A stretch of DNA of 64,000 nt. Source: Pseudomonadota bacterium (GTDB taxonomy: Bacteria > Pseudomonadota > Gammaproteobacteria > Burkholderiales > Burkholderiaceae_C). Every line of letters starts with the position of its first letter. The stretch's first letter is position 1. The notes beneath the pieces were generated by a model, which saw nothing but the letters and a program-made list of their open reading frames with translations, did no database searches and had not been told where the DNA came from. The stretch is taken from NCBI GenBank assembly GCA_963205115.1, contig CAUJHV010000029.1:1-64000 (forward strand), in the 5' to 3' direction. Positions 1 to 64,000 of the stretch are shown here, piece after piece. The position numbers were made by a program, and so were the translations under genes.

Positions 1-1
1 C

Positions 2-1456
2 ATGGGACGGGTGCAGCAGCAGTTCTTCCCCGATTCCAGCCGGCCCGAGATCCTGGTCGACCTCTGGCTGCCCGAGGGTTCGTCGATCGGCCAGACCACC
101 GAGCTTGCGCGGCGCTTCGAGAAGCGCATGCTGGGCGAGCCCGGCATGCAGTCGGTGACGGCCTGGATAGGCGGCGGCGTGCCGCGTTTTTACCTGCCGC
201 TGGACAACATCTTCCCGCAGAGCAACGTCAGCCAGTTCATCCTGCTGCCCAAGGGCCTGCCGGAGCGGGAGGCGCTGCGCAAGCGGCTGCCCACCCTGCT
301 GGCCGAAGAGTTTCCGGAGGCGCGTGGCCGCGTGAAGCTGCTGCCCAACGGGCCGCCGGTGTCCTACCCGGTGCAGTTCCGGGTGATGGGGCCGGATGCG
401 GCACAGGTGCGGCAATGGGCCGACCTCGCCAAGGAGCTGATGCGCCGCAACCCGAACATGCGCGGCGTGAACGACAACTGGAACGAGTCGGTCAAGGCGC
501 TGCGGCTCGAGGTGGACCAGGACAAGGCCCGTGCGTTGGGAGTGACCAGCCAGGGCATCGCCCAGGCCACCCGCATGCTGTTGACCGGATCCACCATCGG
601 CCAGTACCGCGAAGGTGACAAGCTGGTGGACATCGTGCTGCGTCAGCCTGCCTCCGACCGCGCCGCGATCAACGACCTGGGCTCCGCCTACGTGCCCACC
701 GCCAGCGGCCGGGTGGTGCCCCTGACGCAGGTGGTGCGCATCAGCCATGGCTGGGAGCCCGGGGTGCTGTGGCGGGAGAACCGGCAGTTTGCCGTCACCG
801 TGCAGGGCGACGTGGTGGACGGCATGCAGGGCGCCACGGTCAGTGGCCAGCTGGCCCCGGCCATGGAGGAGCTCAAGCGGCGCATGCCGCCGGGCTACAC
901 CATCACCGTGGCCGGTGCGGTGGAGGAGAGCGGCAAAGGCCAGGGCTCCATTGCCGTCGGGGTGCCGATGATGCTGTTCCTGATCTTCACCCTGCTGATG
1001 CTGCAGCTGCAGAGTTTTTCGCGGTCGATGCTGGTCTTCCTCACCGGGCCGATGGGCATCGCCGGCGTGGCGGGGGCGCTGCTGCTGCTGGACCGCCCCT
1101 TCGGCTTCGTCGCGCTGCTGGGAGTGATTGCCTTGATGGGCATGATCATGCGCAACTCGGTGATCCTGATCGACCAGATCGAGCAGGACCGTGCCAACGG
1201 TGTTCCTGTCTGGGATGCGGTGGTCGAATCGGCAGTGCGGCGCTTCCGCCCGATCGTGCTGACGGCGGCCGCGGCGGTGCTGGCGATGATCCCTCTGTCG
1301 CGCAGCGTGTTCTGGGGTCCGATGGCGGTGGCCATCATGGGCGGCCTGATCGTCGCCACGGCGCTGACCCTGCTGGCCCTGCCGGCGATGTACGCGGCCT
1401 GGTTCCGGGTGCGCCGCGAAGGCGATGCGGCCGGAGCCCCTCGGTTGGCGGGCTAG
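2..1456 (+). CDS. RND efflux transporter permease, 3' part only
   Basis: This is the C-terminal half (about 484 visible residues) of a proton-driven inner-membrane pump of the resistance-nodulation-division family; full proteins are about 1000-1050 residues, so the start lies upstream of the window and the ATG at position 2 is an internal Met. The visible part begins in the second periplasmic porter domain (VQQQFFPDSS, typical just after the middle of these pumps) and ends with a hydrophobic block of five or so membrane segments (from about residue 320) that carries the conserved GMIMRNSVILIDQIEQ stretch. That sequence is characteristic of multidrug/acriflavin-type RND pumps. Substrate cannot be told. 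No partner periplasmic adaptor is visible; it would be upstream. A short GAAGTC/GACTTC hairpin at 1483-1499 follows the stop. Confidence 0.9.
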   Translation: MGRVQQQFFPDSSRPEILVDLWLPEGSSIGQTTELARRFEKRMLGEPGMQSVTAWIGGGVPRFYLPLDNIFPQSNVSQFILLPKGLPEREALRKRLPTLLAEEFPEARGRVKLLPNGPPVSYPVQFRVMGPDAAQVRQWADLAKELMRRNPNMRGVNDNWNESVKALRLEVDQDKARALGVTSQGIAQATRMLLTGSTIGQYREGDKLVDIVLRQPASDRAAINDLGSAYVPTASGRVVPLTQVVRISHGWEPGVLWRENRQFAVTVQGDVVDGMQGATVSGQLAPAMEELKRRMPPGYTITVAGAVEESGKGQGSIAVGVPMMLFLIFTLLMLQLQSFSRSMLVFLTGPMGIAGVAGALLLLDRPFGFVALLGVIALMGMIMRNSVILIDQIEQDRANGVPVWDAVVESAVRRFRPIVLTAAAAVLAMIPLSRSVFWGPMAVAIMGGLIVATALTLLALPAMYAAWFRVRREGDAAGAPRLAG

Positions 1457-1459
1457 AAT
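1454..1459 (+). promoter_or_regulatory. possible -10 element for tRNA-Leu/tig
   Basis: TAGAAT overlaps the stop codon of the upstream pump gene. It matches the sigma-70 -10 hexamer in five of six positions, but no good -35 hexamer sits 16-18 bases upstream, and it is about 90 bases from the tRNA. Weak, sequence-only suggestion. Confidence 0.25.
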
Positions 1460-1545
1460 ATCGGGTTCCAGGATCGCCGGGGGAAGTCCGCCAGACTTCT
1501 TCCTGATCGCGCCGCCGGTGTTCGCTGCCGGTGCCGCGGATCACC

Positions 1546-1632
1546 GCGCGGGTGGCGAAATTGGTAGACGCACCAGGTTTAGGTCCTGACGCCTTCACGG
1601 GCGTGCCGGTTCGAGTCCGGCCCCGCGCACCA
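1546..1632 (+). tRNA. tRNA-Leu (anticodon UAG)
   Basis: An 87-base cloverleaf with acceptor stem GCGCGGG/CCCGCGC, the class II long variable arm expected for leucine, a T-arm with GGTTCGAGTCC and an encoded CCA end. The anticodon loop TTTAGGT gives UAG, which reads CUA/CUN leucine codons. It ends 32 bases before tig, so tRNA and trigger factor are probably transcribed together. Confidence 0.95.
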
Positions 1633-1664
1633 GGCAACCAGCAAACACGAAAGAGTCTGAGCAA

Positions 1665-2972
1665 ATGGCTGTTACTGTGGAGACCCTCGAGAAGCTCGAG
1701 CGCCGCATCACGCTGACCCTGTCGGCCGAAGACATCCGCAAGGAAGTCGAGAACCGCCTCAAGCGCCTTGCCCGCACGGTCAAGGCCGACGGCTTCCGCC
1801 CCGGCAAGGTGCCCATGAGCGTGGTCCATCAGCGTTATGGCTACTCGGTGCAGTACGAGGTGGTCAACGACAAGGTGGGGCAGGCGTTCGGGCAGGCGGC
1901 CAGCGAGGCCCAGCTGCGTGTGGCCGGCATGCCCCGCATCAGTGAAAAGGATGGTGCCGGCGAAGGCGAAGTGGCCTTCGACGCGGTGTTCGAGGTCTAC
2001 CCCGAGGTGGTGGTCGGCAACCTGGCCGAGGTCGAGGTGGAGCGCGTCTCCAGCGAAGTGACCGACGCAGCCGTCGATCGCACGCTGGACATCCTGCGCA
2101 AGCAGCGTCGCAGCTTCAACGTGCGCGGCGCCGATGAGGTGGCCACCGACGACGACCGCGTGACCATCGACTTCGAAGGCAAGATCGACGGCGAACCCTT
2201 CGCCGGCGGCAAGGCCGAGGGCTTCCAGTTCATCCTGGGCGAAGGCCGCATGCTTGAGCAGTTCGAGAAGGCGGTGCGGGGCATGAAAGCGGGCGAGTCC
2301 AAGACCTTTCCGCTGAACTTCCCCGAGGATTACCACGGCAAGGATGTGGCCGGCAAGGAAGCCGACTTCCTGGTCACGCTGACCCAGATCGAGGCGCAGC
2401 AGCTGCCGGTGGTGGATGAGGAGTTCGCCCGCTCGCTGGGCATCGCCGACGCCACGGTGGATGGGCTGCGCGCTGACATCCGCAAGAACCTGGAGCGTGA
2501 AGTGCGCTTTCGTGTGGCGGCCCGCAACAAGCAGGCCGTGATGGCGGCGCTGGAGAAGGCAGTGACCTTCGACCTTCCCAAGGCCCTGGTCGACAACGAG
2601 CTGGAGCGTCTGGTGGCCGGTGCCCGCGAAGACCTGAAGCAGCGCGGCATCAAGGACGCCGACAAGGCGCCGATCCCGACCGAGGTGTTCCAACCCCAGG
2701 CCGAGCGCCGTGTGCGCCTGGGCCTGACGGTGGCCGAACTGGTCAAGGCCCACAACCTGGCCGCCACGCCCGAGCAGGTGAAGGCCCATGTGGAAGACCT
2801 GGCCCAGAGCTACGAGAAGCCCGAGGATGTGCTGCGCTGGTACTTCGGCGAGCCGCAGCGCCTGGCCGAGGTGGAGGCGGTGGTGATCGAGGAGAACGTC
2901 TCCAGCCACGTGCTGTCCCAGGCCAAGGTGGTCGACAAGGCGCTGCCTTTCGACGAGCTGATGGGGGCCTGA
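1665..2972 (+). CDS. tig: trigger factor, ribosome-associated chaperone
   Basis: Encodes a 435-residue trigger factor, the usual family length. It binds the large ribosomal subunit near the exit tunnel and shields emerging chains. The N-terminal ribosome-binding domain includes the loop region GFRPGKVP (around residue 45-52), which matches the GFRxGKxP signature that docks on ribosomal protein uL23. A central FKBP-type prolyl isomerase domain follows (about 160-245, with DRVTIDFEGKIDGEPF and the GMKAGESKTF segment), then the helical C-terminal arm domain. The start ATG fits the family's N-terminus (MAVTVETLEKLERRITL). It leads the classical tig-clpP-clpX-lon order, and a strong hairpin lies in the gap before clpP. 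Confidence 0.97.
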   Translation: MAVTVETLEKLERRITLTLSAEDIRKEVENRLKRLARTVKADGFRPGKVPMSVVHQRYGYSVQYEVVNDKVGQAFGQAASEAQLRVAGMPRISEKDGAGEGEVAFDAVFEVYPEVVVGNLAEVEVERVSSEVTDAAVDRTLDILRKQRRSFNVRGADEVATDDDRVTIDFEGKIDGEPFAGGKAEGFQFILGEGRMLEQFEKAVRGMKAGESKTFPLNFPEDYHGKDVAGKEADFLVTLTQIEAQQLPVVDEEFARSLGIADATVDGLRADIRKNLEREVRFRVAARNKQAVMAALEKAVTFDLPKALVDNELERLVAGAREDLKQRGIKDADKAPIPTEVFQPQAERRVRLGLTVAELVKAHNLAATPEQVKAHVEDLAQSYEKPEDVLRWYFGEPQRLAEVEAVVIEENVSSHVLSQAKVVDKALPFDELMGA

Positions 2973-3026
2973 CGGTCCTCTGTGTCGGTGGAGTGCCCTC
3001 CAGTGGGGTTCCACTGCACGAGCAAA

Positions 3027-3050
3027 AAGGGGCGCTTGCGAGCGCCCCTT
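3027..3050. terminator. hairpin between tig and clpP
   Basis: A perfect 10-bp stem AAGGGGCGCT/AGCGCCCCTT with a TGCG loop. The run of T needed for intrinsic termination lies on the minus-strand side (AAAAA precedes the stem on the plus strand), so on the plus strand it may only attenuate or stabilise the tig 3' end. A second small hairpin, CAGTGG/CCACTG, sits just upstream at 3001-3016. Confidence 0.5.
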
Positions 3051-3187
3051 GTCACATCCGGGGCGTCTCAGAGCTTCTGCCTGGGTCAACCGGAGGACAC
3101 ATAATCGCTGGCAACGCCGAATCGAGCCGTGAAACCCGGTGGTTTTCGCGGCGAAGGCTTTTTCCAGATCGCCGACATTAGGACTCC

Positions 3188-3796
3188 ATGAGCGCACTCG
3201 ACACTTCCAACCTGGGCATGGTGCCCATCGTCATCGAACAGTCCGGCCGCGGCGAGCGGGCCTACGACATCTACTCGCGCCTGCTGCGCGAGCGGGTGAT
3301 CTTCCTGGTCGGTCCGGTCAACGACGCCACCGCCAACCTGGTGGTGGCCCAACTGCTGTTCCTGGAAAGCGAGAACCCCGACAAGGACATCTCGCTGTAC
3401 ATCAACTCGCCGGGCGGCAGCGTCAGCGCGGGCATGTCCATCTTCGACACCATGCAGTTCATCAAACCACAGGTGTCCACCCTGTGCATGGGTCTGGCCG
3501 CTTCGATGGGCGCCTTCCTGCTGGCGGCCGGTGCCAAGGGCAAGCGCTTCTCGCTGCCCAACTCCAAGATCATGATCCATCAGCCGCTGGGCGGCGCGCA
3601 GGGCCAGGCCACCGACATCGAGATCCACGCCCGCGAGATCCTCAAGACGCGTGACCAGCTCAACCGCATCCTCGCCGAGCGCACCGGCCAGCCTCTGGAG
3701 AAGATCCAGAACGACACCGAGCGCGACTATTTCATGTCGGCCGATGAGGCGCAGGGCTACGGTCTGATCGACCAGGTGCTGGCCAAGCGCGGCTGA
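3188..3796 (+). CDS. clpP: ATP-dependent Clp protease proteolytic subunit
   Basis: A 202-residue serine peptidase that forms the tetradecameric proteolytic chamber used by ClpX and ClpA in the cytoplasm. The catalytic triad is visible as Ser106 (in GLAASMGAF), His131 (in MIHQPLGG) and Asp180 (in [10 protein letters not shown]), and the oxyanion strand [10 protein letters not shown] is intact at about 73-82. Length matches the family. The gene sits 215 bases after tig and 34 bases before clpX, so clpP-clpX are likely co-transcribed. A short N-terminal propeptide that is removed on maturation is normal for this family. Confidence 0.98.
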
Positions 3797-3830
3797 TATC
3801 ATCTTTTCGGTTTTCTGAAGGTCGCCATCC

Positions 3831-5105
3831 ATGCCCGACAAGAAAGGTTCTTCCGGCGAAAAGGTCCTCTACTGCTCTTTCTGCGGAAAGAGTCAGCACG
3901 AGGTCAAGAAGCTCATCGCCGGCCCGTCGGTCTTCATCTGCGACGAGTGCATCGAGCTGTGCAACGACATCATCCGCGACGAGGTTCCGGCGGCCGACAG
4001 CGCTGCCAAGGCCTCCCGCAGTGATCTGCCGGTGCCCGGTGAGATCAAGGGCAGCCTGGACCAGTATGTGATCGGTCAGGATTCGGCCAAGCGCACGCTG
4101 GCGGTGGCGGTCTACAACCACTACAAGCGCCTGCGCCACATGGCCGACAAGCCCAAGGGCGAGGATGTGGAGCTGGCCAAGAGCAACATCCTGCTGATCG
4201 GGCCCACCGGTTCGGGCAAGACGCTGCTGGCGCAGACGCTGGCGCGGCTGCTCAATGTGCCCTTCGTGATCGCCGACGCCACCACGCTGACCGAGGCGGG
4301 CTACGTGGGCGAAGACGTCGAGAACATCATCCAGAAGCTGCTGCAGAACTGCAACTACGAGGTGGAGCGGGCGCAGCGCGGCATCGTCTACATCGACGAG
4401 ATCGACAAGATTTCGCGCAAGGCGGACAACCCCAGCATCACCCGCGACGTCTCGGGCGAAGGGGTGCAGCAGGCCCTGCTCAAGCTGGTCGAGGGAACCA
4501 TGGCGAGCGTGCCGCCTCAGGGTGGTCGCAAGCATCCGAACCAGGACTTCCTGCAGATCGACACCACCAACATCCTGTTCATCTGCGGCGGTGCCTTCGA
4601 TGGGCTGGAGAAGGTGATTGCCAATCGATCCGAGAAGTCCGGCATCGGCTTTGGTGCCAGCGTCAAGAGCAAGCAGGAACGTTCGATCACCGAGGTCTTC
4701 AAGCAGATCGAGCCGGAGGACCTGATCAAGTTCGGTCTGATCCCCGAACTCGTCGGCCGACTTCCGGTCATCGCCACGCTGGGTGAGTTGACCGAGGATG
4801 CGTTGGTGCAGATCCTCACCGAACCCAAGAACGCCCTGGTCAAGCAGTACCAGAAGCTGTTTTCGATGGACGGTGTGGAGCTGGAGGTACGCACCTCAGC
4901 CCTGCGCGCGATTGCCAACAAGGCACTGAAGCGCAAGACCGGTGCCCGAGGCCTGCGCTCGATCGTCGAGCAGGCGCTGATGGACACGATGTTCGATCTG
5001 CCGACCTTTGATGGTGTGGCCAAGGTGGTCATCGACGAGCACACCATTGACGACAATTCCAAGCCCCTGCTGGTCTACGACGAGCAGGCCAAGGCCAGCG
5101 CCTGA
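3831..5105 (+). CDS. clpX: ATP-dependent Clp protease ATP-binding subunit ClpX
   Basis: A 424-residue AAA+ unfoldase that selects substrates and feeds them to ClpP. The N-terminal C4 zinc-binding domain is complete (Cys15, Cys18, Cys37, Cys40). Walker A is GPTGSGKT at 124-131, the GYVG pore loop at 157-160, and Walker B IVYIDEID at about 185-192. The C-terminal small AAA domain ends with the conserved [10 protein letters not shown] helix. Both length and motif order are those of a normal ClpX. It follows clpP by 34 bases; a hairpin and a heat-shock-like promoter separate it from lon. Confidence 0.98.
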
Positions 5106-5164
5106 GTGAGCAGAGCATCGGGTGGCGGGATCACCCAAGGCTGCGGTTTTGCGTGAGCTGAGCT

Positions 5165-5192
5165 GATCGGGGAACGGCCCCGTTTTCCGATC
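5165..5192 (+). terminator. weak terminator-like palindrome after clpX
   Basis: Nested inverted repeats: outer GATCGG/CCGATC and inner CGGGG/CCCCG (5168-5172/5178-5182) with a run of four T directly after the inner stem. It would make a modest intrinsic terminator between clpX and lon. Confidence 0.35.
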
Positions 5193-5193
5193 A

Positions 5194-5221
5194 CTTGCGT
5201 TCTGGCGCTGCGCTCCCATAT
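5194..5221 (+). promoter_or_regulatory. sigma-32 (heat-shock) promoter candidate for lon
   Basis: CTTGCGT at 5194-5200 and TCCCATAT at 5214-5221, separated by 13 bases, match the known sigma-32 pattern CTTGAAA-N11-16-CCCCATNT well. The -10 element ends 23 bases before the lon start codon. Lon is a classical sigma-32 target in proteobacteria, which supports the assignment. Confidence 0.55.
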
Positions 5222-5244
5222 GGAGCGCAGAAAGAGAGGTTCTG

Positions 5245-7677
5245 ATGTCCGGTCACCCCGTTCTTCCCCCCGATCCGCTCACGCTGGCCTTGTTGCCCCT
5301 GCGTGATGTGGTGGTGTTTCCCCACATGGTGATCCCGCTTTTTGTTGGGAGACCCAAGTCCATCAAGGCCCTGGAGGCCGCGATGGAAGCCGGTCGGCAG
5401 ATCATGCTGGTGGCCCAGAAAGCCGCCGGCAAGGATGAGCCCAAGCCGGAGGACATGTTCGACACCGGCTGTGTGTCGTCCATCCTGCAGATGCTCAAAC
5501 TCCCCGACGGCACCGTCAAGGTGCTGGTCGAGGGCCTGCAGCGGGCGTCCACCCTGTCCATCGATGACACGGGCGAGCACTTCACCGCCGTCGTGACTCC
5601 CGTGCCGCTGCCGGAGCAGGGATCCCCGGAGATCGAGGCCCTGCGTCGCGCAGTGACCCAGCAGTTTGACCAGTACGTCAAGCTCAACAAGAAGATCCCC
5701 CCGGAGATCCTCACCTCGATCGGTGGCATTGACGATGCCGGTCGTCTGGCCGACACGATTGCGGCGCACCTGCCGCTCAAGCTGGAGGCCAAACAGGCCA
5801 TCCTGGATCTGGTGCCGGTGGCCGGTCGGATGGAGAAGCTGCTGGAGTTGCTGGAACACGAGGTCGACATCCTGCAGGTGGAGAAGCGCATCCGCGGGCG
5901 GGTCAAGCGCCAGATGGAGAAGAGCCAGCGCGAGTACTACCTGAACGAGCAGGTCAAGGCCATCCAGAAGGAACTCGGTGAGGGCGAGGAGGGGGCTGAC
6001 CTCGAGGAACTCGAGAAGAAGATCGTCAGCGCGAAGATGAGCAAGGAGGCCCGCAAGAAGGCCGAAGCCGAGCTGAAGAAGCTCAAGCTCATGTCGCCGA
6101 TGTCGGCCGAAGCCACGGTGGTGCGCAACTACATCGACACCCTCGTTGGATTGCCCTGGGCCAAGAAGAGCAAGGTAAAACACGACCTGCCCAACGCCGA
6201 AGAGGTGCTCAACGAAGATCACTACGGCCTGGACAAGGTCAAGGAACGCATCCTCGAATACCTCGCGGTGCAGCAGCGCGTCGACAAGGTCAAGGCGCCC
6301 ATCCTCTGCCTGGTCGGCCCCCCGGGTGTGGGCAAGACCTCGCTGGGTCAATCGGTGGCGCGGGCCACCGGGCGCAAGTTCGTTCGCATGGCCCTGGGCG
6401 GCATGCGCGACGAGGCGGAGATCCGCGGCCATCGGCGCACCTACATCGGCTCCATGCCGGGCAAGGTGCTGCAGTCGCTGTCCAAGGTGGGGGTGCGCAA
6501 CCCGCTTTTCCTGCTCGACGAGATCGACAAGCTGGGCATGGACTTCCGAGGTGACCCCAGCTCGGCGCTGCTCGAAGTGCTGGACCCGGAGCAAAACCAC
6601 ACCTTCAGCGACCACTATGTCGAGGTGGACTTCGACCTGTCGGACGTGATGTTCGTGGCGACCTCCAACTCGCTGAACATTCCGCCGGCGCTGCTGGACC
6701 GCATGGAGGTGATCCGCCTGTCCGGCTACACCGAGGACGAGAAGGTCAACATCGCCCAGCGTTACCTTCTGCCCAAGCAGCTGAAGAACAACGGCCTGAA
6801 GGAAGAAGAGCTGGAGGTGTCCGAGGAGGCGATCCGCGGCATCATCCGTTTCTACACCCGTGAGGCGGGTGTGCGCTCATTGGAGCGGGAGATCTCGAAG
6901 ATCTGCCGCAAGGTGGTCAAGGGCTTGTCGCTGAAGAAGCTTGAGGGCAAGGTGGTGGTGGCGGCCGACAACCTCAACGACTACCTGGGCGTGCGCAAGT
7001 ACAGCTACGGTGAGGCCGAGAAGCAGAATCAGGTGGGTCAGATCAATGGCCTGGCCTGGACCGAGGTGGGCGGCGATCTGCTTACGATCGAGGCTGCAGT
7101 GATGCCAGGCAAGGGCAACATCATCCGCACGGGCTCGCTCGGCGACGTGATGAAGGAGTCCGTGGAAGCGGCACGCACCGTGGTGCGCAGCCGTGCCGCG
7201 CGTCTGGGCATCAAGGACGAACTGTTCGAGAAGCGCGACGTGCACATCCACGTGCCCGATGGCGCCACACCGAAGGACGGCCCCAGCGCTGGCGCAGCGA
7301 TGGCGACGGCTTTCGTGTCTGCCTTGACGGGCATCCCGGTGCGTGCCGACGTCGCCATGACCGGGGAGATCACGTTGCGAGGTGAGGTCACCGAAATTGG
7401 CGGCCTGAAGGAGAAGCTGCTGGCCGCCCATCGTGGCGGAATCCGGACCGTGCTGATCCCGGAGGAAAACGCCAAGGATCTGCAGGACATCCCGGAGAAC
7501 GTCAAGAACCGGCTGGAGATCGTGCCGGTGAGATGGTTCGATCAGGTGCTGGAGATTGCGCTGGCCGGCAAGCCGCAGCCCCTGCCTGAGGAAGAGACCA
7601 AGGCACCGGAGCCGCCGACCATCGCCGCAGGCGGCGCTGCACCTGCGGCTTCAGCCCCCGATGCAACAAAACATTGA
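5245..7677 (+). CDS. lon: ATP-dependent protease Lon
   Basis: An 810-residue single-chain AAA+ protease that degrades misfolded and regulatory proteins in the cytoplasm. Domains in order: N-terminal substrate-binding domain (about 1-300, ending in the coiled [11 protein letters not shown] region), AAA+ module with Walker [10 protein letters not shown] near residue 358 and Walker B FLLDEIDK near 425, and the C-terminal Ser-Lys peptidase. The catalytic serine is Ser681 in DGPSAGAA, and the catalytic lysine lies in the GGLKEK motif at 719-724. The start has an AGAGAGG ribosome site a few bases upstream. The C-terminal tail is a short Pro/Ala-rich extension. It is preceded by a heat-shock-like promoter and followed immediately by a tRNA operon promoter. 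Confidence 0.98.
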
Positions 7678-7684
7678 AAGGGGC

Positions 7685-7714
7685 TTGCGTGGTCGGAAAG
7701 TTTCGTTCTACAAT
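7685..7714 (+). promoter_or_regulatory. sigma-70 promoter of the tRNA Gly-Cys-Gly operon
   Basis: TTGCGT (7685-7690) and TACAAT (7709-7714) with an 18-base spacer lie just after the lon stop codon and about 50 bases before the first tRNA. The -10 matches consensus in five of six positions and the -35 in four. Confidence 0.6.
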
Positions 7715-7764
7715 CTCTTTCTCGACACGTTGCTGAAATAAAAATCAGCGCAGTCGGATCCCAA

Positions 7765-7840
7765 GCGGGAGTAGCTCAGTTGGTAGAGCGCAACCTTGCC
7801 AAGGTTGAGGTCGCGAGTTCGAGACTCGTCTCCCGCTCCA
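7765..7840 (+). tRNA. tRNA-Gly (anticodon GCC), copy 1
   Basis: A 76-base cloverleaf with acceptor stem GCGGGAG/CTCCCGC, encoded CCA, and anticodon loop TTGCCAA, giving GCC. Its sequence is identical to the second glycine tRNA at 8009-8084, with a cysteine tRNA between them. Confidence 0.97.
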
Positions 7841-7893
7841 GGTTGTTCTGAGATCACTTCGGTGATCTGAGTTGGCCGGGTCTTTGTTTTTGC

Positions 7894-7967
7894 GGCGCGG
7901 TAGCAAAGCGGTTATGCAGCGGATTGCAAATCCGTTTAGATCGGTTCGACTCCGGTCCGCGCCTCCA
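7894..7967 (+). tRNA. tRNA-Cys (anticodon GCA)
   Basis: A 74-base cloverleaf with acceptor stem GGCGCGG/CCGCGCC, anticodon loop TTGCAAA giving GCA, and an encoded CCA end. It is the middle member of the tRNA-Gly-Cys-Gly operon. Confidence 0.97.
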
Positions 7968-8008
7968 GAATCAGAACTGTTGGGTTTCGGTGGTGTTCAG
8001 GTTTGAAT

Positions 8009-8978
<970 letters not shown>

Positions 8979-9006
8979 GCGCGTATCCTTGGGGCCAACG
9001 CATCCG

Positions 9007-9975
9007 ATGGCCTCGCCCGTGTCAGCCCCACTTCCTCACGCCCACAGTCCCGAATCGCCCTCTGGCACGGCGCCGACCCTGGTGGTCTTCACCCCTGCGG
9101 GTGTGTTGCTGAAGGCTGCGCCTTTGAAGCTGGCGCTGCGCCGTCTGCAGCAGATGGGGTTTGATGCCCGTGCCGACGAGGCCGCGCTGGCGAAGTTCCA
9201 GCGCTTCGGTGGAGACGATGAGACCCGCCTGGCGGCCTTGCACCGTGTGGCGCAGCAGGCGCCTTCGGTGGCGCTGGCCAGCCGCGGCGGCTACGGCCTG
9301 ACCCGGCTGCTGGACCGCATCGACTGGCCGCTGCTGGCCCGTGCGGTGGAGCGCGGCACCCGTTGGGTGGGCTACAGCGACCTCACCGCCTTGCAGCTGG
9401 GGCTGTTGGCGCACACCGGCGCGGGCAGCTGGGCGGGGCCGTTGGCCTGCGACCACTTCGGCCGCAGCGAGGCCGATGGGGGCGTGGACGAGATCACCCG
9501 CGATGTGTTCCTGGAGGCCATGTCGGGGGAGCTGGAGGCGCTTGGCTTCCGCTGCGACGCCGGTCACGACGGCCTGGACGTCACCGGTACGCTCTGGGGC
9601 GGCAACCTGGCGATGGTGAATTCGCTGTTGGGCACGCGCCACTGGCCGAAGGTCAAGGGCGGTGTGCTCTTCCTGGAGGATGTGGGCGAGCCGGTCTACC
9701 GCATCGAGCGGCTGCTGCTGCAATTGGCCCAGGCCGGGGTGCTGGGGGCGCAGAAGGCCATCCTCTTGGGCCAGTTCACCGACCTGAAGGCGTCGCCGCT
9801 GGACCGTGGTTATTCGATGAAGACGCTGGTCGAGCACCTGCGACAGGTGGTGTCGGTCCCCATCCTCACCGGTCTGCCGCATGGGCATGTGCGCATGAGC
9901 CTGAGCCTGCCGGTCGGGCGGCGCGTCCAGCTGGTGGTGGAGCGCCGCCAGGCCCTGCTGGGCTGGGGCCACTGA
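9007..9975 (+). CDS. ldcA: LD-carboxypeptidase (peptidase family S66)
   Basis: A 322-residue cytoplasmic murein-recycling enzyme of the S66 family, which removes the terminal D-alanine from muropeptide tetrapeptides. The nucleophile region is ALASRGGYGLTRLLDRID, matching the conserved SRGGYG signature seen next to the Ser nucleophile segment GYSDLTAL; the C-terminal catalytic Glu/His region includes LFLEDVGEPVYRIER and GLPHGH. The ATG at 9007 was chosen because the family begins a few residues before the first strand; earlier in-frame codons overlap the tadA end. It is followed four bases later by the transporter receptor gene, so recycling of wall peptides and peptide import may be linked. 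Confidence 0.88.
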   Translation: MASPVSAPLPHAHSPESPSGTAPTLVVFTPAGVLLKAAPLKLALRRLQQMGFDARADEAALAKFQRFGGDDETRLAALHRVAQQAPSVALASRGGYGLTRLLDRIDWPLLARAVERGTRWVGYSDLTALQLGLLAHTGAGSWAGPLACDHFGRSEADGGVDEITRDVFLEAMSGELEALGFRCDAGHDGLDVTGTLWGGNLAMVNSLLGTRHWPKVKGGVLFLEDVGEPVYRIERLLLQLAQAGVLGAQKAILLGQFTDLKASPLDRGYSMKTLVEHLRQVVSVPILTGLPHGHVRMSLSLPVGRRVQLVVERRQALLGWGH

Positions 9976-9978
9976 TCC

Positions 9979-12231
9979 GTGCGTTGGACAGCAGGGTCCG
10001 TGTGCAGGTTGCTGTGGCTCCTGGCAGTGCCAGTGCTGTTGGGGTTGTCCGCCTGTGACAACAGCCCCTACGCGCCGGGTGAGGCCGCGTCCAACACCCT
10101 GTTCACCACCTTCTCGGAGCGTTCGCCGCGGCACCTGGATCCGGTGGCCTCGTACTGGAACCAGGACACACCCTACACCTACAACATCTACGAAGCGGCC
10201 TATGGCTACCACTACTTGAAGCGGCCGTTCACGCTGGTGCCCAAGCTGGCCGAAGCGGTGGCCGAGCCGGTGTACCTGGACCGCGCGGGTCGCACCCTGT
10301 CGCCCGATGCCCCCGGCGAGCAGGTGGCCGAAAGCGTGTACGACATCCGCATCCGCCCGGGGGTGATGTTCCAGCCGCACCCGGCCTTTGCGCGCGACGA
10401 GAACGGCCGTCACCGCTACCACGACCTGAAGCCGGGCGAGCTGGGTGAGCGCCGTTCCCCACTGGATTTCGAGCACGAAGGCACCCGGGAGCTGGTGGCC
10501 GAGGACTTCGTCTACGGCCTGAAGCGCCACGCCACCACCCGGGTGACCACGCCAATCGCGGGCATCTTTGCCGAGTACATCGTCGGGCTGAAGGACTACA
10601 TCGCGCGGGTCAAGCGGGAGGACGCCCAGCTGCGCCAGGGGCTGGACCCGGCCAGCCCGGACAAGCCCTTCCTGGACTTTCGCCGCTGGCCGCTGGCGGG
10701 CGTGACGGCACCGGAGAAACACCTGCTGCGCATCCGCCTGCACGGCAAGTACCCGCAGTGGAAGTACTGGATGGCCATGCCCTTCACCGCGCCGATGCCC
10801 TGGGAGGCCGATGCCTTCTATGCCCAGCCCGGCATGGCCCGCGCCGGTCTGTCGCTGGACCGCTGGCCGGTGGGCACGGGGCCGTACCGGACGGTGGAAT
10901 TCCAGGTCGACCGCCGCCATGTGCTGCAGCGCAACCCGAACTATCGCCACGATCCCTACCCCTGTGACGGCATGCCGGGCGATCGCGAGGCGGGTGTCCT
11001 GGACGACTGCGGCAAGCCCATGCCCTTCATCGACCGGCTGGTGTTCCAGATCGAGAAGGAGGGCTCGTCGCTGAAGACCAAGTTCCGCCAGGGCTACCTG
11101 GACCTGCCGGAACTGGAGCGCACCGACCAGGGCCTGAACTTCCTGGTCGAGATGGAGGACTCCGACGAGGTGATGCGCGACTACCGGGCCAAGGGTTTTC
11201 AGCTGCCCAAGGTGCCGGACCTCACCAACTGGTACATCGGCTTCAATATGCTGGATCCGGTGATCGGTTACGGCCAGACGGCCGAGGAACAGGAGCGCCA
11301 CCGCAAGCTGCGCCAGGCCATCTCGATCGCCATCGACTGGGACGAGTGGAACCGCATCGCGCCGAAGAAGGCGGGCCGCACGGCGATGAGCCCGCTGCCG
11401 CCGGGCATCTTTGGCTCCCGCGAAGGCTCGCCCGAGGGCCTCAACCCGGTCACGCACCGGCAGGTCAACGGCGAGGTGCAGCGCCGGCCGATCGAGGACG
11501 CGCAGCGCCTGATGGCCGAGGCCGGCTACCCGGACGGCCGCGACGCGGCCACCGGCAAGCCGCTGGTACTGAACTACGACTTCTACCGGGCGCTGACGCC
11601 GGGCATGAAGGCGGAGGTGGAGTGGGTGGTCAAGCAGTTCGCCAAGCTGGGCATCCAGCTGGAGATCCGCGCCACCGACAACAATCAGTTCCAGGACAAG
11701 GTGCGCCGCGGCAAACACCAGATCTACTGGGCTGGCTGGCTGGCGGACTATCCGGATGCAGAGAACTTCCTCTTCCTGCTCTACGGGCCCAACGGCAAGA
11801 CCCGGTCGGAGGGCGAGAACACCTCCAACTACGAGGTGCCCGCCTACGACGAGCGCTTCCGCCGGCTCAAGTACCTCGAAGACGGTCCCGAGAAGCAGCG
11901 CCTGATCGACGAGATGGTGGCCCTGCTGCAGCGCGACGCGCCCTGGTCCTTCGGCTACATCCCCTGGGGCTCCGGCGCGTTCCAGCCCTGGCTGCACAAC
12001 GCGCGGCTGCCGATCCTGCTGAAGGACCACGCCAAGTACTACCGGCTCGATCCGGCCCAGCGGGTGCAGCGCCAGCGGGAGTGGAACCAGCCGACGGGGT
12101 GGCCCTTGGTTCTGGGTGCGCTGCTGCTGGCTGGCCTGGGCTGGGCCGGCCGGCGGGCCTGGCTGCAACGGGAGCTGGCCACCGGGCGCTCGCCCCGCTT
12201 CGCTGCCGATGAATCGACGGGAGAGGGCTGA
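9979..12231 (+). CDS. peptide-type ABC transporter substrate-binding lipoprotein
   Basis: A large (up to 750 residues) extracytoplasmic receptor of the oligopeptide/dipeptide family (SBP_bac_5), which delivers peptides or similar solutes to the following permeases. The N-terminus is a lipoprotein signal with lipobox LSAC. A conserved-looking body follows (TPYTYNIYEAAYGYHY, VEDFVYGLKRHA-type segments), and a hydrophobic C-terminal segment (about 705-730) looks like an extra membrane anchor, which is unusual for this family. The first start is GTG at 9979; a second in-frame GTG at 10000 (codon 8) would give a more compact signal peptide and is equally possible. The gene begins four bases after ldcA and ends three bases before the first permease. 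Confidence 0.88.
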   Translation: MRWTAGSVCRLLWLLAVPVLLGLSACDNSPYAPGEAASNTLFTTFSERSPRHLDPVASYWNQDTPYTYNIYEAAYGYHYLKRPFTLVPKLAEAVAEPVYLDRAGRTLSPDAPGEQVAESVYDIRIRPGVMFQPHPAFARDENGRHRYHDLKPGELGERRSPLDFEHEGTRELVAEDFVYGLKRHATTRVTTPIAGIFAEYIVGLKDYIARVKREDAQLRQGLDPASPDKPFLDFRRWPLAGVTAPEKHLLRIRLHGKYPQWKYWMAMPFTAPMPWEADAFYAQPGMARAGLSLDRWPVGTGPYRTVEFQVDRRHVLQRNPNYRHDPYPCDGMPGDREAGVLDDCGKPMPFIDRLVFQIEKEGSSLKTKFRQGYLDLPELERTDQGLNFLVEMEDSDEVMRDYRAKGFQLPKVPDLTNWYIGFNMLDPVIGYGQTAEEQERHRKLRQAISIAIDWDEWNRIAPKKAGRTAMSPLPPGIFGSREGSPEGLNPVTHRQVNGEVQRRPIEDAQRLMAEAGYPDGRDAATGKPLVLNYDFYRALTPGMKAEVEWVVKQFAKLGIQLEIRATDNNQFQDKVRRGKHQIYWAGWLADYPDAENFLFLLYGPNGKTRSEGENTSNYEVPAYDERFRRLKYLEDGPEKQRLIDEMVALLQRDAPWSFGYIPWGSGAFQPWLHNARLPILLKDHAKYYRLDPAQRVQRQREWNQPTGWPLVLGALLLAGLGWAGRRAWLQRELATGRSPRFAADESTGEG

Positions 12232-12234
12232 GGC

Positions 12235-13218
12235 ATGCTGCGATACATCCTGCGCCGGCTGGCCTACGGCTTCGTGATCCTGCTCGGCGTCAACCTGGTG
12301 ACCTTCGTGCTGTTCTTCCAGGTCAACACGCCGGACGACATGGCGCGCCTGAACATCGGCGGCAAGCGGGTGACGCCGGAGCTGATCGAGAAGTGGAAGG
12401 CCGAGCGTGGCTACAACAAGCCGACGCTGTGGAACGAGGCCCGCAAGGGCAGCGAGCGCCTCACCGACACCATCTTCTGGGACCGCTCGGTGTCGCTGTT
12501 CGCGCTGCGCTTTGGCCGTGCGGATGCGGAGAGCGCCGGCGACATCGGCGCCGAGGTGAAGACGCGCATGGCGGTGAGCCTGCAACTGGCCCTGCCCGTG
12601 TTCCTCTTGCAGCTGCTGGTCAGCACGGTGGCGGCGCTGGTGCTGGTGTTCTTCCGCGCCACGCGCATCGACTTCTGGGGCGTCGTGCTCTGCGTGGTGG
12701 CGCTGTCCATCTCCAGCCTGTTCTACATCGTAGTGGGGCAGTACTTCTTTGCCCGGGTGCTCAAGCTGGCACCGGTGTCCGGTTATGCCGAGGGGCTGTC
12801 GGCCGCGAAGTTCCTGCTGCTGCCGATCGCCCTGTCCCTGCTGGCCCGGCTGGGCGCGGAAGCCCGGCTGTACCGCGCCATGCTGCTGGAGGAGATCGGC
12901 AAGGACTATGTGCGCACCGCCCGCGCCAAGGGCCTGTCGGAGGCGCTGGTGCTGGGCCGCCACGTGCTGCGCAATGCGCTGATCCCCATCCTCACCAGCG
13001 CGGGCGGCTACCTGCCCTATGTGTTCCTGGGCTCGCTGGTGTTCGAGAGCTTCTTCGGCATCCCGGGGCTGGGCTCCTATGTCATCGACGCCATCGGCGG
13101 GCAGGACTTCGCCATCGTGCGCACGATGGTCTTCCTCGGCTCGGCGCTGTACATCCTGTCGTTCATCCTGATCGACATCGCCTACACCTGGGTCGATCCC
13201 CGGGTGCGGCTGGGCTGA
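12235..13218 (+). CDS. peptide-type ABC transporter permease (DppB-like)
   Basis: A 327-residue inner-membrane permease of the binding-protein-dependent transport family. It begins with the typical first membrane helix (YILRRLAYGFVILLGVNLVTF) and ends with VDPRVRLG, the standard DppB-type C-terminus. The cytoplasmic EAA loop that contacts the ATPase is visible at about 220-240 (DYVRTARAKGLSEALVLGRHVLRNAL-like region). It is placed between the receptor gene and the second permease, with gaps of 3 and 13 bases. Confidence 0.93.
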   Translation: MLRYILRRLAYGFVILLGVNLVTFVLFFQVNTPDDMARLNIGGKRVTPELIEKWKAERGYNKPTLWNEARKGSERLTDTIFWDRSVSLFALRFGRADAESAGDIGAEVKTRMAVSLQLALPVFLLQLLVSTVAALVLVFFRATRIDFWGVVLCVVALSISSLFYIVVGQYFFARVLKLAPVSGYAEGLSAAKFLLLPIALSLLARLGAEARLYRAMLLEEIGKDYVRTARAKGLSEALVLGRHVLRNALIPILTSAGGYLPYVFLGSLVFESFFGIPGLGSYVIDAIGGQDFAIVRTMVFLGSALYILSFILIDIAYTWVDPRVRLG

Positions 13219-13231
13219 GGGCGTCGCTGCC

Positions 13232-14737
13232 ATGCCGATCAAGATCGTTCTGCTCTGGACCGACTGGGTCCTCTGGGGCGGGCTGGTGGCCGCGCTGCTG
13301 TACGGCCGCCATGTGCTGCGCCAGCCGCAGCTGTGTAGCCAATGGCGCCGGGTGTGGCGTGACCCGGCGGCGCTGGCCTCTGCGGTGCTGCTGACCGCAT
13401 TGCTGGGCGTGACGCTGGTGGACAGCCTGCATTTCCGCCGCGCGCTGCCGCCGGTGCCCGGCCAGCCGGCCGACCGGGTGTTCTACGCCGCGCGCACCGA
13501 ATCGCTGCTGGATGTGCTGCTGGCGCGCCCGCTGGCCGGGCGGGAGGCCACCTACTCCGCGCCGCTGGCCTGGCAGGGCTTCATCAAGGAATCCCGGCCG
13601 CAGCCGGATGGGCAGGTGCGCCGTGAGCAGCCCCGCCTGAGTTTTGGAGGGGCGCACCTGGCGAATCCACTCTCAGACTCGCTGGCGGACCTGCTTTTGC
13701 GCGCGCTCCTCGGCGCGGCTGGGGGGGGCGTTTTGGCGGCCGGAATGCTGTGGGCTTCGCTGGGTGCCATGCGACGGATGGATGCAGCGCTGGCCGGGCT
13801 CGACCGTCCTGCGCTCTGGCGCGCAGTCTTGGCGGACCGGGGCGAGATTCCCTGGCGCGCCGGCTGGGCGATGCTCGCCGTGCTGCTGTTGCTGACCGGC
13901 ATGGCCGTGGCGCTGGGTGGTGGCTACCACGTGCTCGGTACCGACGGCACCGGCAACGACGTGCTGGTGCAGGCGCTCAAGAGCGTGCGCACCGCCTTCG
14001 TCATCGGCAGCATGGCCAGCCTCGCCACCCTGCCGCTGGCCATCGCGTTGGGGGTGCTGGCCGGCTGGTTCGGCGGCTGGGTGGATGAGTTGATCCAGTA
14101 CGTCTACACCGTGCTGTCCTCGGTGCCCAATGTGCTGCTGATCGCCGCCTGCGTGCTGATGGTGCAGGTCTTCCTGGACAAACATCCGGAAGCCTTCGAA
14201 ACCGGCCTGGAGCGCGCCGACCTGAAGATCTTCCTTCTTTGCCTGATCCTCGGCCTCACCGGCTGGGCCGGCCTGTGCCGGCTGCTGCGCGCCGAAACGC
14301 TCAAGTTGCGCGAGCTGGAGTTCGTGCAGGCCGCCACCGCCTTCGGTGTGGGCCCGCTGGGCATCATGCGCCGCCACCTGCTGCCCAACCTGATGCACCT
14401 GGTGCTGATCAACACCGTGCTGGACTTTTCCGGGCTGATCCTCTACGAGGCGGTGCTGAGCTACGTGGGCGTCGGCGTCGACCCCTCCATGCAAAGCTAC
14501 GGCGGCATGATCAACCTGGGCCGGGAGGAGATGAGCCGCGACCCGGTGATCTGGTGGTCCTTCAGCGCCGCTTTCGTCTTCATGGTGGCCATGGTGCTGG
14601 CCGCCAACCTCTTTGCCGACGGCGTGCGCGATGCCTTCGATCCGCGCTCGCGCAGCCTGCGTGCGCGTCGCGTGGGTCGCCGCAGCACGGCGGCCGCAAC
14701 CACCCCGGACGGGACCACCACGGAGGCGGCGCGATGA
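13232..14737 (+). CDS. peptide-type ABC transporter permease (DppC-like, long form)
   Basis: A 501-residue second permease subunit. The transport domain with its EAA loop (FVQAATAFGVGPLGIMRRHLLPN) lies in the C-terminal 250 residues. The first half has two membrane segments separated by a hydrophilic domain, so the protein is roughly 200 residues longer than the common 280-300-residue DppC. The long form is probably an integral variant in this transporter type rather than a fusion, because the frame is continuous and codon use does not change. The stop overlaps the ATPase start codon (ATGA). Confidence 0.9.
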   Translation: MPIKIVLLWTDWVLWGGLVAALLYGRHVLRQPQLCSQWRRVWRDPAALASAVLLTALLGVTLVDSLHFRRALPPVPGQPADRVFYAARTESLLDVLLARPLAGREATYSAPLAWQGFIKESRPQPDGQVRREQPRLSFGGAHLANPLSDSLADLLLRALLGAAGGGVLAAGMLWASLGAMRRMDAALAGLDRPALWRAVLADRGEIPWRAGWAMLAVLLLLTGMAVALGGGYHVLGTDGTGNDVLVQALKSVRTAFVIGSMASLATLPLAIALGVLAGWFGGWVDELIQYVYTVLSSVPNVLLIAACVLMVQVFLDKHPEAFETGLERADLKIFLLCLILGLTGWAGLCRLLRAETLKLRELEFVQAATAFGVGPLGIMRRHLLPNLMHLVLINTVLDFSGLILYEAVLSYVGVGVDPSMQSYGGMINLGREEMSRDPVIWWSFSAAFVFMVAMVLAANLFADGVRDAFDPRSRSLRARRVGRRSTAAATTPDGTTTEAAR

Positions 14738-16674
14738 CGGCGCAACACCCCTCCGATCCGCGGGGCGGCGACCTGCAGGTCACCGGTCTGGACGTCGAGC
14801 TGGATGCCGATGCCGGCCTGGTGCATGCGGTGCAGGACCTGCGGCTGACATTGCTGCGCGGCGAGACCTTTGCACTGGTGGGCGAGTCCGGCTGCGGCAA
14901 GAGCATGACCGCGCTGGCGCTGATGCGGCTGCTGCCGGACAACGGGCGCATCACCGCTGGGCGGATCGGGCTGGACGGGCAGGACCTGCTGGACCTTCCG
15001 GAGCGTGAGATGCGCCGGCTGCGCGGCGGGCGCCTGTCCATGATCTTCCAGGAGCCGGCCACCAGCCTGAACCCGGTGATGACGGTGGGCGCCCAGCTGG
15101 TCGAGGCCATCGAGACCCACACCGCCCTGCGCGGCGCCGCAGCGCGGGATAAGGCGGTGCAGTGGCTGCAGCGCGTGGGCATCCCCGAGCCACAGCGGCG
15201 CATCGGCGACCACCCCTTCCGCCTGTCCGGCGGGCAGAAGCAGCGGGTGATGATCGCGATGGCGCTCGCTGCCGAGCCGGACTTCCTCATCGCCGACGAG
15301 CCCACCACCGCGCTGGACGTGACCCTCCAGCAGCAGATCCTGGAGCTGCTGCAGCAACTGCAGCGCGAGCAGGGCCTGGGCCTGCTGCTCATCACCCACG
15401 ACCTGGCGGTGGTGCGCGGCATGGCGCAGCAGGTGGCGCTGATGTACGCTGGCCAGATCGTCGAGCTGGCGTCCGCGGCGCAGTTCTTCCGCCAGCCGAG
15501 CCACCCCTATGCCCGGCTGCTGCTGGCTGCACTGCCTGGAGCCGACCGCCGCGGGCGGGACCTGGCGGCCATCCCAGGCAGCGTGCCGTCGCTGACGCAG
15601 CGCTTCAGCGGTTGCCGCTTTGCACCGCGCTGCGCCCAGGCGGGCCCAGACTGCGCGCAACCGGTGATGCTCCAGGCCATGCCAGCGCTGCAGCCGGGGC
15701 AGCCGCAGCGCTGGCTGCGCTGCCTGCGAGTGCAGGCGGACGGGGCGAATGGTGAGGAGGGGGCGAATGGGAAGGAGGGGGCGACCCACGCGCTTGCCTC
15801 GGATTCCGCCGCGTCGAACGACATGCCGGCGGCGGTGGCGGCCGAGAAGGCGGAGCCCGTCGCTCCGATCGCCGAGGCCCCACCGCTGCTGTCGCTGCGC
15901 GCGTTGACGGTGCGCTTCAGCTCGCCCGGCGGCTGGTTGCGCCGCCCGCCGCCGCCTTTCGAGGCCGTGCGCGACCTCAGCCTGGAGTTGGCGGCTGGCG
16001 AAACCCTGGCCTTGGTGGGCGAGTCCGGCTGTGGCAAGACCACCACCGGCAAAGCGCTGGTGCAACTGCTGCGTGGCCGCGCCGAGATCCAAGGTCAGGC
16101 CCTGCTGGACGGCCGCGACCTGTTCCAGCTCGAAGGTGAGGCGCTGCGCCAGGCGCGGCGCGAGATGCAGATCATCTTCCAGGACCCCTTCGCCTCGCTC
16201 AACCCCAGGCTGAGGGTGGGCGAGATCCTGGAGGAGGGGCTGATCACGCTGCGTCCCGAGCTGGACGGTACGGGCCGCCGGCAACGCATCGAAGAACTCT
16301 GCAGTCGGGTCGGCCTGCCGATGGAGTCGCTGCAGCGCTACCCGCATGAGTTCTCCGGCGGCCAGCGCCAACGCATCGCCATCGCCCGGGTGCTGGCGGT
16401 TGAGCCGCGGCTGATCGTCTGCGACGAGCCCACCTCCGCACTGGACGTGTCGGTGCAGGCCCAGATCCTCAATCTGCTGCGCGAGCTGCAGGCCGACACC
16501 GGCGTCGCGCTGCTGTTCATCACCCACAACCTGGCGGTGGTGGAGTACCTGGCGCACCAGGTGGCCGTGATGCACCAGGGCCGCATCATCGAAACCGGCC
16601 CCACCGAGGCGCTGCTGCGCGCGCCGCAGCAGGACTACACGCGAAAGTTGCTGGCGGCAGTGCCGCGGCTGTAG
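14734..16674 (+). CDS. peptide-type ABC transporter, two fused ATPase domains
   Basis: A 646-residue cytoplasmic protein in which the DppD- and DppF-like ATPases are one chain. The first ATPase has Walker A GESGCGKS near residue 50 and signature LSGGQKQR near 165; it ends with the peptide-transporter oligopeptide C-terminal region rich in Cys (CRFAPRC). A low-complexity linker with a tandem repeat follows (about 335-350). The second ATPase has Walker A GESGCGKTT near 430 and signature FSGGQRQR near 540. The ATG overlaps the permease stop. This completes a receptor-permease-permease-ATPase operon with ldcA as its first gene. Confidence 0.94.
   Translation: MTAQHPSDPRGGDLQVTGLDVELDADAGLVHAVQDLRLTLLRGETFALVGESGCGKSMTALALMRLLPDNGRITAGRIGLDGQDLLDLPEREMRRLRGGRLSMIFQEPATSLNPVMTVGAQLVEAIETHTALRGAAARDKAVQWLQRVGIPEPQRRIGDHPFRLSGGQKQRVMIAMALAAEPDFLIADEPTTALDVTLQQQILELLQQLQREQGLGLLLITHDLAVVRGMAQQVALMYAGQIVELASAAQFFRQPSHPYARLLLAALPGADRRGRDLAAIPGSVPSLTQRFSGCRFAPRCAQAGPDCAQPVMLQAMPALQPGQPQRWLRCLRVQADGANGEEGANGKEGATHALASDSAASNDMPAAVAAEKAEPVAPIAEAPPLLSLRALTVRFSSPGGWLRRPPPPFEAVRDLSLELAAGETLALVGESGCGKTTTGKALVQLLRGRAEIQGQALLDGRDLFQLEGEALRQARREMQIIFQDPFASLNPRLRVGEILEEGLITLRPELDGTGRRQRIEELCSRVGLPMESLQRYPHEFSGGQRQRIAIARVLAVEPRLIVCDEPTSALDVSVQAQILNLLRELQADTGVALLFITHNLAVVEYLAHQVAVMHQGRIIETGPTEALLRAPQQDYTRKLLAAVPRL
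15742..15776 (+). repeat. 18-bp tandem duplication in the ATPase linker
   Basis: Two imperfect copies of an 18-base unit (GCGAATGG... at 15745 and again at 15763) encode GANGEE then GANGKE in the linker between the two ATPase domains. In-frame and likely to vary in copy number between strains. Confidence 0.6.
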
Positions 16675-16702
16675 GCCCAGCCAGCTCCGATGCCGCTGGT
16701 CA

Positions 16703-18214
16703 TCACCGCCCGAGCAGCTCAAACGGCCCGCGCCCGCTGGCCGCCGTGATCAGCCCGAGCACCCGGCCGGGCTCCGGGCCCACCTGACTCCAGTCGAAGC
16801 GCCAGCCCCAATTGCCCTGGGCGGTGCCGGGGATGTTCATGCGGTGACTGGCGTCCAGGCCGAGCACGTCCTGGAAGGGGAAGATGGCCAGCTCCGCCAC
16901 CGAGTTGCTGGCCGCGCGGATCAGGCCCCAGTGGATGTCCGTTGCGGTGGCGGGCAGGTAGCTGCCGGCAAAGCGCCGTTCGGGGTCGCTGGCGGCCTGC
17001 CACCAGCCCTGGGCGGTGTTGGTGTCGTGGGTGCCGGTGTAGGCCACGCTGTGCGGCGTGTGCCGGTGCGGCAGGTAGCTGTGCAGCGCGTCCTGGCTGA
17101 ACGCGAACTGCAGCACCCGCATGCCCGGAAAGCCGCAGTCGGCCAGCAGCTGCGCCACGTCCGGGGTGATGATGCCGAGGTCCTCCGCGACGATCGGGAG
17201 CTCCCCGAGTGCAGCCTGCAGGGCGTCGAACAATGCCCGGCCCGGGCCCGGTTCCCAGTGGCCGGCCAGCGCCTGCGGGCTCTCGGCCGGAATGGCCCAG
17301 TAGGCCGCGAAGCCGCGGAAGTGGTCGATTCGGAACAGGTCGGCCTGCTGCATCGCACGGCCCAGCCGGGCGATCCACCAGGCGTAGCCGTCCGCGGCCA
17401 TGCGGTCCCAGCGGTACAGCGGGTTGCCCCAGTGCTGGCCTTCCGGGCCCAGGGCATCGGGTGGGGCACCAGCCACCACGGTGGGGTGGTCATCTTCGTC
17501 CAGGTGGAACAGCTCGGGGCGGGCCCAGCAGTCGGCGCTGTGGTGGGCGATGAAGATCGGCAGGTCGCCCATCAGTGCAACGCCCCGCTCGTTGGCGTAG
17601 GCCTTCAACGCGGCCATCTGACGGTCGAAGCACCACTGCACGAAGGTCCAGAAGGCCACCTCGCCGGCCAGTTCGCGCCGCGCGGCCGACAGCGCCAGCG
17701 GATCGCGACGGCGCAGCGGCAGGGGCCATTCCCACCAGGGCGCGCCGTCGTGGGCCGACTCCAGCGCCATGAAGAGGGTGTAGTCGTCCAGCCAGGCCGC
17801 TTCGCGCTGCGCCCACTCGGCCAGCTCGGCGCGTTCGTCGGTGGTGGCACGCTCAGAGAAACCCTGTGCGGCCTGTCGCAGTGACGCGAGCCGCCATGGG
17901 GCCACCTGCCCGAAGTCCACGCGGGCGCGCTGCCAGTCCGACGGCGGCGGAGCCGACTCGTGCAGCCAGCCCGCTTCCATCAAGGGTTCCAGTGCCACCA
18001 GCAGCGGGCTGCCGGCGAAGGCCGAGGGGCTCTGGTAGGGCGAGCCGCCGGCATCCGGTGGGGTGGTGGGCAGCCACTGCCACAGGCTCTGGCCGGCAGC
18101 GTGCAGCCAGCCGACGAAGTGGAAGGCACTGGGGCCCAGGTCGCCGATGCCGTGGGGGCCGGGCAGGGAGGTGGGGTGCAGCAGCACGCCGGCCGCGCGA
18201 TAGGGGAGCTTCAT
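16703..18214 (-). CDS. malQ: 4-alpha-glucanotransferase (amylomaltase)
   Basis: A 503-residue glycoside hydrolase family 77 enzyme that transfers alpha-1,4-glucan segments between malto-oligosaccharides and releases glucose. Typical features are visible: the N-terminal RAAGVLLHPTSLPGPHGIGDLG, the catalytic nucleophile region FRIDHFRGF, the acid/base VAEDLGIITPDV, and YTGTHDTNT. Length is that of bacterial amylomaltases. The next gene in the same direction is glucokinase, 43 bases upstream, so the pair would convert maltodextrin-derived glucose to glucose 6-phosphate. It converges with the ABC transporter operon. Confidence 0.96.
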   Translation of the reverse strand: MKLPYRAAGVLLHPTSLPGPHGIGDLGPSAFHFVGWLHAAGQSLWQWLPTTPPDAGGSPYQSPSAFAGSPLLVALEPLMEAGWLHESAPPPSDWQRARVDFGQVAPWRLASLRQAAQGFSERATTDERAELAEWAQREAAWLDDYTLFMALESAHDGAPWWEWPLPLRRRDPLALSAARRELAGEVAFWTFVQWCFDRQMAALKAYANERGVALMGDLPIFIAHHSADCWARPELFHLDEDDHPTVVAGAPPDALGPEGQHWGNPLYRWDRMAADGYAWWIARLGRAMQQADLFRIDHFRGFAAYWAIPAESPQALAGHWEPGPGRALFDALQAALGELPIVAEDLGIITPDVAQLLADCGFPGMRVLQFAFSQDALHSYLPHRHTPHSVAYTGTHDTNTAQGWWQAASDPERRFAGSYLPATATDIHWGLIRAASNSVAELAIFPFQDVLGLDASHRMNIPGTAQGNWGWRFDWSQVGPEPGRVLGLITAASGRGPFELLGR

Positions 18215-18257
18215 GGCAGCAGCAGGAGGGGCTGCGCAGTGCAGCCACCCGGAGGGT

Positions 18258-19310
18258 TCAACTGCCCCGATGTTGCCCCAGCGCGAGGCTGGTGCCGCGC
18301 AGTGCCGCCAGCGTGTCGGTGATCAGCGCGGTGGGCACGCCCTGCAGGTAGCCTCGAAATCGTCCCTTGGCCTCGAAGCGGGCGCGGAATTCGGACGCAA
18401 AGAAGCGCTCGCCCAGCCGGGGCACGATGCCGCCGCCGATGAAGACGCCGCCGCGGGCCCCCAGCGTCAGCGCCAGGTTGCCGGCCACGCCGCCCAGCAT
18501 GGCGCAGAAGGTGTCGATGCTGCGGCTGCAGGCGGCATCGCTGCCGTCCAGGCCGCGCTGCAGGATCTCCGGCGGTGTGAGCTCGGGCGCGGGCTGGCCC
18601 AGCGCCAAGGCGACGCAGCGGTGCAGGGTGGGCAGCCCGGTGCCGGAGAGAAAACGCTCGGCCGACACGTGCTCGAAGTCGCGCCGCGCCAGGCGCAGGA
18701 TCTCTGCCTCGAAGTCGTCGGCCGCGGCCAGGGTGACATGCCCTCCCTCGCCCGGCAGGGCCTGCCAGCCTGTCGGGGCGCGGGTGACGGCGCCCACACC
18801 CAGCCCGGTGCCCGGGCCCAGCACCGCCAGGGTGTCTTCGGCGCGCGGCAGCCCGGAGATGGGCCGCAGCTGTTCAGAACCCAGGGTGGGCAGGGACAGC
18901 GCCAGCGCCTCGAAGTCGTTGAGCACCAGCAGCGCGTCCAGGCCCAGCCGGGCCTGCAGTGCCTGGCGGGAGAAGCTCCAGGGGCTGTTGGTGAAGCTCA
19001 CTACATCACCGGTGATGGGGGTGGCCACCGCCAGGGCCGCCTTGCGGGGCGGCCGCCAGTCGCGCCTTGCCGCCTGGGCCATCTCGGCCAGCCCGGCGAG
19101 GTAGCTGGATGCGGCATCGGCCAGCGTGGCATGCCCGGTCACCGGCAGGGTGCGCACCTCGCGCACGCGGTGGGCGGCAGCGTCGGCCGGGTCCTCCACC
19201 CAGCCGAAGCGGGCGTTGGTGCCGCCGATGTCGGCCACCAGCCAGGGCAGGGTGGCGGCCAGATCGGCGGTGGAAGCAGCGGCAAAGGCAACGGGTGCGG
19301 TCGGCGTCAT
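18258..19310 (-). CDS. glk: glucokinase
   Basis: An ATP-dependent glucokinase of the bacterial Glk family that makes glucose 6-phosphate in the cytoplasm. The phosphate-binding motif LVADIGGTNARFGW is near the N-terminus, and the substrate region LLVLNDFEALALSLP and the GPGTGLGVG segment are present. The start chosen (19310) gives 350 residues and matches the family's usual short lead-in before the first strand; an alternative ATG at 19379 would add 23 low-complexity residues and leave only 13 bases to divergent ligA. Neither start has a clear ribosome site. It is followed by malQ in the same direction. Confidence 0.93.
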   Translation of the reverse strand: MTPTAPVAFAAASTADLAATLPWLVADIGGTNARFGWVEDPADAAAHRVREVRTLPVTGHATLADAASSYLAGLAEMAQAARRDWRPPRKAALAVATPITGDVVSFTNSPWSFSRQALQARLGLDALLVLNDFEALALSLPTLGSEQLRPISGLPRAEDTLAVLGPGTGLGVGAVTRAPTGWQALPGEGGHVTLAAADDFEAEILRLARRDFEHVSAERFLSGTGLPTLHRCVALALGQPAPELTPPEILQRGLDGSDAACSRSIDTFCAMLGGVAGNLALTLGARGGVFIGGGIVPRLGERFFASEFRARFEAKGRFRGYLQGVPTALITDTLAALRGTSLALGQHRGS

Positions 19311-19389
19311 CGCGGTCGATGGGTCGTTCGGAACAGCGGTGATTGTCGGGGCGATGGTCGGTTTGGCGTGCGCCGGCACCTAAACTTGA

Positions 19390-21483
<2,094 letters not shown>

Positions 21484-21569
21484 TCTGTCCGCAGTCCGAT
21501 GGATCCACCTGACCTGGGTGCGTCAGGGGAAGGAGATGTCGGATTTGTCGGTTCTGCGCCGCCCGCCGC

Positions 21570-21800
21570 TCAAGCCGTTTCGGTGGACTTGCTGCGCTCT
21601 GCCGAGACGATGTTGGCTGCCAGCTTGCCTTTGGGACCATCCACCAGCTCGAAAGTCACTGTCGAGCCCTGCTTGAGGGTGCGGAAGCCTTCCATCTGGA
21701 TGGCGGAGAAGTGGGCGAACACGTCCTCACCTCCCCCTTCCGGCTCGATGAAGCCGAAACCCTTCACATCGTTGAACCACTTGACGATACCTACAGCCAC
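21570..21800 (-). CDS. cold-shock domain protein (CspA family)
   Basis: A 76-residue single cold-shock domain that binds RNA or single-stranded DNA. Both nucleic-acid-binding motifs are visible: KGFGFIEP (RNP1) and DVFAHFSAI (RNP2). The start is taken as GTG at 21800, giving [10 protein letters not shown], because GGAG lies seven bases upstream and the family starts at this point; an earlier in-frame GTG at 21812 would add four residues. Family members can be cold-induced or constitutive; no clear cold-box was identified in the 160-base upstream gap. Confidence 0.93.
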
Positions 21801-21985
21801 AGCGGACTCCACTTCATTGTTGTTGAATGTCGAGATTCTCGGAAGGTGGTCGAAGGGCTGTCAAGGAAATGCAAAAGTCGCATGGGTGAAGAGTCCCCGT
21901 CAGGGGCCTGGAATGAATCCTGCGTCGGCAATCCACAACGCCCCGCACGCCCACTCGTGTTGAACCTGCTCTATAGAATGTGTCC

Positions 21986-22333
21986 ATGGCCAGTCAGCTT
22001 CCCGAGTTGCCCCCGCAGCCGTCCGCCCCGGACGACGGTGAGGGGTCGGTTGTTGCCGAGCGGCAGATGCAACGGGTGGCACCGCCTCCCGTCTATCAAG
22101 TTGTCCTGCTCAATGACGATTTCACCCCGATGGAGTTCGTCGTGATGGTGCTGCAACAGTACTTCCGTCACGACCTCGAGGGAGCCACCCGGATCATGTT
22201 GAAGATTCATCATGAAGGCAGGGGGGTCTGCGGCGTCTACACCCGTGACGTGGCAGCCACCAAGGTGGAACTGGTTCTGGCAGCGGCACGCAGGGCGGGT
22301 CACCCGCTGCAGTGCATTATGGAGGTCGCATGA
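21986..22333 (+). CDS. clpS: ATP-dependent Clp protease adaptor ClpS
   Basis: A 115-residue N-degron adaptor that hands proteins with bulky hydrophobic N-termini to ClpAP. The core shows the conserved segment [20 protein letters not shown] with the Asn-Asp pair and the Met that line the N-degron pocket, and the C-terminal [12 protein letters not shown] helix. The ATG at 21986 was chosen; a GTG two codons earlier is possible. Its stop overlaps the clpA start codon (ATGA), the usual translational coupling of this pair. Confidence 0.97.
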
Positions 22334-24642
22334 TCGCGCAAGAGTTGGAAGTCAGTCTGCACATGGCGTTCGTCGAGGCGCGCCAGCAGCGGCATGAGTT
22401 CATCACGGTCGAGCACCTGCTGCTCGCCCTGCTGGACAACCCCTCGGCCTCCGAAGTGCTCAAGGCCTGCGCAGCCAACCTCGACGACCTGCGCAAGAGC
22501 CTGACGCAGTTCATCAAGGAGAACACGCCGACGGTGGGGGGCAGCGATGAGGTGGACACCCAGCCGACGCTGGGTTTCCAGCGCGTGATCCAGCGCGCCA
22601 TCATGCATGTGCAGTCCACCGGCAACGGCAAGAAGGAAGTCACCGGCGCCAATGTGCTGGTGGCCATCTTCGGCGAGAAGGATTCGCACGCCGTCTACTA
22701 CCTGCACCAGCAGGGCGTGACGCGCCTGGACGTTGTCAATTACATCGCCCACGGCATCAAGAAGACCGATCCGCCCGAAACGCCCAAGTCGTCGGATTCC
22801 GGCGCCCCGGGCGAGGGCGAGAAGGAAGAGGCTGCGGAAGGCAGCGGCAAGGGCAGTCCGCTGGACCAGTTCACCCAGAACCTCAACCAGCAGGCGCGCG
22901 ACGGCAAGATCGATCCGCTGATCGGGCGCGAGCATGAAGTCGAGCGTGTTATCCAGGTCCTGTGCCGCCGGCGCAAGAACAACCCGCTGCTCGTGGGCGA
23001 AGCCGGTGTGGGCAAGACGGCCATCGCCGAGGGTCTGGCCTGGCGCATCACGCAAGGCGACGTGCCCGAGGTGCTCATCGAGTCGACCGTGTATGCATTG
23101 GACATGGGCTCGCTGCTGGCCGGCACCAAGTACCGCGGCGACTTCGAGCAACGTCTGAAGGGTGTGCTCAAGCAGCTCAAGGAGCAGCCGCACGCGATCC
23201 TGTTCATCGACGAGATTCACACGCTGATCGGCGCTGGCGCGGCGTCGGGCGGCACGCTGGACGCGAGCAACCTGCTCAAGCCGGCGCTGTCCAGCGGCGC
23301 AATGAAGTGCATCGGCGCCACGACCTTCACCGAATACCGCGGTGTCTTCGAGAAGGACGCGGCCCTGTCGCGTCGTTTCCAGAAGGTCGATGTGGTCGAG
23401 CCGACCGTCGAACAGACGATCGAGATCCTCAAGGGTCTGAAGTCCCGCTTCGAAGACCACCACAGCGTCAAGTATGCCGCCGGTGCGCTGCAGGCCGCGG
23501 CCGAGCTGTCGGCCAAGTACATCAATGACCGCCACCTGCCGGACAAGGCCATCGACGTGATCGACGAGGCCGGTGCTGCGCAGCGCATCCTGCCGAAGAA
23601 CAAGCAGAAGAAGACCATCACCCGCACCGAGGTGGAAGAGATCGTCGCGAAGATCGCGCGCATCCCGCCGGCCACGGTGTCGTCTGACGACCGCGGCAAG
23701 CTCAAGAGCCTGGACCGCGATCTCAAGAGCGTGGTCTTCGGCCAGGATCCGGCCATCGATGCGCTCGCCGCGGCCATCAAGATGGCACGTTCGGGTCTGG
23801 GCAAGCCCGACAAGCCGATCGGCAGCTTCCTGTTCAGCGGCCCCACGGGTGTCGGCAAGACCGAAGTGGCCAAGCAGCTGGCCTATATCCTGGGCATCGA
23901 CCTGATCCGCTTCGACATGTCCGAGTACATGGAGCGCCATGCGGTCAGCCGGCTGATCGGCGCGCCTCCGGGCTATGTCGGTTTCGACCAGGGTGGCCTG
24001 CTGACCGAGGCCGTCACCAAGAAGCCGCACGCCGTGCTGCTGATGGACGAGATCGAGAAGGCCCACCCGGATGTCTTCAACGTGCTGCTGCAGGTCATGG
24101 ACCACGGCTCGCTGACGGACAACAACGGGCGCAAGGCCGACTTCCGCAACGTCATCATCATCATGACGACCAACGCGGGCGCCGAGACGATGAACAAGGC
24201 GACGATCGGCTTCACGACGGCACGCGAGGCTGGCGACGAGATGGCCGACATCAAGCGCCTGTTCACGCCGGAGTTCCGCAACCGGCTGGACGCCATCGTC
24301 AGCTTCCGCGCGCTGAATGAAGAAATCATCATGCGCGTGGTCGACAAGTTCCTGCTGCAGCTCGAGGCCCAGCTGGCGGAGAAGAAGGTCGAAGCAACCT
24401 TCACCGATGCGCTGCGCAAGTACCTGTCCAAGAAGGGCTTCGATCCGCTGATGGGCGCGCGGCCGATGCAGCGCCTGATCCAGGACACCATTCGCCGTGC
24501 GCTGGCCGACGAGCTGCTGTTCGGCCGTCTGGTCGACGGCGGACGTCTGACGGTCGACATCAACGACAAGGACGAAGTGCTGCTGGACATCCAGCCCCCG
24601 CGCAAGAGCGACAAGCCCAAGGCTGAAGCCGCTCCCGCCTGA
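22330..24642 (+). CDS. clpA: ATP-dependent Clp protease ATP-binding subunit ClpA
   Basis: A 770-residue two-ring AAA+ unfoldase that works with ClpP and ClpS. The N-domain (1-140, [14 protein letters not shown]) is followed by a charged linker, D1 with Walker [10 protein letters not shown] near 225, and D2 with Walker [10 protein letters not shown] near 510. The IGL/F-type loop that contacts ClpP is in the D2 region. The start at 22330 overlaps clpS; an upstream ATG at 22312 lies inside clpS and is less likely. A strong terminator begins 39 bases after the stop. Confidence 0.98.
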
Positions 24643-24680
24643 GCTTTCGCCGAGCCGCCAGCCCGGCGGCGCATCATCGA

Positions 24681-24713
24681 AGAGCCCGCGTGCATGGCAC
24701 CGGGCTCTTTTTT
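24681..24713 (+). terminator. intrinsic terminator after clpA
   Basis: Stem AGAGCCCG/CGGGCTCT with a 12-base loop, followed by a run of six T. The T tract overlaps the mtfA stop codon, which lies on the other strand at 24712-24714. Confidence 0.9.
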
Positions 24714-25503
24714 ATTCGCCTGGCGTGCCTGCAGAGGGCCGGTAATAGGCGTCCAGCAGGCCGTAGACCTGGGCGAAAGCGCGGCGCAGCGCGTCGGGTT
24801 GCGTGAAGTAGGTTTCGCTGGCGACGGCGAAAAATTCGTCGATGCCGGTGGCGCCGTAGGGGTCGAGTTCGGTGTCCTCTTCGGCGCCGACCTGGCGACA
24901 GAACTCGTCGTAGGCCTTGTGCATGTCCGCCAGCCAGCGCGGTTTCGACAGCTGTGGCGGAAGCAGCGGACAGCCGTCGGGCAGGCCATCGGCCAGGTCC
25001 AGCACATGCGCGAATTCGTGGATCACCACGTTGTAGCCGTCCTGCGCCGTGGCCCCGGAGGCGCGCACGTCACGCCATGACAGCATGACCGGGCCGCCTT
25101 GCACCGTTTCCCCCGACAGCTCTTCTTCGACGACGTGCACGACGCCGTCGTCGTCGACGCGTTCACGTTGCACGACGGCCTGCCCGGGATGGACGACGAT
25201 GCCCACGAAGCCGTCGTAGGCGCCCAGGCCCATGCGCAGCACCGGCAGGCAGGCCTGCGCGGCGATGGCCACGGCCATGTCGTCGGTGATCTCCAGTCCG
25301 TGCGCGCCGCTGAACTCCTTGCGGTCCAGGAAGAGGCTCGTCAGCCGTCGCAACTGCTGCTCATCCTGCGGGTCGCCGGTTGACAGGAACGGAAAGCGCT
25401 TGAGCGTGCGCCGCCAGAGCTTGTCCGGAATGGGCCGCCGGTTCACGGCTGCGGCTTCGCGCCGCGTGTGCCAGCCCGCGCGCAGGTCTTGCCACAGGCC
25501 CAT
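24712..25503 (-). CDS. mtfA: MtfA-type zinc peptidase
   Basis: A 263-residue protein of the MtfA (Mlc titration factor) family. The zinc-binding HEFAHVLD motif is present at about residue 161-168, together with the downstream DEFFAVASE segment that supplies the third ligand. In enterobacteria MtfA is a cytoplasmic aminopeptidase that relieves repression by Mlc of glucose-uptake genes; whether an Mlc partner exists here is not visible. The start codon overlaps the stop of lpxH by one base (TGATG), so the two genes are translationally coupled. Confidence 0.9.
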   Translation of the reverse strand: MGLWQDLRAGWHTRREAAAVNRRPIPDKLWRRTLKRFPFLSTGDPQDEQQLRRLTSLFLDRKEFSGAHGLEITDDMAVAIAAQACLPVLRMGLGAYDGFVGIVVHPGQAVVQRERVDDDGVVHVVEEELSGETVQGGPVMLSWRDVRASGATAQDGYNVVIHEFAHVLDLADGLPDGCPLLPPQLSKPRWLADMHKAYDEFCRQVGAEEDTELDPYGATGIDEFFAVASETYFTQPDALRRAFAQVYGLLDAYYRPSAGTPGE

Positions 25504-26285
25504 CAGTCGACGGGCCGCACAGGCAGCCGGTGCCAGCCCTGTGCATCGAGCCGCAGGACCTCGGCGCGGTCGCGCGGGCTGTCGAGATCCCAGTCGCTCA
25601 AGGTCATGCGCCAGCGGCCATCGCCCAGCGGCGTATCACCCGGGCGGTGCGTGTGGCCGTGGACCAGTGTCGTGGCGCCCGCCGCGTGCAGCCAGCGCCG
25701 GGCTTCGTCCGCATCGACGTCGGCCCATTTGCTCAGGTCCGGCTCCGCTTCCTTGCGCACCCGGCTGTCGGCACGGATCTGCCGCGCCACGGCCAGGCGG
25801 TCGGCCATGGGCCGTGCCAGGAAGGCCTGCTGCCAGGCGGCGCTGCGGACCTCGCGCCGATAGGCCTGGTAGGGTTTGTCGTCCAGGCACAGCGGGTCGC
25901 CATGGCTCAGCAGGATCGAATGTCCGAAGGCGCTCAGGCAGGTCGGCTCGTCCAGTGCGCGCATCGCAGCATCGGCGAGCAGGGCAGGGCCGACGAGGAA
26001 ATCGCGGTTGCCGCAGATGAAAAACAGCGGCCGGCTGCGGCCGTAGGCCTGCAGCCAGTCGATGCATCGTGCGTTGAAGGGCTCGTCACGCGCGTCGTCA
26101 CCGATCCACAGCTCGAACAGATCGCCCAGGATGAACAAGGCGTCGGCCGGCGTGTGGCGGATGTAGTGCGCGAAGGCAGCGGTCGTGCGTGGCGCGTCCG
26201 CGCACAGGTGCAGGTCGGAGACGAAGTCCACCGTCTGCCACTGCGCGGGGGCGCTCAGGCGTTGCGCGACCGGGATATCCACCAT
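25503..26285 (-). CDS. lpxH: UDP-2,3-diacylglucosamine diphosphatase
   Basis: A 260-residue lipid A biosynthesis enzyme that hydrolyses UDP-2,3-diacylglucosamine to lipid X and UMP at the inner membrane. It carries the calcineurin-like metal-site motifs in order: SDLHL, GDLFELWIGDD, GNRDF, SHGDPLC and HGHTHRP. Length is that of LpxH. It sits between mtfA and ppiB; a cyclophilin next to lpxH is a conserved proteobacterial arrangement, which supports the call. Confidence 0.96.
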   Translation of the reverse strand: MVDIPVAQRLSAPAQWQTVDFVSDLHLCADAPRTTAAFAHYIRHTPADALFILGDLFELWIGDDARDEPFNARCIDWLQAYGRSRPLFFICGNRDFLVGPALLADAAMRALDEPTCLSAFGHSILLSHGDPLCLDDKPYQAYRREVRSAAWQQAFLARPMADRLAVARQIRADSRVRKEAEPDLSKWADVDADEARRWLHAAGATTLVHGHTHRPGDTPLGDGRWRMTLSDWDLDSPRDRAEVLRLDAQGWHRLPVRPVD

Positions 26286-26326
26286 GGGCCGTGTACCGCA
26301 GTGTGTGTCGACGGCCCCGGCCGCCG

Positions 26327-26827
26327 TCAGACGACGGTGGCCTTTTCGATCGTCACCGCCTCGACGGGCACGTCGTCATGGAAACCGCGGCGTCCGGTGG
26401 TCACGCGCTCGATGCGGTCGACCACGTCTTCACCGGCGATCACCTTGCCGAAGACTGCGTAACCCCAGCCCTGCGGGCTTTCCGACTTGAAATTCAGGAA
26501 GCCGTTGTCGTTGGTGTTGATGAAGAACTGCGCCGTGGCGGAGTGCGGGTCGTTCGTGCGGGCCATCGCCAGCGTGTACTTGGCATTGAGCAGGCCGTTG
26601 TTCGCCTCGTTGGCGATGGGTGCGCGTGTGGGCTTCTGCTTCATGGCGGCGTCCATGCCGCCGCCCTGGACCATGAAGCCCTTGATGACGCGGTGGAACA
26701 CCGTGCCGTCGTAGTGGCCCGACTGGACGTAGTCGATGAAATTCTGTGCGCTGGCCGGGGCCTTCACGTCGTCGAGTTCGATCCGGATCGTGCCGGCGCT
26801 GGTCTGCAGTTCAACGGTCTTGGCCAT
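26327..26827 (-). CDS. ppiB: peptidyl-prolyl cis-trans isomerase, cytoplasmic cyclophilin
   Basis: A 166-residue cyclophilin without signal peptide. The catalytic FHRVIKGFMVQGG region (around residue 42) and [12 protein letters not shown] are conserved; the proline-binding pocket is intact. Its start codon follows the stop of the secreted paralogue directly (TGA then ATG), so the two are an operon and probably a tandem duplication. It lies 41 bases before lpxH. Confidence 0.95.
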   Translation of the reverse strand: MAKTVELQTSAGTIRIELDDVKAPASAQNFIDYVQSGHYDGTVFHRVIKGFMVQGGGMDAAMKQKPTRAPIANEANNGLLNAKYTLAMARTNDPHSATAQFFINTNDNGFLNFKSESPQGWGYAVFGKVIAGEDVVDRIERVTTGRRGFHDDVPVEAVTIEKATVV

Positions 26828-27391
26828 TCATTTCTCCATGGTGGCTTTGATGAGGGTGATGGGCATCTTCGGCACATTGGCATGCATGCCGACGGTGCCG
26901 GTGGGAACGTCGCGGATCTTGTCGACGACATCCATGCCGTCGACCACGCGGGCGAAGACGGCGTAGCCGTGGCCGTCGCGCGCGTTGGCGGCGTCCAGGA
27001 ACGGGTTGTCGACGAGGTTGATGAAAAACTGCGCGGTCGCGGAATCGGGCACCGCGGTGCGCGCCATGGCGACACTGCCGCGGGTGTTGTTCAGGCCGTT
27101 GCGGGACTCGTTCTTGATCGGCGCGCGCGTGGGCCGCTCGACCATCTTGGCGTCCATGCCGCCGCCCTGGATCATGAAGCCCGGGATGACGCGGTGGAAG
27201 ACCGTGCCGTCGTAGTGTTTGGCCTTCACGTACGCCAGGAAGTTGTCGACGCTGACGGGCGCCTTCTCGCGATCGAGTTCGATCACGATGTCGCCCGCGC
27301 TGGTGGCGAGCTTGACGCGCTCGGCGGCCCAGGCCGCAGGCGCGGCTGCCAGGGCCAGGCCGAGGGTGAGTGCAAGACTGAATGTACGCAT
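26828..27391 (-). CDS. ppiA: peptidyl-prolyl cis-trans isomerase, secreted cyclophilin
   Basis: A 187-residue periplasmic prolyl isomerase. The ATG at 27391 begins a clear signal peptide ([22 protein letters not shown]); earlier in-frame ATG codons lie in sequence that looks like the neighbouring gene. The cyclophilin body has [16 protein letters not shown] and [13 protein letters not shown]. It directly precedes its cytoplasmic paralogue. Confidence 0.93.
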
Positions 27392-27431
27392 CGTGGACGG
27401 CGCCAGCAGGCGCGGGGTGGTGGGAACGGAG

Positions 27432-27956
27432 TCAGGGCCGCTTGGCGGCCATCGTCGCGGCGAGCTCGCGCGCCAGCGACAGCTTGCGTCTGAGGGTCGC
27501 GTCCGGCTGCGCGTCCGAGGCAAGCATCTGCCACTGCCGGATGGCCAGCGCCAAGTAGACGTCGCCCAGATTTTCGCGCGCGGCGCGGTGGGCCGGGTTG
27601 TTGCGCAGTGCCCCTTCGAGCGCCGTGCGCGCCGCCTCGAGTTCGCCGCGCGCGGCCAGCAGCACGGCCAGGTTGTTCAGCGGGTCGGGCAGTTCCGGCT
27701 GTTCGTCGTTCAGGCTGCGAAACAGCGCGATGGCTTCGTCGCGCCGGCCCAGGTCGCTCAAGAGTACGCCGCGCTCGAAGCGCAATTCGGCATCGCGGGG
27801 GCGGGCCGCCAGGGCCTGGTCGATCGTGGCCAGCGCCTGGGCCGTCTGGCCGCTTTGCGACAGCTTGCGGGCGTCGCCCAGCGCATCGGCACGCGCCGGC
27901 GAGGGCAGGGCAGACAGCAGCAGGGCAGCGAGCAGCAGCGTGGGCAGTGGATTCAT
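27432..27956 (-). CDS. secreted tetratricopeptide-repeat protein
   Basis: A 174-residue protein with a cleavable signal peptide ([16 protein letters not shown]) and about three TPR-like helical pairs between residues 25 and 135 ([20 protein letters not shown] and [19 protein letters not shown] are typical). TPR proteins bind other proteins; a periplasmic location is inferred. The partner is unknown. It is the first gene of the minus-strand series TPR-ppiA-ppiB-lpxH-mtfA, 40 bases before ppiA, and is divergent from cysS. Confidence 0.85.
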
Positions 27957-28017
27957 CGTGAGGCGGCGATTGACGGGCGAGTGCGACGCATCGCTTCGAG
28001 GATCATGGGGCCGCCGC

Positions 28018-28023
28018 TATACT
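28018..28023 (+). promoter_or_regulatory. -10-like element before cysS
   Basis: TATACT lies 87 bases before the cysS start in the divergent gap. The hexamer is a good -10 match, but no clear -35 hexamer lies 16-18 bases upstream. Confidence 0.35.
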
Positions 28024-28110
28024 GATTTGCGCTTCATTCTATCGACGCCCGGGCTATCCCGGCCTCGGGTGCGGTCTCGTCCCGGCCACTCGCGTCGTAC
28101 CTCCCTCCTC

Positions 28111-29490
28111 ATGAGCCTGCACGTGTACAACACGCTGTCCCGCAGCGTGGAAGCCTTTGTTCCGCTGAATGCGCCGCGTGTGCGCATGTATGTCTGCGGC
28201 ATGACCATCTACGACCTGTGCCACATGGGCCATGCGCGCATGATGATGGCCTTCGACGTGGTCTACCGCTGGCTGTGCGCGAGCGGCTACGACGTCACCT
28301 ACGTGCGCAACATCACCGACATCGACGACAAGATCATCCGCCGCGCGCTGGACCGCGGCATGGCCATCGGCGAGCTGACGCAGCAGATGATCGACGCGAT
28401 GCACACCGACATCGGCGCGCTGGGCATCGCGCCGCCCACGCACGAACCGCGCGCCACGGCCTACATCCCGCAGATGCTGTCGATGATCGGCACGCTCGAG
28501 CAGCGCGGCCTGGCCTACCGCGCGCGCGGCGGCGACGTGAATTTCGCGGTGCGCAAGTTCCCGAACTACGGGCAGTTGTCCGGCAAGTCGATCGACGAAT
28601 TGCGCGCAGGCGAACGTGTCGCCGTGGGCGAGGGCAAGGACGATCCGCTGGACTTCGTGCTGTGGAAAGCCGCCAAGCCGGAAGAGCCCGCGGACGCCAA
28701 GTTCGACAGCGACTACGGGCCTGGCCGCCCGGGTTGGCACATCGAGTGCTCGGCCATGAGCGGTGCCTTGCTGGGCGAGACCTTCGACATCCACGGCGGC
28801 GGGATGGACCTGCAGTTTCCGCACCACGAGAACGAGATCGCGCAAAGCGAAGGTGCCAACCAGAAGCCCTTCGTGCGCTACTGGCTGCACAACGGTTTTC
28901 TGAACGTCGACAACGAGAAGATGTCCAAGTCGGTGGGCAACTTCTTCACCATCCGCGAGGTGCTCCAGCGCTTCGACGGCGAGACGCTGCGCTTTTTCTT
29001 CCTGCGCACGCACTACCGCAGCCCGTTCAATTTCAGCGACACGCTGCTGGACGAAGCGCGCACGGCGCTGCGCCGGCTCTACGGTGCGCTCGACAGCGTG
29101 CCGCCCGCGCCGGGCGATGCGCCCATCGATTGGACGCAGCCTTACGCCGCGCGCTTCCGCGTGGCGATGGACGACGACTTCAACACGCCCGGTGCGCTGG
29201 CGGTGCTGTTCGAGATGGCCACGGAAGTCAATCGCAGCCGTTCGCCGGCTCTGGCGCGTGACATGCGGGCGCTGGCGGGCGCATTGGGGTTTTTGCAGCA
29301 GGCGCCTCGGGATTTCCTCCAGGGTGGAAATGGCCTGGATGAAGCGACGATCCAGGAACGCATCGAGGCCCGGGCCGCGGCCAAGAAGTCGAAGGATTTC
29401 GCCGCTGCCGACCGCATCCGCCAGGAGCTGCTCGCCCAGGGCGTCCAGCTCAAGGACGGTCCGGACGGTACGACCTGGACGCGCACCTGA
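28111..29490 (+). CDS. cysS: cysteinyl-tRNA synthetase
   Basis: A 459-residue class I aminoacyl-tRNA synthetase that charges tRNA-Cys. The ATP-binding HIGH-type motif is HMGH at 38-41, next to the zinc ligand Cys29; KMSKS is present as EKMSKSVGN near residue 270; the [15 protein letters not shown] segment is typical. The start at 28111 gives the family's [12 protein letters not shown]-terminus; earlier in-frame codons cover the divergent gap and another gene. It heads a plus-strand run (cysS-alkA-accA-tilS-lysC). Confidence 0.98.
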
Positions 29491-29537
29491 AGCCGCCGCG
29501 CCCGCCGAACCCGCCCTTCACACTGCCGCAATCCACG

Positions 29538-30197
29538 ATGGTAGCCACCCCGACGGCCACGCCTGCGCCGATCCAGCCGGACTATTGGGACGAGGCCTGC
29601 AAGCACCTGAAGCGGCGCGACCGTGTGCTCAAGCGCCTGATCCCGCAGTTCGGCGAAGCCCGCCTGCAAAGCCGCGGTGACGCCTTCACCACGCTCGCGC
29701 GGTCGGTCGTCGGCCAGCAGATATCGGTCAAGGCCGCGCAATCGGTCTGGGAGAAATTCCTCGCGGCCGCGGCGGGCACCACGCCGCTGAAGCCCGCGAA
29801 GGTGCTCAAGCTCAGCACCGAGCAGCTGCGCGGCGCGGGCCTGTCGGCGCGCAAGTGCGAATACCTGCAAGACCTGGCAAGGCACTTCGACGACGGCAGC
29901 GTGCACGTCACGCAGTGGCAGGCGATGGACGACGAAGCCATCATCCGCGAGCTCGTGGCCATCCGCGGCATCGGCCGCTGGACGGCCGAGATGTTCCTGA
30001 TGTTCCACCTGCTACGCCCCGACGTGCTGCCGCTGGACGACCTGGGGCTGCTCAAGGGCATCAGCGTCAACTATTTCAGTGGCGAACCGGTCTCGCGGGC
30101 CGAGGCGCGCGAGGTCGCCGAGGCCTGGGCGCCTTACCGCTCCGTGGCCACCTGGTACCTCTGGCGGAGTCTGGACCCAGTGCCGGTAGACTACTGA
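29538..30197 (+). CDS. DNA-3-methyladenine glycosylase (AlkA/HhH-GPD type)
   Basis: A 219-residue base-excision glycosylase for alkylated purines. The helix-hairpin-helix is at [11 protein letters not shown] (about 140-150), with the catalytic aspartate in the following PLDDLGL segment; the [12 protein letters not shown] region is typical for this family. It lacks the extra N-terminal domain of E. coli AlkA, so it belongs to the shorter type. It lies 47 bases after cysS and 26 bases before accA. Confidence 0.92.
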
Positions 30198-30223
30198 GTC
30201 TGTGCCTGAAGGCGATGCCTCCG

Positions 30224-31195
30224 ATGAGCAAACGTCATTTCCTGGATTTCGAACAGCCCATCGCGGAACTCGAACGCAAGATCGACGAGCTGCGCTATGT
30301 GCAGAACGAGTCGGCGGTGGACATCTCCGACGAGATCGAGCGGCTGAGCCAGAAGAGCCTGCAGCTCGCCAAGGAGATCTATTCCAGCCTCACGCCCTGG
30401 CAGGTGACGCAGATTGCGCGCCACGCACAGCGGCCGTACACGCTGGACTATGTCGACGAGCTCTTCACCGATTTCAATGAGCTGCATGGCGACCGCGCTT
30501 TTGCGGACGACCAGAGCATCGTGGGCGGTCTGGCACGTTTCAATGGCCAGGCCTGCATGGTGCTGGGCCAACAGAAGGGCCGCGACACCAAGGAGCGCGG
30601 CCTTCGCAACTTCGGCATGTCGCGCCCCGAGGGCTATCGCAAGGCGCTGCGCCTGATGAAGCTGGCGGAGAAGTTCCGCCTGCCGCTGTTCACCTTCGTC
30701 GACACACCCGGCGCCTATCCGGGCATCGGCGCGGAAGAGCGAGGCCAATCGGAAGCTATCGGGCGCAACATCTTCGAGATGGCGCAGCTCGAGGTGCCCA
30801 TCATCACGACGATCATCGGCGAAGGCGGCTCGGGTGGCGCGTTAGCCATCAGCGTGGCCGACCAGTTGTTGATGCTGCAATTTGCCGTCTACTCGGTGAT
30901 CTCGCCCGAAGGCTGCGCGTCCATCCTGTGGAAGACCTCGGACCGCGCGCCCGATGCGGCCGAGGCGCTGGGCATCACCGCCCACCGGCTCAAGGCCCTG
31001 GGCGTCATCGACAAGATCGTCGCCGAGCCCGTGGGTGGCGCGCACCGCGACCTCAAGCAGATGTGCTCCAGCCTCAAGCGTGCACTCAACGACGCGTTGC
31101 GCCAGGTCAACGACCTCAAGCCCAAGGAACTGCTGCAGCGTCGCTACGAGCGGCTGCAATCCTACGGCCGCTTCGCCGACACCAAGGACCGCTGA
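30224..31195 (+). CDS. accA: acetyl-CoA carboxylase carboxyltransferase subunit alpha
   Basis: A 323-residue half of the carboxyltransferase that makes malonyl-CoA with AccD. The start at 30224 ([17 protein letters not shown]) is the family N-terminus; an ATG three codons upstream is possible. The acyl-CoA/carboxybiotin site motif [11 protein letters not shown] is near residue 200, and [18 protein letters not shown] is present. It is one base from the tilS start codon. Confidence 0.98.
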
Positions 31196-31196
31196 T

Positions 31197-32513
31197 GTGA
31201 CGCGGCGCGGCGCCTGCGTCGCGGTGGCCGTCAGCGGCGGCCGCGACTCCACGGCGCTGCTGCATGCCACGGCGCGCGCCGCCCGCGGCAGCCGGCTTCA
31301 GGTCGTCGCCCTGCATGTGCACCACGGCCTGATGCCGCAGGCCGATGACTGGCTGATCCACCTGCAGCGCCAATGCGCGCGCTGGGCGCGATCGGGCCTG
31401 CCGCTGACGCTTCGCCATGTGCGCCTCGAAGGCGCCCCCGCGCCGGGGCAGAGTGTGGAAGCCTGGGCGCGGCGCGAGCGCTACCGCGCACTGGCCGAGA
31501 TGGCGCGCGCCGCGGGTGCCGACACCGTGCTGCTCGCCCACCACCGCCGCGACCAGGCCGAAACCGTGCTGCTGCAGGCGCTGCGCGGCGGCGGCCCCCG
31601 CGGCTGGGCTGCGATGCCGCGGCACGTGCGGCGCGACGGCATCACCTGGTTGCGCCCGTGGCTCGACCAGCCGGGAGAGGCCATCGAGGCCTATGTGCGG
31701 CGCCACCGCCTGACCCATGTGATGGACAGCAGCAATGCCGATCCACGGTTTGCCCGCAGCCGGATGCGAACGGCCGTCTGGCCCGCGCTCCTCACTGCGT
31801 TTCCCGGGGCCGAAGTGGCGCTGGGTGCGGCCGCGGCGCGTGCGCATGAGGCCGCGCAGTGCCTGGCCGCGCTGGCCGACATCGATGCGGACCTGACAGC
31901 GGATGGCGGCCTGCTGCGCGCCGCCTGGCTCGACAAGCTGCCCGAGCGCCGCGCCAACGTGCTGCGTCACTGGACGGCCCGCATCAGCGGCCACTCTGCC
32001 GCGCAGACCTTGATCGAACGCCTGCTGCTCGAGTGGCCGCAGGCCCGCGAGGGCGCGCGCTGGCCACATGGGGCGGGTGAGTTGGCGTGCCACGCCGGGG
32101 CGCTGTGGTGGCTGCCTGCGCGCTCCTCACCCGGTCCGGATGCGCGCGCCGCGGTCACGCTGGATCTGCGCATGCCTGGGCGCCACGCGCTGCCGGGCTG
32201 GCCCGGTGTGATCGAAGTCCGCGTGGTGGATGCGGACGGCATTGCTGCCGACGCCCTGCGCGAGGTGCGCGTGGGCCCACGCAGCGGCGGCGAGCAGTTT
32301 CAAACCGGGCCGCGCACGGTGCCGCGCGCGCTGAAGAAGGCTTTCCAGGCCGCGGGCGTGGCCGCGTGGCTGCGCGAGGGCCCGCTGCTGTGGCTGGCCG
32401 ACGGCCGCCTGGCTTTTGTCGCCGGGCTGGGTGTCGATGCGCGGGTACGACAGTACGCGGCCCCTGTGGGTGGCCTGCGCAGCCTGGCGTGGCACCCCGG
32501 ACCGGGCAGCTGA
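31197..32513 (+). CDS. tilS: tRNA(Ile)-lysidine synthase
   Basis: A 438-residue enzyme that makes lysidine at position 34 of tRNA-Ile(CAU), changing it to read AUA. The N-terminal PP-loop motif is SGGRDS (residues 13-18); HHRRDQAETVLLQALRGGG follows in the ATP pyrophosphatase domain, and the C-terminal substrate-binding domain ends in TilS-C-type sequence (VGPRSGGEQFQ). The start is GTG, one base after the accA stop, giving MTRRGACVAVAVSGG. An ATG-stop pair at 31195 is out of frame. Other upstream in-frame codons run through accA. Confidence 0.94.
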   Translation: MTRRGACVAVAVSGGRDSTALLHATARAARGSRLQVVALHVHHGLMPQADDWLIHLQRQCARWARSGLPLTLRHVRLEGAPAPGQSVEAWARRERYRALAEMARAAGADTVLLAHHRRDQAETVLLQALRGGGPRGWAAMPRHVRRDGITWLRPWLDQPGEAIEAYVRRHRLTHVMDSSNADPRFARSRMRTAVWPALLTAFPGAEVALGAAAARAHEAAQCLAALADIDADLTADGGLLRAAWLDKLPERRANVLRHWTARISGHSAAQTLIERLLLEWPQAREGARWPHGAGELACHAGALWWLPARSSPGPDARAAVTLDLRMPGRHALPGWPGVIEVRVVDADGIAADALREVRVGPRSGGEQFQTGPRTVPRALKKAFQAAGVAAWLREGPLLWLADGRLAFVAGLGVDARVRQYAAPVGGLRSLAWHPGPGS

Positions 32514-32524
32514 TACGCGCTGGA

Positions 32525-32530
32525 TACAAT
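32525..32530 (+). promoter_or_regulatory. -10-like element before lysC
   Basis: TACAAT lies 45 bases before the lysC start, between tilS and lysC. No good -35 hexamer is seen; lysC may also be read through from tilS. Confidence 0.35.
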
Positions 32531-32575
32531 TCGAGGTTTTTCGCAATTTCGAATTCCACTTCCGAAGCCACAGCC

Positions 32576-33844
32576 ATGGCATTGATCGTTCACAAGTACG
32601 GCGGCACGTCGATGGGCTCCACGGAGCGCATCCGCAACGTCGCCAAACGCGTCGCCAAATGGGCCCGCGCCGGCCACCGCATGGTGGTCGTTCCCTCGGC
32701 CATGAGCGGCGAAACCAATCGCCTGCTGGGCCTGGCCAAGGAACTGCTGCCCGATGCGCACGATCCGGCCGCGCAGCGCGAACTGGACATGATTGCCAGC
32801 ACGGGCGAGCAGGTCTCGGTGGGCCTGCTGGCCCTGGCGCTGCAGGCCGAAGGCCAGCCGGCCGTCAGCTACGCGGGCTGGCAGGTGCCGGTCAAGACCA
32901 ATTCGGCCTACACCAAGGCACGCATCGAGTCGATCGACGACGCCCGCATCAACGCCGACCTGGATGCCGGCCGCGTGGTCATCATCACCGGCTTCCAGGG
33001 CATCGACAGCCTGGGCCATATCACTACGCTGGGCCGTGGCGGCAGCGACACCTCGGCCGTGGCCGTGGCGGCGGCCATCAAGGCCGACGAGTGCCTCATC
33101 TACACCGACGTCGACGGCGTCTACACGACCGACCCGCGCGTCGTGCCCGAGGCACGGCGGCTGCAGACCATCAGCTTCGAGGAAATGCTCGAGATGGCCA
33201 GCCTGGGCTCCAAGGTGCTGCAGATCCGCTCGGTGGAATTTGCCGGCAAGTACCGCGTGCCGCTGCGCGTGCTGTCGAGCTTCACCCCCTGGGACATCGA
33301 CCTCGCCGAAGAGGCGAAGTCGGGCACGCTGATCACGTTTGAAGAGGACGAGAAGATGGAAAAGGCCGTCGTATCCGGCATTGCGTTCAACCGCGACGAA
33401 GCCAAGGTCACGATCCTGGGAGTGCCCGACAAGCCGGGCATCGCCTACCAGATCCTGGGCGCCGTGGCCGAGGCCAACATCGATGTGGACGTCATCATCC
33501 AGAACGTCTCGCACGATGGCCGCACCGACTTCAGCTTCACCGTGCCGCGCGCCGACTACAAGCGCGTGATGGAGCTGCTGGAGACCAAGGTGCAGCCCGA
33601 GCTGGGCGCCTCCAAGGTGATGGGCGACGCGAAGATCTGCAAGGTGTCCATCGTCGGCATCGGCATGAAGAGCCACGTTGGCGTGGCCGCCAAGATGTTC
33701 CGCGCCTTGAGCGAAGACGGCATCAACATCCAGATGATCTCCACCAGCGAAATCAAGACCAGTGTGGTGATCGACGAGAAGTACATGGAGCTCGCCGTGC
33801 GCGCGCTGCACCGAGCCTTCGATCTGGACGCCCCAAGCGCCTGA
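32576..33844 (+). CDS. lysC: aspartate kinase
   Basis: A 422-residue aspartokinase, first enzyme of lysine/methionine/threonine biosynthesis. The kinase domain begins with VHKYGGTSMGS, and contains TLGRGGSDTSAVAVA; two C-terminal ACT domains (about 270-420, GVPDKPGIAYQILG and VGIGMKSHVGVA) provide amino-acid feedback inhibition. The length matches the alpha/beta aspartokinases where a nested start makes the beta subunit, but no internal start was established here. It closes the cysS run, and is followed by a GAAA-capped hairpin at 33857-33876 and tRNA-Ser. Confidence 0.98.
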   Translation: MALIVHKYGGTSMGSTERIRNVAKRVAKWARAGHRMVVVPSAMSGETNRLLGLAKELLPDAHDPAAQRELDMIASTGEQVSVGLLALALQAEGQPAVSYAGWQVPVKTNSAYTKARIESIDDARINADLDAGRVVIITGFQGIDSLGHITTLGRGGSDTSAVAVAAAIKADECLIYTDVDGVYTTDPRVVPEARRLQTISFEEMLEMASLGSKVLQIRSVEFAGKYRVPLRVLSSFTPWDIDLAEEAKSGTLITFEEDEKMEKAVVSGIAFNRDEAKVTILGVPDKPGIAYQILGAVAEANIDVDVIIQNVSHDGRTDFSFTVPRADYKRVMELLETKVQPELGASKVMGDAKICKVSIVGIGMKSHVGVAAKMFRALSEDGINIQMISTSEIKTSVVIDEKYMELAVRALHRAFDLDAPSA

Positions 33845-33886
33845 TCACGATCGATCGGCCCGCCCGAAAGGGGGCCGAATGGCGGC

Positions 33887-33892
33887 TACAAT
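33887..33892 (+). promoter_or_regulatory. -10 element for tRNA-Ser
   Basis: TACAAT lies 17 bases before tRNA-Ser(GCU), close to where a start site for the tRNA should be. The -35 match is poor. Confidence 0.4.
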
Positions 33893-33908
33893 GGCTGCTT
33901 TTCGCGCT

Positions 33909-33999
33909 GGAGTCGTGACCGAGTGGCCGAAGGTGCTCCCCTGCTAAGGGAGTATGTGCCAAAAGCGCATCGAGGGTTCGAATCCCTCCGACTCCGCCA
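33909..33999 (+). tRNA. tRNA-Ser (anticodon GCU)
   Basis: A 91-base class II tRNA with acceptor GGAGTCG/CGACTCC, long variable arm, encoded CCA and anticodon loop CTGCTAA giving GCU (reads AGC/AGU). It marks the border between housekeeping genes and the accessory catabolic region. Confidence 0.96.
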
Positions 34000-34031
34000 A
34001 CGAACAAGCCCTGCAAGGGGCCGTTCCGGAC

Positions 34032-34052
34032 AAGCCCCGCAAGGGGCTTTTT
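34032..34052 (+). terminator. intrinsic terminator after tRNA-Ser
   Basis: Stem AAGCCCC/GGGGCTT with GCAA loop and a run of five T. Confidence 0.82.
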
Positions 34053-34106
34053 CGTTGGTGTGTCCGCTTCTTTCAGTCGTCTGGCACGCAGGGCTGCGAT
34101 GCGCGC

Positions 34107-35147
34107 CTAATCCAGCCGCAGCGTGCGGCCCTCCACCCAGGAACGTTCGGCCGCGAGTGCCACGGCCACGCTGCGACGTGCAACCTCGGGCGGCATCACC
34201 GAGCGGCCCTGCGCAAAGCCGGCATAGGCCTGTCGCAGGTTCTCTTCCAGCTCGAAGACTTCGCCTGACAGCGGAATGGCCAGCGACTGTGGCGCCTGCG
34301 TGCCGCGGCGCAGCCGCATGTCGAAGCTCGGCGTGGTCGTGCGGTCCATCGTGCCGCTCCACCAGGTGCGCAGCGCGCCGTCGCTGCCCGCGATCTCCAG
34401 CACCGTGTGGTGCTCGAAACCACCCAGACACTGGTTGAGCACCGCGGTGGCGCCATCGGGCCACTCGAGCACCATCGAGAAGTGGTCGCTGAGCGGCTCG
34501 TCCCGCTTGCCGCCAAAGGCTGTCACGGACACCGGCATGCCGCCGCCTTCGCCGTACCACAGCACCAGGTCGATGAAGTGCACCAGTTCCTCCAGCACCC
34601 AGGAACCGACACGTTCGCGGTCATAGCGCCAGCCGCCCGCACCGGTGCGAAAGGCCTTTCGGAACAGCGACAGGTGCTGGTGGCGCACGGTGCCGACATC
34701 ACCGGCGGCCACCCGCTGCTGCACCAGGCCCCATTGGCGCGAGACGCGCAGCTCGTGGTTGACGGCCACGAGCCGACCCGTGCGCCGCGAAGCCTCGGCC
34801 ACGGCGTCGCACTGCGCCAGGTTCAGCCCGAGCGGCTTTTCCAGCACCACGTGCCGGCCGGCCTCCAGCGCGGCCACGGCCGACTCGGCGTGCAGGTGGT
34901 TGGGCAACAGCACGTGGACCACATCCAGGCCGTCGATGGCCAGCAGCTGCCGGTAGTCGTCGACCAGCCGGGCGCCCGGCAAGGCCTGCGCGGCCGCGGC
35001 ACGCGAGGCCTCGCTGCGGACCAGGATGGCCACCACCTCGGCGCCCTCGATGGCCGCGACGGCCTGGGCATGCATCAGGCCCCAGGCGCCGAAGCCGGCC
35101 AGGGCGACGCGGGTGGGCTTGGGCTGCGGTGCGTCAGTGGCGCTCAT
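34107..35147 (-). CDS. Gfo/Idh/MocA-family oxidoreductase
   Basis: A 346-residue NAD(P)-dependent dehydrogenase of the family that includes glucose-fructose oxidoreductase and inositol dehydrogenase. The N-terminal Rossmann fold has AGFGAWGLMHA, and the EKPLGLN motif that is typical of the family lies near residue 95-101. Substrate unknown; sugars, inositols and their derivatives are common. It is the last gene of the minus-strand catabolic run, 56 bases after the PLP enzyme, and its stop lies next to the tRNA-Ser terminator. Conserved DLVLWYGE-like C-terminal segment is present. Confidence 0.9.
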   Translation of the reverse strand: MSATDAPQPKPTRVALAGFGAWGLMHAQAVAAIEGAEVVAILVRSEASRAAAAQALPGARLVDDYRQLLAIDGLDVVHVLLPNHLHAESAVAALEAGRHVVLEKPLGLNLAQCDAVAEASRRTGRLVAVNHELRVSRQWGLVQQRVAAGDVGTVRHQHLSLFRKAFRTGAGGWRYDRERVGSWVLEELVHFIDLVLWYGEGGGMPVSVTAFGGKRDEPLSDHFSMVLEWPDGATAVLNQCLGGFEHHTVLEIAGSDGALRTWWSGTMDRTTTPSFDMRLRRGTQAPQSLAIPLSGEVFELEENLRQAYAGFAQGRSVMPPEVARRSVAVALAAERSWVEGRTLRLD

Positions 35148-35203
35148 GAGATCCCCTCAGGTGTGTGCGGAATGGCGAGGCTGGCGCGGAGGCCCCAAGC
35201 CTC

Positions 35204-36277
35204 TCAGGCGACGCGCCCGCGCGCATCGATGACGATCGGATCCGTCGCCTGTCCGCCGCGCAGGGCCAGCACGCGATCGAGCAGGTTGCTGACGACGCAG
35301 ACGTGGTTGGGCAGCACGCGCACGACGTCCCCGACCTGCGGCGGATGGGCGCAGGCCGAGACATCGACGAAGCCGTGCTCCTCGGCCAGCTTGTAGATGC
35401 GGGCCTGCGGGTGGTCGGGCAGCAGGCCGAAATCGCTGAAGCCGGCGAGATCGGAGGACAGGATCTTCGAGCCGGCATCGATCATGGCGCGGCCTGCGTC
35501 GGGCCGGCTGACCACGGTGGCCATGACGTGCAGCGCACAGTCTTCGGGCGCAGCGGCGCCCATGCGCAGCATCTGCCGGTCGTTGTAGAGGTAGGTGCCG
35601 GCGCGGTATTCGGTCTCGCCGGCCTGCCCGATGCGCGCGCGGTTCGGCGTGCCGCCGCTGCTGATGGTGTGCAGCGCCAATCCGTGTGCGGCGCAGGCGC
35701 TGCGGGTGGCTTCGACAAACGCACGTGTCGGCGTGAGATCGCCTTCGGGCGGATACAGCAGCAGCCCGTCGAAGGCCAGTCCGGGAAGCGCGGCGATGTG
35801 CTGCGCCAATGCCGCGGCCGCTTCGGGGCTGCTGACGCCGCAGCGCTGGCGACCCGTGTCGCACTCGACCAGCACACGCACCGGCGCGCCATCCCGCCCG
35901 TCGAACGCACGGGCATAACCGTCGGCCACCGTGGCGTTGTCGCACGACAGCGTGAGACGGCATCGCGAGGCCAGCGCGCGCAAGCGCGGCAGCTTGGCGG
36001 CGCCGGCCACGTTGTACGAGATCAGGATGTCGTCGATGCCGGCCGCAGCCATCACCTCGGCTTCGCCCAGCTTCTGGCAGGTGATGCCCGTGGCGCCGGC
36101 CGCGAGCTGCAGCCGCGCGATCTGCGCCGACTTGTGCGTCTTGATGTGCGGGCGGTTGCGCACGCCGGCCTGTGTGCAGGCGTGCTGGTGACGCGCGATG
36201 TTGCGTGCCACCACGTCCAGGTCCACCAGCGCGGCGGGTGTGTCCAGCGTCCGCAGGAAGGTGTCAGACAGGTTCAC
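35204..36277 (-). CDS. PLP- and zinc-dependent D-amino-acid lyase-fold enzyme
   Basis: A 357-residue protein of the D-threonine aldolase/D-serine dehydratase family (alanine racemase-type N-terminal barrel). PLP lysine: the PHIKTHKS motif near residue 42. The C-terminal metal site is a His-x-Cys pair (PNHVCVV), as in D-serine dehydratase and D-threo-3-hydroxyaspartate dehydratase; D-threonine aldolases usually have His-x-Asp. It therefore more likely dehydrates or cleaves a D-3-hydroxy amino acid. The start is GTG 36277, chosen because AAGGA lies seven bases upstream; an ATG at 36334 would abut the amidohydrolase stop. The substrate is not known. Confidence 0.85.
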   Translation of the reverse strand: MNLSDTFLRTLDTPAALVDLDVVARNIARHQHACTQAGVRNRPHIKTHKSAQIARLQLAAGATGITCQKLGEAEVMAAAGIDDILISYNVAGAAKLPRLRALASRCRLTLSCDNATVADGYARAFDGRDGAPVRVLVECDTGRQRCGVSSPEAAAALAQHIAALPGLAFDGLLLYPPEGDLTPTRAFVEATRSACAAHGLALHTISSGGTPNRARIGQAGETEYRAGTYLYNDRQMLRMGAAAPEDCALHVMATVVSRPDAGRAMIDAGSKILSSDLAGFSDFGLLPDHPQARIYKLAEEHGFVDVSACAHPPQVGDVVRVLPNHVCVVSNLLDRVLALRGGQATDPIVIDARGRVA

Positions 36278-36334
36278 GGGTGGTCCTTCCTTCGGCCCGT
36301 CCAGCGCAGGCCCGTGATGGGTGTCGGCGTGCAT

Positions 36335-37531
36335 TCATGGCCGGCCCCGTTCGCGCGGCAATTCCCAGGGGCGCGGCTCGGCGTCGTACCAGCAGCCTGC
36401 ACGCAGCATGCCCAGCGGCTTGAGCAGCTGCACACCGTCGCGCGTGGCGCCGGTGGCGTCGGTGAAGCGCAGCGGGACTTCGGCCACGCGCAGCAGGGCC
36501 AGGTCGGCCGGGGCGCCGACGCCCAGGTGGCCGAGCTCGGGGCGGCGCATCGCACGCGCCGGCTCGACGGTCGCCATCCGCACCAGATCGATCAGCGAGA
36601 CGCCGCTGTTCAGCAGCTTGTTGATGCTGTGCAGCAGGTCGAAGGCCGGGCCATCGACGCTCAGTGCATGCACGTCGCTCGAGACCGTATCGGGCAGGAA
36701 GCCGTCGGCGATGGCCGCTTCGGCGCTCTCGAAGCCGAAGGAGCCGAAACCGTGCCCGAGGTCGAAGCGCACGCCGCGTTCGCGTGCGCGGCGCAGGGCG
36801 GGCAGCACCCGGCGCCGGTCGTCCACCGGGCCGTTCGGCGAGGGGCGGAAGCAGTGCGTCAGGATGTCCCCGGGGCGCAGGCGGTCGACGATCTCGGCGT
36901 AGCTCGGTGGGGCCTGCCCGACGTGGCACATCAGCGGCAGCCGGGCCGCCTCGGCGGCGGCCAGCGCGCGGTCCAGCGCCGGCAGGCCGATGTCGCCCGA
37001 GACCGGGCCGCCCAGCCGCACCTTGATGCCCACCACCGTGTCGGCGTGGCGCTGTGCGACCTCGACACAGCGGCCCACGTCGAGCAGATCGAGCCGGTTC
37101 GCTTCGCCGACCATCAGGCCCCGGTCGAAGGCAAAGATGCCGGGGAAGGAAATGTTCAGGAAGGCCAGCATGCGCGGCGTGGCGCCGGCCATCACGAAGT
37201 CCTTCAGGCCGGCGTAGTTGCCGGCCCCGGCGCTGCCGGCATCCACCAGCGTGCTCACCAGCGAGCGCCGCGCGATGCGATCCGGATCGACGCCGTAGGA
37301 CGTGGCTTTCCAGTACACATGCGTGTGCAGGTCGATCAGACCCGGCACGACGACCGCACCGGTCGCGTCGCGCACCCAAACGCCTGACATCCGCGACAGC
37401 TGTGGCGCCAGGGCCGCGACGCGGCCGTCGCGCACGCCGATGTCGCAGACCGCATCCAGGCCGTGGCGCGGGTCGATGACACGCCCGCCGGCGACGATGC
37501 CGTCCAGTGGCGGGACCTCGGTGTTCACCAT
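36335..37531 (-). CDS. amidohydrolase/deacetylase-family metallohydrolase
   Basis: A 398-residue dihydroorotase-like metal hydrolase. Metal-site elements in order: DLHTHVY (two His), VGIKVRLGG (Lys that is normally carboxylated), MCHVGQAP, ILTHCFRP and the catalytic Asp in VSSDVHALS. Characterised relatives in this COG3964 group hydrolyse alpha-acyloxy esters and N-acyl amino acids rather than dihydroorotate, so an N- or O-deacylating role in the pathway is likely. ATG 37531 overlaps the SDR stop. It precedes the PLP enzyme. Confidence 0.88.
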   Translation of the reverse strand: MVNTEVPPLDGIVAGGRVIDPRHGLDAVCDIGVRDGRVAALAPQLSRMSGVWVRDATGAVVVPGLIDLHTHVYWKATSYGVDPDRIARRSLVSTLVDAGSAGAGNYAGLKDFVMAGATPRMLAFLNISFPGIFAFDRGLMVGEANRLDLLDVGRCVEVAQRHADTVVGIKVRLGGPVSGDIGLPALDRALAAAEAARLPLMCHVGQAPPSYAEIVDRLRPGDILTHCFRPSPNGPVDDRRRVLPALRRARERGVRFDLGHGFGSFGFESAEAAIADGFLPDTVSSDVHALSVDGPAFDLLHSINKLLNSGVSLIDLVRMATVEPARAMRRPELGHLGVGAPADLALLRVAEVPLRFTDATGATRDGVQLLKPLGMLRAGCWYDAEPRPWELPRERGRP

Positions 37532-38193
37532 GGCAGCGGCTGCCCGTCGTGGCTGAGGTACACGCCCGTCTCGTGGTTGCCCAGGCGCCCCACCAGCGCA
37601 CGCATGGCCTGCACGCTCTGCTCGGCAGACAGCGGCGCGCGCGGGCCACCGCCGGCCGTGGAGACCCAGCCCGGGTGGACCATCGCCACTGTGATGCCGC
37701 GCGGGAAGAGGTCGATCGCCAGGCTGCGACCCAGGGCGTTCAGGCCGGCCTTGCTGGCGCGGTAGCCGTAGTGCCCGCCGGACAGGTTGGAACCGATCGA
37801 GCCCATGCGGCTGGTGATGAAGACGATGCGGCGCTGCTCGCTGGCCGCGACGCGGTCGACGAAGGTCTCCACGAGTCTCAGTGCGCCCACCAGGTTGACC
37901 GCCAGCATGCGCTCGACATGGCCGAAGTCCAGCGTGCCGAGCTGCCCGGTGTCCAGGCCAACGCCGGCGTTGGAGATGAGCAGGTCGATCGGCGTGTCGC
38001 CGATGCGCTGCTTCAGGGCCTCGAATTGGGCGAAGTCGGTGACATCCAGCGCGGCGTGCTGCATGCGCGTGTCGTCCGGCGCCTGCGCCAGGTCGCGGTA
38101 GGTGGCCCACACCGTCCAGCCGGCATCGGCGTATTGCCGCGCGAATTCGCGCCCCAAGCCGGTGTCGCAGCCGGTGATCAGTACGGTAGGCAT
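37525..38193 (-). CDS. short-chain dehydrogenase/reductase
   Basis: A 222-residue SDR oxidoreductase. Nucleotide-binding motif TGCDTGLGRE near residue 7-16; NAG motif in LLISNAGVG; catalytic Ser in ITSRMGSIG and the YRASK motif (Tyr-x-x-x-Lys) near 150. Length fits a classical SDR. The substrate is unknown. The reading frame overlaps the amidohydrolase start by seven bases and lies 23 bases after SMP-30. Upstream in-frame codons run through the SMP-30 gene and are excluded. Confidence 0.9.
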   Translation of the reverse strand: MPTVLITGCDTGLGREFARQYADAGWTVWATYRDLAQAPDDTRMQHAALDVTDFAQFEALKQRIGDTPIDLLISNAGVGLDTGQLGTLDFGHVERMLAVNLVGALRLVETFVDRVAASEQRRIVFITSRMGSIGSNLSGGHYGYRASKAGLNALGRSLAIDLFPRGITVAMVHPGWVSTAGGGPRAPLSAEQSVQAMRALVGRLGNHETGVYLSHDGQPLPW

Positions 38194-38216
38194 CGGGGGG
38201 GCTCCGTGGGCTGGGG

Positions 38217-39101
38217 TCAGGGGTTGGCGAACAGCGGTTCCGGCAGGCCACGCGCGCCCAGGCCGTCGATCTGGAACAGCGCACCGGCCAGCGGCCATTG
38301 CGCACGTTCCGTGTCGACCAGCATGCGCGTGGCGCTGGTGACGTACAGGCGGTCCAGCTGCGGCCCGCCGAAGGTCACCATGGTCGGGTGACGCGCGGGC
38401 ACCGCGATGCGTTCGATCAGGCGCCCGGCCGGCGAGATGCAGGCCACGGCCGCGCCGTGCACCAGCGCACACCAGTAGTTGCCTTCGGTGTCGCAGGTGG
38501 CGCCGTCGACACGGCCTTCGATGTCCTGTGTCGAGAAGAAACGGCGCCGGCCGCTGAGCGTGCCGCGCGCGAGATCGAAGTCGTAGAGCCAGACGGTCTC
38601 GTCGCGGCTGTCGGCCAGGTACATGCGCGTGTCGTCCGGGGAAAAGGCGATGCCGTTGCCCACGATGAAGCCGCCGTCCATGCGCGTGGCCTGCAGGGCG
38701 GCATCCAGCCGGAACAGCTCGCCCTGGCGGCCGATGAAGTCGGAATGCAGGCTGGCGCACCAGTAGCGCCCGCGGCGGTCGCACTTGCCGTCGTTCAGCA
38801 GCAGGCGGCGGTCGCGCGCCAGCGGGTCGGCGATGGGCCCGCAGGTGGCGCGGCCCGATGCCAGCCGGATGCGTTGGAAGCCTTCCCGCGTGCCGGCCAC
38901 GAGGCTGCCGTCGCGGGCGAAGACGAAGGAGCCGATGTCGAAGGGCAGGGCAAAGCTCTCTACCGCGCCCGTGGCCGGGTCGAGCCGGCGGATCGCCGGT
39001 GCGAACGCGTCGACCCAATACAGGCGTTGCTGCGCCACATGCCATTGCGGCCCTTCGCCGAGCAGGTCGGGGCCGGGGCAGGCGACGCCGATCTCGATCA
39101 T
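38217..39101 (-). CDS. SMP-30/gluconolactonase-family protein
   Basis: A 294-residue six-bladed propeller lactonase. The metal-binding residues are visible: Glu in LLGEGPQWH near residue 18, Asn in NDGKCDRRGRYW, and Asp in AFSPDDTRMYLADS. These enzymes open sugar-acid lactones. ATG 39101 overlaps the stop of the mutarotase gene by four bases (ATGA). In context it would act after a sugar-like intermediate is oxidised to a lactone. Confidence 0.93.
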   Translation of the reverse strand: MIEIGVACPGPDLLGEGPQWHVAQQRLYWVDAFAPAIRRLDPATGAVESFALPFDIGSFVFARDGSLVAGTREGFQRIRLASGRATCGPIADPLARDRRLLLNDGKCDRRGRYWCASLHSDFIGRQGELFRLDAALQATRMDGGFIVGNGIAFSPDDTRMYLADSRDETVWLYDFDLARGTLSGRRRFFSTQDIEGRVDGATCDTEGNYWCALVHGAAVACISPAGRLIERIAVPARHPTMVTFGGPQLDRLYVTSATRMLVDTERAQWPLAGALFQIDGLGARGLPEPLFANP

Positions 39102-40024
39102 GCGAGGCTGCCCGATGCGCGGTAGCGCAGGCGCAGGCCGTGTTGTGCGACCGCGTCCGGCGCGAGATGCCGTGTCGACGGCCGCGCCGCAAATTCGCCC
39201 CGGTAGTCCTCGGGGTCGCCATGTCCCGTCCAGGCCTCGATGCTCAACAGCGGCGCGCCCGGCTGCGACCACAGCGCCCAGTGGGCAAAGCCCTGCGCCT
39301 CGATCTCGATGGCCGAGCCGTCCGGTGCCTCGAAGGCCAGCTGTTGGCTGCGCGCGTCCAGCAGGCACAGGGCCTCGTCCGCCAGCAGCGCCGGCGTCAG
39401 CGGGAGGCGACGCCCGGCCAGGGGCAGCGGCCGTCGCGCGGCACTGAACAGGCCCTGCGGCGTGATCACGGGCACCTGCGGCTGCTCGTCATGCGAGAAG
39501 ACCACCGCATGGCCATCGGTGCCGCCCGCGCCCCAGGGCCAATGGAAAGCCGGGTGCAGGCCGATGGAGTAAGGCAAGGGCGTGTCACCCTCGTTACGCA
39601 GCGTGAGCGTGATGGCCATGGCCGAGGGTTCCAGCCGGTACTGCGCGAGCAGCTCGAAGGCAAACGGGTAGGCGGCATGCGTGCGGGCGTCGCTGCGCAG
39701 CGCCAGCGTGACCTGGTCCGTCAAACGTTCGATCAGCACGAACGGCGTGGTCGAGGCAAAGCCGTGGCTGGGCATCGGGTGCGGCCGGCCATCGAACCAG
39801 GCCAGGCCTTCGCGCAGGCGCCCCACCACCGGGAACAGCAGCGGGCTGTGGCGCGCCCACCAGCGCGCGTCGCCCGACCACAGCAGGTCCTGCGCACCGC
39901 AGGTCCAGCGGGACCACTCGGCACCTTGCAGCTGCACCGCCGCGTGGGCATCACCGCAGGCCAGCACGATCGCCTCGCTCGCTTCGACGCCAGGCGCGCG
40001 CCGCGCAGCCGGTGCGGGGGTCAC
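39098..40024 (-). CDS. aldose 1-epimerase-family protein
   Basis: A 308-residue galactose mutarotase-like protein. The catalytic histidine region is SHGFASTTPF and GLHPAFHWP, and the catalytic Glu is in LSIEAWTG near the C-terminus. It should interconvert anomers of a sugar or sugar derivative. The start is GTG (40024), which overlaps the stop of the large-subunit gene (GTGA); no ATG exists before the conserved core. This tight coupling ties the sugar-handling genes to the amidase-like genes. Confidence 0.88.
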   Translation of the reverse strand: MTPAPAARRAPGVEASEAIVLACGDAHAAVQLQGAEWSRWTCGAQDLLWSGDARWWARHSPLLFPVVGRLREGLAWFDGRPHPMPSHGFASTTPFVLIERLTDQVTLALRSDARTHAAYPFAFELLAQYRLEPSAMAITLTLRNEGDTPLPYSIGLHPAFHWPWGAGGTDGHAVVFSHDEQPQVPVITPQGLFSAARRPLPLAGRRLPLTPALLADEALCLLDARSQQLAFEAPDGSAIEIEAQGFAHWALWSQPGAPLLSIEAWTGHGDPEDYRGEFAARPSTRHLAPDAVAQHGLRLRYRASGSLA

Positions 40025-42291
40025 GGGTCGATGCCCTGCCAGCGGCCGAGGTCGGCCACCAGCGGATCGGGTTGCAGGAAGCGCCGCAGCACGTTGCCGG
40101 TGATGCGCTGCACGGCAGCATCGCCGCCCTCGGCCGCCAGGCCGCCGACCCAGGCGATGGAGCCCGTGCTGAAGACGGCGCCGCCGCCGGGCACGGGTTG
40201 CAGCACGACATCGGCCCGCACCGCAGGCGAGTACGCGGCGCTGAGCGTCGGGCGGGACACCAGCAGTTCTTCGTTGGCGACCAGGTAGGTGCCGTCGAAG
40301 GGCAGGGAACTGGCGATGCGCCAGGCGTAGGGCGCGGAGCCCAGCGCTTCGTCGTGCCGGTCGACTTCGATGCCGGCGCAGCCGCCGCCGATCGCACCTT
40401 GCAGGCCGAAGGTCGCGCCTTCGGCGCCCTCGAAGACGAAGGCGACTTCGGGCCGATGGGCCGCTTCCGCGCGGCGGTAGCCCACGCAGCGCCGAAAACC
40501 CTGGCCGCAATAGCCCACGCCCAGCCAGGATTGCGGCACGAGCCCGCTGCGCCGCCACAGGCCGCCGTAGGCGCCGTCGAACGCGTGGTAGTACTCGCCG
40601 GGCTCCTCGGCCCAGCTGCGGTTGCCGTCTTCTGCGCGGCGCAGCTCGATCACGCCTTCGGTTTCGGGATGGCAGGCCACCTTCCAGTAGAAGCCGTTGC
40701 CGCCCAGGTACATCAGCCGGCCGCCGTCGTCGATGAAGCGGCGGTAGGCCGCCACGGTCTGTGGCGTCGCGTATTCGGGGTGGTTGCCGGTGAGCACCAC
40801 GCGGTAGGGCGCAAGCGCATCGGCGCCTTGTGCCTGCAGGTCCTCGTCGGTGAGGGCGTGCCAGGCGATGCCCTCGCGTTCGAGCCACTCCACCAGCAGC
40901 AGGTCGCCCGGATAGTTCCATCGGCCCGAGCCTTCCCCCGCCTGCCAGGCGCGCTGGTCGGGGTGGAAGGTCGGGATCGGGCGCAGGCGCGAGGCCACGC
41001 TGACACCCGAGCCGTCGTGGTGCGTGTCGTACAGCGACAGGCCCCACTGCGGATGCCGTGACAGCAGCACCTCGCTCGGGTCGAGCGAGACGACGCAATC
41101 GGCCAGCACCTCCGGGTTGTGGCCGTGCAGCGCGCAACGGTCGTTGGCGTAGGCCAGGTAGGTGAAGCTGGGGAAGACCAGCGCCACGGTGTCGCTGCGG
41201 CTCAGTGGCGCAGCGGCTGGCGGGCGCACGAACAGCGGCAGGCGGCACAGGTCACCGGTCAGCGCGTGCGCCGGCCCGTCTGCGTCCGTTGAAGCTTCGG
41301 CGGCAACACGCAGCCGCAGCGCATAGGCACCCGAGGGGAGCGACGCGGGCAAGGTGACGCGCGCGGTGACGGTCCAGCCGGCATCGGTCAGGTCGTCGCG
41401 GTGGACGTGCACGGCCGCGAAGTGCTGCGGCGCCTGTCGCCAATCGAACACCTCGCCGGTCCAGCGCGCGCCGCGCACGGCGCGCTTCGGGCCCTGGACC
41501 AGCCGGCCATGCAGGCCATGCGGCCCGAGATCCACGACGCGGTTTTCGCCGCCACCGGGCGCGAAGTCCCAGCAAGTCACCGCTCCGGGCGGCAGGCCGG
41601 TCTGCTGCAGCAGAGCCGCCTGCAGCGCATGGAGCGCCGGCGTCTCGCGCCACAGCACCGGGCGTTCGAGCCGCCCGTCGACATGTGCCTCGACGCGGCC
41701 GTCTGCCATCGGCGTGCCGGCCAGGGTCAGATCGGTCAACGCGTGTCCGCTCCCCGCGTGGTCCAACTGGGCGGAGGACCAGCGCCCCACGCGCGGATCC
41801 ACCACCTGCAGGACCACGGCCGACGGCGACCAGGACACCACCACCAGCATCCATTGCCGCAGCAGGGCGCGTTGTGCGGTGCGCGCGCGGGCCTCGCCCA
41901 CCTGCAGCGCGAAGTGGCCGTCTTCGTCGATGAGCACGCGCAGCGTGTCCGGCCCGCAGGCCAGCGCGGCCAGCGTCTGCTCGTCGCCCGCGATGCACCA
42001 GGGGCTGACCAGCAGGCCCAGCGTGCCGCTGACCAGTGCCAGCGGCTGCAAGTGTTCGAAGCGGACATGCGAGCCGGCATCGACCGGCTGGTGGCGGATC
42101 TCCACCGTCTGCACACCGGCCTCGGGCACGGTCTCGAAGACGATGCCGTCGGGCTCGGCGCGCTCCTGGCCGCGCCCCAGGCGGATCAGGTCGAGCCGCC
42201 CGGTCACCGGCCGGTCGCTGGACAGGTGGACCGCCACGGTCTGGCCGGGCGCCGCTGTCCAGCGGTCGAGATAACCCACCACCTCAGCCAT
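40021..42291 (-). CDS. N,N-dimethylformamidase-like large (beta) subunit
   Basis: A 756-residue protein of the N,N-dimethylformamidase large-subunit family (762 residues in the characterised enzyme), a mononuclear-iron amide hydrolase. The 2-Tyr-1-carboxylate iron site described for the Paracoccus enzyme appears conserved: Tyr378/381 in FTYLAY, Tyr421 in SLYDTH, and Glu506 in NHPEY (assigned by pattern, not alignment). A lectin-like domain lies at about 230-355. ATG 42291 gives MAEVVGYLDRW. It overlaps the small-subunit gene by eight bases. Substrate may be another N-formyl or small amide; dimethylformamide is only one possibility. Confidence 0.88.
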   Translation of the reverse strand: MAEVVGYLDRWTAAPGQTVAVHLSSDRPVTGRLDLIRLGRGQERAEPDGIVFETVPEAGVQTVEIRHQPVDAGSHVRFEHLQPLALVSGTLGLLVSPWCIAGDEQTLAALACGPDTLRVLIDEDGHFALQVGEARARTAQRALLRQWMLVVVSWSPSAVVLQVVDPRVGRWSSAQLDHAGSGHALTDLTLAGTPMADGRVEAHVDGRLERPVLWRETPALHALQAALLQQTGLPPGAVTCWDFAPGGGENRVVDLGPHGLHGRLVQGPKRAVRGARWTGEVFDWRQAPQHFAAVHVHRDDLTDAGWTVTARVTLPASLPSGAYALRLRVAAEASTDADGPAHALTGDLCRLPLFVRPPAAAPLSRSDTVALVFPSFTYLAYANDRCALHGHNPEVLADCVVSLDPSEVLLSRHPQWGLSLYDTHHDGSGVSVASRLRPIPTFHPDQRAWQAGEGSGRWNYPGDLLLVEWLEREGIAWHALTDEDLQAQGADALAPYRVVLTGNHPEYATPQTVAAYRRFIDDGGRLMYLGGNGFYWKVACHPETEGVIELRRAEDGNRSWAEEPGEYYHAFDGAYGGLWRRSGLVPQSWLGVGYCGQGFRRCVGYRRAEAAHRPEVAFVFEGAEGATFGLQGAIGGGCAGIEVDRHDEALGSAPYAWRIASSLPFDGTYLVANEELLVSRPTLSAAYSPAVRADVVLQPVPGGGAVFSTGSIAWVGGLAAEGGDAAVQRITGNVLRRFLQPDPLVADLGRWQGIDP

Positions 42292-42625
42292 CGATGCCCT
42301 CCGGATCCCAGCCGTGCAAGGCCTGCCAGCGGGCACGGAAAACGGCCCATTCGGCATCGGCGCGCGAGGTCCAGTGGCCGCCGACGATGTCCACCGGCAG
42401 CCCGCGCCCGCCCAGCCGCACGAGCGTCCAGCCGCCGCGCGTGGGCAGCCGCATCAGCGCATGTTTGCCGGCCGCCGGCACGTTGCGCAGCGGCAGCAGC
42501 AGGGCCTGCAGTTCGGCGTCGTAGGGGCCCATCGGGCGTTCGCGCAGGCGGCGGATCAGCACGCGCTGGCGAGCGCGGGCCTGAGCCGCGTCAGAGGTCG
42601 CGTCGTCAGTGTTCGATGCGCTCAT
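42284..42625 (-). CDS. N,N-dimethylformamidase-like small (alpha) subunit
   Basis: A 113-residue basic protein that overlaps the large-subunit gene by eight bases. Its size, position directly upstream of the large subunit, and C-terminal pattern (WTLVRL then an EWAVFRARWQ helix) fit the about 130-residue alpha subunit of DMFase, which is encoded first in the known dmfA1A2 order. The alpha subunit stabilises the alpha2-beta2 complex. It also overlaps the 3' end of the thiamine-diphosphate enzyme gene by 20 bases. Confidence 0.8.
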   Translation of the reverse strand: MSASNTDDATSDAAQARARQRVLIRRLRERPMGPYDAELQALLLPLRNVPAAGKHALMRLPTRGGWTLVRLGGRGLPVDIVGGHWTSRADAEWAVFRARWQALHGWDPEGIDG

Positions 42626-44294
42626 GGTGGACCGCCACGAAGTGGTCGGAATAGTCGTGCTTGGCGATGCGCGCGTCGATCAGCACCGGCACGCCCGCCT
42701 GGTTGAGCCGTCGGGCCTCCTGCACCGCCGCGTCGACCTGCGCTGCCTCGGTGACGGTGATGCCGTGGCAGCCCTGGGCCCGGGCGATGGCCGCAAAGTC
42801 GCTGCCCACCGCAAAGCCCGTGTTCACCAGCGGACGGCCGGTCAGCACCTGGTTGTACTGCACCCACCCGAAGGCCTGGTTGTTCAGCACCACCCAGGTC
42901 ACGCCGCACTTCCATTCGGCCGCCGTGGCCAGCTCGACGATGGACATCTGCATCGCGCCGTCGCCGACGAAGCACACGACCTGCTTGTCCGGCCGCGCCA
43001 TCTTGGCGCCGATCGCGCCGATGGCGCCCATGCCCATGGCGGTCTGCTCGGCCATGGGCACGCAGTCGCCCACGTCGAGCACGCGGTAGTAAGGCCAGTA
43101 GTAGCACCACAGGTCGGCAGCGCCGTTCTCCTTCATCAGGATCGTATCCCTGGCGAAGATGCGGTTGACCGATTCCAGCAGCTGGCGCGTGCGGATCGGG
43201 TCTTGCGGCTGCCGCGCATCCGCCAGGCAGCTGGCCGTGAACGCGCGGCTGGTATCGGCCAGGCGCTGCGCGCGGGTGTCGTCGCGGCGCAGGCCGCGGC
43301 GCTCGAGCTCGGCATCGAGATCGCGCAGGCTGGCCGCGACATCGCCGGCCAGGCCGACGTCGGGCTGCCAATTCATGCCGAGGGCCAGCGGGTCGATGTC
43401 GACCTGGATCATGCGGGCCCGGCCAGGGTAGAGCGCCCAGCTGTTGGTGCTGAAGGCCTCCAGGCGCGACCCGAGCACGAGCATCACGTCGGCCTCGTCG
43501 TACCAGCGCTTGCCGGCCTGGGTGAAATACAGCCCGATCTGGCCCAGGGCGTGCGGCCCGTCCTCGGGGTAGATGCCGCGGCCGCTGGGCGTGGTCAGCA
43601 CGGCCGCGGCCAGACGGTCGGCCATGCGCGCCACCTCGGCCGCCGCGCCCGAGACCACGGCGCCGCCGCCGCACACGATCACCGGCTGGCGCGCGCCCAT
43701 CAGCAGATCGGCCGCACGTGCCACCGCCTGCGGATCGGGGCGCATGGGGCCGTGCTGCTGCGACGGCACATAGGCCGGAATCGTGCCGCGCTGATCGGCC
43801 AGATCGGACGGCACCTCGACGTAGACCGCGCCCGGCCGGCCGCTGCGCGCGGTGGCAAAGGCGCGCCGCATCACCCAGGGCACGCGCCGGATGTCGGCCA
43901 CGCGTTCCATCCACTTGGTCACCGGTTTCATCAGCGTGCGGGTGTCCAGTTCCTGGAAGGCGCCCATGCCTTCCTGCAGCTGAACCACGCCGTTGGCGAT
44001 GGCCACCAGCGGCACCGAGCCGCAGGTGGCCTCCAGCAAGCCGGTGACCAGGTTGGTGATGCCCGGCCCCGGGTTGGAAAACACCACGCCGGGCTGGCCG
44101 GTCAGGCGGCCCCAGGCATAGGCGCAGGCCACCGCGGACTTTTCGTCGCGCATCAGCACGAAGCGGATGTCCGAATGGTCGGCCAGGTCGTTGAGCAGGT
44201 GCTTGGGGTTGCCGGGCAGGCCGAATACGCGCGTCACGCCTTCAGCCTTCAGCGCTTCGACGACGGCCCGCCAGGGGCCCATGGTCTCGGTCAT
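42606..44294 (-). CDS. thiamine-diphosphate enzyme, acetolactate synthase-like
   Basis: A 562-residue enzyme of the acetolactate synthase/glyoxylate carboligase superfamily. The catalytic Glu51 (RDEKSAVA) and the cofactor motif GDGAMQMS...LNNQ near residue 430-455 are present. It has all three domains (PYR, central, PP). The family includes C-C ligases, decarboxylases and lyases; the exact reaction cannot be told. The start ATG has a clean AGGAG site. It lies 13 bases from the ABC ATPase stop and overlaps the small DMFase-like subunit gene. Confidence 0.88.
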   Translation of the reverse strand: MTETMGPWRAVVEALKAEGVTRVFGLPGNPKHLLNDLADHSDIRFVLMRDEKSAVACAYAWGRLTGQPGVVFSNPGPGITNLVTGLLEATCGSVPLVAIANGVVQLQEGMGAFQELDTRTLMKPVTKWMERVADIRRVPWVMRRAFATARSGRPGAVYVEVPSDLADQRGTIPAYVPSQQHGPMRPDPQAVARAADLLMGARQPVIVCGGGAVVSGAAAEVARMADRLAAAVLTTPSGRGIYPEDGPHALGQIGLYFTQAGKRWYDEADVMLVLGSRLEAFSTNSWALYPGRARMIQVDIDPLALGMNWQPDVGLAGDVAASLRDLDAELERRGLRRDDTRAQRLADTSRAFTASCLADARQPQDPIRTRQLLESVNRIFARDTILMKENGAADLWCYYWPYYRVLDVGDCVPMAEQTAMGMGAIGAIGAKMARPDKQVVCFVGDGAMQMSIVELATAAEWKCGVTWVVLNNQAFGWVQYNQVLTGRPLVNTGFAVGSDFAAIARAQGCHGITVTEAAQVDAAVQEARRLNQAGVPVLIDARIAKHDYSDHFVAVHHERIEH

Positions 44295-44307
44295 GCGGTT
44301 CTCCTGT

Positions 44308-45930
44308 CTACCGGGTCCGCGCCGCAGCCCAGGCCGCGGCGTCCATGCGGGGAATGGCGGACAGCAATTCCCGCGTGTAGGGGTGTTCGGGCGCGCTCAG
44401 CACCTGGTGTGCCGGGCCCGTCTCGACGACACAGCCGGTCTTCATCACCACGATGCGGTCGGCCATGCGCGAGGCCACGCGCAGGTCGTGGGTGATGAAG
44501 ATCATCCCGAGACCGTCGCGCGCCTGGATCTCTTCGAGCAGGTCGAGGATCTCGGCCTGCACCGACACATCCAGCGCCGAGACCGGCTCGTCGGCAATCA
44601 GCAGCCGCGCCTTCATGGCCAGCGCGCGCGCGATGACGATGCGTTGGCGCTGGCCACCGGAAAACTCGTTCGGGTAGCGATCGGCCGATTTCGGATCGAC
44701 ACGCACGCGCGCCAGCAGCTCGCGGGCCTCCTGCATCGCCTGCGCATGCGGTGTGCCGTTGGCCATCGGCCCCATGGCGATGCTGTGGCCCACCGTGTGG
44801 CGCGGGTTCAGCGAGGCAAACGGGTCCTGGAAGACCATCTGCACGGCGCGCCGCAGAGGCGCGAGTTCACCCGCGCGCAGAGCGAGGTAGTCGTCGGACA
44901 CACCGGCCAGCTGCGCCTGACCGGCGTCGCAGGGGGTCAGCCGCGCGAGCAGCCGTGCCAGCGTGGACTTGCCGGAGCCGGATTCGCCCACCACGGCCAC
45001 CGTCTCCCCGCTGCCCACCGACAGCGCCACGTCGGCCACGGCGGCCACCGCCTGGGCGCGTCGCCACCAGGGGCCGCTGGCCTTGAAGGTCTTGCGCAGG
45101 CCATGGGCCTGCAGAAGCGGCGCGCCGGGCGCCCGCGGGGCACGCGGCACCAGCGGCGGCACGGCGCTCAGCAGACGCCGCGTGTAGTCCGCGCGCGGCT
45201 GGGCCAGCACCTCGCTGCGCGGGCCGGATTCCACCAGCAGGCCGTCCTTGAGCACGGCCACGTCGTCCGCCATCTCGGCCACCACGCCGAAGTCATGCGT
45301 GATAAGCAGCAGGCCCAGCCCGTGGCGGGCCTGCAGGTCGCGCAGCAGCCGCAGGATCTGCGCCTGGGTGGTGACGTCAAGGGCCGTGGTGGGTTCGTCG
45401 GCAATGATCAGCGCCGGGTTGGCGGCCAGCGCAATGGCGATCATCACGCGCTGACGCTGGCCGCCCGACAGCTGCCACGGGTAGCTGTGCACCGTCGAGC
45501 CGGGTGTCGGCAGGCCGACATCCTTCAGCAGGTCCAGCACCCTTGCTTGGCGGTCGCCAGGCCACTCGTGCCGGTCCAGCACCTCGCGCACCTGGCGGCC
45601 GATGCGCTCCAGCGGGTTCAGGCAGGACAAGGGGTCCTGGAAGATATAGCCCACGCGTCCGCCGCGCACGGCCAGCAGTTCGGTGGGGCTCATCGCCAGG
45701 GTGTCACGGCCCTCCAGCAGGATGCGCCCGCCGGTGATGCGCAAACGCGGCGACGGCAACAGCCGCACGATGGCCGCGGCGGCCAGCGACTTGCCCGAGC
45801 CGGATTCGCCCACCACACACAGCGTGCGACCGCGCTCGACGCGCAGCGACAGGTCTTCGACGGCGTGCCGCCGGTCGGCGCCTGGCGGCAGCTCGATCGT
45901 GAGCCCCTGGATGTCGAGCAGGGCCGTCAT
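44308..45930 (-). CDS. peptide-type ABC transporter, two fused ATPase domains
   Basis: A 540-residue fusion of DppD- and DppF-like ATPases. First domain: Walker A GESGSGKS near 40 and signature LSGGQRQR near 155. Second: Walker [10 protein letters not shown] near 320 and signature FSGGQRQR. Each domain powers the permease pair 45927-47746. ATG 45930 overlaps the permease stop (ATGA). It differs from the transporter at 14.7 kb by having a short linker. Confidence 0.94.
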
Positions 45931-46760
45931 GGCGCGGTGGCGCGCCGCGCACGCAGCAAGGGGTTGCCGGCGTCGCCGATGCCGTCGGCCAGCAGGTTGA
46001 TCGACAGCACGGTCACGAATAAGCACAGCCCGGGCAAGACGCTGAGCCACCAGGCCTCGCGGAAGACGGGACGCGAGGCGCCGATGATGTAGCCCCAGCT
46101 GATGAGGTTGGGGTCTGCCAGGCCCAGGAAGCTCAGCGAGGATTCGGTGAGGATGGCCGTGGCCACCATCAGCGAGCCCACGGCGATCACCGGGGGCAGC
46201 GCATTGGGCAGGATCTCGCGCACGATGATCTGCCCGTGCCCCAAGCCCAGCGAACGCGCGGCCTCGACGAATTCGCGGCTGCGCAGGGTCATGAACTCCG
46301 ATCGCACCAGGCGAGCCACCGGCGGCCAGGTCACCAGCGCGATGGCGATGATCACGCTGCGCAGGCCCGGCAGCAAGATGGCCACCAGCAGGATGGCAAA
46401 CAGGAAGGCCGGGATGACCTGGAAGAATTCGGTGAAGCGCACCGCGATGCGGTCGGCGGCGCCGCCGAAATAGCCGGCCAGCGCGCCCACGGTCACGCCG
46501 ATCAACAACGCGCACAGGCTGGAGGCCATGCCGATCATCAGCGATACACGCGCGCCGTGGATCAGGCCCGAGAGCAGGTCGCGCCCGAGCATGTCGGTGC
46601 CGAGCAGGAAGTCGCCGCCCGGCGCAGCCAGCGGCGGGCCGAGCAGGGCCCAGGGGTCGTGTGGCGCGAGCCAGGGGGCCAGCAGCGCGACCAGCGCAAT
46701 CAGCGCCAGCGTGCCGCCGCCCACCCACAGTCGCCAGTTCCGTTGCAGCAAGGAGGCCAT
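45927..46760 (-). CDS. peptide-type ABC transporter permease (DppC-like)
   Basis: A 277-residue inner-membrane permease. Typical DppC N-terminus with first helix then a TDMLGRDLLSGLIHGARVS motif, and the EAA-loop FVEAARSLGLGHGQIIVREILPN near residue 165-190. ATG 46760 gives the usual N-terminus. It lies 17 bases after the first permease and overlaps the ATPase gene. Confidence 0.93.
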   Translation of the reverse strand: MASLLQRNWRLWVGGGTLALIALVALLAPWLAPHDPWALLGPPLAAPGGDFLLGTDMLGRDLLSGLIHGARVSLMIGMASSLCALLIGVTVGALAGYFGGAADRIAVRFTEFFQVIPAFLFAILLVAILLPGLRSVIIAIALVTWPPVARLVRSEFMTLRSREFVEAARSLGLGHGQIIVREILPNALPPVIAVGSLMVATAILTESSLSFLGLADPNLISWGYIIGASRPVFREAWWLSVLPGLCLFVTVLSINLLADGIGDAGNPLLRARRATAP

Positions 46761-46777
46761 GGTGCGGGTGCCGGCGC

Positions 46778-47746
46778 TCAGCGGCCGATGCGCGGATCGA
46801 CGAGCCTCAGCACCAGATCGGTGAGCAGGTTGGCCAATACGACCATCACCGAGCAGATGAAGAACACGCCCAGGATCACGGCATAGTCGCGCTGCAGCAG
46901 GGCGTCGAAGGCCAGCCGTCCGATGCCGGGCCAGGCGAACACGGTTTCGATGACCACGGCGCCGCCCACCAGGTGGCCGATCTGCAGGCCGGCCATGGTG
47001 ACCGTGGGCAGGATCGCATTGCGCAGCACATGGCCGCGCATCACCTGGCGATCGGTCAGACCCTTGGCCTGCGCGGTGCGCACGAAATCGCGGTCCAGCA
47101 CCTCGAGCGTCGAGGCGCGGGCCAGCCGCACGTAGACCGCCAGGTACAGCAGCGACAGCGTCGTCGCCGGCAACACGAGGTGGTGTGCCACGTCGATCCA
47201 GTGCGCCACACCCTGCTTGGGGATCATGGAAGCCATGCCAAACGCCGGAAACCAGCCCAGTCCCACCGAGAACACCAGCACCAGCACCAGGCCGACCCAG
47301 AAGACCGGCATCGCGTAGCACAGCATCGCCAGCGAGCCGATGAGCGCATCGACCCAGCCGCCGCGCGATCGCGCGGATGCGGTGCCCAGTGCGGTGCCGG
47401 CCACGATGGCCACCAGCAGCGCGGTCACGGTCAGCAGCAGCGTGGCCGGCAGGCGCTGCGTGATCAGCTGCCACACCGGCACGTTGCTGCGGTAGCTGAC
47501 GCCCAGGTCCAGCCGGGCCAGCCGGGCCAGGTAGTTGGCCACCTGCACCGGCATGGGCTGGTCCAGCCCGTAATCGCTGCGGATGCGCGCGATGAAGGCG
47601 GCATCGGCCGCGCCGCTCTCGCCGGCGATCACCGCCGCCGGGTCGCCGGGCGCCAGGCGGATCAGCGCAAAGTTGAGAAGCCCGATAGCCGCCAGCGTGA
47701 GCAGCGCGCGGGGCAGCCACGCGGCAATGGCGGCGAGCAGGCGCAT
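46778..47746 (-). CDS. peptide-type ABC transporter permease (DppB-like)
   Basis: A 322-residue inner-membrane permease. It starts with a hydrophobic helix followed by the FALIRLAPGDPAAVI motif typical of DppB, has the EAA-loop FVRTAQAKGLTDRQVMRGHVLRNA near 220-245, and ends VDPRIGR. It lies 55 bases after the receptor gene. Confidence 0.93.
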   Translation of the reverse strand: MRLLAAIAAWLPRALLTLAAIGLLNFALIRLAPGDPAAVIAGESGAADAAFIARIRSDYGLDQPMPVQVANYLARLARLDLGVSYRSNVPVWQLITQRLPATLLLTVTALLVAIVAGTALGTASARSRGGWVDALIGSLAMLCYAMPVFWVGLVLVLVFSVGLGWFPAFGMASMIPKQGVAHWIDVAHHLVLPATTLSLLYLAVYVRLARASTLEVLDRDFVRTAQAKGLTDRQVMRGHVLRNAILPTVTMAGLQIGHLVGGAVVIETVFAWPGIGRLAFDALLQRDYAVILGVFFICSVMVVLANLLTDLVLRLVDPRIGR

Positions 47747-47801
47747 CGGGTTCTGGCGGGTCGTGGCCTGCGTGGCGACGGTGGTGTGCGTGCCGGGCCG
47801 C

Positions 47802-49379
47802 TCAGCGGGCCTTCTCCAGCCAGGCCTCGGCGAAGTTGCCGTTGGGCCCCATGCCGTTGATGACGGCGTTGTGCAGGCGCCGGCTCATCACAGTGGGCCA
47901 TTGCAGCTCGACCAGCCAGATCACGGCCGCATCCTCGACCAGCAGCTTCTGCACCTCGGAATAGAGCTGCTTGCGCTTGCCATCGTCGGTGGCCGAAGCA
48001 GCTTCGGCGAACAGGGCATCGACCTTCGGGTTCGAATAGCCGGACTCGTTGCTGAAGGGCACGCCCTTGCGCTGGTTCTCGGTGATGAAGGTGCGCGAGA
48101 CCCCGAGCGCCGGATCCGACAGCGTGGTCAGGAAGGTCATGATCATCTCGAAGTCCCAGTTCCCCAGGCGGGCGACCCAGCCGGCGGCGTCCGTGGACTC
48201 CAGCACCACCTCGATGCCCACGCGGCGCAGGGCCTGACGCGTGCTCTCAGCCGCGCGGTTCCAGACCTCGCCATACGGCAGCCCCAGCAGCTTGACCCGC
48301 GCGCGGATGCCGTTGGCGTCCTTCTTCAGGCCCATTTCGTCGAGCAGCGCTTCGGCCTTGGCGATATTGAAGTCGTACGCGCGCACGGCCGGCTCGTAGT
48401 AGGGCGAGCTGGAATGGATCGGGCCGGTGGCCACCTTGGCGAAGCCCGAGAAGATGGTGTCGCGGAACTGGTTGCGGTCCAGCGCGTGCATCACGGCCTG
48501 GCGGAAGCGCCGGTCGTTGAAGGGCGCCTGGCGCAGGTTCATCTCGATCCAGGCGATCGGAGAACCCCATTCCCAGCCCTTGGCCGTGCCTTCCAGACCG
48601 GGCATCTTGGACAGGCGGGCCGCGTCGCGCAGTTCCAGGTCGTTCTGCGTGGCGATCTGGAACTGCTGGCTCTCGATGCCCAGCGCGCGGGAGGCCGCGT
48701 CCGGGATGAAGCGGTAGTAGATCTCGTCGAGGTAGGGCAGGCCGGCGCGCCAGTAATCGGCGTTGCGCACAAGATGGATGTACTCGCCGCGCTTCCACTC
48801 CTTGAACTTGAACGGGCCGGTGCCCACCGGGTTGGCGTTGGCGGGGTTCTTGCGGAAGTCCGTGCCCTTGTAGATGTGGGCCGGCAGCACCGGCGCGCCG
48901 ATGGTGTCGAAGCTGCGGATCAGCGGTGCGAAGGGCTTCTCGAGCGCGAACTCGACCGTGTAGTCGTCGACCTTGCTGACCTTGGTGCGCTGGAAGACGG
49001 CCTTCGAGCGCGGGTGCACGTCGACCAGGTACTCGCCGAAGGTGAACAGCACGTCGTCGGCTGTGAAGGGCTTGCCGTCGTGCCACTTGACGTTGCGGCG
49101 CAGCTTGAAGGTGTATTTGCGACCGTCGGGCGCGATGGTCCAGGACTCGGCCAGCATGGGCTGCGGCGCCAAGCCGAAGTCGTAGGTCAGCAGGCTCTCG
49201 AAGATCTTCGTGCCCGGCAGCAGCGCAGGCGACTGCAGGAACATGCCCGGCACGATACCCGGGGGCTCGGGCCACAGGGTCGACTGCAGCGCGCCGCCGC
49301 GTACGGGCGCCTGTGCCGCCGCCAGGACCACCCAGCCGCCCAGCAGCAGGGCCAGCAGGTGCTGCAACAGTCTTTTCAT
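47802..49379 (-). CDS. peptide-type ABC transporter substrate-binding protein
   Basis: A 525-residue secreted receptor of the SBP_bac_5 family with a signal peptide (LLALLLGGWVVLAAAQA). The family handles peptides, nickel, opines and other amine-bearing solutes, so the ligand is not fixed by homology. ATG 49379 has a good AGGAG site eight bases upstream. It is the first gene of the thirteen-gene minus-strand run and is divergent from the MocR-type regulator. A GGCGC-GTGGT-GCGCC hairpin in the leader (49395-49409) may influence its expression. Confidence 0.93.
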   Translation of the reverse strand: MKRLLQHLLALLLGGWVVLAAAQAPVRGGALQSTLWPEPPGIVPGMFLQSPALLPGTKIFESLLTYDFGLAPQPMLAESWTIAPDGRKYTFKLRRNVKWHDGKPFTADDVLFTFGEYLVDVHPRSKAVFQRTKVSKVDDYTVEFALEKPFAPLIRSFDTIGAPVLPAHIYKGTDFRKNPANANPVGTGPFKFKEWKRGEYIHLVRNADYWRAGLPYLDEIYYRFIPDAASRALGIESQQFQIATQNDLELRDAARLSKMPGLEGTAKGWEWGSPIAWIEMNLRQAPFNDRRFRQAVMHALDRNQFRDTIFSGFAKVATGPIHSSSPYYEPAVRAYDFNIAKAEALLDEMGLKKDANGIRARVKLLGLPYGEVWNRAAESTRQALRRVGIEVVLESTDAAGWVARLGNWDFEMIMTFLTTLSDPALGVSRTFITENQRKGVPFSNESGYSNPKVDALFAEAASATDDGKRKQLYSEVQKLLVEDAAVIWLVELQWPTVMSRRLHNAVINGMGPNGNFAEAWLEKAR

Positions 49380-49460
49380 GTGTGTCTCCTGAAAGGCGCG
49401 TGGTGCGCCAGCGATGAAGAGTCGCCGAAGCCTACGCGCTCGACTGGCCCAGCTACAAGC

Positions 49461-49494
49461 ACCAATTTCTGCCAAACTGATGGAACCACTTTGC
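49461..49494 (-). promoter_or_regulatory. candidate MocR operator and divergent promoter region
   Basis: Read on the minus strand, this stretch has AAAGTGGTTCCA and two further TGG half-sites (TTTGGCAG and ATTGGTGC). MocR-family regulators bind direct half-sites of this general kind near their own promoters. Site identity is inferred from position and pattern only. Confidence 0.35.
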
Positions 49495-49527
49495 CCGGTC
49501 GGCGGCCACGCTGCCGGACCACCCGCC

Positions 49528-51012
49528 ATGCGCCGTCCCGTCCAGCCGCCGCAGCCATCGTCCGCGCATGAGCAGCCCCTGTACCGCCAGCTCTACCTGC
49601 GGCTGCGTGAATCGATCCTGACGGGCTCGCTGCGCCCGGGGCAGCGCCTGGCCTCGTCGCGGGTGCTGGCCTCGCAGATGGCGGTGGCGCGCAATACCGT
49701 GCTGCAGGCCTATCTGCAGCTCGAGGTCGAGGGGTACATCACCGCCGAGCGCGGCTCCGGCCACTACGTCTCGCCGCTGCTGCCCGGGGTCGGTGGCAGC
49801 GCCGCGCGCAAGACGGCGCCTGCACAGACCGCCGCCAATTCGCTGGGGTCCGTGCGCAACACCTTCGACTTCGTGCCGGAGTCGCTGCGGCGGCCGATAC
49901 CGCCCGTGCCGTTCCGGATCAATTTGCCGGAACTGGACCAATTCCCGATCGAGACCTGGGCGCGCCTGCAGGGCGCGGTGTTGCGGGAGGCGCGGCGCTC
50001 GGCGGGAATCGTCGCGCTGCTCGGCGAGGCCGACGCACAAGGCGACCTCTCGCTGCGCAGTGCGATCGCCGACCACGTGTCCATTGCGCGCGGGGTGCGT
50101 TGCAGCGCCGACGCGGTGATCATCACGGCCGGCGCGCAGCACGCGATGGACATGCTGCTGCGGGTGCTGACCCAGCCTGGCGATACGGTCGGCCTGGAGG
50201 ATCCATGTTTTCCGGGTGCGCTGTCGGCCGCTCGCGCCGCTGCCTGCCGCATCGTGCCCGTGCCGGTGGATGCACAGGGCGCCGACCTCGATTCGATACA
50301 GACGCCGCCGCACGACATGCGCGTGCTCTTGTTGTGCCCGTCGAAGCAGTTTCCGCTGGGCGTGACGATGAGCCTGCCGCGTCGTCTGGCCCTGGTCGAC
50401 TGGGCGCGGCGCAGCGCGGCCTGGATCATCGAGGACGACTACGACAGCGAATACCGCTTCGACGGCAAGCCCATCCCGTCGCTGCAGGGTCTGGACGGTG
50501 GTCGCCAGGTGATTTATGTGGGCACATTTTCCAAGGTGCTGTTCCCTTCGCTTCGGATGGGCTTCATCGTCAGCCCGCCGTCGCTGGTCGAGCCGCTGGC
50601 GGCGGCCCGGGCGATCTCGGGCCGGCACGGCAGTACGCTCGAGCAGCGTGTGCTGGCACGTTTCATCGACGATGGCCATTTCGCTCGCCACGTGCGCCGC
50701 ATGAAGGCGCTCTACCGGGACCGGCAGGCGGTGCTGCTGGATGCGTGTCGACAGACGCTGGGCGAGCGTCTCGACATCGAAAGGGCCGACTCCGGCCTGC
50801 AGACGATGGGCTGGCTGCCGCCGGGCAGCGACGACCGCGAGGTGGCACGTGCCGCCCGGAGTTTTGGCGTGGAGGTGGCACCGCTGTCACGCTTTTGCCT
50901 GCAAACGAACCGTCCGCCTGGGCTGGTGATCGGCTACGGCGGGTTTACGGCCGAGCAAATCCGTGCCGCCGCCCATCAACTGGCCAGGGCCACCGGCACG
51001 GTGCATGGTTGA
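49528..51012 (+). CDS. MocR-type GntR regulator with aminotransferase domain
   Basis: A 494-residue PLP-dependent transcription factor. An N-terminal GntR winged helix (about 20-85; LASQMAVARNTVLQAYLQLE recognition region) is fused to a fold-type I aminotransferase domain; the PLP lysine is in VGTFSKVLFP. Such regulators (GabR, PdxR, TauR) respond to amines or amino acids and usually control an adjacent divergent operon. This one likely controls the 34-49 kb run. ATG 49528 was chosen because an earlier ATG at 49480 lies in the likely operator; an ATG at 49414 is also possible. No start has a strong ribosome site. Confidence 0.87.
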   Translation: MRRPVQPPQPSSAHEQPLYRQLYLRLRESILTGSLRPGQRLASSRVLASQMAVARNTVLQAYLQLEVEGYITAERGSGHYVSPLLPGVGGSAARKTAPAQTAANSLGSVRNTFDFVPESLRRPIPPVPFRINLPELDQFPIETWARLQGAVLREARRSAGIVALLGEADAQGDLSLRSAIADHVSIARGVRCSADAVIITAGAQHAMDMLLRVLTQPGDTVGLEDPCFPGALSAARAAACRIVPVPVDAQGADLDSIQTPPHDMRVLLLCPSKQFPLGVTMSLPRRLALVDWARRSAAWIIEDDYDSEYRFDGKPIPSLQGLDGGRQVIYVGTFSKVLFPSLRMGFIVSPPSLVEPLAAARAISGRHGSTLEQRVLARFIDDGHFARHVRRMKALYRDRQAVLLDACRQTLGERLDIERADSGLQTMGWLPPGSDDREVARAARSFGVEVAPLSRFCLQTNRPPGLVIGYGGFTAEQIRAAAHQLARATGTVHG

Positions 51013-51148
51013 CGGGATCCGCCGCCTCGCAACTGTCCCTGCGCCGCAAAGCCGGACCGTCGACGTGGACTCTGTTCACCCTAACTCAGGGGAATACTGG
51101 CGGAATCCTTATGATCGTGGGTACACAAGCCATCGGGCTGGGCAAACA

Positions 51149-51244
51149 ATGACGACTGTTTTCCACCTTGGGAGCGGTGCCTGCGCGGATGGTGAAGTAG
51201 GCTGCCTGGGAATGAAGCACGGCGAGCGACCGGCGCCCAGGTGA
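51149..51244 (+). CDS. small hypothetical reading frame upstream of GMC gene
   Basis: A 31-codon frame (MTTVFHLGSGACADG start) in the 287-base gap ahead of the GMC oxidoreductase. It has no clear ribosome site, and it may be chance. Its Cys and His residues do not match a known peptide family. Confidence 0.15.
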   Translation: MTTVFHLGSGACADGEVGCLGMKHGERPAPR

Positions 51245-51299
51245 CTGTCTGCATCTGGACCCGTCGAGGGTCCGCCCGACAGGCTCCGCATACGTAGCG

Positions 51300-52967
51300 A
51301 TGATCATCGACTCCAGAACCGTGCCCGATGGGACAACCATCGACACGGATCTCTGCGTCGTCGGGTCGGGACCCGCCGCCCTGACACTGGCCCGGGCCTT
51401 CGCCGGGCGCAGCATCCGCGTGTGCCTGTTCGAAGGCGGCGCCGTCGAGATGCCCACACCGCAGACGCGCGAACTCGTGCAGGTCGAGAACGCGGGCGAT
51501 TTCCTGCAGGTCGTCTCGGGCGACCGCAATATTCAGCTGGGCGGCAACTCGCCGGCCTGGAGCATCTTCATCGGCCGCGGCGAGCAGGGGCTGCGGCTGG
51601 CGCCGTTCGATCCCGTCGATTTCGAGCGCCGCGACTGGCTGCCCGGCTCCAGCGGCTGGCCGTTCGACCGGGCCCACCTGCAGCCGTACTACGAGCGCGC
51701 GCAGACGCTCTTCGGCCTGCCTGAATTCGACTATGAACTGGCGCGTTGGGGCCAAGGCTCCACACCGGCCTTGCCGCTGGGTACGGTTGGCGGCGCCGCG
51801 ACCAAGATCTTCCAGTTCGCCTCACGCGATGCGTTCTGCCGAAACGTGCTGTCCGAGGTCGACCACGCACCCAACATCACGTCCTTCGTGCATGCCCACG
51901 CACTGGAGCTGCTGGTCGATGCCACGGGCCAGTCCGTCGAGCGCGTGCAATTCGGCTGCACCAGCGGCACGCGCTTCCAGGTGCGGGCCCGGACGGTCGT
52001 CGTGGCGGCCGGCGGCGTCGGCGTCGCCCATTTGATGCTGCTGTCGCGCAGCGTGCATGAGAACGGGCTGGGCAACGACCACGGTCTCGTGGGCCGGCAC
52101 TTCATGGACCATCCGCTGGTCAATGGCGGCATCATCGAACCGACGGACCCGTCGATCTTTGCGCGCGCGGGCCTGTACGACCTGCGCGATGTCGACGGCA
52201 TCTCGGTAATGGGTGCACTGGGCATCAGCCAGGATGCCATGCGGCGCGAGAAGCTGCTCAACAGTGCGGCGTGGATATGGCCGCGCGCGCGCTATTTCCG
52301 GCCGGCCCCGGGGGTGGTGGCGCTGAAATCGCTGACCAAAGGCGGCTGGAAGGCCGATGGCGTTTCCGGTTTGCTGCGCGACGTGGGCCACGCGGCGCAG
52401 GGCGTCGGTGACATTGCCGCGGTTGCCCGCCACAAGCTGAGCCACCGCATGTTCTATCCGCATCTTTTCCGGGGCGGATGGTCGGAACCGCAGCACGTGG
52501 CGCGCAGCGGTTACGAAGTCTTCGAGGTCATGCACATCACCGAGCAGGCGCCACACCCGGACAACCGGATCGTGCTGAGCGAGACGCGCGATGTACTGGG
52601 CCGGCAGGTCGCAGCCGCCAAGACCCGCTGGCGAGAGGAAGACACCGACAGCATCCAGCGCACGCAGGACATCCTGGCGCGCGACCTGGCTGCCGCGGGT
52701 GTCGGACGCTATATACCCGACCGCGTCGATGGCCGACCGGTGCTGGACCGCGGCGGCTGCGCGCACCACATGGGCACGACGCGCATGCATGACGACCCCA
52801 GACACGGCGTGGTCGACGCGCAATGCCGCGTGCACGGCGTGTCGAACCTGTACGTGGCCAGCAGTTCGGTCTTCCCCAGCGGCAGCTTCGCCAACCCGAC
52901 ATTGACGATCGTGGCGTTGGCGTTGCGCCTGGCCGATCACCTGAACGCCTGGTTGGCCGCGGCCTGA
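51300..52967 (+). CDS. GMC-family flavin oxidoreductase
   Basis: A 555-residue FAD-dependent dehydrogenase of the glucose-methanol-choline family. The FAD fold begins at CVVGSGPAALTLARAF (about residue 19-34); the catalytic His region is GGCAHHMGTTRM near 495, and the C-terminal ANPTLTIVALALRLADHL closes the fold. No signal peptide or membrane anchor is visible. The substrate is not clear. A rubredoxin-like membrane protein follows 37 bases later and could accept its electrons. The 287-base gap upstream holds only a short possible reading frame. Confidence 0.88.
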   Translation: MIIDSRTVPDGTTIDTDLCVVGSGPAALTLARAFAGRSIRVCLFEGGAVEMPTPQTRELVQVENAGDFLQVVSGDRNIQLGGNSPAWSIFIGRGEQGLRLAPFDPVDFERRDWLPGSSGWPFDRAHLQPYYERAQTLFGLPEFDYELARWGQGSTPALPLGTVGGAATKIFQFASRDAFCRNVLSEVDHAPNITSFVHAHALELLVDATGQSVERVQFGCTSGTRFQVRARTVVVAAGGVGVAHLMLLSRSVHENGLGNDHGLVGRHFMDHPLVNGGIIEPTDPSIFARAGLYDLRDVDGISVMGALGISQDAMRREKLLNSAAWIWPRARYFRPAPGVVALKSLTKGGWKADGVSGLLRDVGHAAQGVGDIAAVARHKLSHRMFYPHLFRGGWSEPQHVARSGYEVFEVMHITEQAPHPDNRIVLSETRDVLGRQVAAAKTRWREEDTDSIQRTQDILARDLAAAGVGRYIPDRVDGRPVLDRGGCAHHMGTTRMHDDPRHGVVDAQCRVHGVSNLYVASSSVFPSGSFANPTLTIVALALRLADHLNAWLAAA

Positions 52968-53004
52968 CCCGATCGCACTACTGCACAGAGAAGGAGCCCT
53001 TCGC

Positions 53005-53733
53005 ATGTCACGCCGCCGATCGAAGAAGGAGTGGTACTGCAAGGCCTGTGGCCACATCCACAAGGGGCCGCGGCCGCCGCAGCAGTGCCCGGCCTGCGGC
53101 ACCGACGAGAGCAGCTTCGAGGAGATGCCGTCGACTGAGGCCGAAGGCGGCGACGACACCCCGCGCAGCCTGATCGGCGCGATCGACGATCTGGTCATCG
53201 ACCACCACATCCATCCGGTGCTCGCGCATGCGCCCAACGGCATCATCCCGATGGCCGTGGCCTTCATGATCATGGCCGAATACCTGGGCCAGCCGATGCT
53301 GGGCACCGCGGCGGTCTACAGCCTGGGCTTCGTGCTGCTGACGATGCCGGTCGTCATCTATTCCGGCCTGAGGATCTGGCGGTGGCGCTACCGCGCCGCG
53401 CTCACGCGCATCTTCAAGCTGAAGATGGCCTCGGCCGCGGTGGCCAGCGCGTCGCTGGTGGCCATCGTGGGCTGGCGGGTGCTGGATCCACACGTGATGG
53501 ACCCCGGCTCGCCGCACCGCTGGACGCTGATGACGCTGGCCCTGCTGCTGCTGGCCGCCGTGAGCCTGGCCGGCTATCTGGGGGGCCAGCTGGTCTTCAA
53601 CAGCCGGCCCGAGCCGCAGACCGGACCCATCGTCCCCAGCAGCCCCGCGGGTGGCTCCTTGTTCACGGTGCAGCCGTTCTCGGCCTACCAAGACCTGGCG
53701 GCGCGGCGCGAGTTCATGTCCGGCGGGCGCTGA
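53005..53733 (+). CDS. rubredoxin-like domain fused to DUF2231 membrane protein
   Basis: A 242-residue fusion. Residues 1-40 hold a two-CxxC metal knuckle (YCKACGH and CPACGTD), as in rubredoxins and rubrerythrin C-termini. From about 60 on it is a DUF2231 four-helix membrane protein with HHIHPVLAHAPNG at the first helix, the His-rich motif typical of that family. No function is known for the fusion; an electron-transfer role to or from the preceding GMC enzyme is an inference. AAGGAG precedes the start. Its stop codon lies in the end of an inverted-repeat element. Confidence 0.85.
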   Translation: MSRRRSKKEWYCKACGHIHKGPRPPQQCPACGTDESSFEEMPSTEAEGGDDTPRSLIGAIDDLVIDHHIHPVLAHAPNGIIPMAVAFMIMAEYLGQPMLGTAAVYSLGFVLLTMPVVIYSGLRIWRWRYRAALTRIFKLKMASAAVASASLVAIVGWRVLDPHVMDPGSPHRWTLMTLALLLLAAVSLAGYLGGQLVFNSRPEPQTGPIVPSSPAGGSLFTVQPFSAYQDLAARREFMSGGR

Positions 53734-53895
53734 GAAGGTGTGAACGAACCCAACACACCCACTCATGCCCCGCAAACGGGCCATCTCTGCGTGGCAATGC
53801 TCGTGGTAGCCCGAGCTACGGCTGCGCTTTGCCCCTTGACCTGACCCGTTTGCGGGGCCTGCTCGGGCGCGCTGGGTTCATTCACAGCTTCTGAG
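53730..53895. repeat. 166-bp nested inverted-repeat element (MITE/REP-like)
   Basis: The ends are imperfect 23-base inverted repeats (53730-53752 and 53873-53895, 20 of 23 matching). A perfect 14-base inverted repeat, GCCCCGCAAACGGG, is nested inside (53767-53780 and 53845-53858). A smaller hairpin (GCTCG/CGAGC) lies in the middle. No coding frame is apparent. Its left end includes the stop codon of the preceding gene. Confidence 0.75.
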
Positions 53896-54011
53896 TCGCC
53901 GACCGCGTTGCGCGCTTGGTGACAATGCGCCGAGGCGGCCACCCGGTCGCCACCCACGGCGCACGATGCGTCCATCGACGCTCGGCAGCCCACATACGGA
54001 GACTCCCGCAC

Positions 54012-54401
54012 ATGTTCTCGCACATCATGATCGGCACCCGCGATCTCGACCGCGCCAAGACCTTCTACGACGCGGTTCTGGGCACACTCGGCGTGCCGCC
54101 CGGTCACGTCGACCGCCACCGCATCTTCTGGCGCACGCCCACGGGCGTGTTCTCGACCTCGCTGCCGATCAACGGCGAGCCCGCGACGGTGGGCAACGGC
54201 AGCACAGTCGGTTTTGCCTGCCAGTCGGCCGAACAGGCCGATGCCTGGCATGCCGCGGGCCTGGCCCATGGCGGCGTGAGCTGCGAAGACCCGCCCGGCA
54301 TCCGCGAAGGCGCCACCGGCCGGCTGTACCTGGCCTACATGCGCGACCCGGACGGCAACAAGCTCTGCGCGCTGTACCGCCTACCCAAGGCCGCTGCCTG
54401 A
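54012..54401 (+). CDS. glyoxalase-fold (VOC superfamily) protein
   Basis: A 129-residue single vicinal-oxygen-chelate domain (MFSHIMIGTRDLDRAKTFYDAVLG to DPDGNKLCALYR). This fold includes glyoxalases, extradiol dioxygenases and resistance proteins; the reaction is not fixed. The start at 54012 gives the typical family start; earlier in-frame codons extend to the inverted repeat. It lies alone between the repeat element and a convergent crotonase. Confidence 0.88.
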   Translation: MFSHIMIGTRDLDRAKTFYDAVLGTLGVPPGHVDRHRIFWRTPTGVFSTSLPINGEPATVGNGSTVGFACQSAEQADAWHAAGLAHGGVSCEDPPGIREGATGRLYLAYMRDPDGNKLCALYRLPKAAA

Positions 54402-54461
54402 TCGGCTGATGGCCTGACGATCGGGCACCGGCCGGTGGTGCCACCGCGCGACCCGGCCGGC

Positions 54462-55412
54462 TCAGTCGGGCGCGCCCTTGGCCGCCGCATCCGGCCCGTC
54501 AGCCGTGGGTGACCCGCCCGCGGCGGCCTCCATCTCGCGGATCAGCGCGCGGGCTTCGTCCCCTTCCGGGATCGGCCGGCCGCTGTCGCGCCAGGCCACG
54601 GCCGCCTTGAAGCCGTTGGCCTGCGCATAGCGCCGGAACCACAGCCCTTCGGGGTTGTGCCGCGTGATGCCGTCGAACACTGTGGCCATCATCTGCGACT
54701 GCTCCAGGCCCATGTTCAGCATGACCTGGTTGACCACCATCTTGTGCATCGCCAGGTGCCCGGCCGGCACGCCGGCGATGCGTGTGGCCAGCCGCATCGT
54801 CGCGGCTTCCAGCTGGTCAACGGGCACGGCCTCGTTGGCCAGGCCCCACTCGGCCGCGGTGCGGCCGTCGATGAGGTCGCCCGTGAACATCAGCTGCTTG
54901 GCGCGCGTGGGCCCCAGGCGGTAGGTCCACATCGCGGTGGTCGGGCAGCCCCAGACGCGCGTGGGCATGTAGCCGATGCGCGCGTCCTCGGCCATCACCA
55001 GCAGATCGCAGCTCAGCGCGATGTCGCTGCCGCCGGCCACGGCCGCACCGTGCACCTTGGCGATGGTGGGCTTGGCACTGCGCCACAGGCTCATGAAGTC
55101 TTCCGTGTTGCGCTTCATGTAGGCGTAGTCGACCATCGGATCCCAGGGGCTGGATTCCTGTTGGCAGGGGTGTTCGATCAGGCCTTCACCGAACTGGCTG
55201 AGGTCGTAGCCGCCGCAGAAGCCCTTGCCGGCGCCTTCGACCACGATCACGTGGATCTGCGGCTGCGTGTTGGCCCATTCCACGGCGGCGCGGATCTCGC
55301 GCGGCGTCTCGTCGTTGATGGCGTTGAGCCGCTCGGGGCGGTTGAGCAGCAGCCGGGCGATGGCGGGGTGCTGCGGGTCCGGGCTGATGGACAGGGTGCT
55401 GTAGGCGGGCAC
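54462..55412 (-). CDS. enoyl-CoA hydratase/isomerase-family protein
   Basis: A 316-residue crotonase-fold protein. Oxyanion-hole parts [10 protein letters not shown] and [13 protein letters not shown] are present, but the usual catalytic Glu segment near the second helix reads [12 protein letters not shown], so hydratase chemistry is uncertain and another crotonase reaction (thioester hydrolysis, isomerisation) is possible. The start is GTG (55412) because AGGAGA lies eight bases upstream; an ATG 16 codons earlier would add a low-complexity lead. Divergent from the Bug receptor gene. Confidence 0.88.
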
Positions 55413-55579
55413 GGTGAGGGTCTCCTGGGGGGGCAGTGCGCGCGACGGGCCTTCAGGCATTCCCCTTCAGGCATTCCCTAGTGGCTGGCGGCGCGGCTGC
55501 GGGTAGGGTGTGGCAACGATCCTAGTCCTTTGCCCGGCGCGATCTGCGCGGTCGGGCTGAATCCGCGAGGTGCCTGCGC

Positions 55580-56596
55580 ATGACGAATCCGCTCCGATCG
55601 ACCCTTGGCTGTTTCGCGTCGCGCCGCGCGTGGCTGGGCCTGTTGCCTGCGGCGCTGGCCGTTGCGGTGGCACCCGTGTGGGGGCAGGGCACGGGCGACT
55701 GGCCCAGCCGCCCGCTGAAGCTGGTCTCGCCCTTCAACCCTGGCGGCGCCATCGACGTGCTCAACCGCGTGATCGCCGAGAAGCTGGCGCAGCGCCTGGG
55801 CCAGCCCATCGTGGTCGAGGCGCTGCCCGGCGCCAACACTATCACGGGCGCCAACGCGGTGGCCAAGGCGGCGCCCGACGGCTACACCTTCATGATCACC
55901 ACGATGTCCACGCACGTGAACAACCGCGTGCTGTTCGACAAGCTGCCTTTCGATCCGGCCAAGGACTTCGCACCCATCACGCAGGTGTCGCTGGGCAGCG
56001 TGCTGCTGACGGCCCCGGCCAACGCGCCCTACAACGACTTGAAAGGCCTGATTGCCTGGGCCGCGCAGCAGAAACGCCCCATCAGCTACGGGACCTGGGG
56101 CATCGGATCCTCGGCGCATGTCTACGGCGAGATCCTGCGCAAGGAACACGGCCTGGATCTCAACCACGTGCCTTACAAGGGCGAGGTGCCCGCGCTGACC
56201 GACGTGATCGGCGGCAACCTGGACATCACCTTCGCCAGCCCCGTGGGCGCCAAGCCGCAGGTCGCGGCGGGCCGCATCAAGGCGCTGGCGATGGCCGGCC
56301 CGGCGCGATCGGCCGCCATGCCCGATGTGCCCACCTTCGCCGAGCAGGGCTTCAAGGGCATGGACCTGGCCGTGTGGGTGGCGGCCTATGCGCCTGCCGG
56401 CACGCCCGCGCCCATCATCGAACGGCTGCAGCGCGAGATTTCGGCGGTGATCCGCCTGCCCGACGTGACGCCCAAGCTGGTCGACCAGGGGCAGACGCCG
56501 CTGGGCAATACGCCGGCGGAGTTCGACGCGAATTTCCGCGCCCAGGCACCGCGCTGGGAGGCGCTGATCCGCGCCTCCGGCGCGAAGCCCCAGTGA
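55580..56596 (+). CDS. Bug-family tripartite tricarboxylate receptor
   Basis: A 338-residue periplasmic solute receptor of the Bug/TctC family, with a signal peptide that has a twin-arginine-like RRAWLG start and AVAPVWGQG cleavage region. The conserved body motifs PLKLVSPFNPGGAIDV and VPYKGEVPALTDVIGG are visible. The membrane partners (TctA/TctB) are not in the window, which is common for Burkholderiales Bug proteins. It starts the Bug-Rieske-crotonase operon. Confidence 0.93.
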   Translation: MTNPLRSTLGCFASRRAWLGLLPAALAVAVAPVWGQGTGDWPSRPLKLVSPFNPGGAIDVLNRVIAEKLAQRLGQPIVVEALPGANTITGANAVAKAAPDGYTFMITTMSTHVNNRVLFDKLPFDPAKDFAPITQVSLGSVLLTAPANAPYNDLKGLIAWAAQQKRPISYGTWGIGSSAHVYGEILRKEHGLDLNHVPYKGEVPALTDVIGGNLDITFASPVGAKPQVAAGRIKALAMAGPARSAAMPDVPTFAEQGFKGMDLAVWVAAYAPAGTPAPIIERLQREISAVIRLPDVTPKLVDQGQTPLGNTPAEFDANFRAQAPRWEALIRASGAKPQ

Positions 56597-56630
56597 GGCG
56601 GGGCGCGTGACGCCGCAGCAGGAGGACCCC

Positions 56631-57818
56631 ATGGAGACGACACCGAACGATACGGTCGACCAGGGCACGGCCTACGGTTACCGGCTGCCCGCACACGACC
56701 CCGCCTTGACCGAAGTCGGCCCCGGCACGCCCATGGGCGAGCTGATGCGGCGCTACTGGCACCCCGTGGGCCTGACCGCGGATGCCGCCAGCGAACCGCG
56801 GCGTGTGTGGGTGCTGGGCGAAGAGCTGATCCTGTTCCGCGACGGGCAAGGGCGAGCGGGCCTGGTGCACCCGCGCTGCGCGCACCGCGGCAGCTCGCTT
56901 TACTACGGCCGCGTCGAAGAACAGGGCATCCGCTGCTGTTATCACGGCTGGTTGTTCGACGTGCAGGGCCATTGCCTGGACATGCCCTGCGAGCCCAATG
57001 GCGGCGTGCGCCACAACGTCCGCCAGCCCTGGTACCCGGTGCAGGAGCGCTACGGCCTGGTCTGGGCCTACCTCGGGCCGCCGGCACGCAAGCCGCTGCT
57101 GCCGCACTACGACGCGCTGGAGAACCTGGGCGCGGGCGAATGGATCGAGGCCGACGATTCCAGCATCGGCGGCGGCGGCCCCCAGATCATCCCGTGCAAC
57201 TGGCTGCAGCACTGGGAAAACATCGTCGACTCGTTCCACGTGCCCATCCTGCACGCCACGTTTTCCGGCACGCAGTTCGTGCCGCAAATGGCGCAGATGC
57301 CCAAGGTCGAGTGGCGCAGCACCGGGCGCGGCGTGCGCGTGGAGAGCTGGCGCGATCTCGAACCCGGCAAGCCCCTGCGCCGCGTGACCGAGGCCATCGT
57401 GCCCACGCTGCGTGTCGTGCCCAGCCCGCGCCTGGGCAAGCTCGGCCCGGTCGAATCCATCGGCTGGGTGCTGCCGATGGACGACACGCGCTTTCGCATC
57501 TACGTGGCCGGCCGCGTCACCGAGGCGGGCGAGCTCTCGCGCATGCGCAGCAAGATGAACGGCAAGTTCTGGTGGGATCTCAGCGAAGAAGAGCACCGCC
57601 GTTTTCCCGGCGACTACGAGGCGCAGGTGAGCCAGGGCCCCATCGCGCCGCAGGCGTCCGAACACCTGCGCACCAGCGACAAGGGCATCGTCATGCTGCG
57701 CCGCGTGCTGCGCGAGCAGCTCAAGGTGATGGCCGAGGGCGGTGACCCGGTGGGCGTGGTGCGCGATCCCGCGGCCAGCCCGCTCGTCTCGCTGGATGCG
57801 GGAAACTGGCCCGGCTGA
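56631..57818 (+). CDS. Rieske non-heme iron oxygenase, alpha subunit
   Basis: A 395-residue ring-hydroxylating-type oxygenase. The Rieske cluster motif Cys-x-His...Cys-x2-His is CAHRG and CCYHG (about residues 80-107), and the mononuclear iron site is ENIVDSFHVPILH (Asp/Glu-x-x-His-x4-His pattern, about 195-207). ATG 56631 was chosen because AGGAGG sits just upstream; an earlier GTG at 56607 is less likely. No reductase or ferredoxin gene is nearby. The operon context suggests oxidation of an aromatic or related acid taken up with the Bug receptor. Confidence 0.92.
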   Translation: METTPNDTVDQGTAYGYRLPAHDPALTEVGPGTPMGELMRRYWHPVGLTADAASEPRRVWVLGEELILFRDGQGRAGLVHPRCAHRGSSLYYGRVEEQGIRCCYHGWLFDVQGHCLDMPCEPNGGVRHNVRQPWYPVQERYGLVWAYLGPPARKPLLPHYDALENLGAGEWIEADDSSIGGGGPQIIPCNWLQHWENIVDSFHVPILHATFSGTQFVPQMAQMPKVEWRSTGRGVRVESWRDLEPGKPLRRVTEAIVPTLRVVPSPRLGKLGPVESIGWVLPMDDTRFRIYVAGRVTEAGELSRMRSKMNGKFWWDLSEEEHRRFPGDYEAQVSQGPIAPQASEHLRTSDKGIVMLRRVLREQLKVMAEGGDPVGVVRDPAASPLVSLDAGNWPG

Positions 57819-57838
57819 CCGCTGCACAAGAAACCGCC

Positions 57839-58729
57839 ATGACGACATCGACACCCACCTTCGAGACCCTGCTCTACGACGTGACGGACGGCATCGCCAC
57901 CATCGCGCTCAATCGCCCCGAACAGCTCAATGCCTTCAACGGGCCCATGTGCATGGAGCTCATCAAGGCCTTCGACCTGACCGATGCCGACGACGCCGTG
58001 CGCGCGGTGATCGTCACCGGTGCCGGCCGCGCCTTCTGTGCCGGCGCCGACCTGTCCACCGGCGGCAAGACCTTCGACTACGCCCAGCGCGACGACGAGA
58101 TCCGCAACGCCCGCAAGGTCGGCGACGTCTTCCGCGACGGCGGCGGTCTGGTCACGCTGCGCATCTTCCGCAGCCTCAAGCCGGTGATCGGCGCCATCAA
58201 TGGCGCGGCCGTGGGCATCGGCATGACGATGCAGCTGCCGATGGACATCCGCCTGGCGTCGTCGGGCGCGCGCTTCGGTTTTGTCTTCGCGCGGCGTGGC
58301 ATCACGCCCGAAGCGGCTTCGTCATGGTTTCTGCCGCGCCTGGTGGGCATGCAAACGGCGCTGGAGTGGTGCATCAGCGGGCGCCTGGTTCCCGCCGACG
58401 AGGCCTGCGCGCGCGGCCTGGTGCGCGCCGTGCATGCGCCCGAGGCGCTGATGGACGCCGCCCGCGCGATGGCCCGCGAGCTCACGGCGCACAGCGCGCC
58501 GGTGTCGGTGGCGATGACGCGCCAGATGCTGTGGCGCATGGCCGGCGCGGCGCACCCGATGGACGCACACCGGCTGGACAGCCTCGCGATCCAGTCGCGT
58601 GGGGCGGCGCGAGACGTGCGCGAGGGCGTCGGCGCATTCCTGGAGAAACGCGAGCCGAACTGGCCCGATCGCGTGAGCGCGGACCTGCCGGACTTCTTCG
58701 ATTGGCGTTCGGAGCCGCCGTTCGAGTGA
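57839..58729 (+). CDS. enoyl-CoA hydratase/isomerase-family protein
   Basis: A 296-residue crotonase. Oxyanion-hole motifs AGRAFCAGADLS and INGAAVGIGMTM and the catalytic Glu in RRGITPEAASSW are present, so it is a typical enoyl-CoA hydratase/isomerase. It follows the Rieske oxygenase by 20 bases and should act on a CoA intermediate of the same pathway. Its 3' end converges with the CobT-like gene. Confidence 0.92.
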   Translation: MTTSTPTFETLLYDVTDGIATIALNRPEQLNAFNGPMCMELIKAFDLTDADDAVRAVIVTGAGRAFCAGADLSTGGKTFDYAQRDDEIRNARKVGDVFRDGGGLVTLRIFRSLKPVIGAINGAAVGIGMTMQLPMDIRLASSGARFGFVFARRGITPEAASSWFLPRLVGMQTALEWCISGRLVPADEACARGLVRAVHAPEALMDAARAMARELTAHSAPVSVAMTRQMLWRMAGAAHPMDAHRLDSLAIQSRGAARDVREGVGAFLEKREPNWPDRVSADLPDFFDWRSEPPFE

Positions 58730-58740
58730 GTCGCGGCTGA

Positions 58741-60456
58741 TCAACGCCGCGCCGCCAGCAGCTCCAGCAGATCCGTGAAGGCGCGGTGCCGCACCGCGCC
58801 GTCGAGCTCGATGATGCGGCTGTGGCGGTAGATGGGGCTCAGGTCCAGGCCCACGCCCAGTGCCAGCACCTCGATGCGGCTGGCGGCCTCGTGCGTGGCG
58901 ACCACCTGGCGCAGGTGGCGGTCCAGGTAATCGGCGACGTTGGCCCGCTGCGTGGCCGCGTCCATCGGACAGCCATCGGACACGACGATCAGGATGCGGC
59001 GCCGCGCGGCCATCGATTCCAGCCGCGCGCAGGCCCAGTCCACGGCTTCGCCGTCCAGGCCCTCGCGGAACTGCTCGGTGCGCAGCATCGCGGCGATGTC
59101 CGGCCGCGCGCGGCGCCAGGCGGTCTGAGCGGGTTTGAAGACCAGGTGCAGCCGCTCGTTCAAGCGGCCGGGCTGCGCGGGGCTGCCGGCCTTCATCCAT
59201 TCGCGCGCGGCGCGGCCGCCGTTCCACGCGGCGGTCGTGAAGCCCAGCAGCTCGGCCGGCACGCCGGCCAGTTCCAGCGCCCGCAGCAGCACGTCGCAGA
59301 ACACCGCCAGCGGTTCGGCATGCACCTTCATCGAGCCGGAACAATCGACCAGCAGGCTCACGGCCGCATCGGCCAGCGGCTGTTCGCGCGGCTGGCGGAA
59401 CAAACGGCGTTCGGTGGGGCTGGCGACCAGTTGCGCCAGGCGCCGGCCGTCGATGCGGCCTTCTTCCTGCGCGCTGTCCCAGCCGTCGACGGCCGGGCGG
59501 GCGAGCAGCGCGCGCAGCTGGCGGGCCAGACGCGGCAACGCGATGCCTTGCGCGGCCACACGCTCGTCCAACTGCTCGCGCCAGGCGCGCAGCTGCGCCG
59601 GGCGCACGCCTTGCGAGGCGGCCTGTTCGCGGTCGTAGGCGCGCGTGAAGGCGCGGTAGCCGCCGGGCTCGCCCGCGACGCGTGAGGCCGGCCCCTGGCA
59701 GTTGCCGGCCAGCCGGGCTTCGTCGGTGACACCGGGGTCGTCCAGCCACAGCGCAAAGCGCGGCGGCTCGTCTTCGCCGGTCTCGCTGCGCGCTTGCGGC
59801 GCAGCTTCGGCCAGTTGTTCGAGGTCCACCTGCGAGGCCACATGTTCCGCCACGGCGCGGGCGTGCACGGCGTAGGCACGCTGGTCGTGACGCGTGCGGC
59901 GCAGGCCGGCCAGGTGCGTGCCGATGACGGTGGCCAGGCCCATGCGCGTGCCTTCCATCATGTCCTCGACGGCTTCGGGCACGATGTCGCCGGTCAGCCG
60001 CGTGCGCACGGATTGCGCCACGGTGAACAGCAGCAGGCCCGAGACGCTGTCGGTCAGCCGGCTGCGCAGGAAATCCTCGGTCCAGGCCGCGTGGCGCCGC
60101 TGCAGGTTCAGCCGCAGGCCGGGCAGGGCGGCCAGCGATTCGCAGCGGTATTGCTCCAACTGTTCGAAGATGAAGCGAGCGACCGGGCCTTCGGGCGTGA
60201 GCGTGTCGTGCAGCGCGGCATCGCTGTGCATCAGGCGGACCGCGAGGCCGTCACTGGCGCCGCGCAGCGAATCCCAATCGTCGGTCGCCGGGTCCACGCG
60301 CAGGTGTGGCGCGGCGATGCGCAAGGCCTCCGCACCGCGGTGCAGCCGGTGACCGCGGAAGTGCAGCTCGCGCTGGCCCGTCAGGGCGCGCAGCGTGGCC
60401 GCGCACAACTCTTCCAGGCGCTGCTGGCGGCGGATCTCGGCCTGCTCGGCGGACAT
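58741..60456 (-). CDS. CobT-like VWA-domain protein
   Basis: A 571-residue protein related to the CobT subunit of aerobic cobaltochelatase. The C-terminal von Willebrand A domain (from about 360) has the metal-ion-dependent adhesion site DCSGSM followed by typical strands. The rest is helical and acidic. In true cobaltochelatase CobT and CobS drive metal insertion by CobN, but no cobN is present, so another client is possible. It follows the CobS-like ATPase by 108 bases in the same direction. Confidence 0.9.
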   Translation of the reverse strand: MSAEQAEIRRQQRLEELCAATLRALTGQRELHFRGHRLHRGAEALRIAAPHLRVDPATDDWDSLRGASDGLAVRLMHSDAALHDTLTPEGPVARFIFEQLEQYRCESLAALPGLRLNLQRRHAAWTEDFLRSRLTDSVSGLLLFTVAQSVRTRLTGDIVPEAVEDMMEGTRMGLATVIGTHLAGLRRTRHDQRAYAVHARAVAEHVASQVDLEQLAEAAPQARSETGEDEPPRFALWLDDPGVTDEARLAGNCQGPASRVAGEPGGYRAFTRAYDREQAASQGVRPAQLRAWREQLDERVAAQGIALPRLARQLRALLARPAVDGWDSAQEEGRIDGRRLAQLVASPTERRLFRQPREQPLADAAVSLLVDCSGSMKVHAEPLAVFCDVLLRALELAGVPAELLGFTTAAWNGGRAAREWMKAGSPAQPGRLNERLHLVFKPAQTAWRRARPDIAAMLRTEQFREGLDGEAVDWACARLESMAARRRILIVVSDGCPMDAATQRANVADYLDRHLRQVVATHEAASRIEVLALGVGLDLSPIYRHSRIIELDGAVRHRAFTDLLELLAARR

Positions 60457-60564
60457 GGGCGGATCAGCCGGCGCAGCGGTTTGAATCCGGGCGCTGGCGC
60501 CGGCGGACGTCGCTCTCGGATGGGGCCGCGCAAGGGAAGCGGCGCACGAATCTGACGACGCGGT

Positions 60565-61512
60565 TCACGCCGAGCCGTCCATCTCGCGCCCGAAGCAGCG
60601 CTGGAAATACTCGGCCACCACGGGCTGTTCGGCCGGGTCGCAGCGGTTGGCGAAGGACACGCGGAAAGCCGTCGCGAGGCTGCTGAAGAGTTCCACGTTC
60701 TCGGCCCAGCTGATCACCGTGCGCGGCGACATCAGCGTCGACAAGTCACCCGCCGCAAAACCCTGGCGCGTGAGCGCGGCCACCGCGACCATGCCGGCCA
60801 CCGTCTCGGGCCGGGCCTCGGGCACGCGTGCACACACGATGGCGATCTCTTCCTCGGCGCTCAGGTAATGCAGCGCCGCCGTGATGTCCCAGCGGTCCAG
60901 CTGCGCGTGGTTCAGCCGCTGCGTGCCGTGGTACTGGCCGTCCAGGTCGCCCAGGCCCAGCGTATTGGCCGTGGCGAACAGGCGGAAATGCGGATGCGGG
61001 CGGATCACGCGGTTCTGGTCCAGCAGCGTCAGGCTGCCGTCGCGCTCGAGGATGCGCTGGATCACGAACATCACGTCGGGCCGGCCGGCGTCGTATTCGT
61101 CGAAGACCAGCGCCACGGGCCGCTGCAATGCCCAGGGCACGATGCCTTCCTGGAACTCCGTCACCTGGCGGTCCTGGCGCACGACGACCGCGTCCTTGCC
61201 AATCAGGTCCAGCCGGCTCAAGTGGCCGTCCAGGTTGACGCGCACGCAAGGCCAGTTCAGCCGCGCGGCCACCTGTTCGACGTGCGTGGATTTGCCCGTG
61301 CCGTGCGGCCCCTGCACCAGCACGCGCCGGTTGCGCGCAAAGCCGGCCAGCAGCGCCAGTGTCACATCGTGGTTGAAGCGGTAGGCGGTGTCGATCTCCG
61401 GCACGTGCTCGTCGCGTTCGGCGAAGGCGGGCACGCGCAGGTCGGCGTCGATGCCGAAGGTCTCGCGCACGTCGATCAGTCGGGTGGGCTGCAGGCTGGC
61501 GAGGTCGGTCAC
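60565..61512 (-). CDS. CobS-like AAA+ ATPase
   Basis: A 315-residue AAA+ ATPase of the CobS/MoxR group. Walker A is GPHGTGKST near residue 69-77 and Walker B LVFDEYDA near 132-139; the RFATANT sensor is present. Together with the CobT-like VWA protein it forms a chaperone-type complex. No metal chelatase subunit lies nearby; the divergent neighbour is xsc. Confidence 0.91.
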   Translation of the reverse strand: MTDLASLQPTRLIDVRETFGIDADLRVPAFAERDEHVPEIDTAYRFNHDVTLALLAGFARNRRVLVQGPHGTGKSTHVEQVAARLNWPCVRVNLDGHLSRLDLIGKDAVVVRQDRQVTEFQEGIVPWALQRPVALVFDEYDAGRPDVMFVIQRILERDGSLTLLDQNRVIRPHPHFRLFATANTLGLGDLDGQYHGTQRLNHAQLDRWDITAALHYLSAEEEIAIVCARVPEARPETVAGMVAVAALTRQGFAAGDLSTLMSPRTVISWAENVELFSSLATAFRVSFANRCDPAEQPVVAEYFQRCFGREMDGSA

Positions 61513-61750
61513 GGTGGCGTCGGGTCAGGAGGAAGGGGCGTCGATGAGCGGGCAGCGACGGTCGAACGGCCGTCCATCGGCGGTCGCGCGAGCGTAGCTG
61601 AAGGGCGGGCGCGAACGACGGCGGGTCCGCCCCGCTGGTGCCAACGATATGCCGGGTCTGGCTCCATGACCCGCGGGACAGCCCGCCGGGCGCGCGGCAC
61701 GCGTCGCCGCACAATCGCCCCCAGCAACGATCCCCGACCTGGAGCACACG

Positions 61751-63550
61751 ATGAGCAACCGAACACCCACCGGCCCGCAGAAGATGACACCTTCCGAAGC
61801 CTTCGTCGAGACCCTGGCGGTCAACGGCGTGCAGCACATCTTCGGCATCATGGGCTCGGCGTTCATGGACGCGATGGACATCTTCGCGCCGGCCGGCATC
61901 TCGCTGATCCCGGTGGTGCACGAGCAGGGCGCCGCGCACATGGCCGACGGCTATTCGCGTGCCAGCGGCCGCCACGGCGTGTGCATCGGGCAGAACGGCC
62001 CGGGCATCAGCAACTGCGTCACCGCCATCGCCGCGGCCTACTGGGCGCACAGCCCGGTGGTGATCGTCACGCCGGAAACCGGCTCCATGGGCATGGGCCT
62101 GGGCGGCTTCCAGGAGATCAACCAGCTGCCGATGTTCCAGGAGTGCACCCGCTACCAGGCGCACGTGAACAACCCCAAGCGCATGGGCGAATTCACCGCC
62201 CGTGCCTTCGACCGCGCGATGTCGGAGATGGGCCCCACGCAGCTCAACATCCCGCGTGACTACTTTTACGGCGAACTCACCGCCGAGATCCTGCCGCCGA
62301 TGCGCGTGGAGCGCGGCGCCGGTGGCGAGAACAGCCTGAATGCGGCCGCCGAGATGCTGGCCGCAGCGAAGTTCCCGGTCATCCTGTCCGGCGGCGGCGT
62401 GGTGCTGGGTGATGCCGTGAACGAAGTGAAGGCCCTGGCCGAGCGCCTGGGCGCGCCGGTGGTCAACGGCTACCTGCGCAACGACAGCTTCCCGGCCAGC
62501 CACCCGCTGTGGGCCGGCCCGCTGGGCTACCAGGGCAGCAAGGCCGCGATGAAGCTCATCGCACAGGCCGACGTGGTGCTGGCCCTGGGCTCGCGCCTGG
62601 GCCCCTTCGGCACGCTGCCCCAGCACGGCATGGACTACTGGCCCAAGAACGCCAAGATCATCCAGGTCGAGGCCGACCACACCAACCTGGGCCTGGTCAA
62701 GAAGATCAGCGTGGGCATCCACGGCGACGCCAAGGCCGCCGCGCGCGCGCTGCTGGCCCGCGTGGCCGGCCGCACGCTGGCCTGCGACGCCACGATCGCC
62801 GAACGCGCCGCGACCATCGCCGCGGAGAAGGCGGCCTGGGAGAAGGAACTCTCCGAGTGGACACACGAGCGCGACGCCTACAGCCTGGACGTCATCGAAG
62901 AAGCCAAGAACGAGCGCACCTTCAACGGCGGCCATTACCTGCACCCGCGGCAGGTGCTGCGCGAGCTGGAAAAGGCCATGCCGCCGCGCGTGATGGTCTC
63001 CACCGACATCGGCAACATCAACGCCGTGTCCAACAGCTACCTGCGCTTCGAAGAGCCGCGCAGCTTCTTCGCGCCGATGAGCTACGGCAACTGCGGCTAC
63101 TCGCTGCCCACGATGATCGGTGCCAAGCTGGCGGCGCCTGATCGCCCCGGCATTGCCTACGCCGGTGACGGCGCCTGGGCCATGAGCATGACCGAGATCA
63201 TGACCGCCGTGCGCCACGACATCCCGGTGACGGCCGTGGTCTTCCACAACCGCCAGTGGGGCGCCGAGAAGAAGAACCAGGTCGACTTCTACAACCGCCG
63301 GTTCGTCGCCGGCGAACTGGAAAGCCCGAGCTTTGCCGGTATCGCGCGCAGCATGGGCGCCGAAGGCATCGTCGTGGACGAGCTGGATCAGGTCGGCCCG
63401 GCCCTGAAGAAGGCCATCGACCTGCAGATGAACCATCGCAAGACCTGCGTGATCGAGATCATGTGCACGCGCGAACTGGGCGATCCGTTCCGGCGTGACG
63501 CGCTGTCCAAGCCGGTGCGCCTGCTCGAGAAGTACAAGGACTACGTTTGA
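61751..63550 (+). CDS. xsc: sulfoacetaldehyde acetyltransferase
   Basis: A 599-residue thiamine-diphosphate enzyme that converts sulfoacetaldehyde and phosphate into acetyl phosphate and sulfite. The family is identified by its N-terminal VNGVQHIFGIMGSAFMDAMD, the catalytic Glu in VHEQGAAHMADGY, and the cofactor motif GDGAWAMSMTEI...FHNRQWGAEKKNQ near 455-500. Length is typical (about 590-600). GGAG lies eight bases before the ATG. The overlapping acetate kinase gene uses the product. It points to use of taurine, isethionate or another C2 sulfonate. Confidence 0.95.
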   Translation: MSNRTPTGPQKMTPSEAFVETLAVNGVQHIFGIMGSAFMDAMDIFAPAGISLIPVVHEQGAAHMADGYSRASGRHGVCIGQNGPGISNCVTAIAAAYWAHSPVVIVTPETGSMGMGLGGFQEINQLPMFQECTRYQAHVNNPKRMGEFTARAFDRAMSEMGPTQLNIPRDYFYGELTAEILPPMRVERGAGGENSLNAAAEMLAAAKFPVILSGGGVVLGDAVNEVKALAERLGAPVVNGYLRNDSFPASHPLWAGPLGYQGSKAAMKLIAQADVVLALGSRLGPFGTLPQHGMDYWPKNAKIIQVEADHTNLGLVKKISVGIHGDAKAAARALLARVAGRTLACDATIAERAATIAAEKAAWEKELSEWTHERDAYSLDVIEEAKNERTFNGGHYLHPRQVLRELEKAMPPRVMVSTDIGNINAVSNSYLRFEEPRSFFAPMSYGNCGYSLPTMIGAKLAAPDRPGIAYAGDGAWAMSMTEIMTAVRHDIPVTAVVFHNRQWGAEKKNQVDFYNRRFVAGELESPSFAGIARSMGAEGIVVDELDQVGPALKKAIDLQMNHRKTCVIEIMCTRELGDPFRRDALSKPVRLLEKYKDYV

Positions 63551-64000
63551 GCGCTGAGCCGCCTGCGTTGCAGGTCTCCACGCGCGGCACCATCGACGCC
63601 GCGCTGATCCTCAACGCCGGTTCGTCGTCGATCAAGTACGCGCTGTTCGAGCGGCCGGGCGAGGGCGTGGCCGTGCTCGGCGCGCCGGTGCTGTCCGGCC
63701 AGATCGACGGCCTGACCGGCGAAGACCACTCGTCCGCGTTGCGCGAGGTCATCGCCCGCGTGCTGGGCAGCGGCGCCGCGCGCTGGCGCATCGTGGTTGT
63801 CGGTCACCGCATCGTGCACGGCGGCACGCGTTTCGTGGAGCCGGTGGTGGTGGACGAGGGCGTGCTGGCCGAATTGCAGGCGCTGTCGCCGCTGGCGCCG
63901 CTGCACCAGCCGCACAATCTGGCCGGCGTGCGCGCGGCGCAGTCGGCCTTTCCCGGCGTACCGCAGGTGGCCTGCTTCGACACGGCCTTCCATGCCGTCA
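63547..64000 (+). CDS. ackA: acetate kinase, 5' part
   Basis: The first 151 residues of an acetate kinase (full length about 400), cut by the window end. Conserved motifs: ILNAGSSSIKYALF, GHRIVHGG and ACFDTAFHAV. The proposed start is TTG at 63547, which overlaps the xsc stop codon (TTGA); no ATG lies before the conserved core, and a TTG at 63568 is possible. Position after xsc means acetyl phosphate could be turned directly into acetate plus ATP. Confidence 0.9.
   Translation, partial: MSAEPPALQVSTRGTIDAALILNAGSSSIKYALFERPGEGVAVLGAPVLSGQIDGLTGEDHSSALREVIARVLGSGAARWRIVVVGHRIVHGGTRFVEPVVVDEGVLAELQALSPLAPLHQPHNLAGVRAAQSAFPGVPQVACFDTAFHAV

Follow-up and report, generated by a model that had tools for sequence, protein, structure and literature searches.

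What is the natural substrate of an amidase of the dimethylformamidase (DMFase) type? DMFase itself is the enzyme destroying the solvent DMF, and a run of genes in which a relative of it is encoded beside an importer and several other enzymes is a compact case for finding such a substrate. The run lies in a contig of a Burkholderiaceae_C bacterium (CAUJHV010000029.1), of which positions 1 to 64,000, here called the window, were analysed.

The gene run and its regulator

An initial annotation had placed thirteen genes on one strand, from 49379 down to 34107. All 13 ORFs were recovered on the minus strand, from a family-5 receptor (47802-49379) to a Gfo/Idh gene (34107-35147), with GC3 patterns of the coding type. 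The families assigned to them were upheld by Pfam and NCBIfam models, those of both permeases and of the fused ATPase by eye and by the match to the relatives. The features are given below; L010 and L012 are clusters with the same gene order in two other genomes, each of another species.

47802..49379, minus strand: ABC substrate-binding protein, family 5 (PF00496; 82-88% in L010/L012)
46778..47746, minus strand: DppB-type permease (recognised by eye; 84-85% in relatives)
45927..46760, minus strand: DppC-type permease (recognised by eye; 80-85% in relatives)
44308..45930, minus strand: fused DppD-DppF-type ATPase (recognised by eye; 76-80% in relatives)
42606..44294, minus strand: ThDP-dependent enzyme, acetolactate-synthase-like, a subfamily of its own (PF02776/00205/02775; 82-84% in L010/L012)
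42284..42625, minus strand: DmfS, small subunit of the DMFase-like amidase (profile and structure-model matches)
40021..42291, minus strand: DmfL, iron-dependent large subunit (PF20254, E 1.1e-79; relatives 8huy and 6lvb)
39098..40024, minus strand: aldose 1-epimerase (mutarotase)-like protein, AEP (PF01263; 55% in L012)
38217..39101, minus strand: SMP-30/gluconolactonase, SGL (PF08450; 7plb; 72% in L012)
37525..38193, minus strand: short-chain dehydrogenase, SDR (PF00106; 73-76% in L010/L012)
36335..37531, minus strand: COG3964-type amidohydrolase (passes PRK09237, 389.4 against 371; 71% in L010)
35204..36277, minus strand: D-threonine aldolase / D-serine dehydratase-type PLP enzyme (PF14031 and PF01168; 4v15)
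34107..35147, minus strand: Gfo/Idh/MocA dehydrogenase (PF01408/PF22725; 70-76% in L010/L012)
34007..34022, minus strand: terminator-like hairpin 3' of the last gene, Gfo/Idh (6 hits in total against a shuffled mean of 4.4)
49528..51012, plus strand: MocR-type regulator, divergent (GntR and aminotransferase fold; PF00392 and PF00155)
49453..49492, minus strand: conserved 40-bp upstream block, candidate MocR operator (conserved in three loci)

The genes had been described as mostly overlapping by 4-20 bases. This holds for six of the 12 junctions (4, 20, 8, 4, 4 and 7 bp), among them DmfS/DmfL with 8 bp and both junctions of DmfL-AEP-SGL with 4 bp, whereas the other six are gaps of 13-57 bp, 57 bp being the maximum. 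A promoter scan of the run found no promoter.

The regulator gene and the 40-bp block were absent from the initial account. The MocR ORF opens at 49414, with a likely start near 49528, and the gene is found at the same position in L010 and L012 (69 and 77% identical); the divergent regulator belongs to the operon unit. It passes the NCBIfam PdxR model NF052282 (425.1 against 320) and fails the rhizopine MocR model NF052281 (464.6 against 650). Inside the block, AAAGTGGTTCCATCA at 49478-49492 resembles the PdxR motif as quoted in one report, AAAGTGGW(-/T)CTA (PMC4494728). The window protein thus shares with the PdxR/MocR regulators the GntR and aminotransferase domains and a PdxR-like upstream box, but differs in adjoining a catabolic operon, which it therefore probably controls, and in lying under the rhizopine MocR cut-off. 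A search of the open-access full-text literature for scyllo-inosamine together with thiamine gave nothing relevant.

A genomic island inserted at tRNA-Ser (33909-33999) was considered and rejected. The tRNA's final 16-24 bases have no second copy in the window, the 20 direct-repeat families listed, out of 34, resemble ordinary coding similarities, and L010, L012 and L125 have no tRNA. The GC excess of the run is mild (0.709 against 0.679 in the rest), and other parts of the window equal 0.709.

The iron amidase pair and its conserved partners

The initial annotation had claimed a two-subunit DMFase-like hydrolase, and this was borne out by the iron ligands, the DmfS profile and fold matches in the PDB. 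DmfL carries the ligands Y399, Y440 and E521 of the 2-Tyr/1-Glu iron site and the catalytic H519. DmfS has no Pfam match, and its three-row sequence profile gave chance matches only when run directly against the PDB. The DmfS profile detects a counterpart adjoining DmfL in another genome, and a profile of five DmfS proteins, with the Paracoccus protein excluded, scored the annotated DmfA1 at 28.9 bits, whereas the highest of 2000 shuffles reached 7.6; a weak match of 23 bits was found in G034 (L080). When a structure model of DmfS was compared with the PDB, the top three matches were all DMFase small subunits (rmsd 7.4-8.5 A; best E 1.3e-3).

Among DmfL relatives with a solved structure in the PDB copy searched, two activities only are represented, hydrolysis of DMF and of N-acetyl-beta-phenylalanine. 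With the Paracoccus DMFase (6lvb; PMC7686228), the window pair shares the two subunits, the small-then-large gene order and PF20254, and all four active-site residues and the small-subunit fold are kept. The same source ascribes the poor use of larger amides by DMFase to Phe693 in its pocket (PMC7686228). This residue is Val in the window protein, whose clade also has a long stem in the tree. The window pair sits in an operon for import, oxidation and ThDP chemistry, whereas nothing of this kind was seen around dmfA1 on pAMI2.

For a wider view, 61 loci were assembled. The regions drawn on were those of 20 of 25 rows (including the window's own), 14 of 24 and 13 of 13 in three match lists, and 16 plasmid regions, where 75 plasmid records had matched. 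The 54 with more than 150 bits form a non-random set of DmfL loci, and seven too-distant loci (L126, L127, L130-L134) were left out of it. The iron ligands and the catalytic His are invariant in all 54, and Phe occurs at position 693 in only four: L093, which is annotated as DMFase, L120, L140 and L141.

The initial annotation had reasoned that homologues never found together elsewhere would speak against a single pathway; they co-occur in two other genomes. The cluster is known from three genomes, two of the 81 in the genus (by the DmfS search) and one more in the family. Ten of the 14 genes, counting the regulator, are collinear in all three, and the flanking genes are unlike. The common core comprises MocR, the Dpp importer, the ThDP enzyme, DmfS, DmfL, SDR and Gfo/Idh, and the mutarotase, lactonase, COG3964 hydrolase and PLP enzyme vary. 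Of the proposed companions of the DmfSL pair, the ThDP gene is found in both L010 and L012, the SMP-30 gene in L012 but not L010, and the COG3964 gene in L010 but not L012. L010 also lacks the mutarotase and PLP genes; L012, without the PLP gene, keeps the order DmfL-AEP-SGL. Genome searches gave no match to the mutarotase in G557 at 1e-10 and none to the COG3964 hydrolase in G010 at 1e-20; the PLP enzyme has only 32-40% paralogues in both, and the lactonase has a 75% ortholog in G557 that is unlinked to the cluster. Judged by its sequence, the operon forms a single conserved unit, in which an importer is combined with a predicted two-subunit amidase keeping a mononuclear-iron site. The initial interpretation stands in this part, while its sugar-acid-like part is supported indirectly and four of its genes are not core.

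The ThDP enzyme shares three domains with the acetolactate synthase / glyoxylate carboligase family and shows GDG...NN, which we take to be the ThDP motif, but it does not reach the cut-off of any of the best 25 of 57 NCBIfam families (344.6 against 538 for TIGR00118). With scoring confined to the best 3 and up to 6 first-look candidates of each genome, we found matches at the set E-value limits in two of 399 family genomes and one of 229 class genomes, the latter being the window itself; a plasmid search gave none at E 1e-100. Every match, including the copy in G010, sits in a cluster of this type, and close relatives were met only in the three clusters.

The proposed pathway and its alternatives

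We consider it probable that the run is a MocR-controlled operon for scavenging an amide-bearing, probably polyhydroxylated compound. Amide scavenging as such is well supported, and a sugar acid is a plausible substrate. The intact amide would enter through the family-5 binding protein and the Dpp-type channel, and DmfS-DmfL would hydrolyse it at the 2-Tyr/1-Glu iron centre to an amine and an acid; the aminotransferase-like domain of MocR may sense an amine or an amino acid. Gfo/Idh and SDR would oxidise the polyhydroxy part, the mutarotase and lactonase, where present, would handle the cyclic sugar and its lactone, and the ThDP enzyme would then cleave, decarboxylate or ligate the resulting keto compound. 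In the window genome, the COG3964 hydrolase may take off a further acyl group, and a hydroxy-D-amino-acid fragment may be broken down by the PLP enzyme.

The hints of a sugar acid are indirect, and the mutarotase, lactonase, COG3964 and PLP genes are not core. The best solved relative of the lactonase is the SMP-30 chain 7plb, presumably a xylonolactonase, and the ortholog in G557 adjoins an importer of the UgpC/MalK kind. Some related DmfSL pairs adjoin 3-oxo-tetronate kinase genes, and the pair in G020 adjoins an L-idonate-dehydrogenase-like gene (under its cut-off) and an FGGY sugar kinase. Gfo is under the cut-off for the inositol dehydrogenase IolG (TIGR04380, 77 against 355), as is the PLP enzyme for the 3-hydroxy-D-aspartate aldolase BhcC (NF045642, 172.6 against 690). 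The model PRK09237 we take to be COG3964, for which the open-access full-text literature yielded dihydroorotase only.

The substrate might instead be an N-acyl beta-amino acid or an aryl amine, with Gfo/Idh acting as PmdC does, on a hemiacetal of aromatic origin, and that lactone being opened by the lactonase. The best solved relative of DmfL is the N-acetyl-(R)-beta-phenylalanine acylase 8huy, similar in length (339 bits, compared to 280 for DMFase 6lvb), PmdC is the best solved relative of Gfo, and Rieske, enoyl-CoA hydratase and TctC genes lie near the run, at 54-59 kb of the window. The substrate of PmdC is a product of aromatic cleavage, not a sugar. However, the match to PmdC is remote (78 bits), the run has no ring-cleaving gene, and the mutarotase would be out of place. 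The acylase entry contains one kind of chain, and in the acylase's near relative L076, whose neighbourhood is different, the markers detected no DmfS, whereas the window has a separate DmfS. We therefore think this substrate unlikely. Nothing was found in the open-access full-text literature joining dimethylformamidase with acylase and N-acetyl or with gene cluster and ABC transporter, nor for beta-phenylalanine acylase or AJ110349.

It is equally doubtful that the operon combines two pathways, a core (Dpp-ThDP-DmfSL-SDR-Gfo) plus AEP, SGL, COG3964 and PLP genes inserted later for a second substrate, as the variation of these four genes among the three clusters and the unlinked lactonase of G557 might suggest. 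Against this, the 4-bp overlaps join DmfL, AEP and SGL, L012 keeps the same order, and the distant plasmid locus L091 of A. larrymoorei also has aldose-epimerase and D-TA/DSD1 genes near DmfSL. In L091 the Dpp importer, DmfS, DmfL, SDR and D-TA/DSD1 genes occur together as in the window, with the aldose-1-epimerase gene on the other strand; it differs in having a RidA gene upstream and an HpcH-type aldolase, and no match to ThDP, Gfo, COG3964 or lactonase in the stretch.

A biosynthetic or modification cluster is very improbable: the best solved relatives of the ThDP enzyme are BbmA chains, with CsmA also among the matches, and ThDP C-C ligases and Gfo/SDR enzymes are known from natural-product pathways too, but a single unit holds the binding-protein importer, the amidase and MocR, no exporter, synthetase or carrier gene was recognised in the run, and transporter genes stand beside 38 of the 54 DmfL homologues (same strand, within 6 kb; an uncontrolled count). 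Nothing relevant on BbmA with thiamine was found in the open-access full-text literature.

Importers beside other relatives

DmfL relatives with an intact iron site adjoin importers of at least five types; 16 of the 54 loci have no transporter by the markers used. In one clade of relatives (15 of 15 rows) an ABC permease of the branched-chain type carries DmfS as a C-terminal fusion (LivM-DmfS), directly upstream of the large subunit. L139 was counted as free DmfS but is such a fusion, truncated at the contig start. The open-access full-text literature gave nothing joining dimethylformamidase with branched-chain amino acid. This arrangement hints that uptake and hydrolysis are physically linked. 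We suggest only tentatively that DMFase-type small subunits are adaptors coupling the iron amidase to an importer: in the fused clade the amidase would dock where the channel opens to the inside and cleave the amide during entry, with the free DmfS, as in the window, as a soluble import-and-cleave version, here with a new ThDP-based pathway.

Owing to its split DmfL, L079 was scored as without DmfS, which it does have; it was excluded from the DmfL tree together with L143, which lies at a contig edge. L115, labelled OtnPotTK in the tree, had no transketolase match. Around L161, L013 and L070, gene names given by eye were upheld by Pfam/NCBIfam with two exceptions below cut-off, an idonate dehydrogenase in L013 and an aldolase in L070. 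In L070, L079 and L095, DmfSL adjoins a ThDP pair of the transketolase type.

Organization and conservation of the catabolic run

The run comprised 13 ORFs on the minus strand, from 49379 down to 34107, all with a coding pattern in the GC3 analysis of the window. Overlaps of 4-20 bases, which the initial annotation had attributed to most of the genes, occurred at 6 of the 12 junctions (4-20 bp), and gaps of 13-57 bp separated the genes at the other six. Its family names were borne out by Pfam and NCBIfam, which recognized a ThDP enzyme, DMFA2_C, aldose epimerase, SMP-30, SDR and Gfo/Idh. The receptor was SBP_bac_5 (Pfam), the amidohydrolase passed the cut-off of the PRK09237 amidohydrolase/deacetylase model (NCBIfam), and the PLP enzyme carried alanine-racemase and D-serine-dehydratase domains (Pfam/NCBIfam); the names of the permeases and the ATPase come from inspection by eye and from their match to relatives.

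The same gene order was found in the MAG contig CAISJH010000619 (L011/L012; matching genome G010, same genus as the window) and in Comamonadaceae bacterium G21597-S1 (L010; matching genome G557). All three clusters shared the divergent regulator MocR, the importer genes SBP, DppB, DppC and DppDF, the ThDP enzyme, the small and large amidase subunits DmfS and DmfL, the SDR and the Gfo dehydrogenase. Mutarotase and lactonase were present in L012, and the amidohydrolase (COG3964) and PLP enzyme were absent; L010 had COG3964 and lacked mutarotase, lactonase and PLP enzyme. In G557 the lactonase (75% identical) was unlinked, with a 2-hydroxyacid dehydrogenase and a UgpC/MalK-type ABC importer beside it, and no mutarotase match passed 1e-10. 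There was no match to COG3964 in G010 at 1e-20, and elsewhere in the three genomes the PLP enzyme had only paralogues of 32-40% identity. Matches in other loci were found for 4 of the 37 window flank proteins, only to in-cluster paralogues or, once, to a TctC-type gene. The block was thus kept, and its surroundings were not.

Features outside the run:
12235-16674 and 61829-63550: genes whose matches in the relatives' loci are the Dpp permeases and ATPase, making up another ABC transporter of the peptide type, and a gene that matches the ThDP enzyme there (27%)
33909-33999: tRNA-Ser, in convergent orientation to the run's end; no att-like repeat was found within the window
34007-34049, both strands: terminator-like hairpins
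49492 downward: 40-bp block upstream of the receptor, conserved in three loci, opening in the window with AAAGTGGTTCCA
51300-58729, past the regulator: GMC oxidoreductase-like gene, DUF2231, two enoyl-CoA hydratases, TctC receptor, Rieske oxygenase component

At NCBIfam cut-offs MocR passed the PdxR model and failed the rhizopine model. The likeness of the 40-bp block to the PdxR motif, quoted as AAAGTGGW(-/T)CTA in a paper on GntR regulators (PMC4494728), is suggestive only.

The ThDP enzyme was rare, being detected in 2 of 399 family genomes at E 1e-120. At 1e-110 the window's own genome was the only one of 229 class genomes with a match. All three copies met, including that of G010, sit in this operon, and the enzyme scored under the cut-off of every one of the best 25 of 57 NCBIfam families. 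Within the genus, the DmfS profile had matches in 4 of 81 genomes. These were the window's, G010, G020 and, weakly, G034, and in G020 the DmfSL pair has a setting unlike the window's operon. Genes around the G020 pair (L013 13991-19386, L014) encode an SDR, a HAD hydrolase, an FGGY kinase and a protein resembling L-idonate dehydrogenase, which scored below its cut-off.

Small subunit and iron site of the amidase

The ORF at 42284-42625 overlaps both neighbours, starting 20 bp within the ThDP gene and reaching 8 bp into DmfL, and had no match in Pfam or NCBIfam. Four lines of evidence identify it as the DMFase-type small subunit. It is conserved in two relatives (63-67% identity). Its profile found a counterpart in G020, immediately upstream of a DmfL that is 40% identical. 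A profile of five DmfS, built without the Paracoccus protein, gave the annotated DmfA1 28.9 bits, compared to 7.6 for the best of 2000 shuffles. Finally, DMFase small subunits were the top 3 among 181 Foldseek matches to its AlphaFold model (probability 1.00, TM 0.54-0.63), and the remaining 47 of the best 50 had probabilities of at most 0.12. The model had pLDDT 80 from a three-row alignment, with 2 of 5 models under 60; its matches to the DMFase subunits had E no better than 1.3e-3, rmsd 7.4-8.5 Å and 13-15% identity, and the sequence profile run directly against PDB did not find the DMFase small subunit.

According to PMC7686228, the iron in DMFase is held by Y399, Y440 and E521, and H519 is essential. 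These four residues were identical in all 54 aligned DmfL, the window's included, and N547 was retained in 51. At the pocket position F693 the window has Val, and Phe stands there in 4 of the 54 rows. Judged from these positions, the predicted window protein retains the iron site and has a pocket different from that of DMFase.

Other DmfSL clusters and a possible substrate

The three ThDP clusters grouped with full support in a DmfL tree of 52 sequences; their clade has a long stem (1.72), and its deeper placement was weak (support 86/72). A same-strand transporter gene lay within 6 kb in 38 of 54 DmfL loci, a number that stands without a random control; the importers near DmfSL in the sampled loci were of Dpp, spermidine, branched-chain, sugar and TRAP types. 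In A. larrymoorei (L091), where DmfL is ~35% identical, the row was Dpp, DmfS, DmfL, SDR and D-TA/DSD1; RidA and an aldolase lay upstream, and the opposite strand carried an aldose-1-epimerase. In L070, L079 and L095, the genes after DmfSL encode a transketolase (ThDP) split into a pair, and a class III aminotransferase and a spermidine-type importer are also present. DmfSL therefore pairs with two different ThDP families. The L070 stretch lies at 13087-14941; in L079 (9235-11495) DmfL is in two pieces in different frames, possibly through an assembly frameshift. Genes for 3-oxo-tetronate kinase and class II aldolase occurred in L070, L095, L094 and L115 (in L070 the kinase scored above its cut-off and the aldolase below). 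A further DmfSL clade (L085, L089, L090, L092) had polyamine-like neighbours in sets varying by locus: a spermidine-type importer and genes for a glutamine-synthetase-like protein, N-formylglutamate amidohydrolase, D-amino-acid dehydrogenase and alanine racemase.

The gene content gives good support to a reading in which the run serves to import an amide and hydrolyse it in an iron-dependent way. Family membership suggests oxidation by Gfo and SDR, the opening of a lactone, and ThDP chemistry. The substrate may possibly carry a sugar or sugar-acid moiety, to judge from the lactonase, the mutarotase and the tetronate-kinase or sugar-kinase genes that lie beside relatives; the core common to all three clusters has no need of a sugar-like substrate, and a beta-aryl amine would be an unlikely substrate.

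A permease fused to DmfS

In 14 of 14 branched-chain-type loci examined, the permease, a basic linker and a DmfS domain formed a single ORF just upstream of DmfL, the DmfS domain standing at the permease C-terminus after the transmembrane part. A fifteenth locus (L139) has the same fusion with its N-terminus cut by the contig.

Fusion loci: L071, L072, L075, L077, L078, L098, L116, L118, L128, L135-L138, L142, L139

Fusion is not a general rule, since DmfS is free in L120, L140 and L141, where the importer genes are also of branched-chain type, and 12 of 54 loci were scored without DmfS, including L079 although DmfS is present there (DmfL is split). In this scoring L139 was entered as free DmfS though it is a cut fusion, and L143 lies at a contig edge. 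Our literature search on dimethylformamidase, mostly from listings, found no description of a permease-DmfS fusion. Pfam recognized only the permease in the two fusion proteins searched, leaving the DmfS domain without a match. The basic linker suggests that the fused DmfS domain is cytoplasmic. In the DmfL tree the fusion loci made up one clade of 15 rows, adjoining the annotated DMFase and L096.
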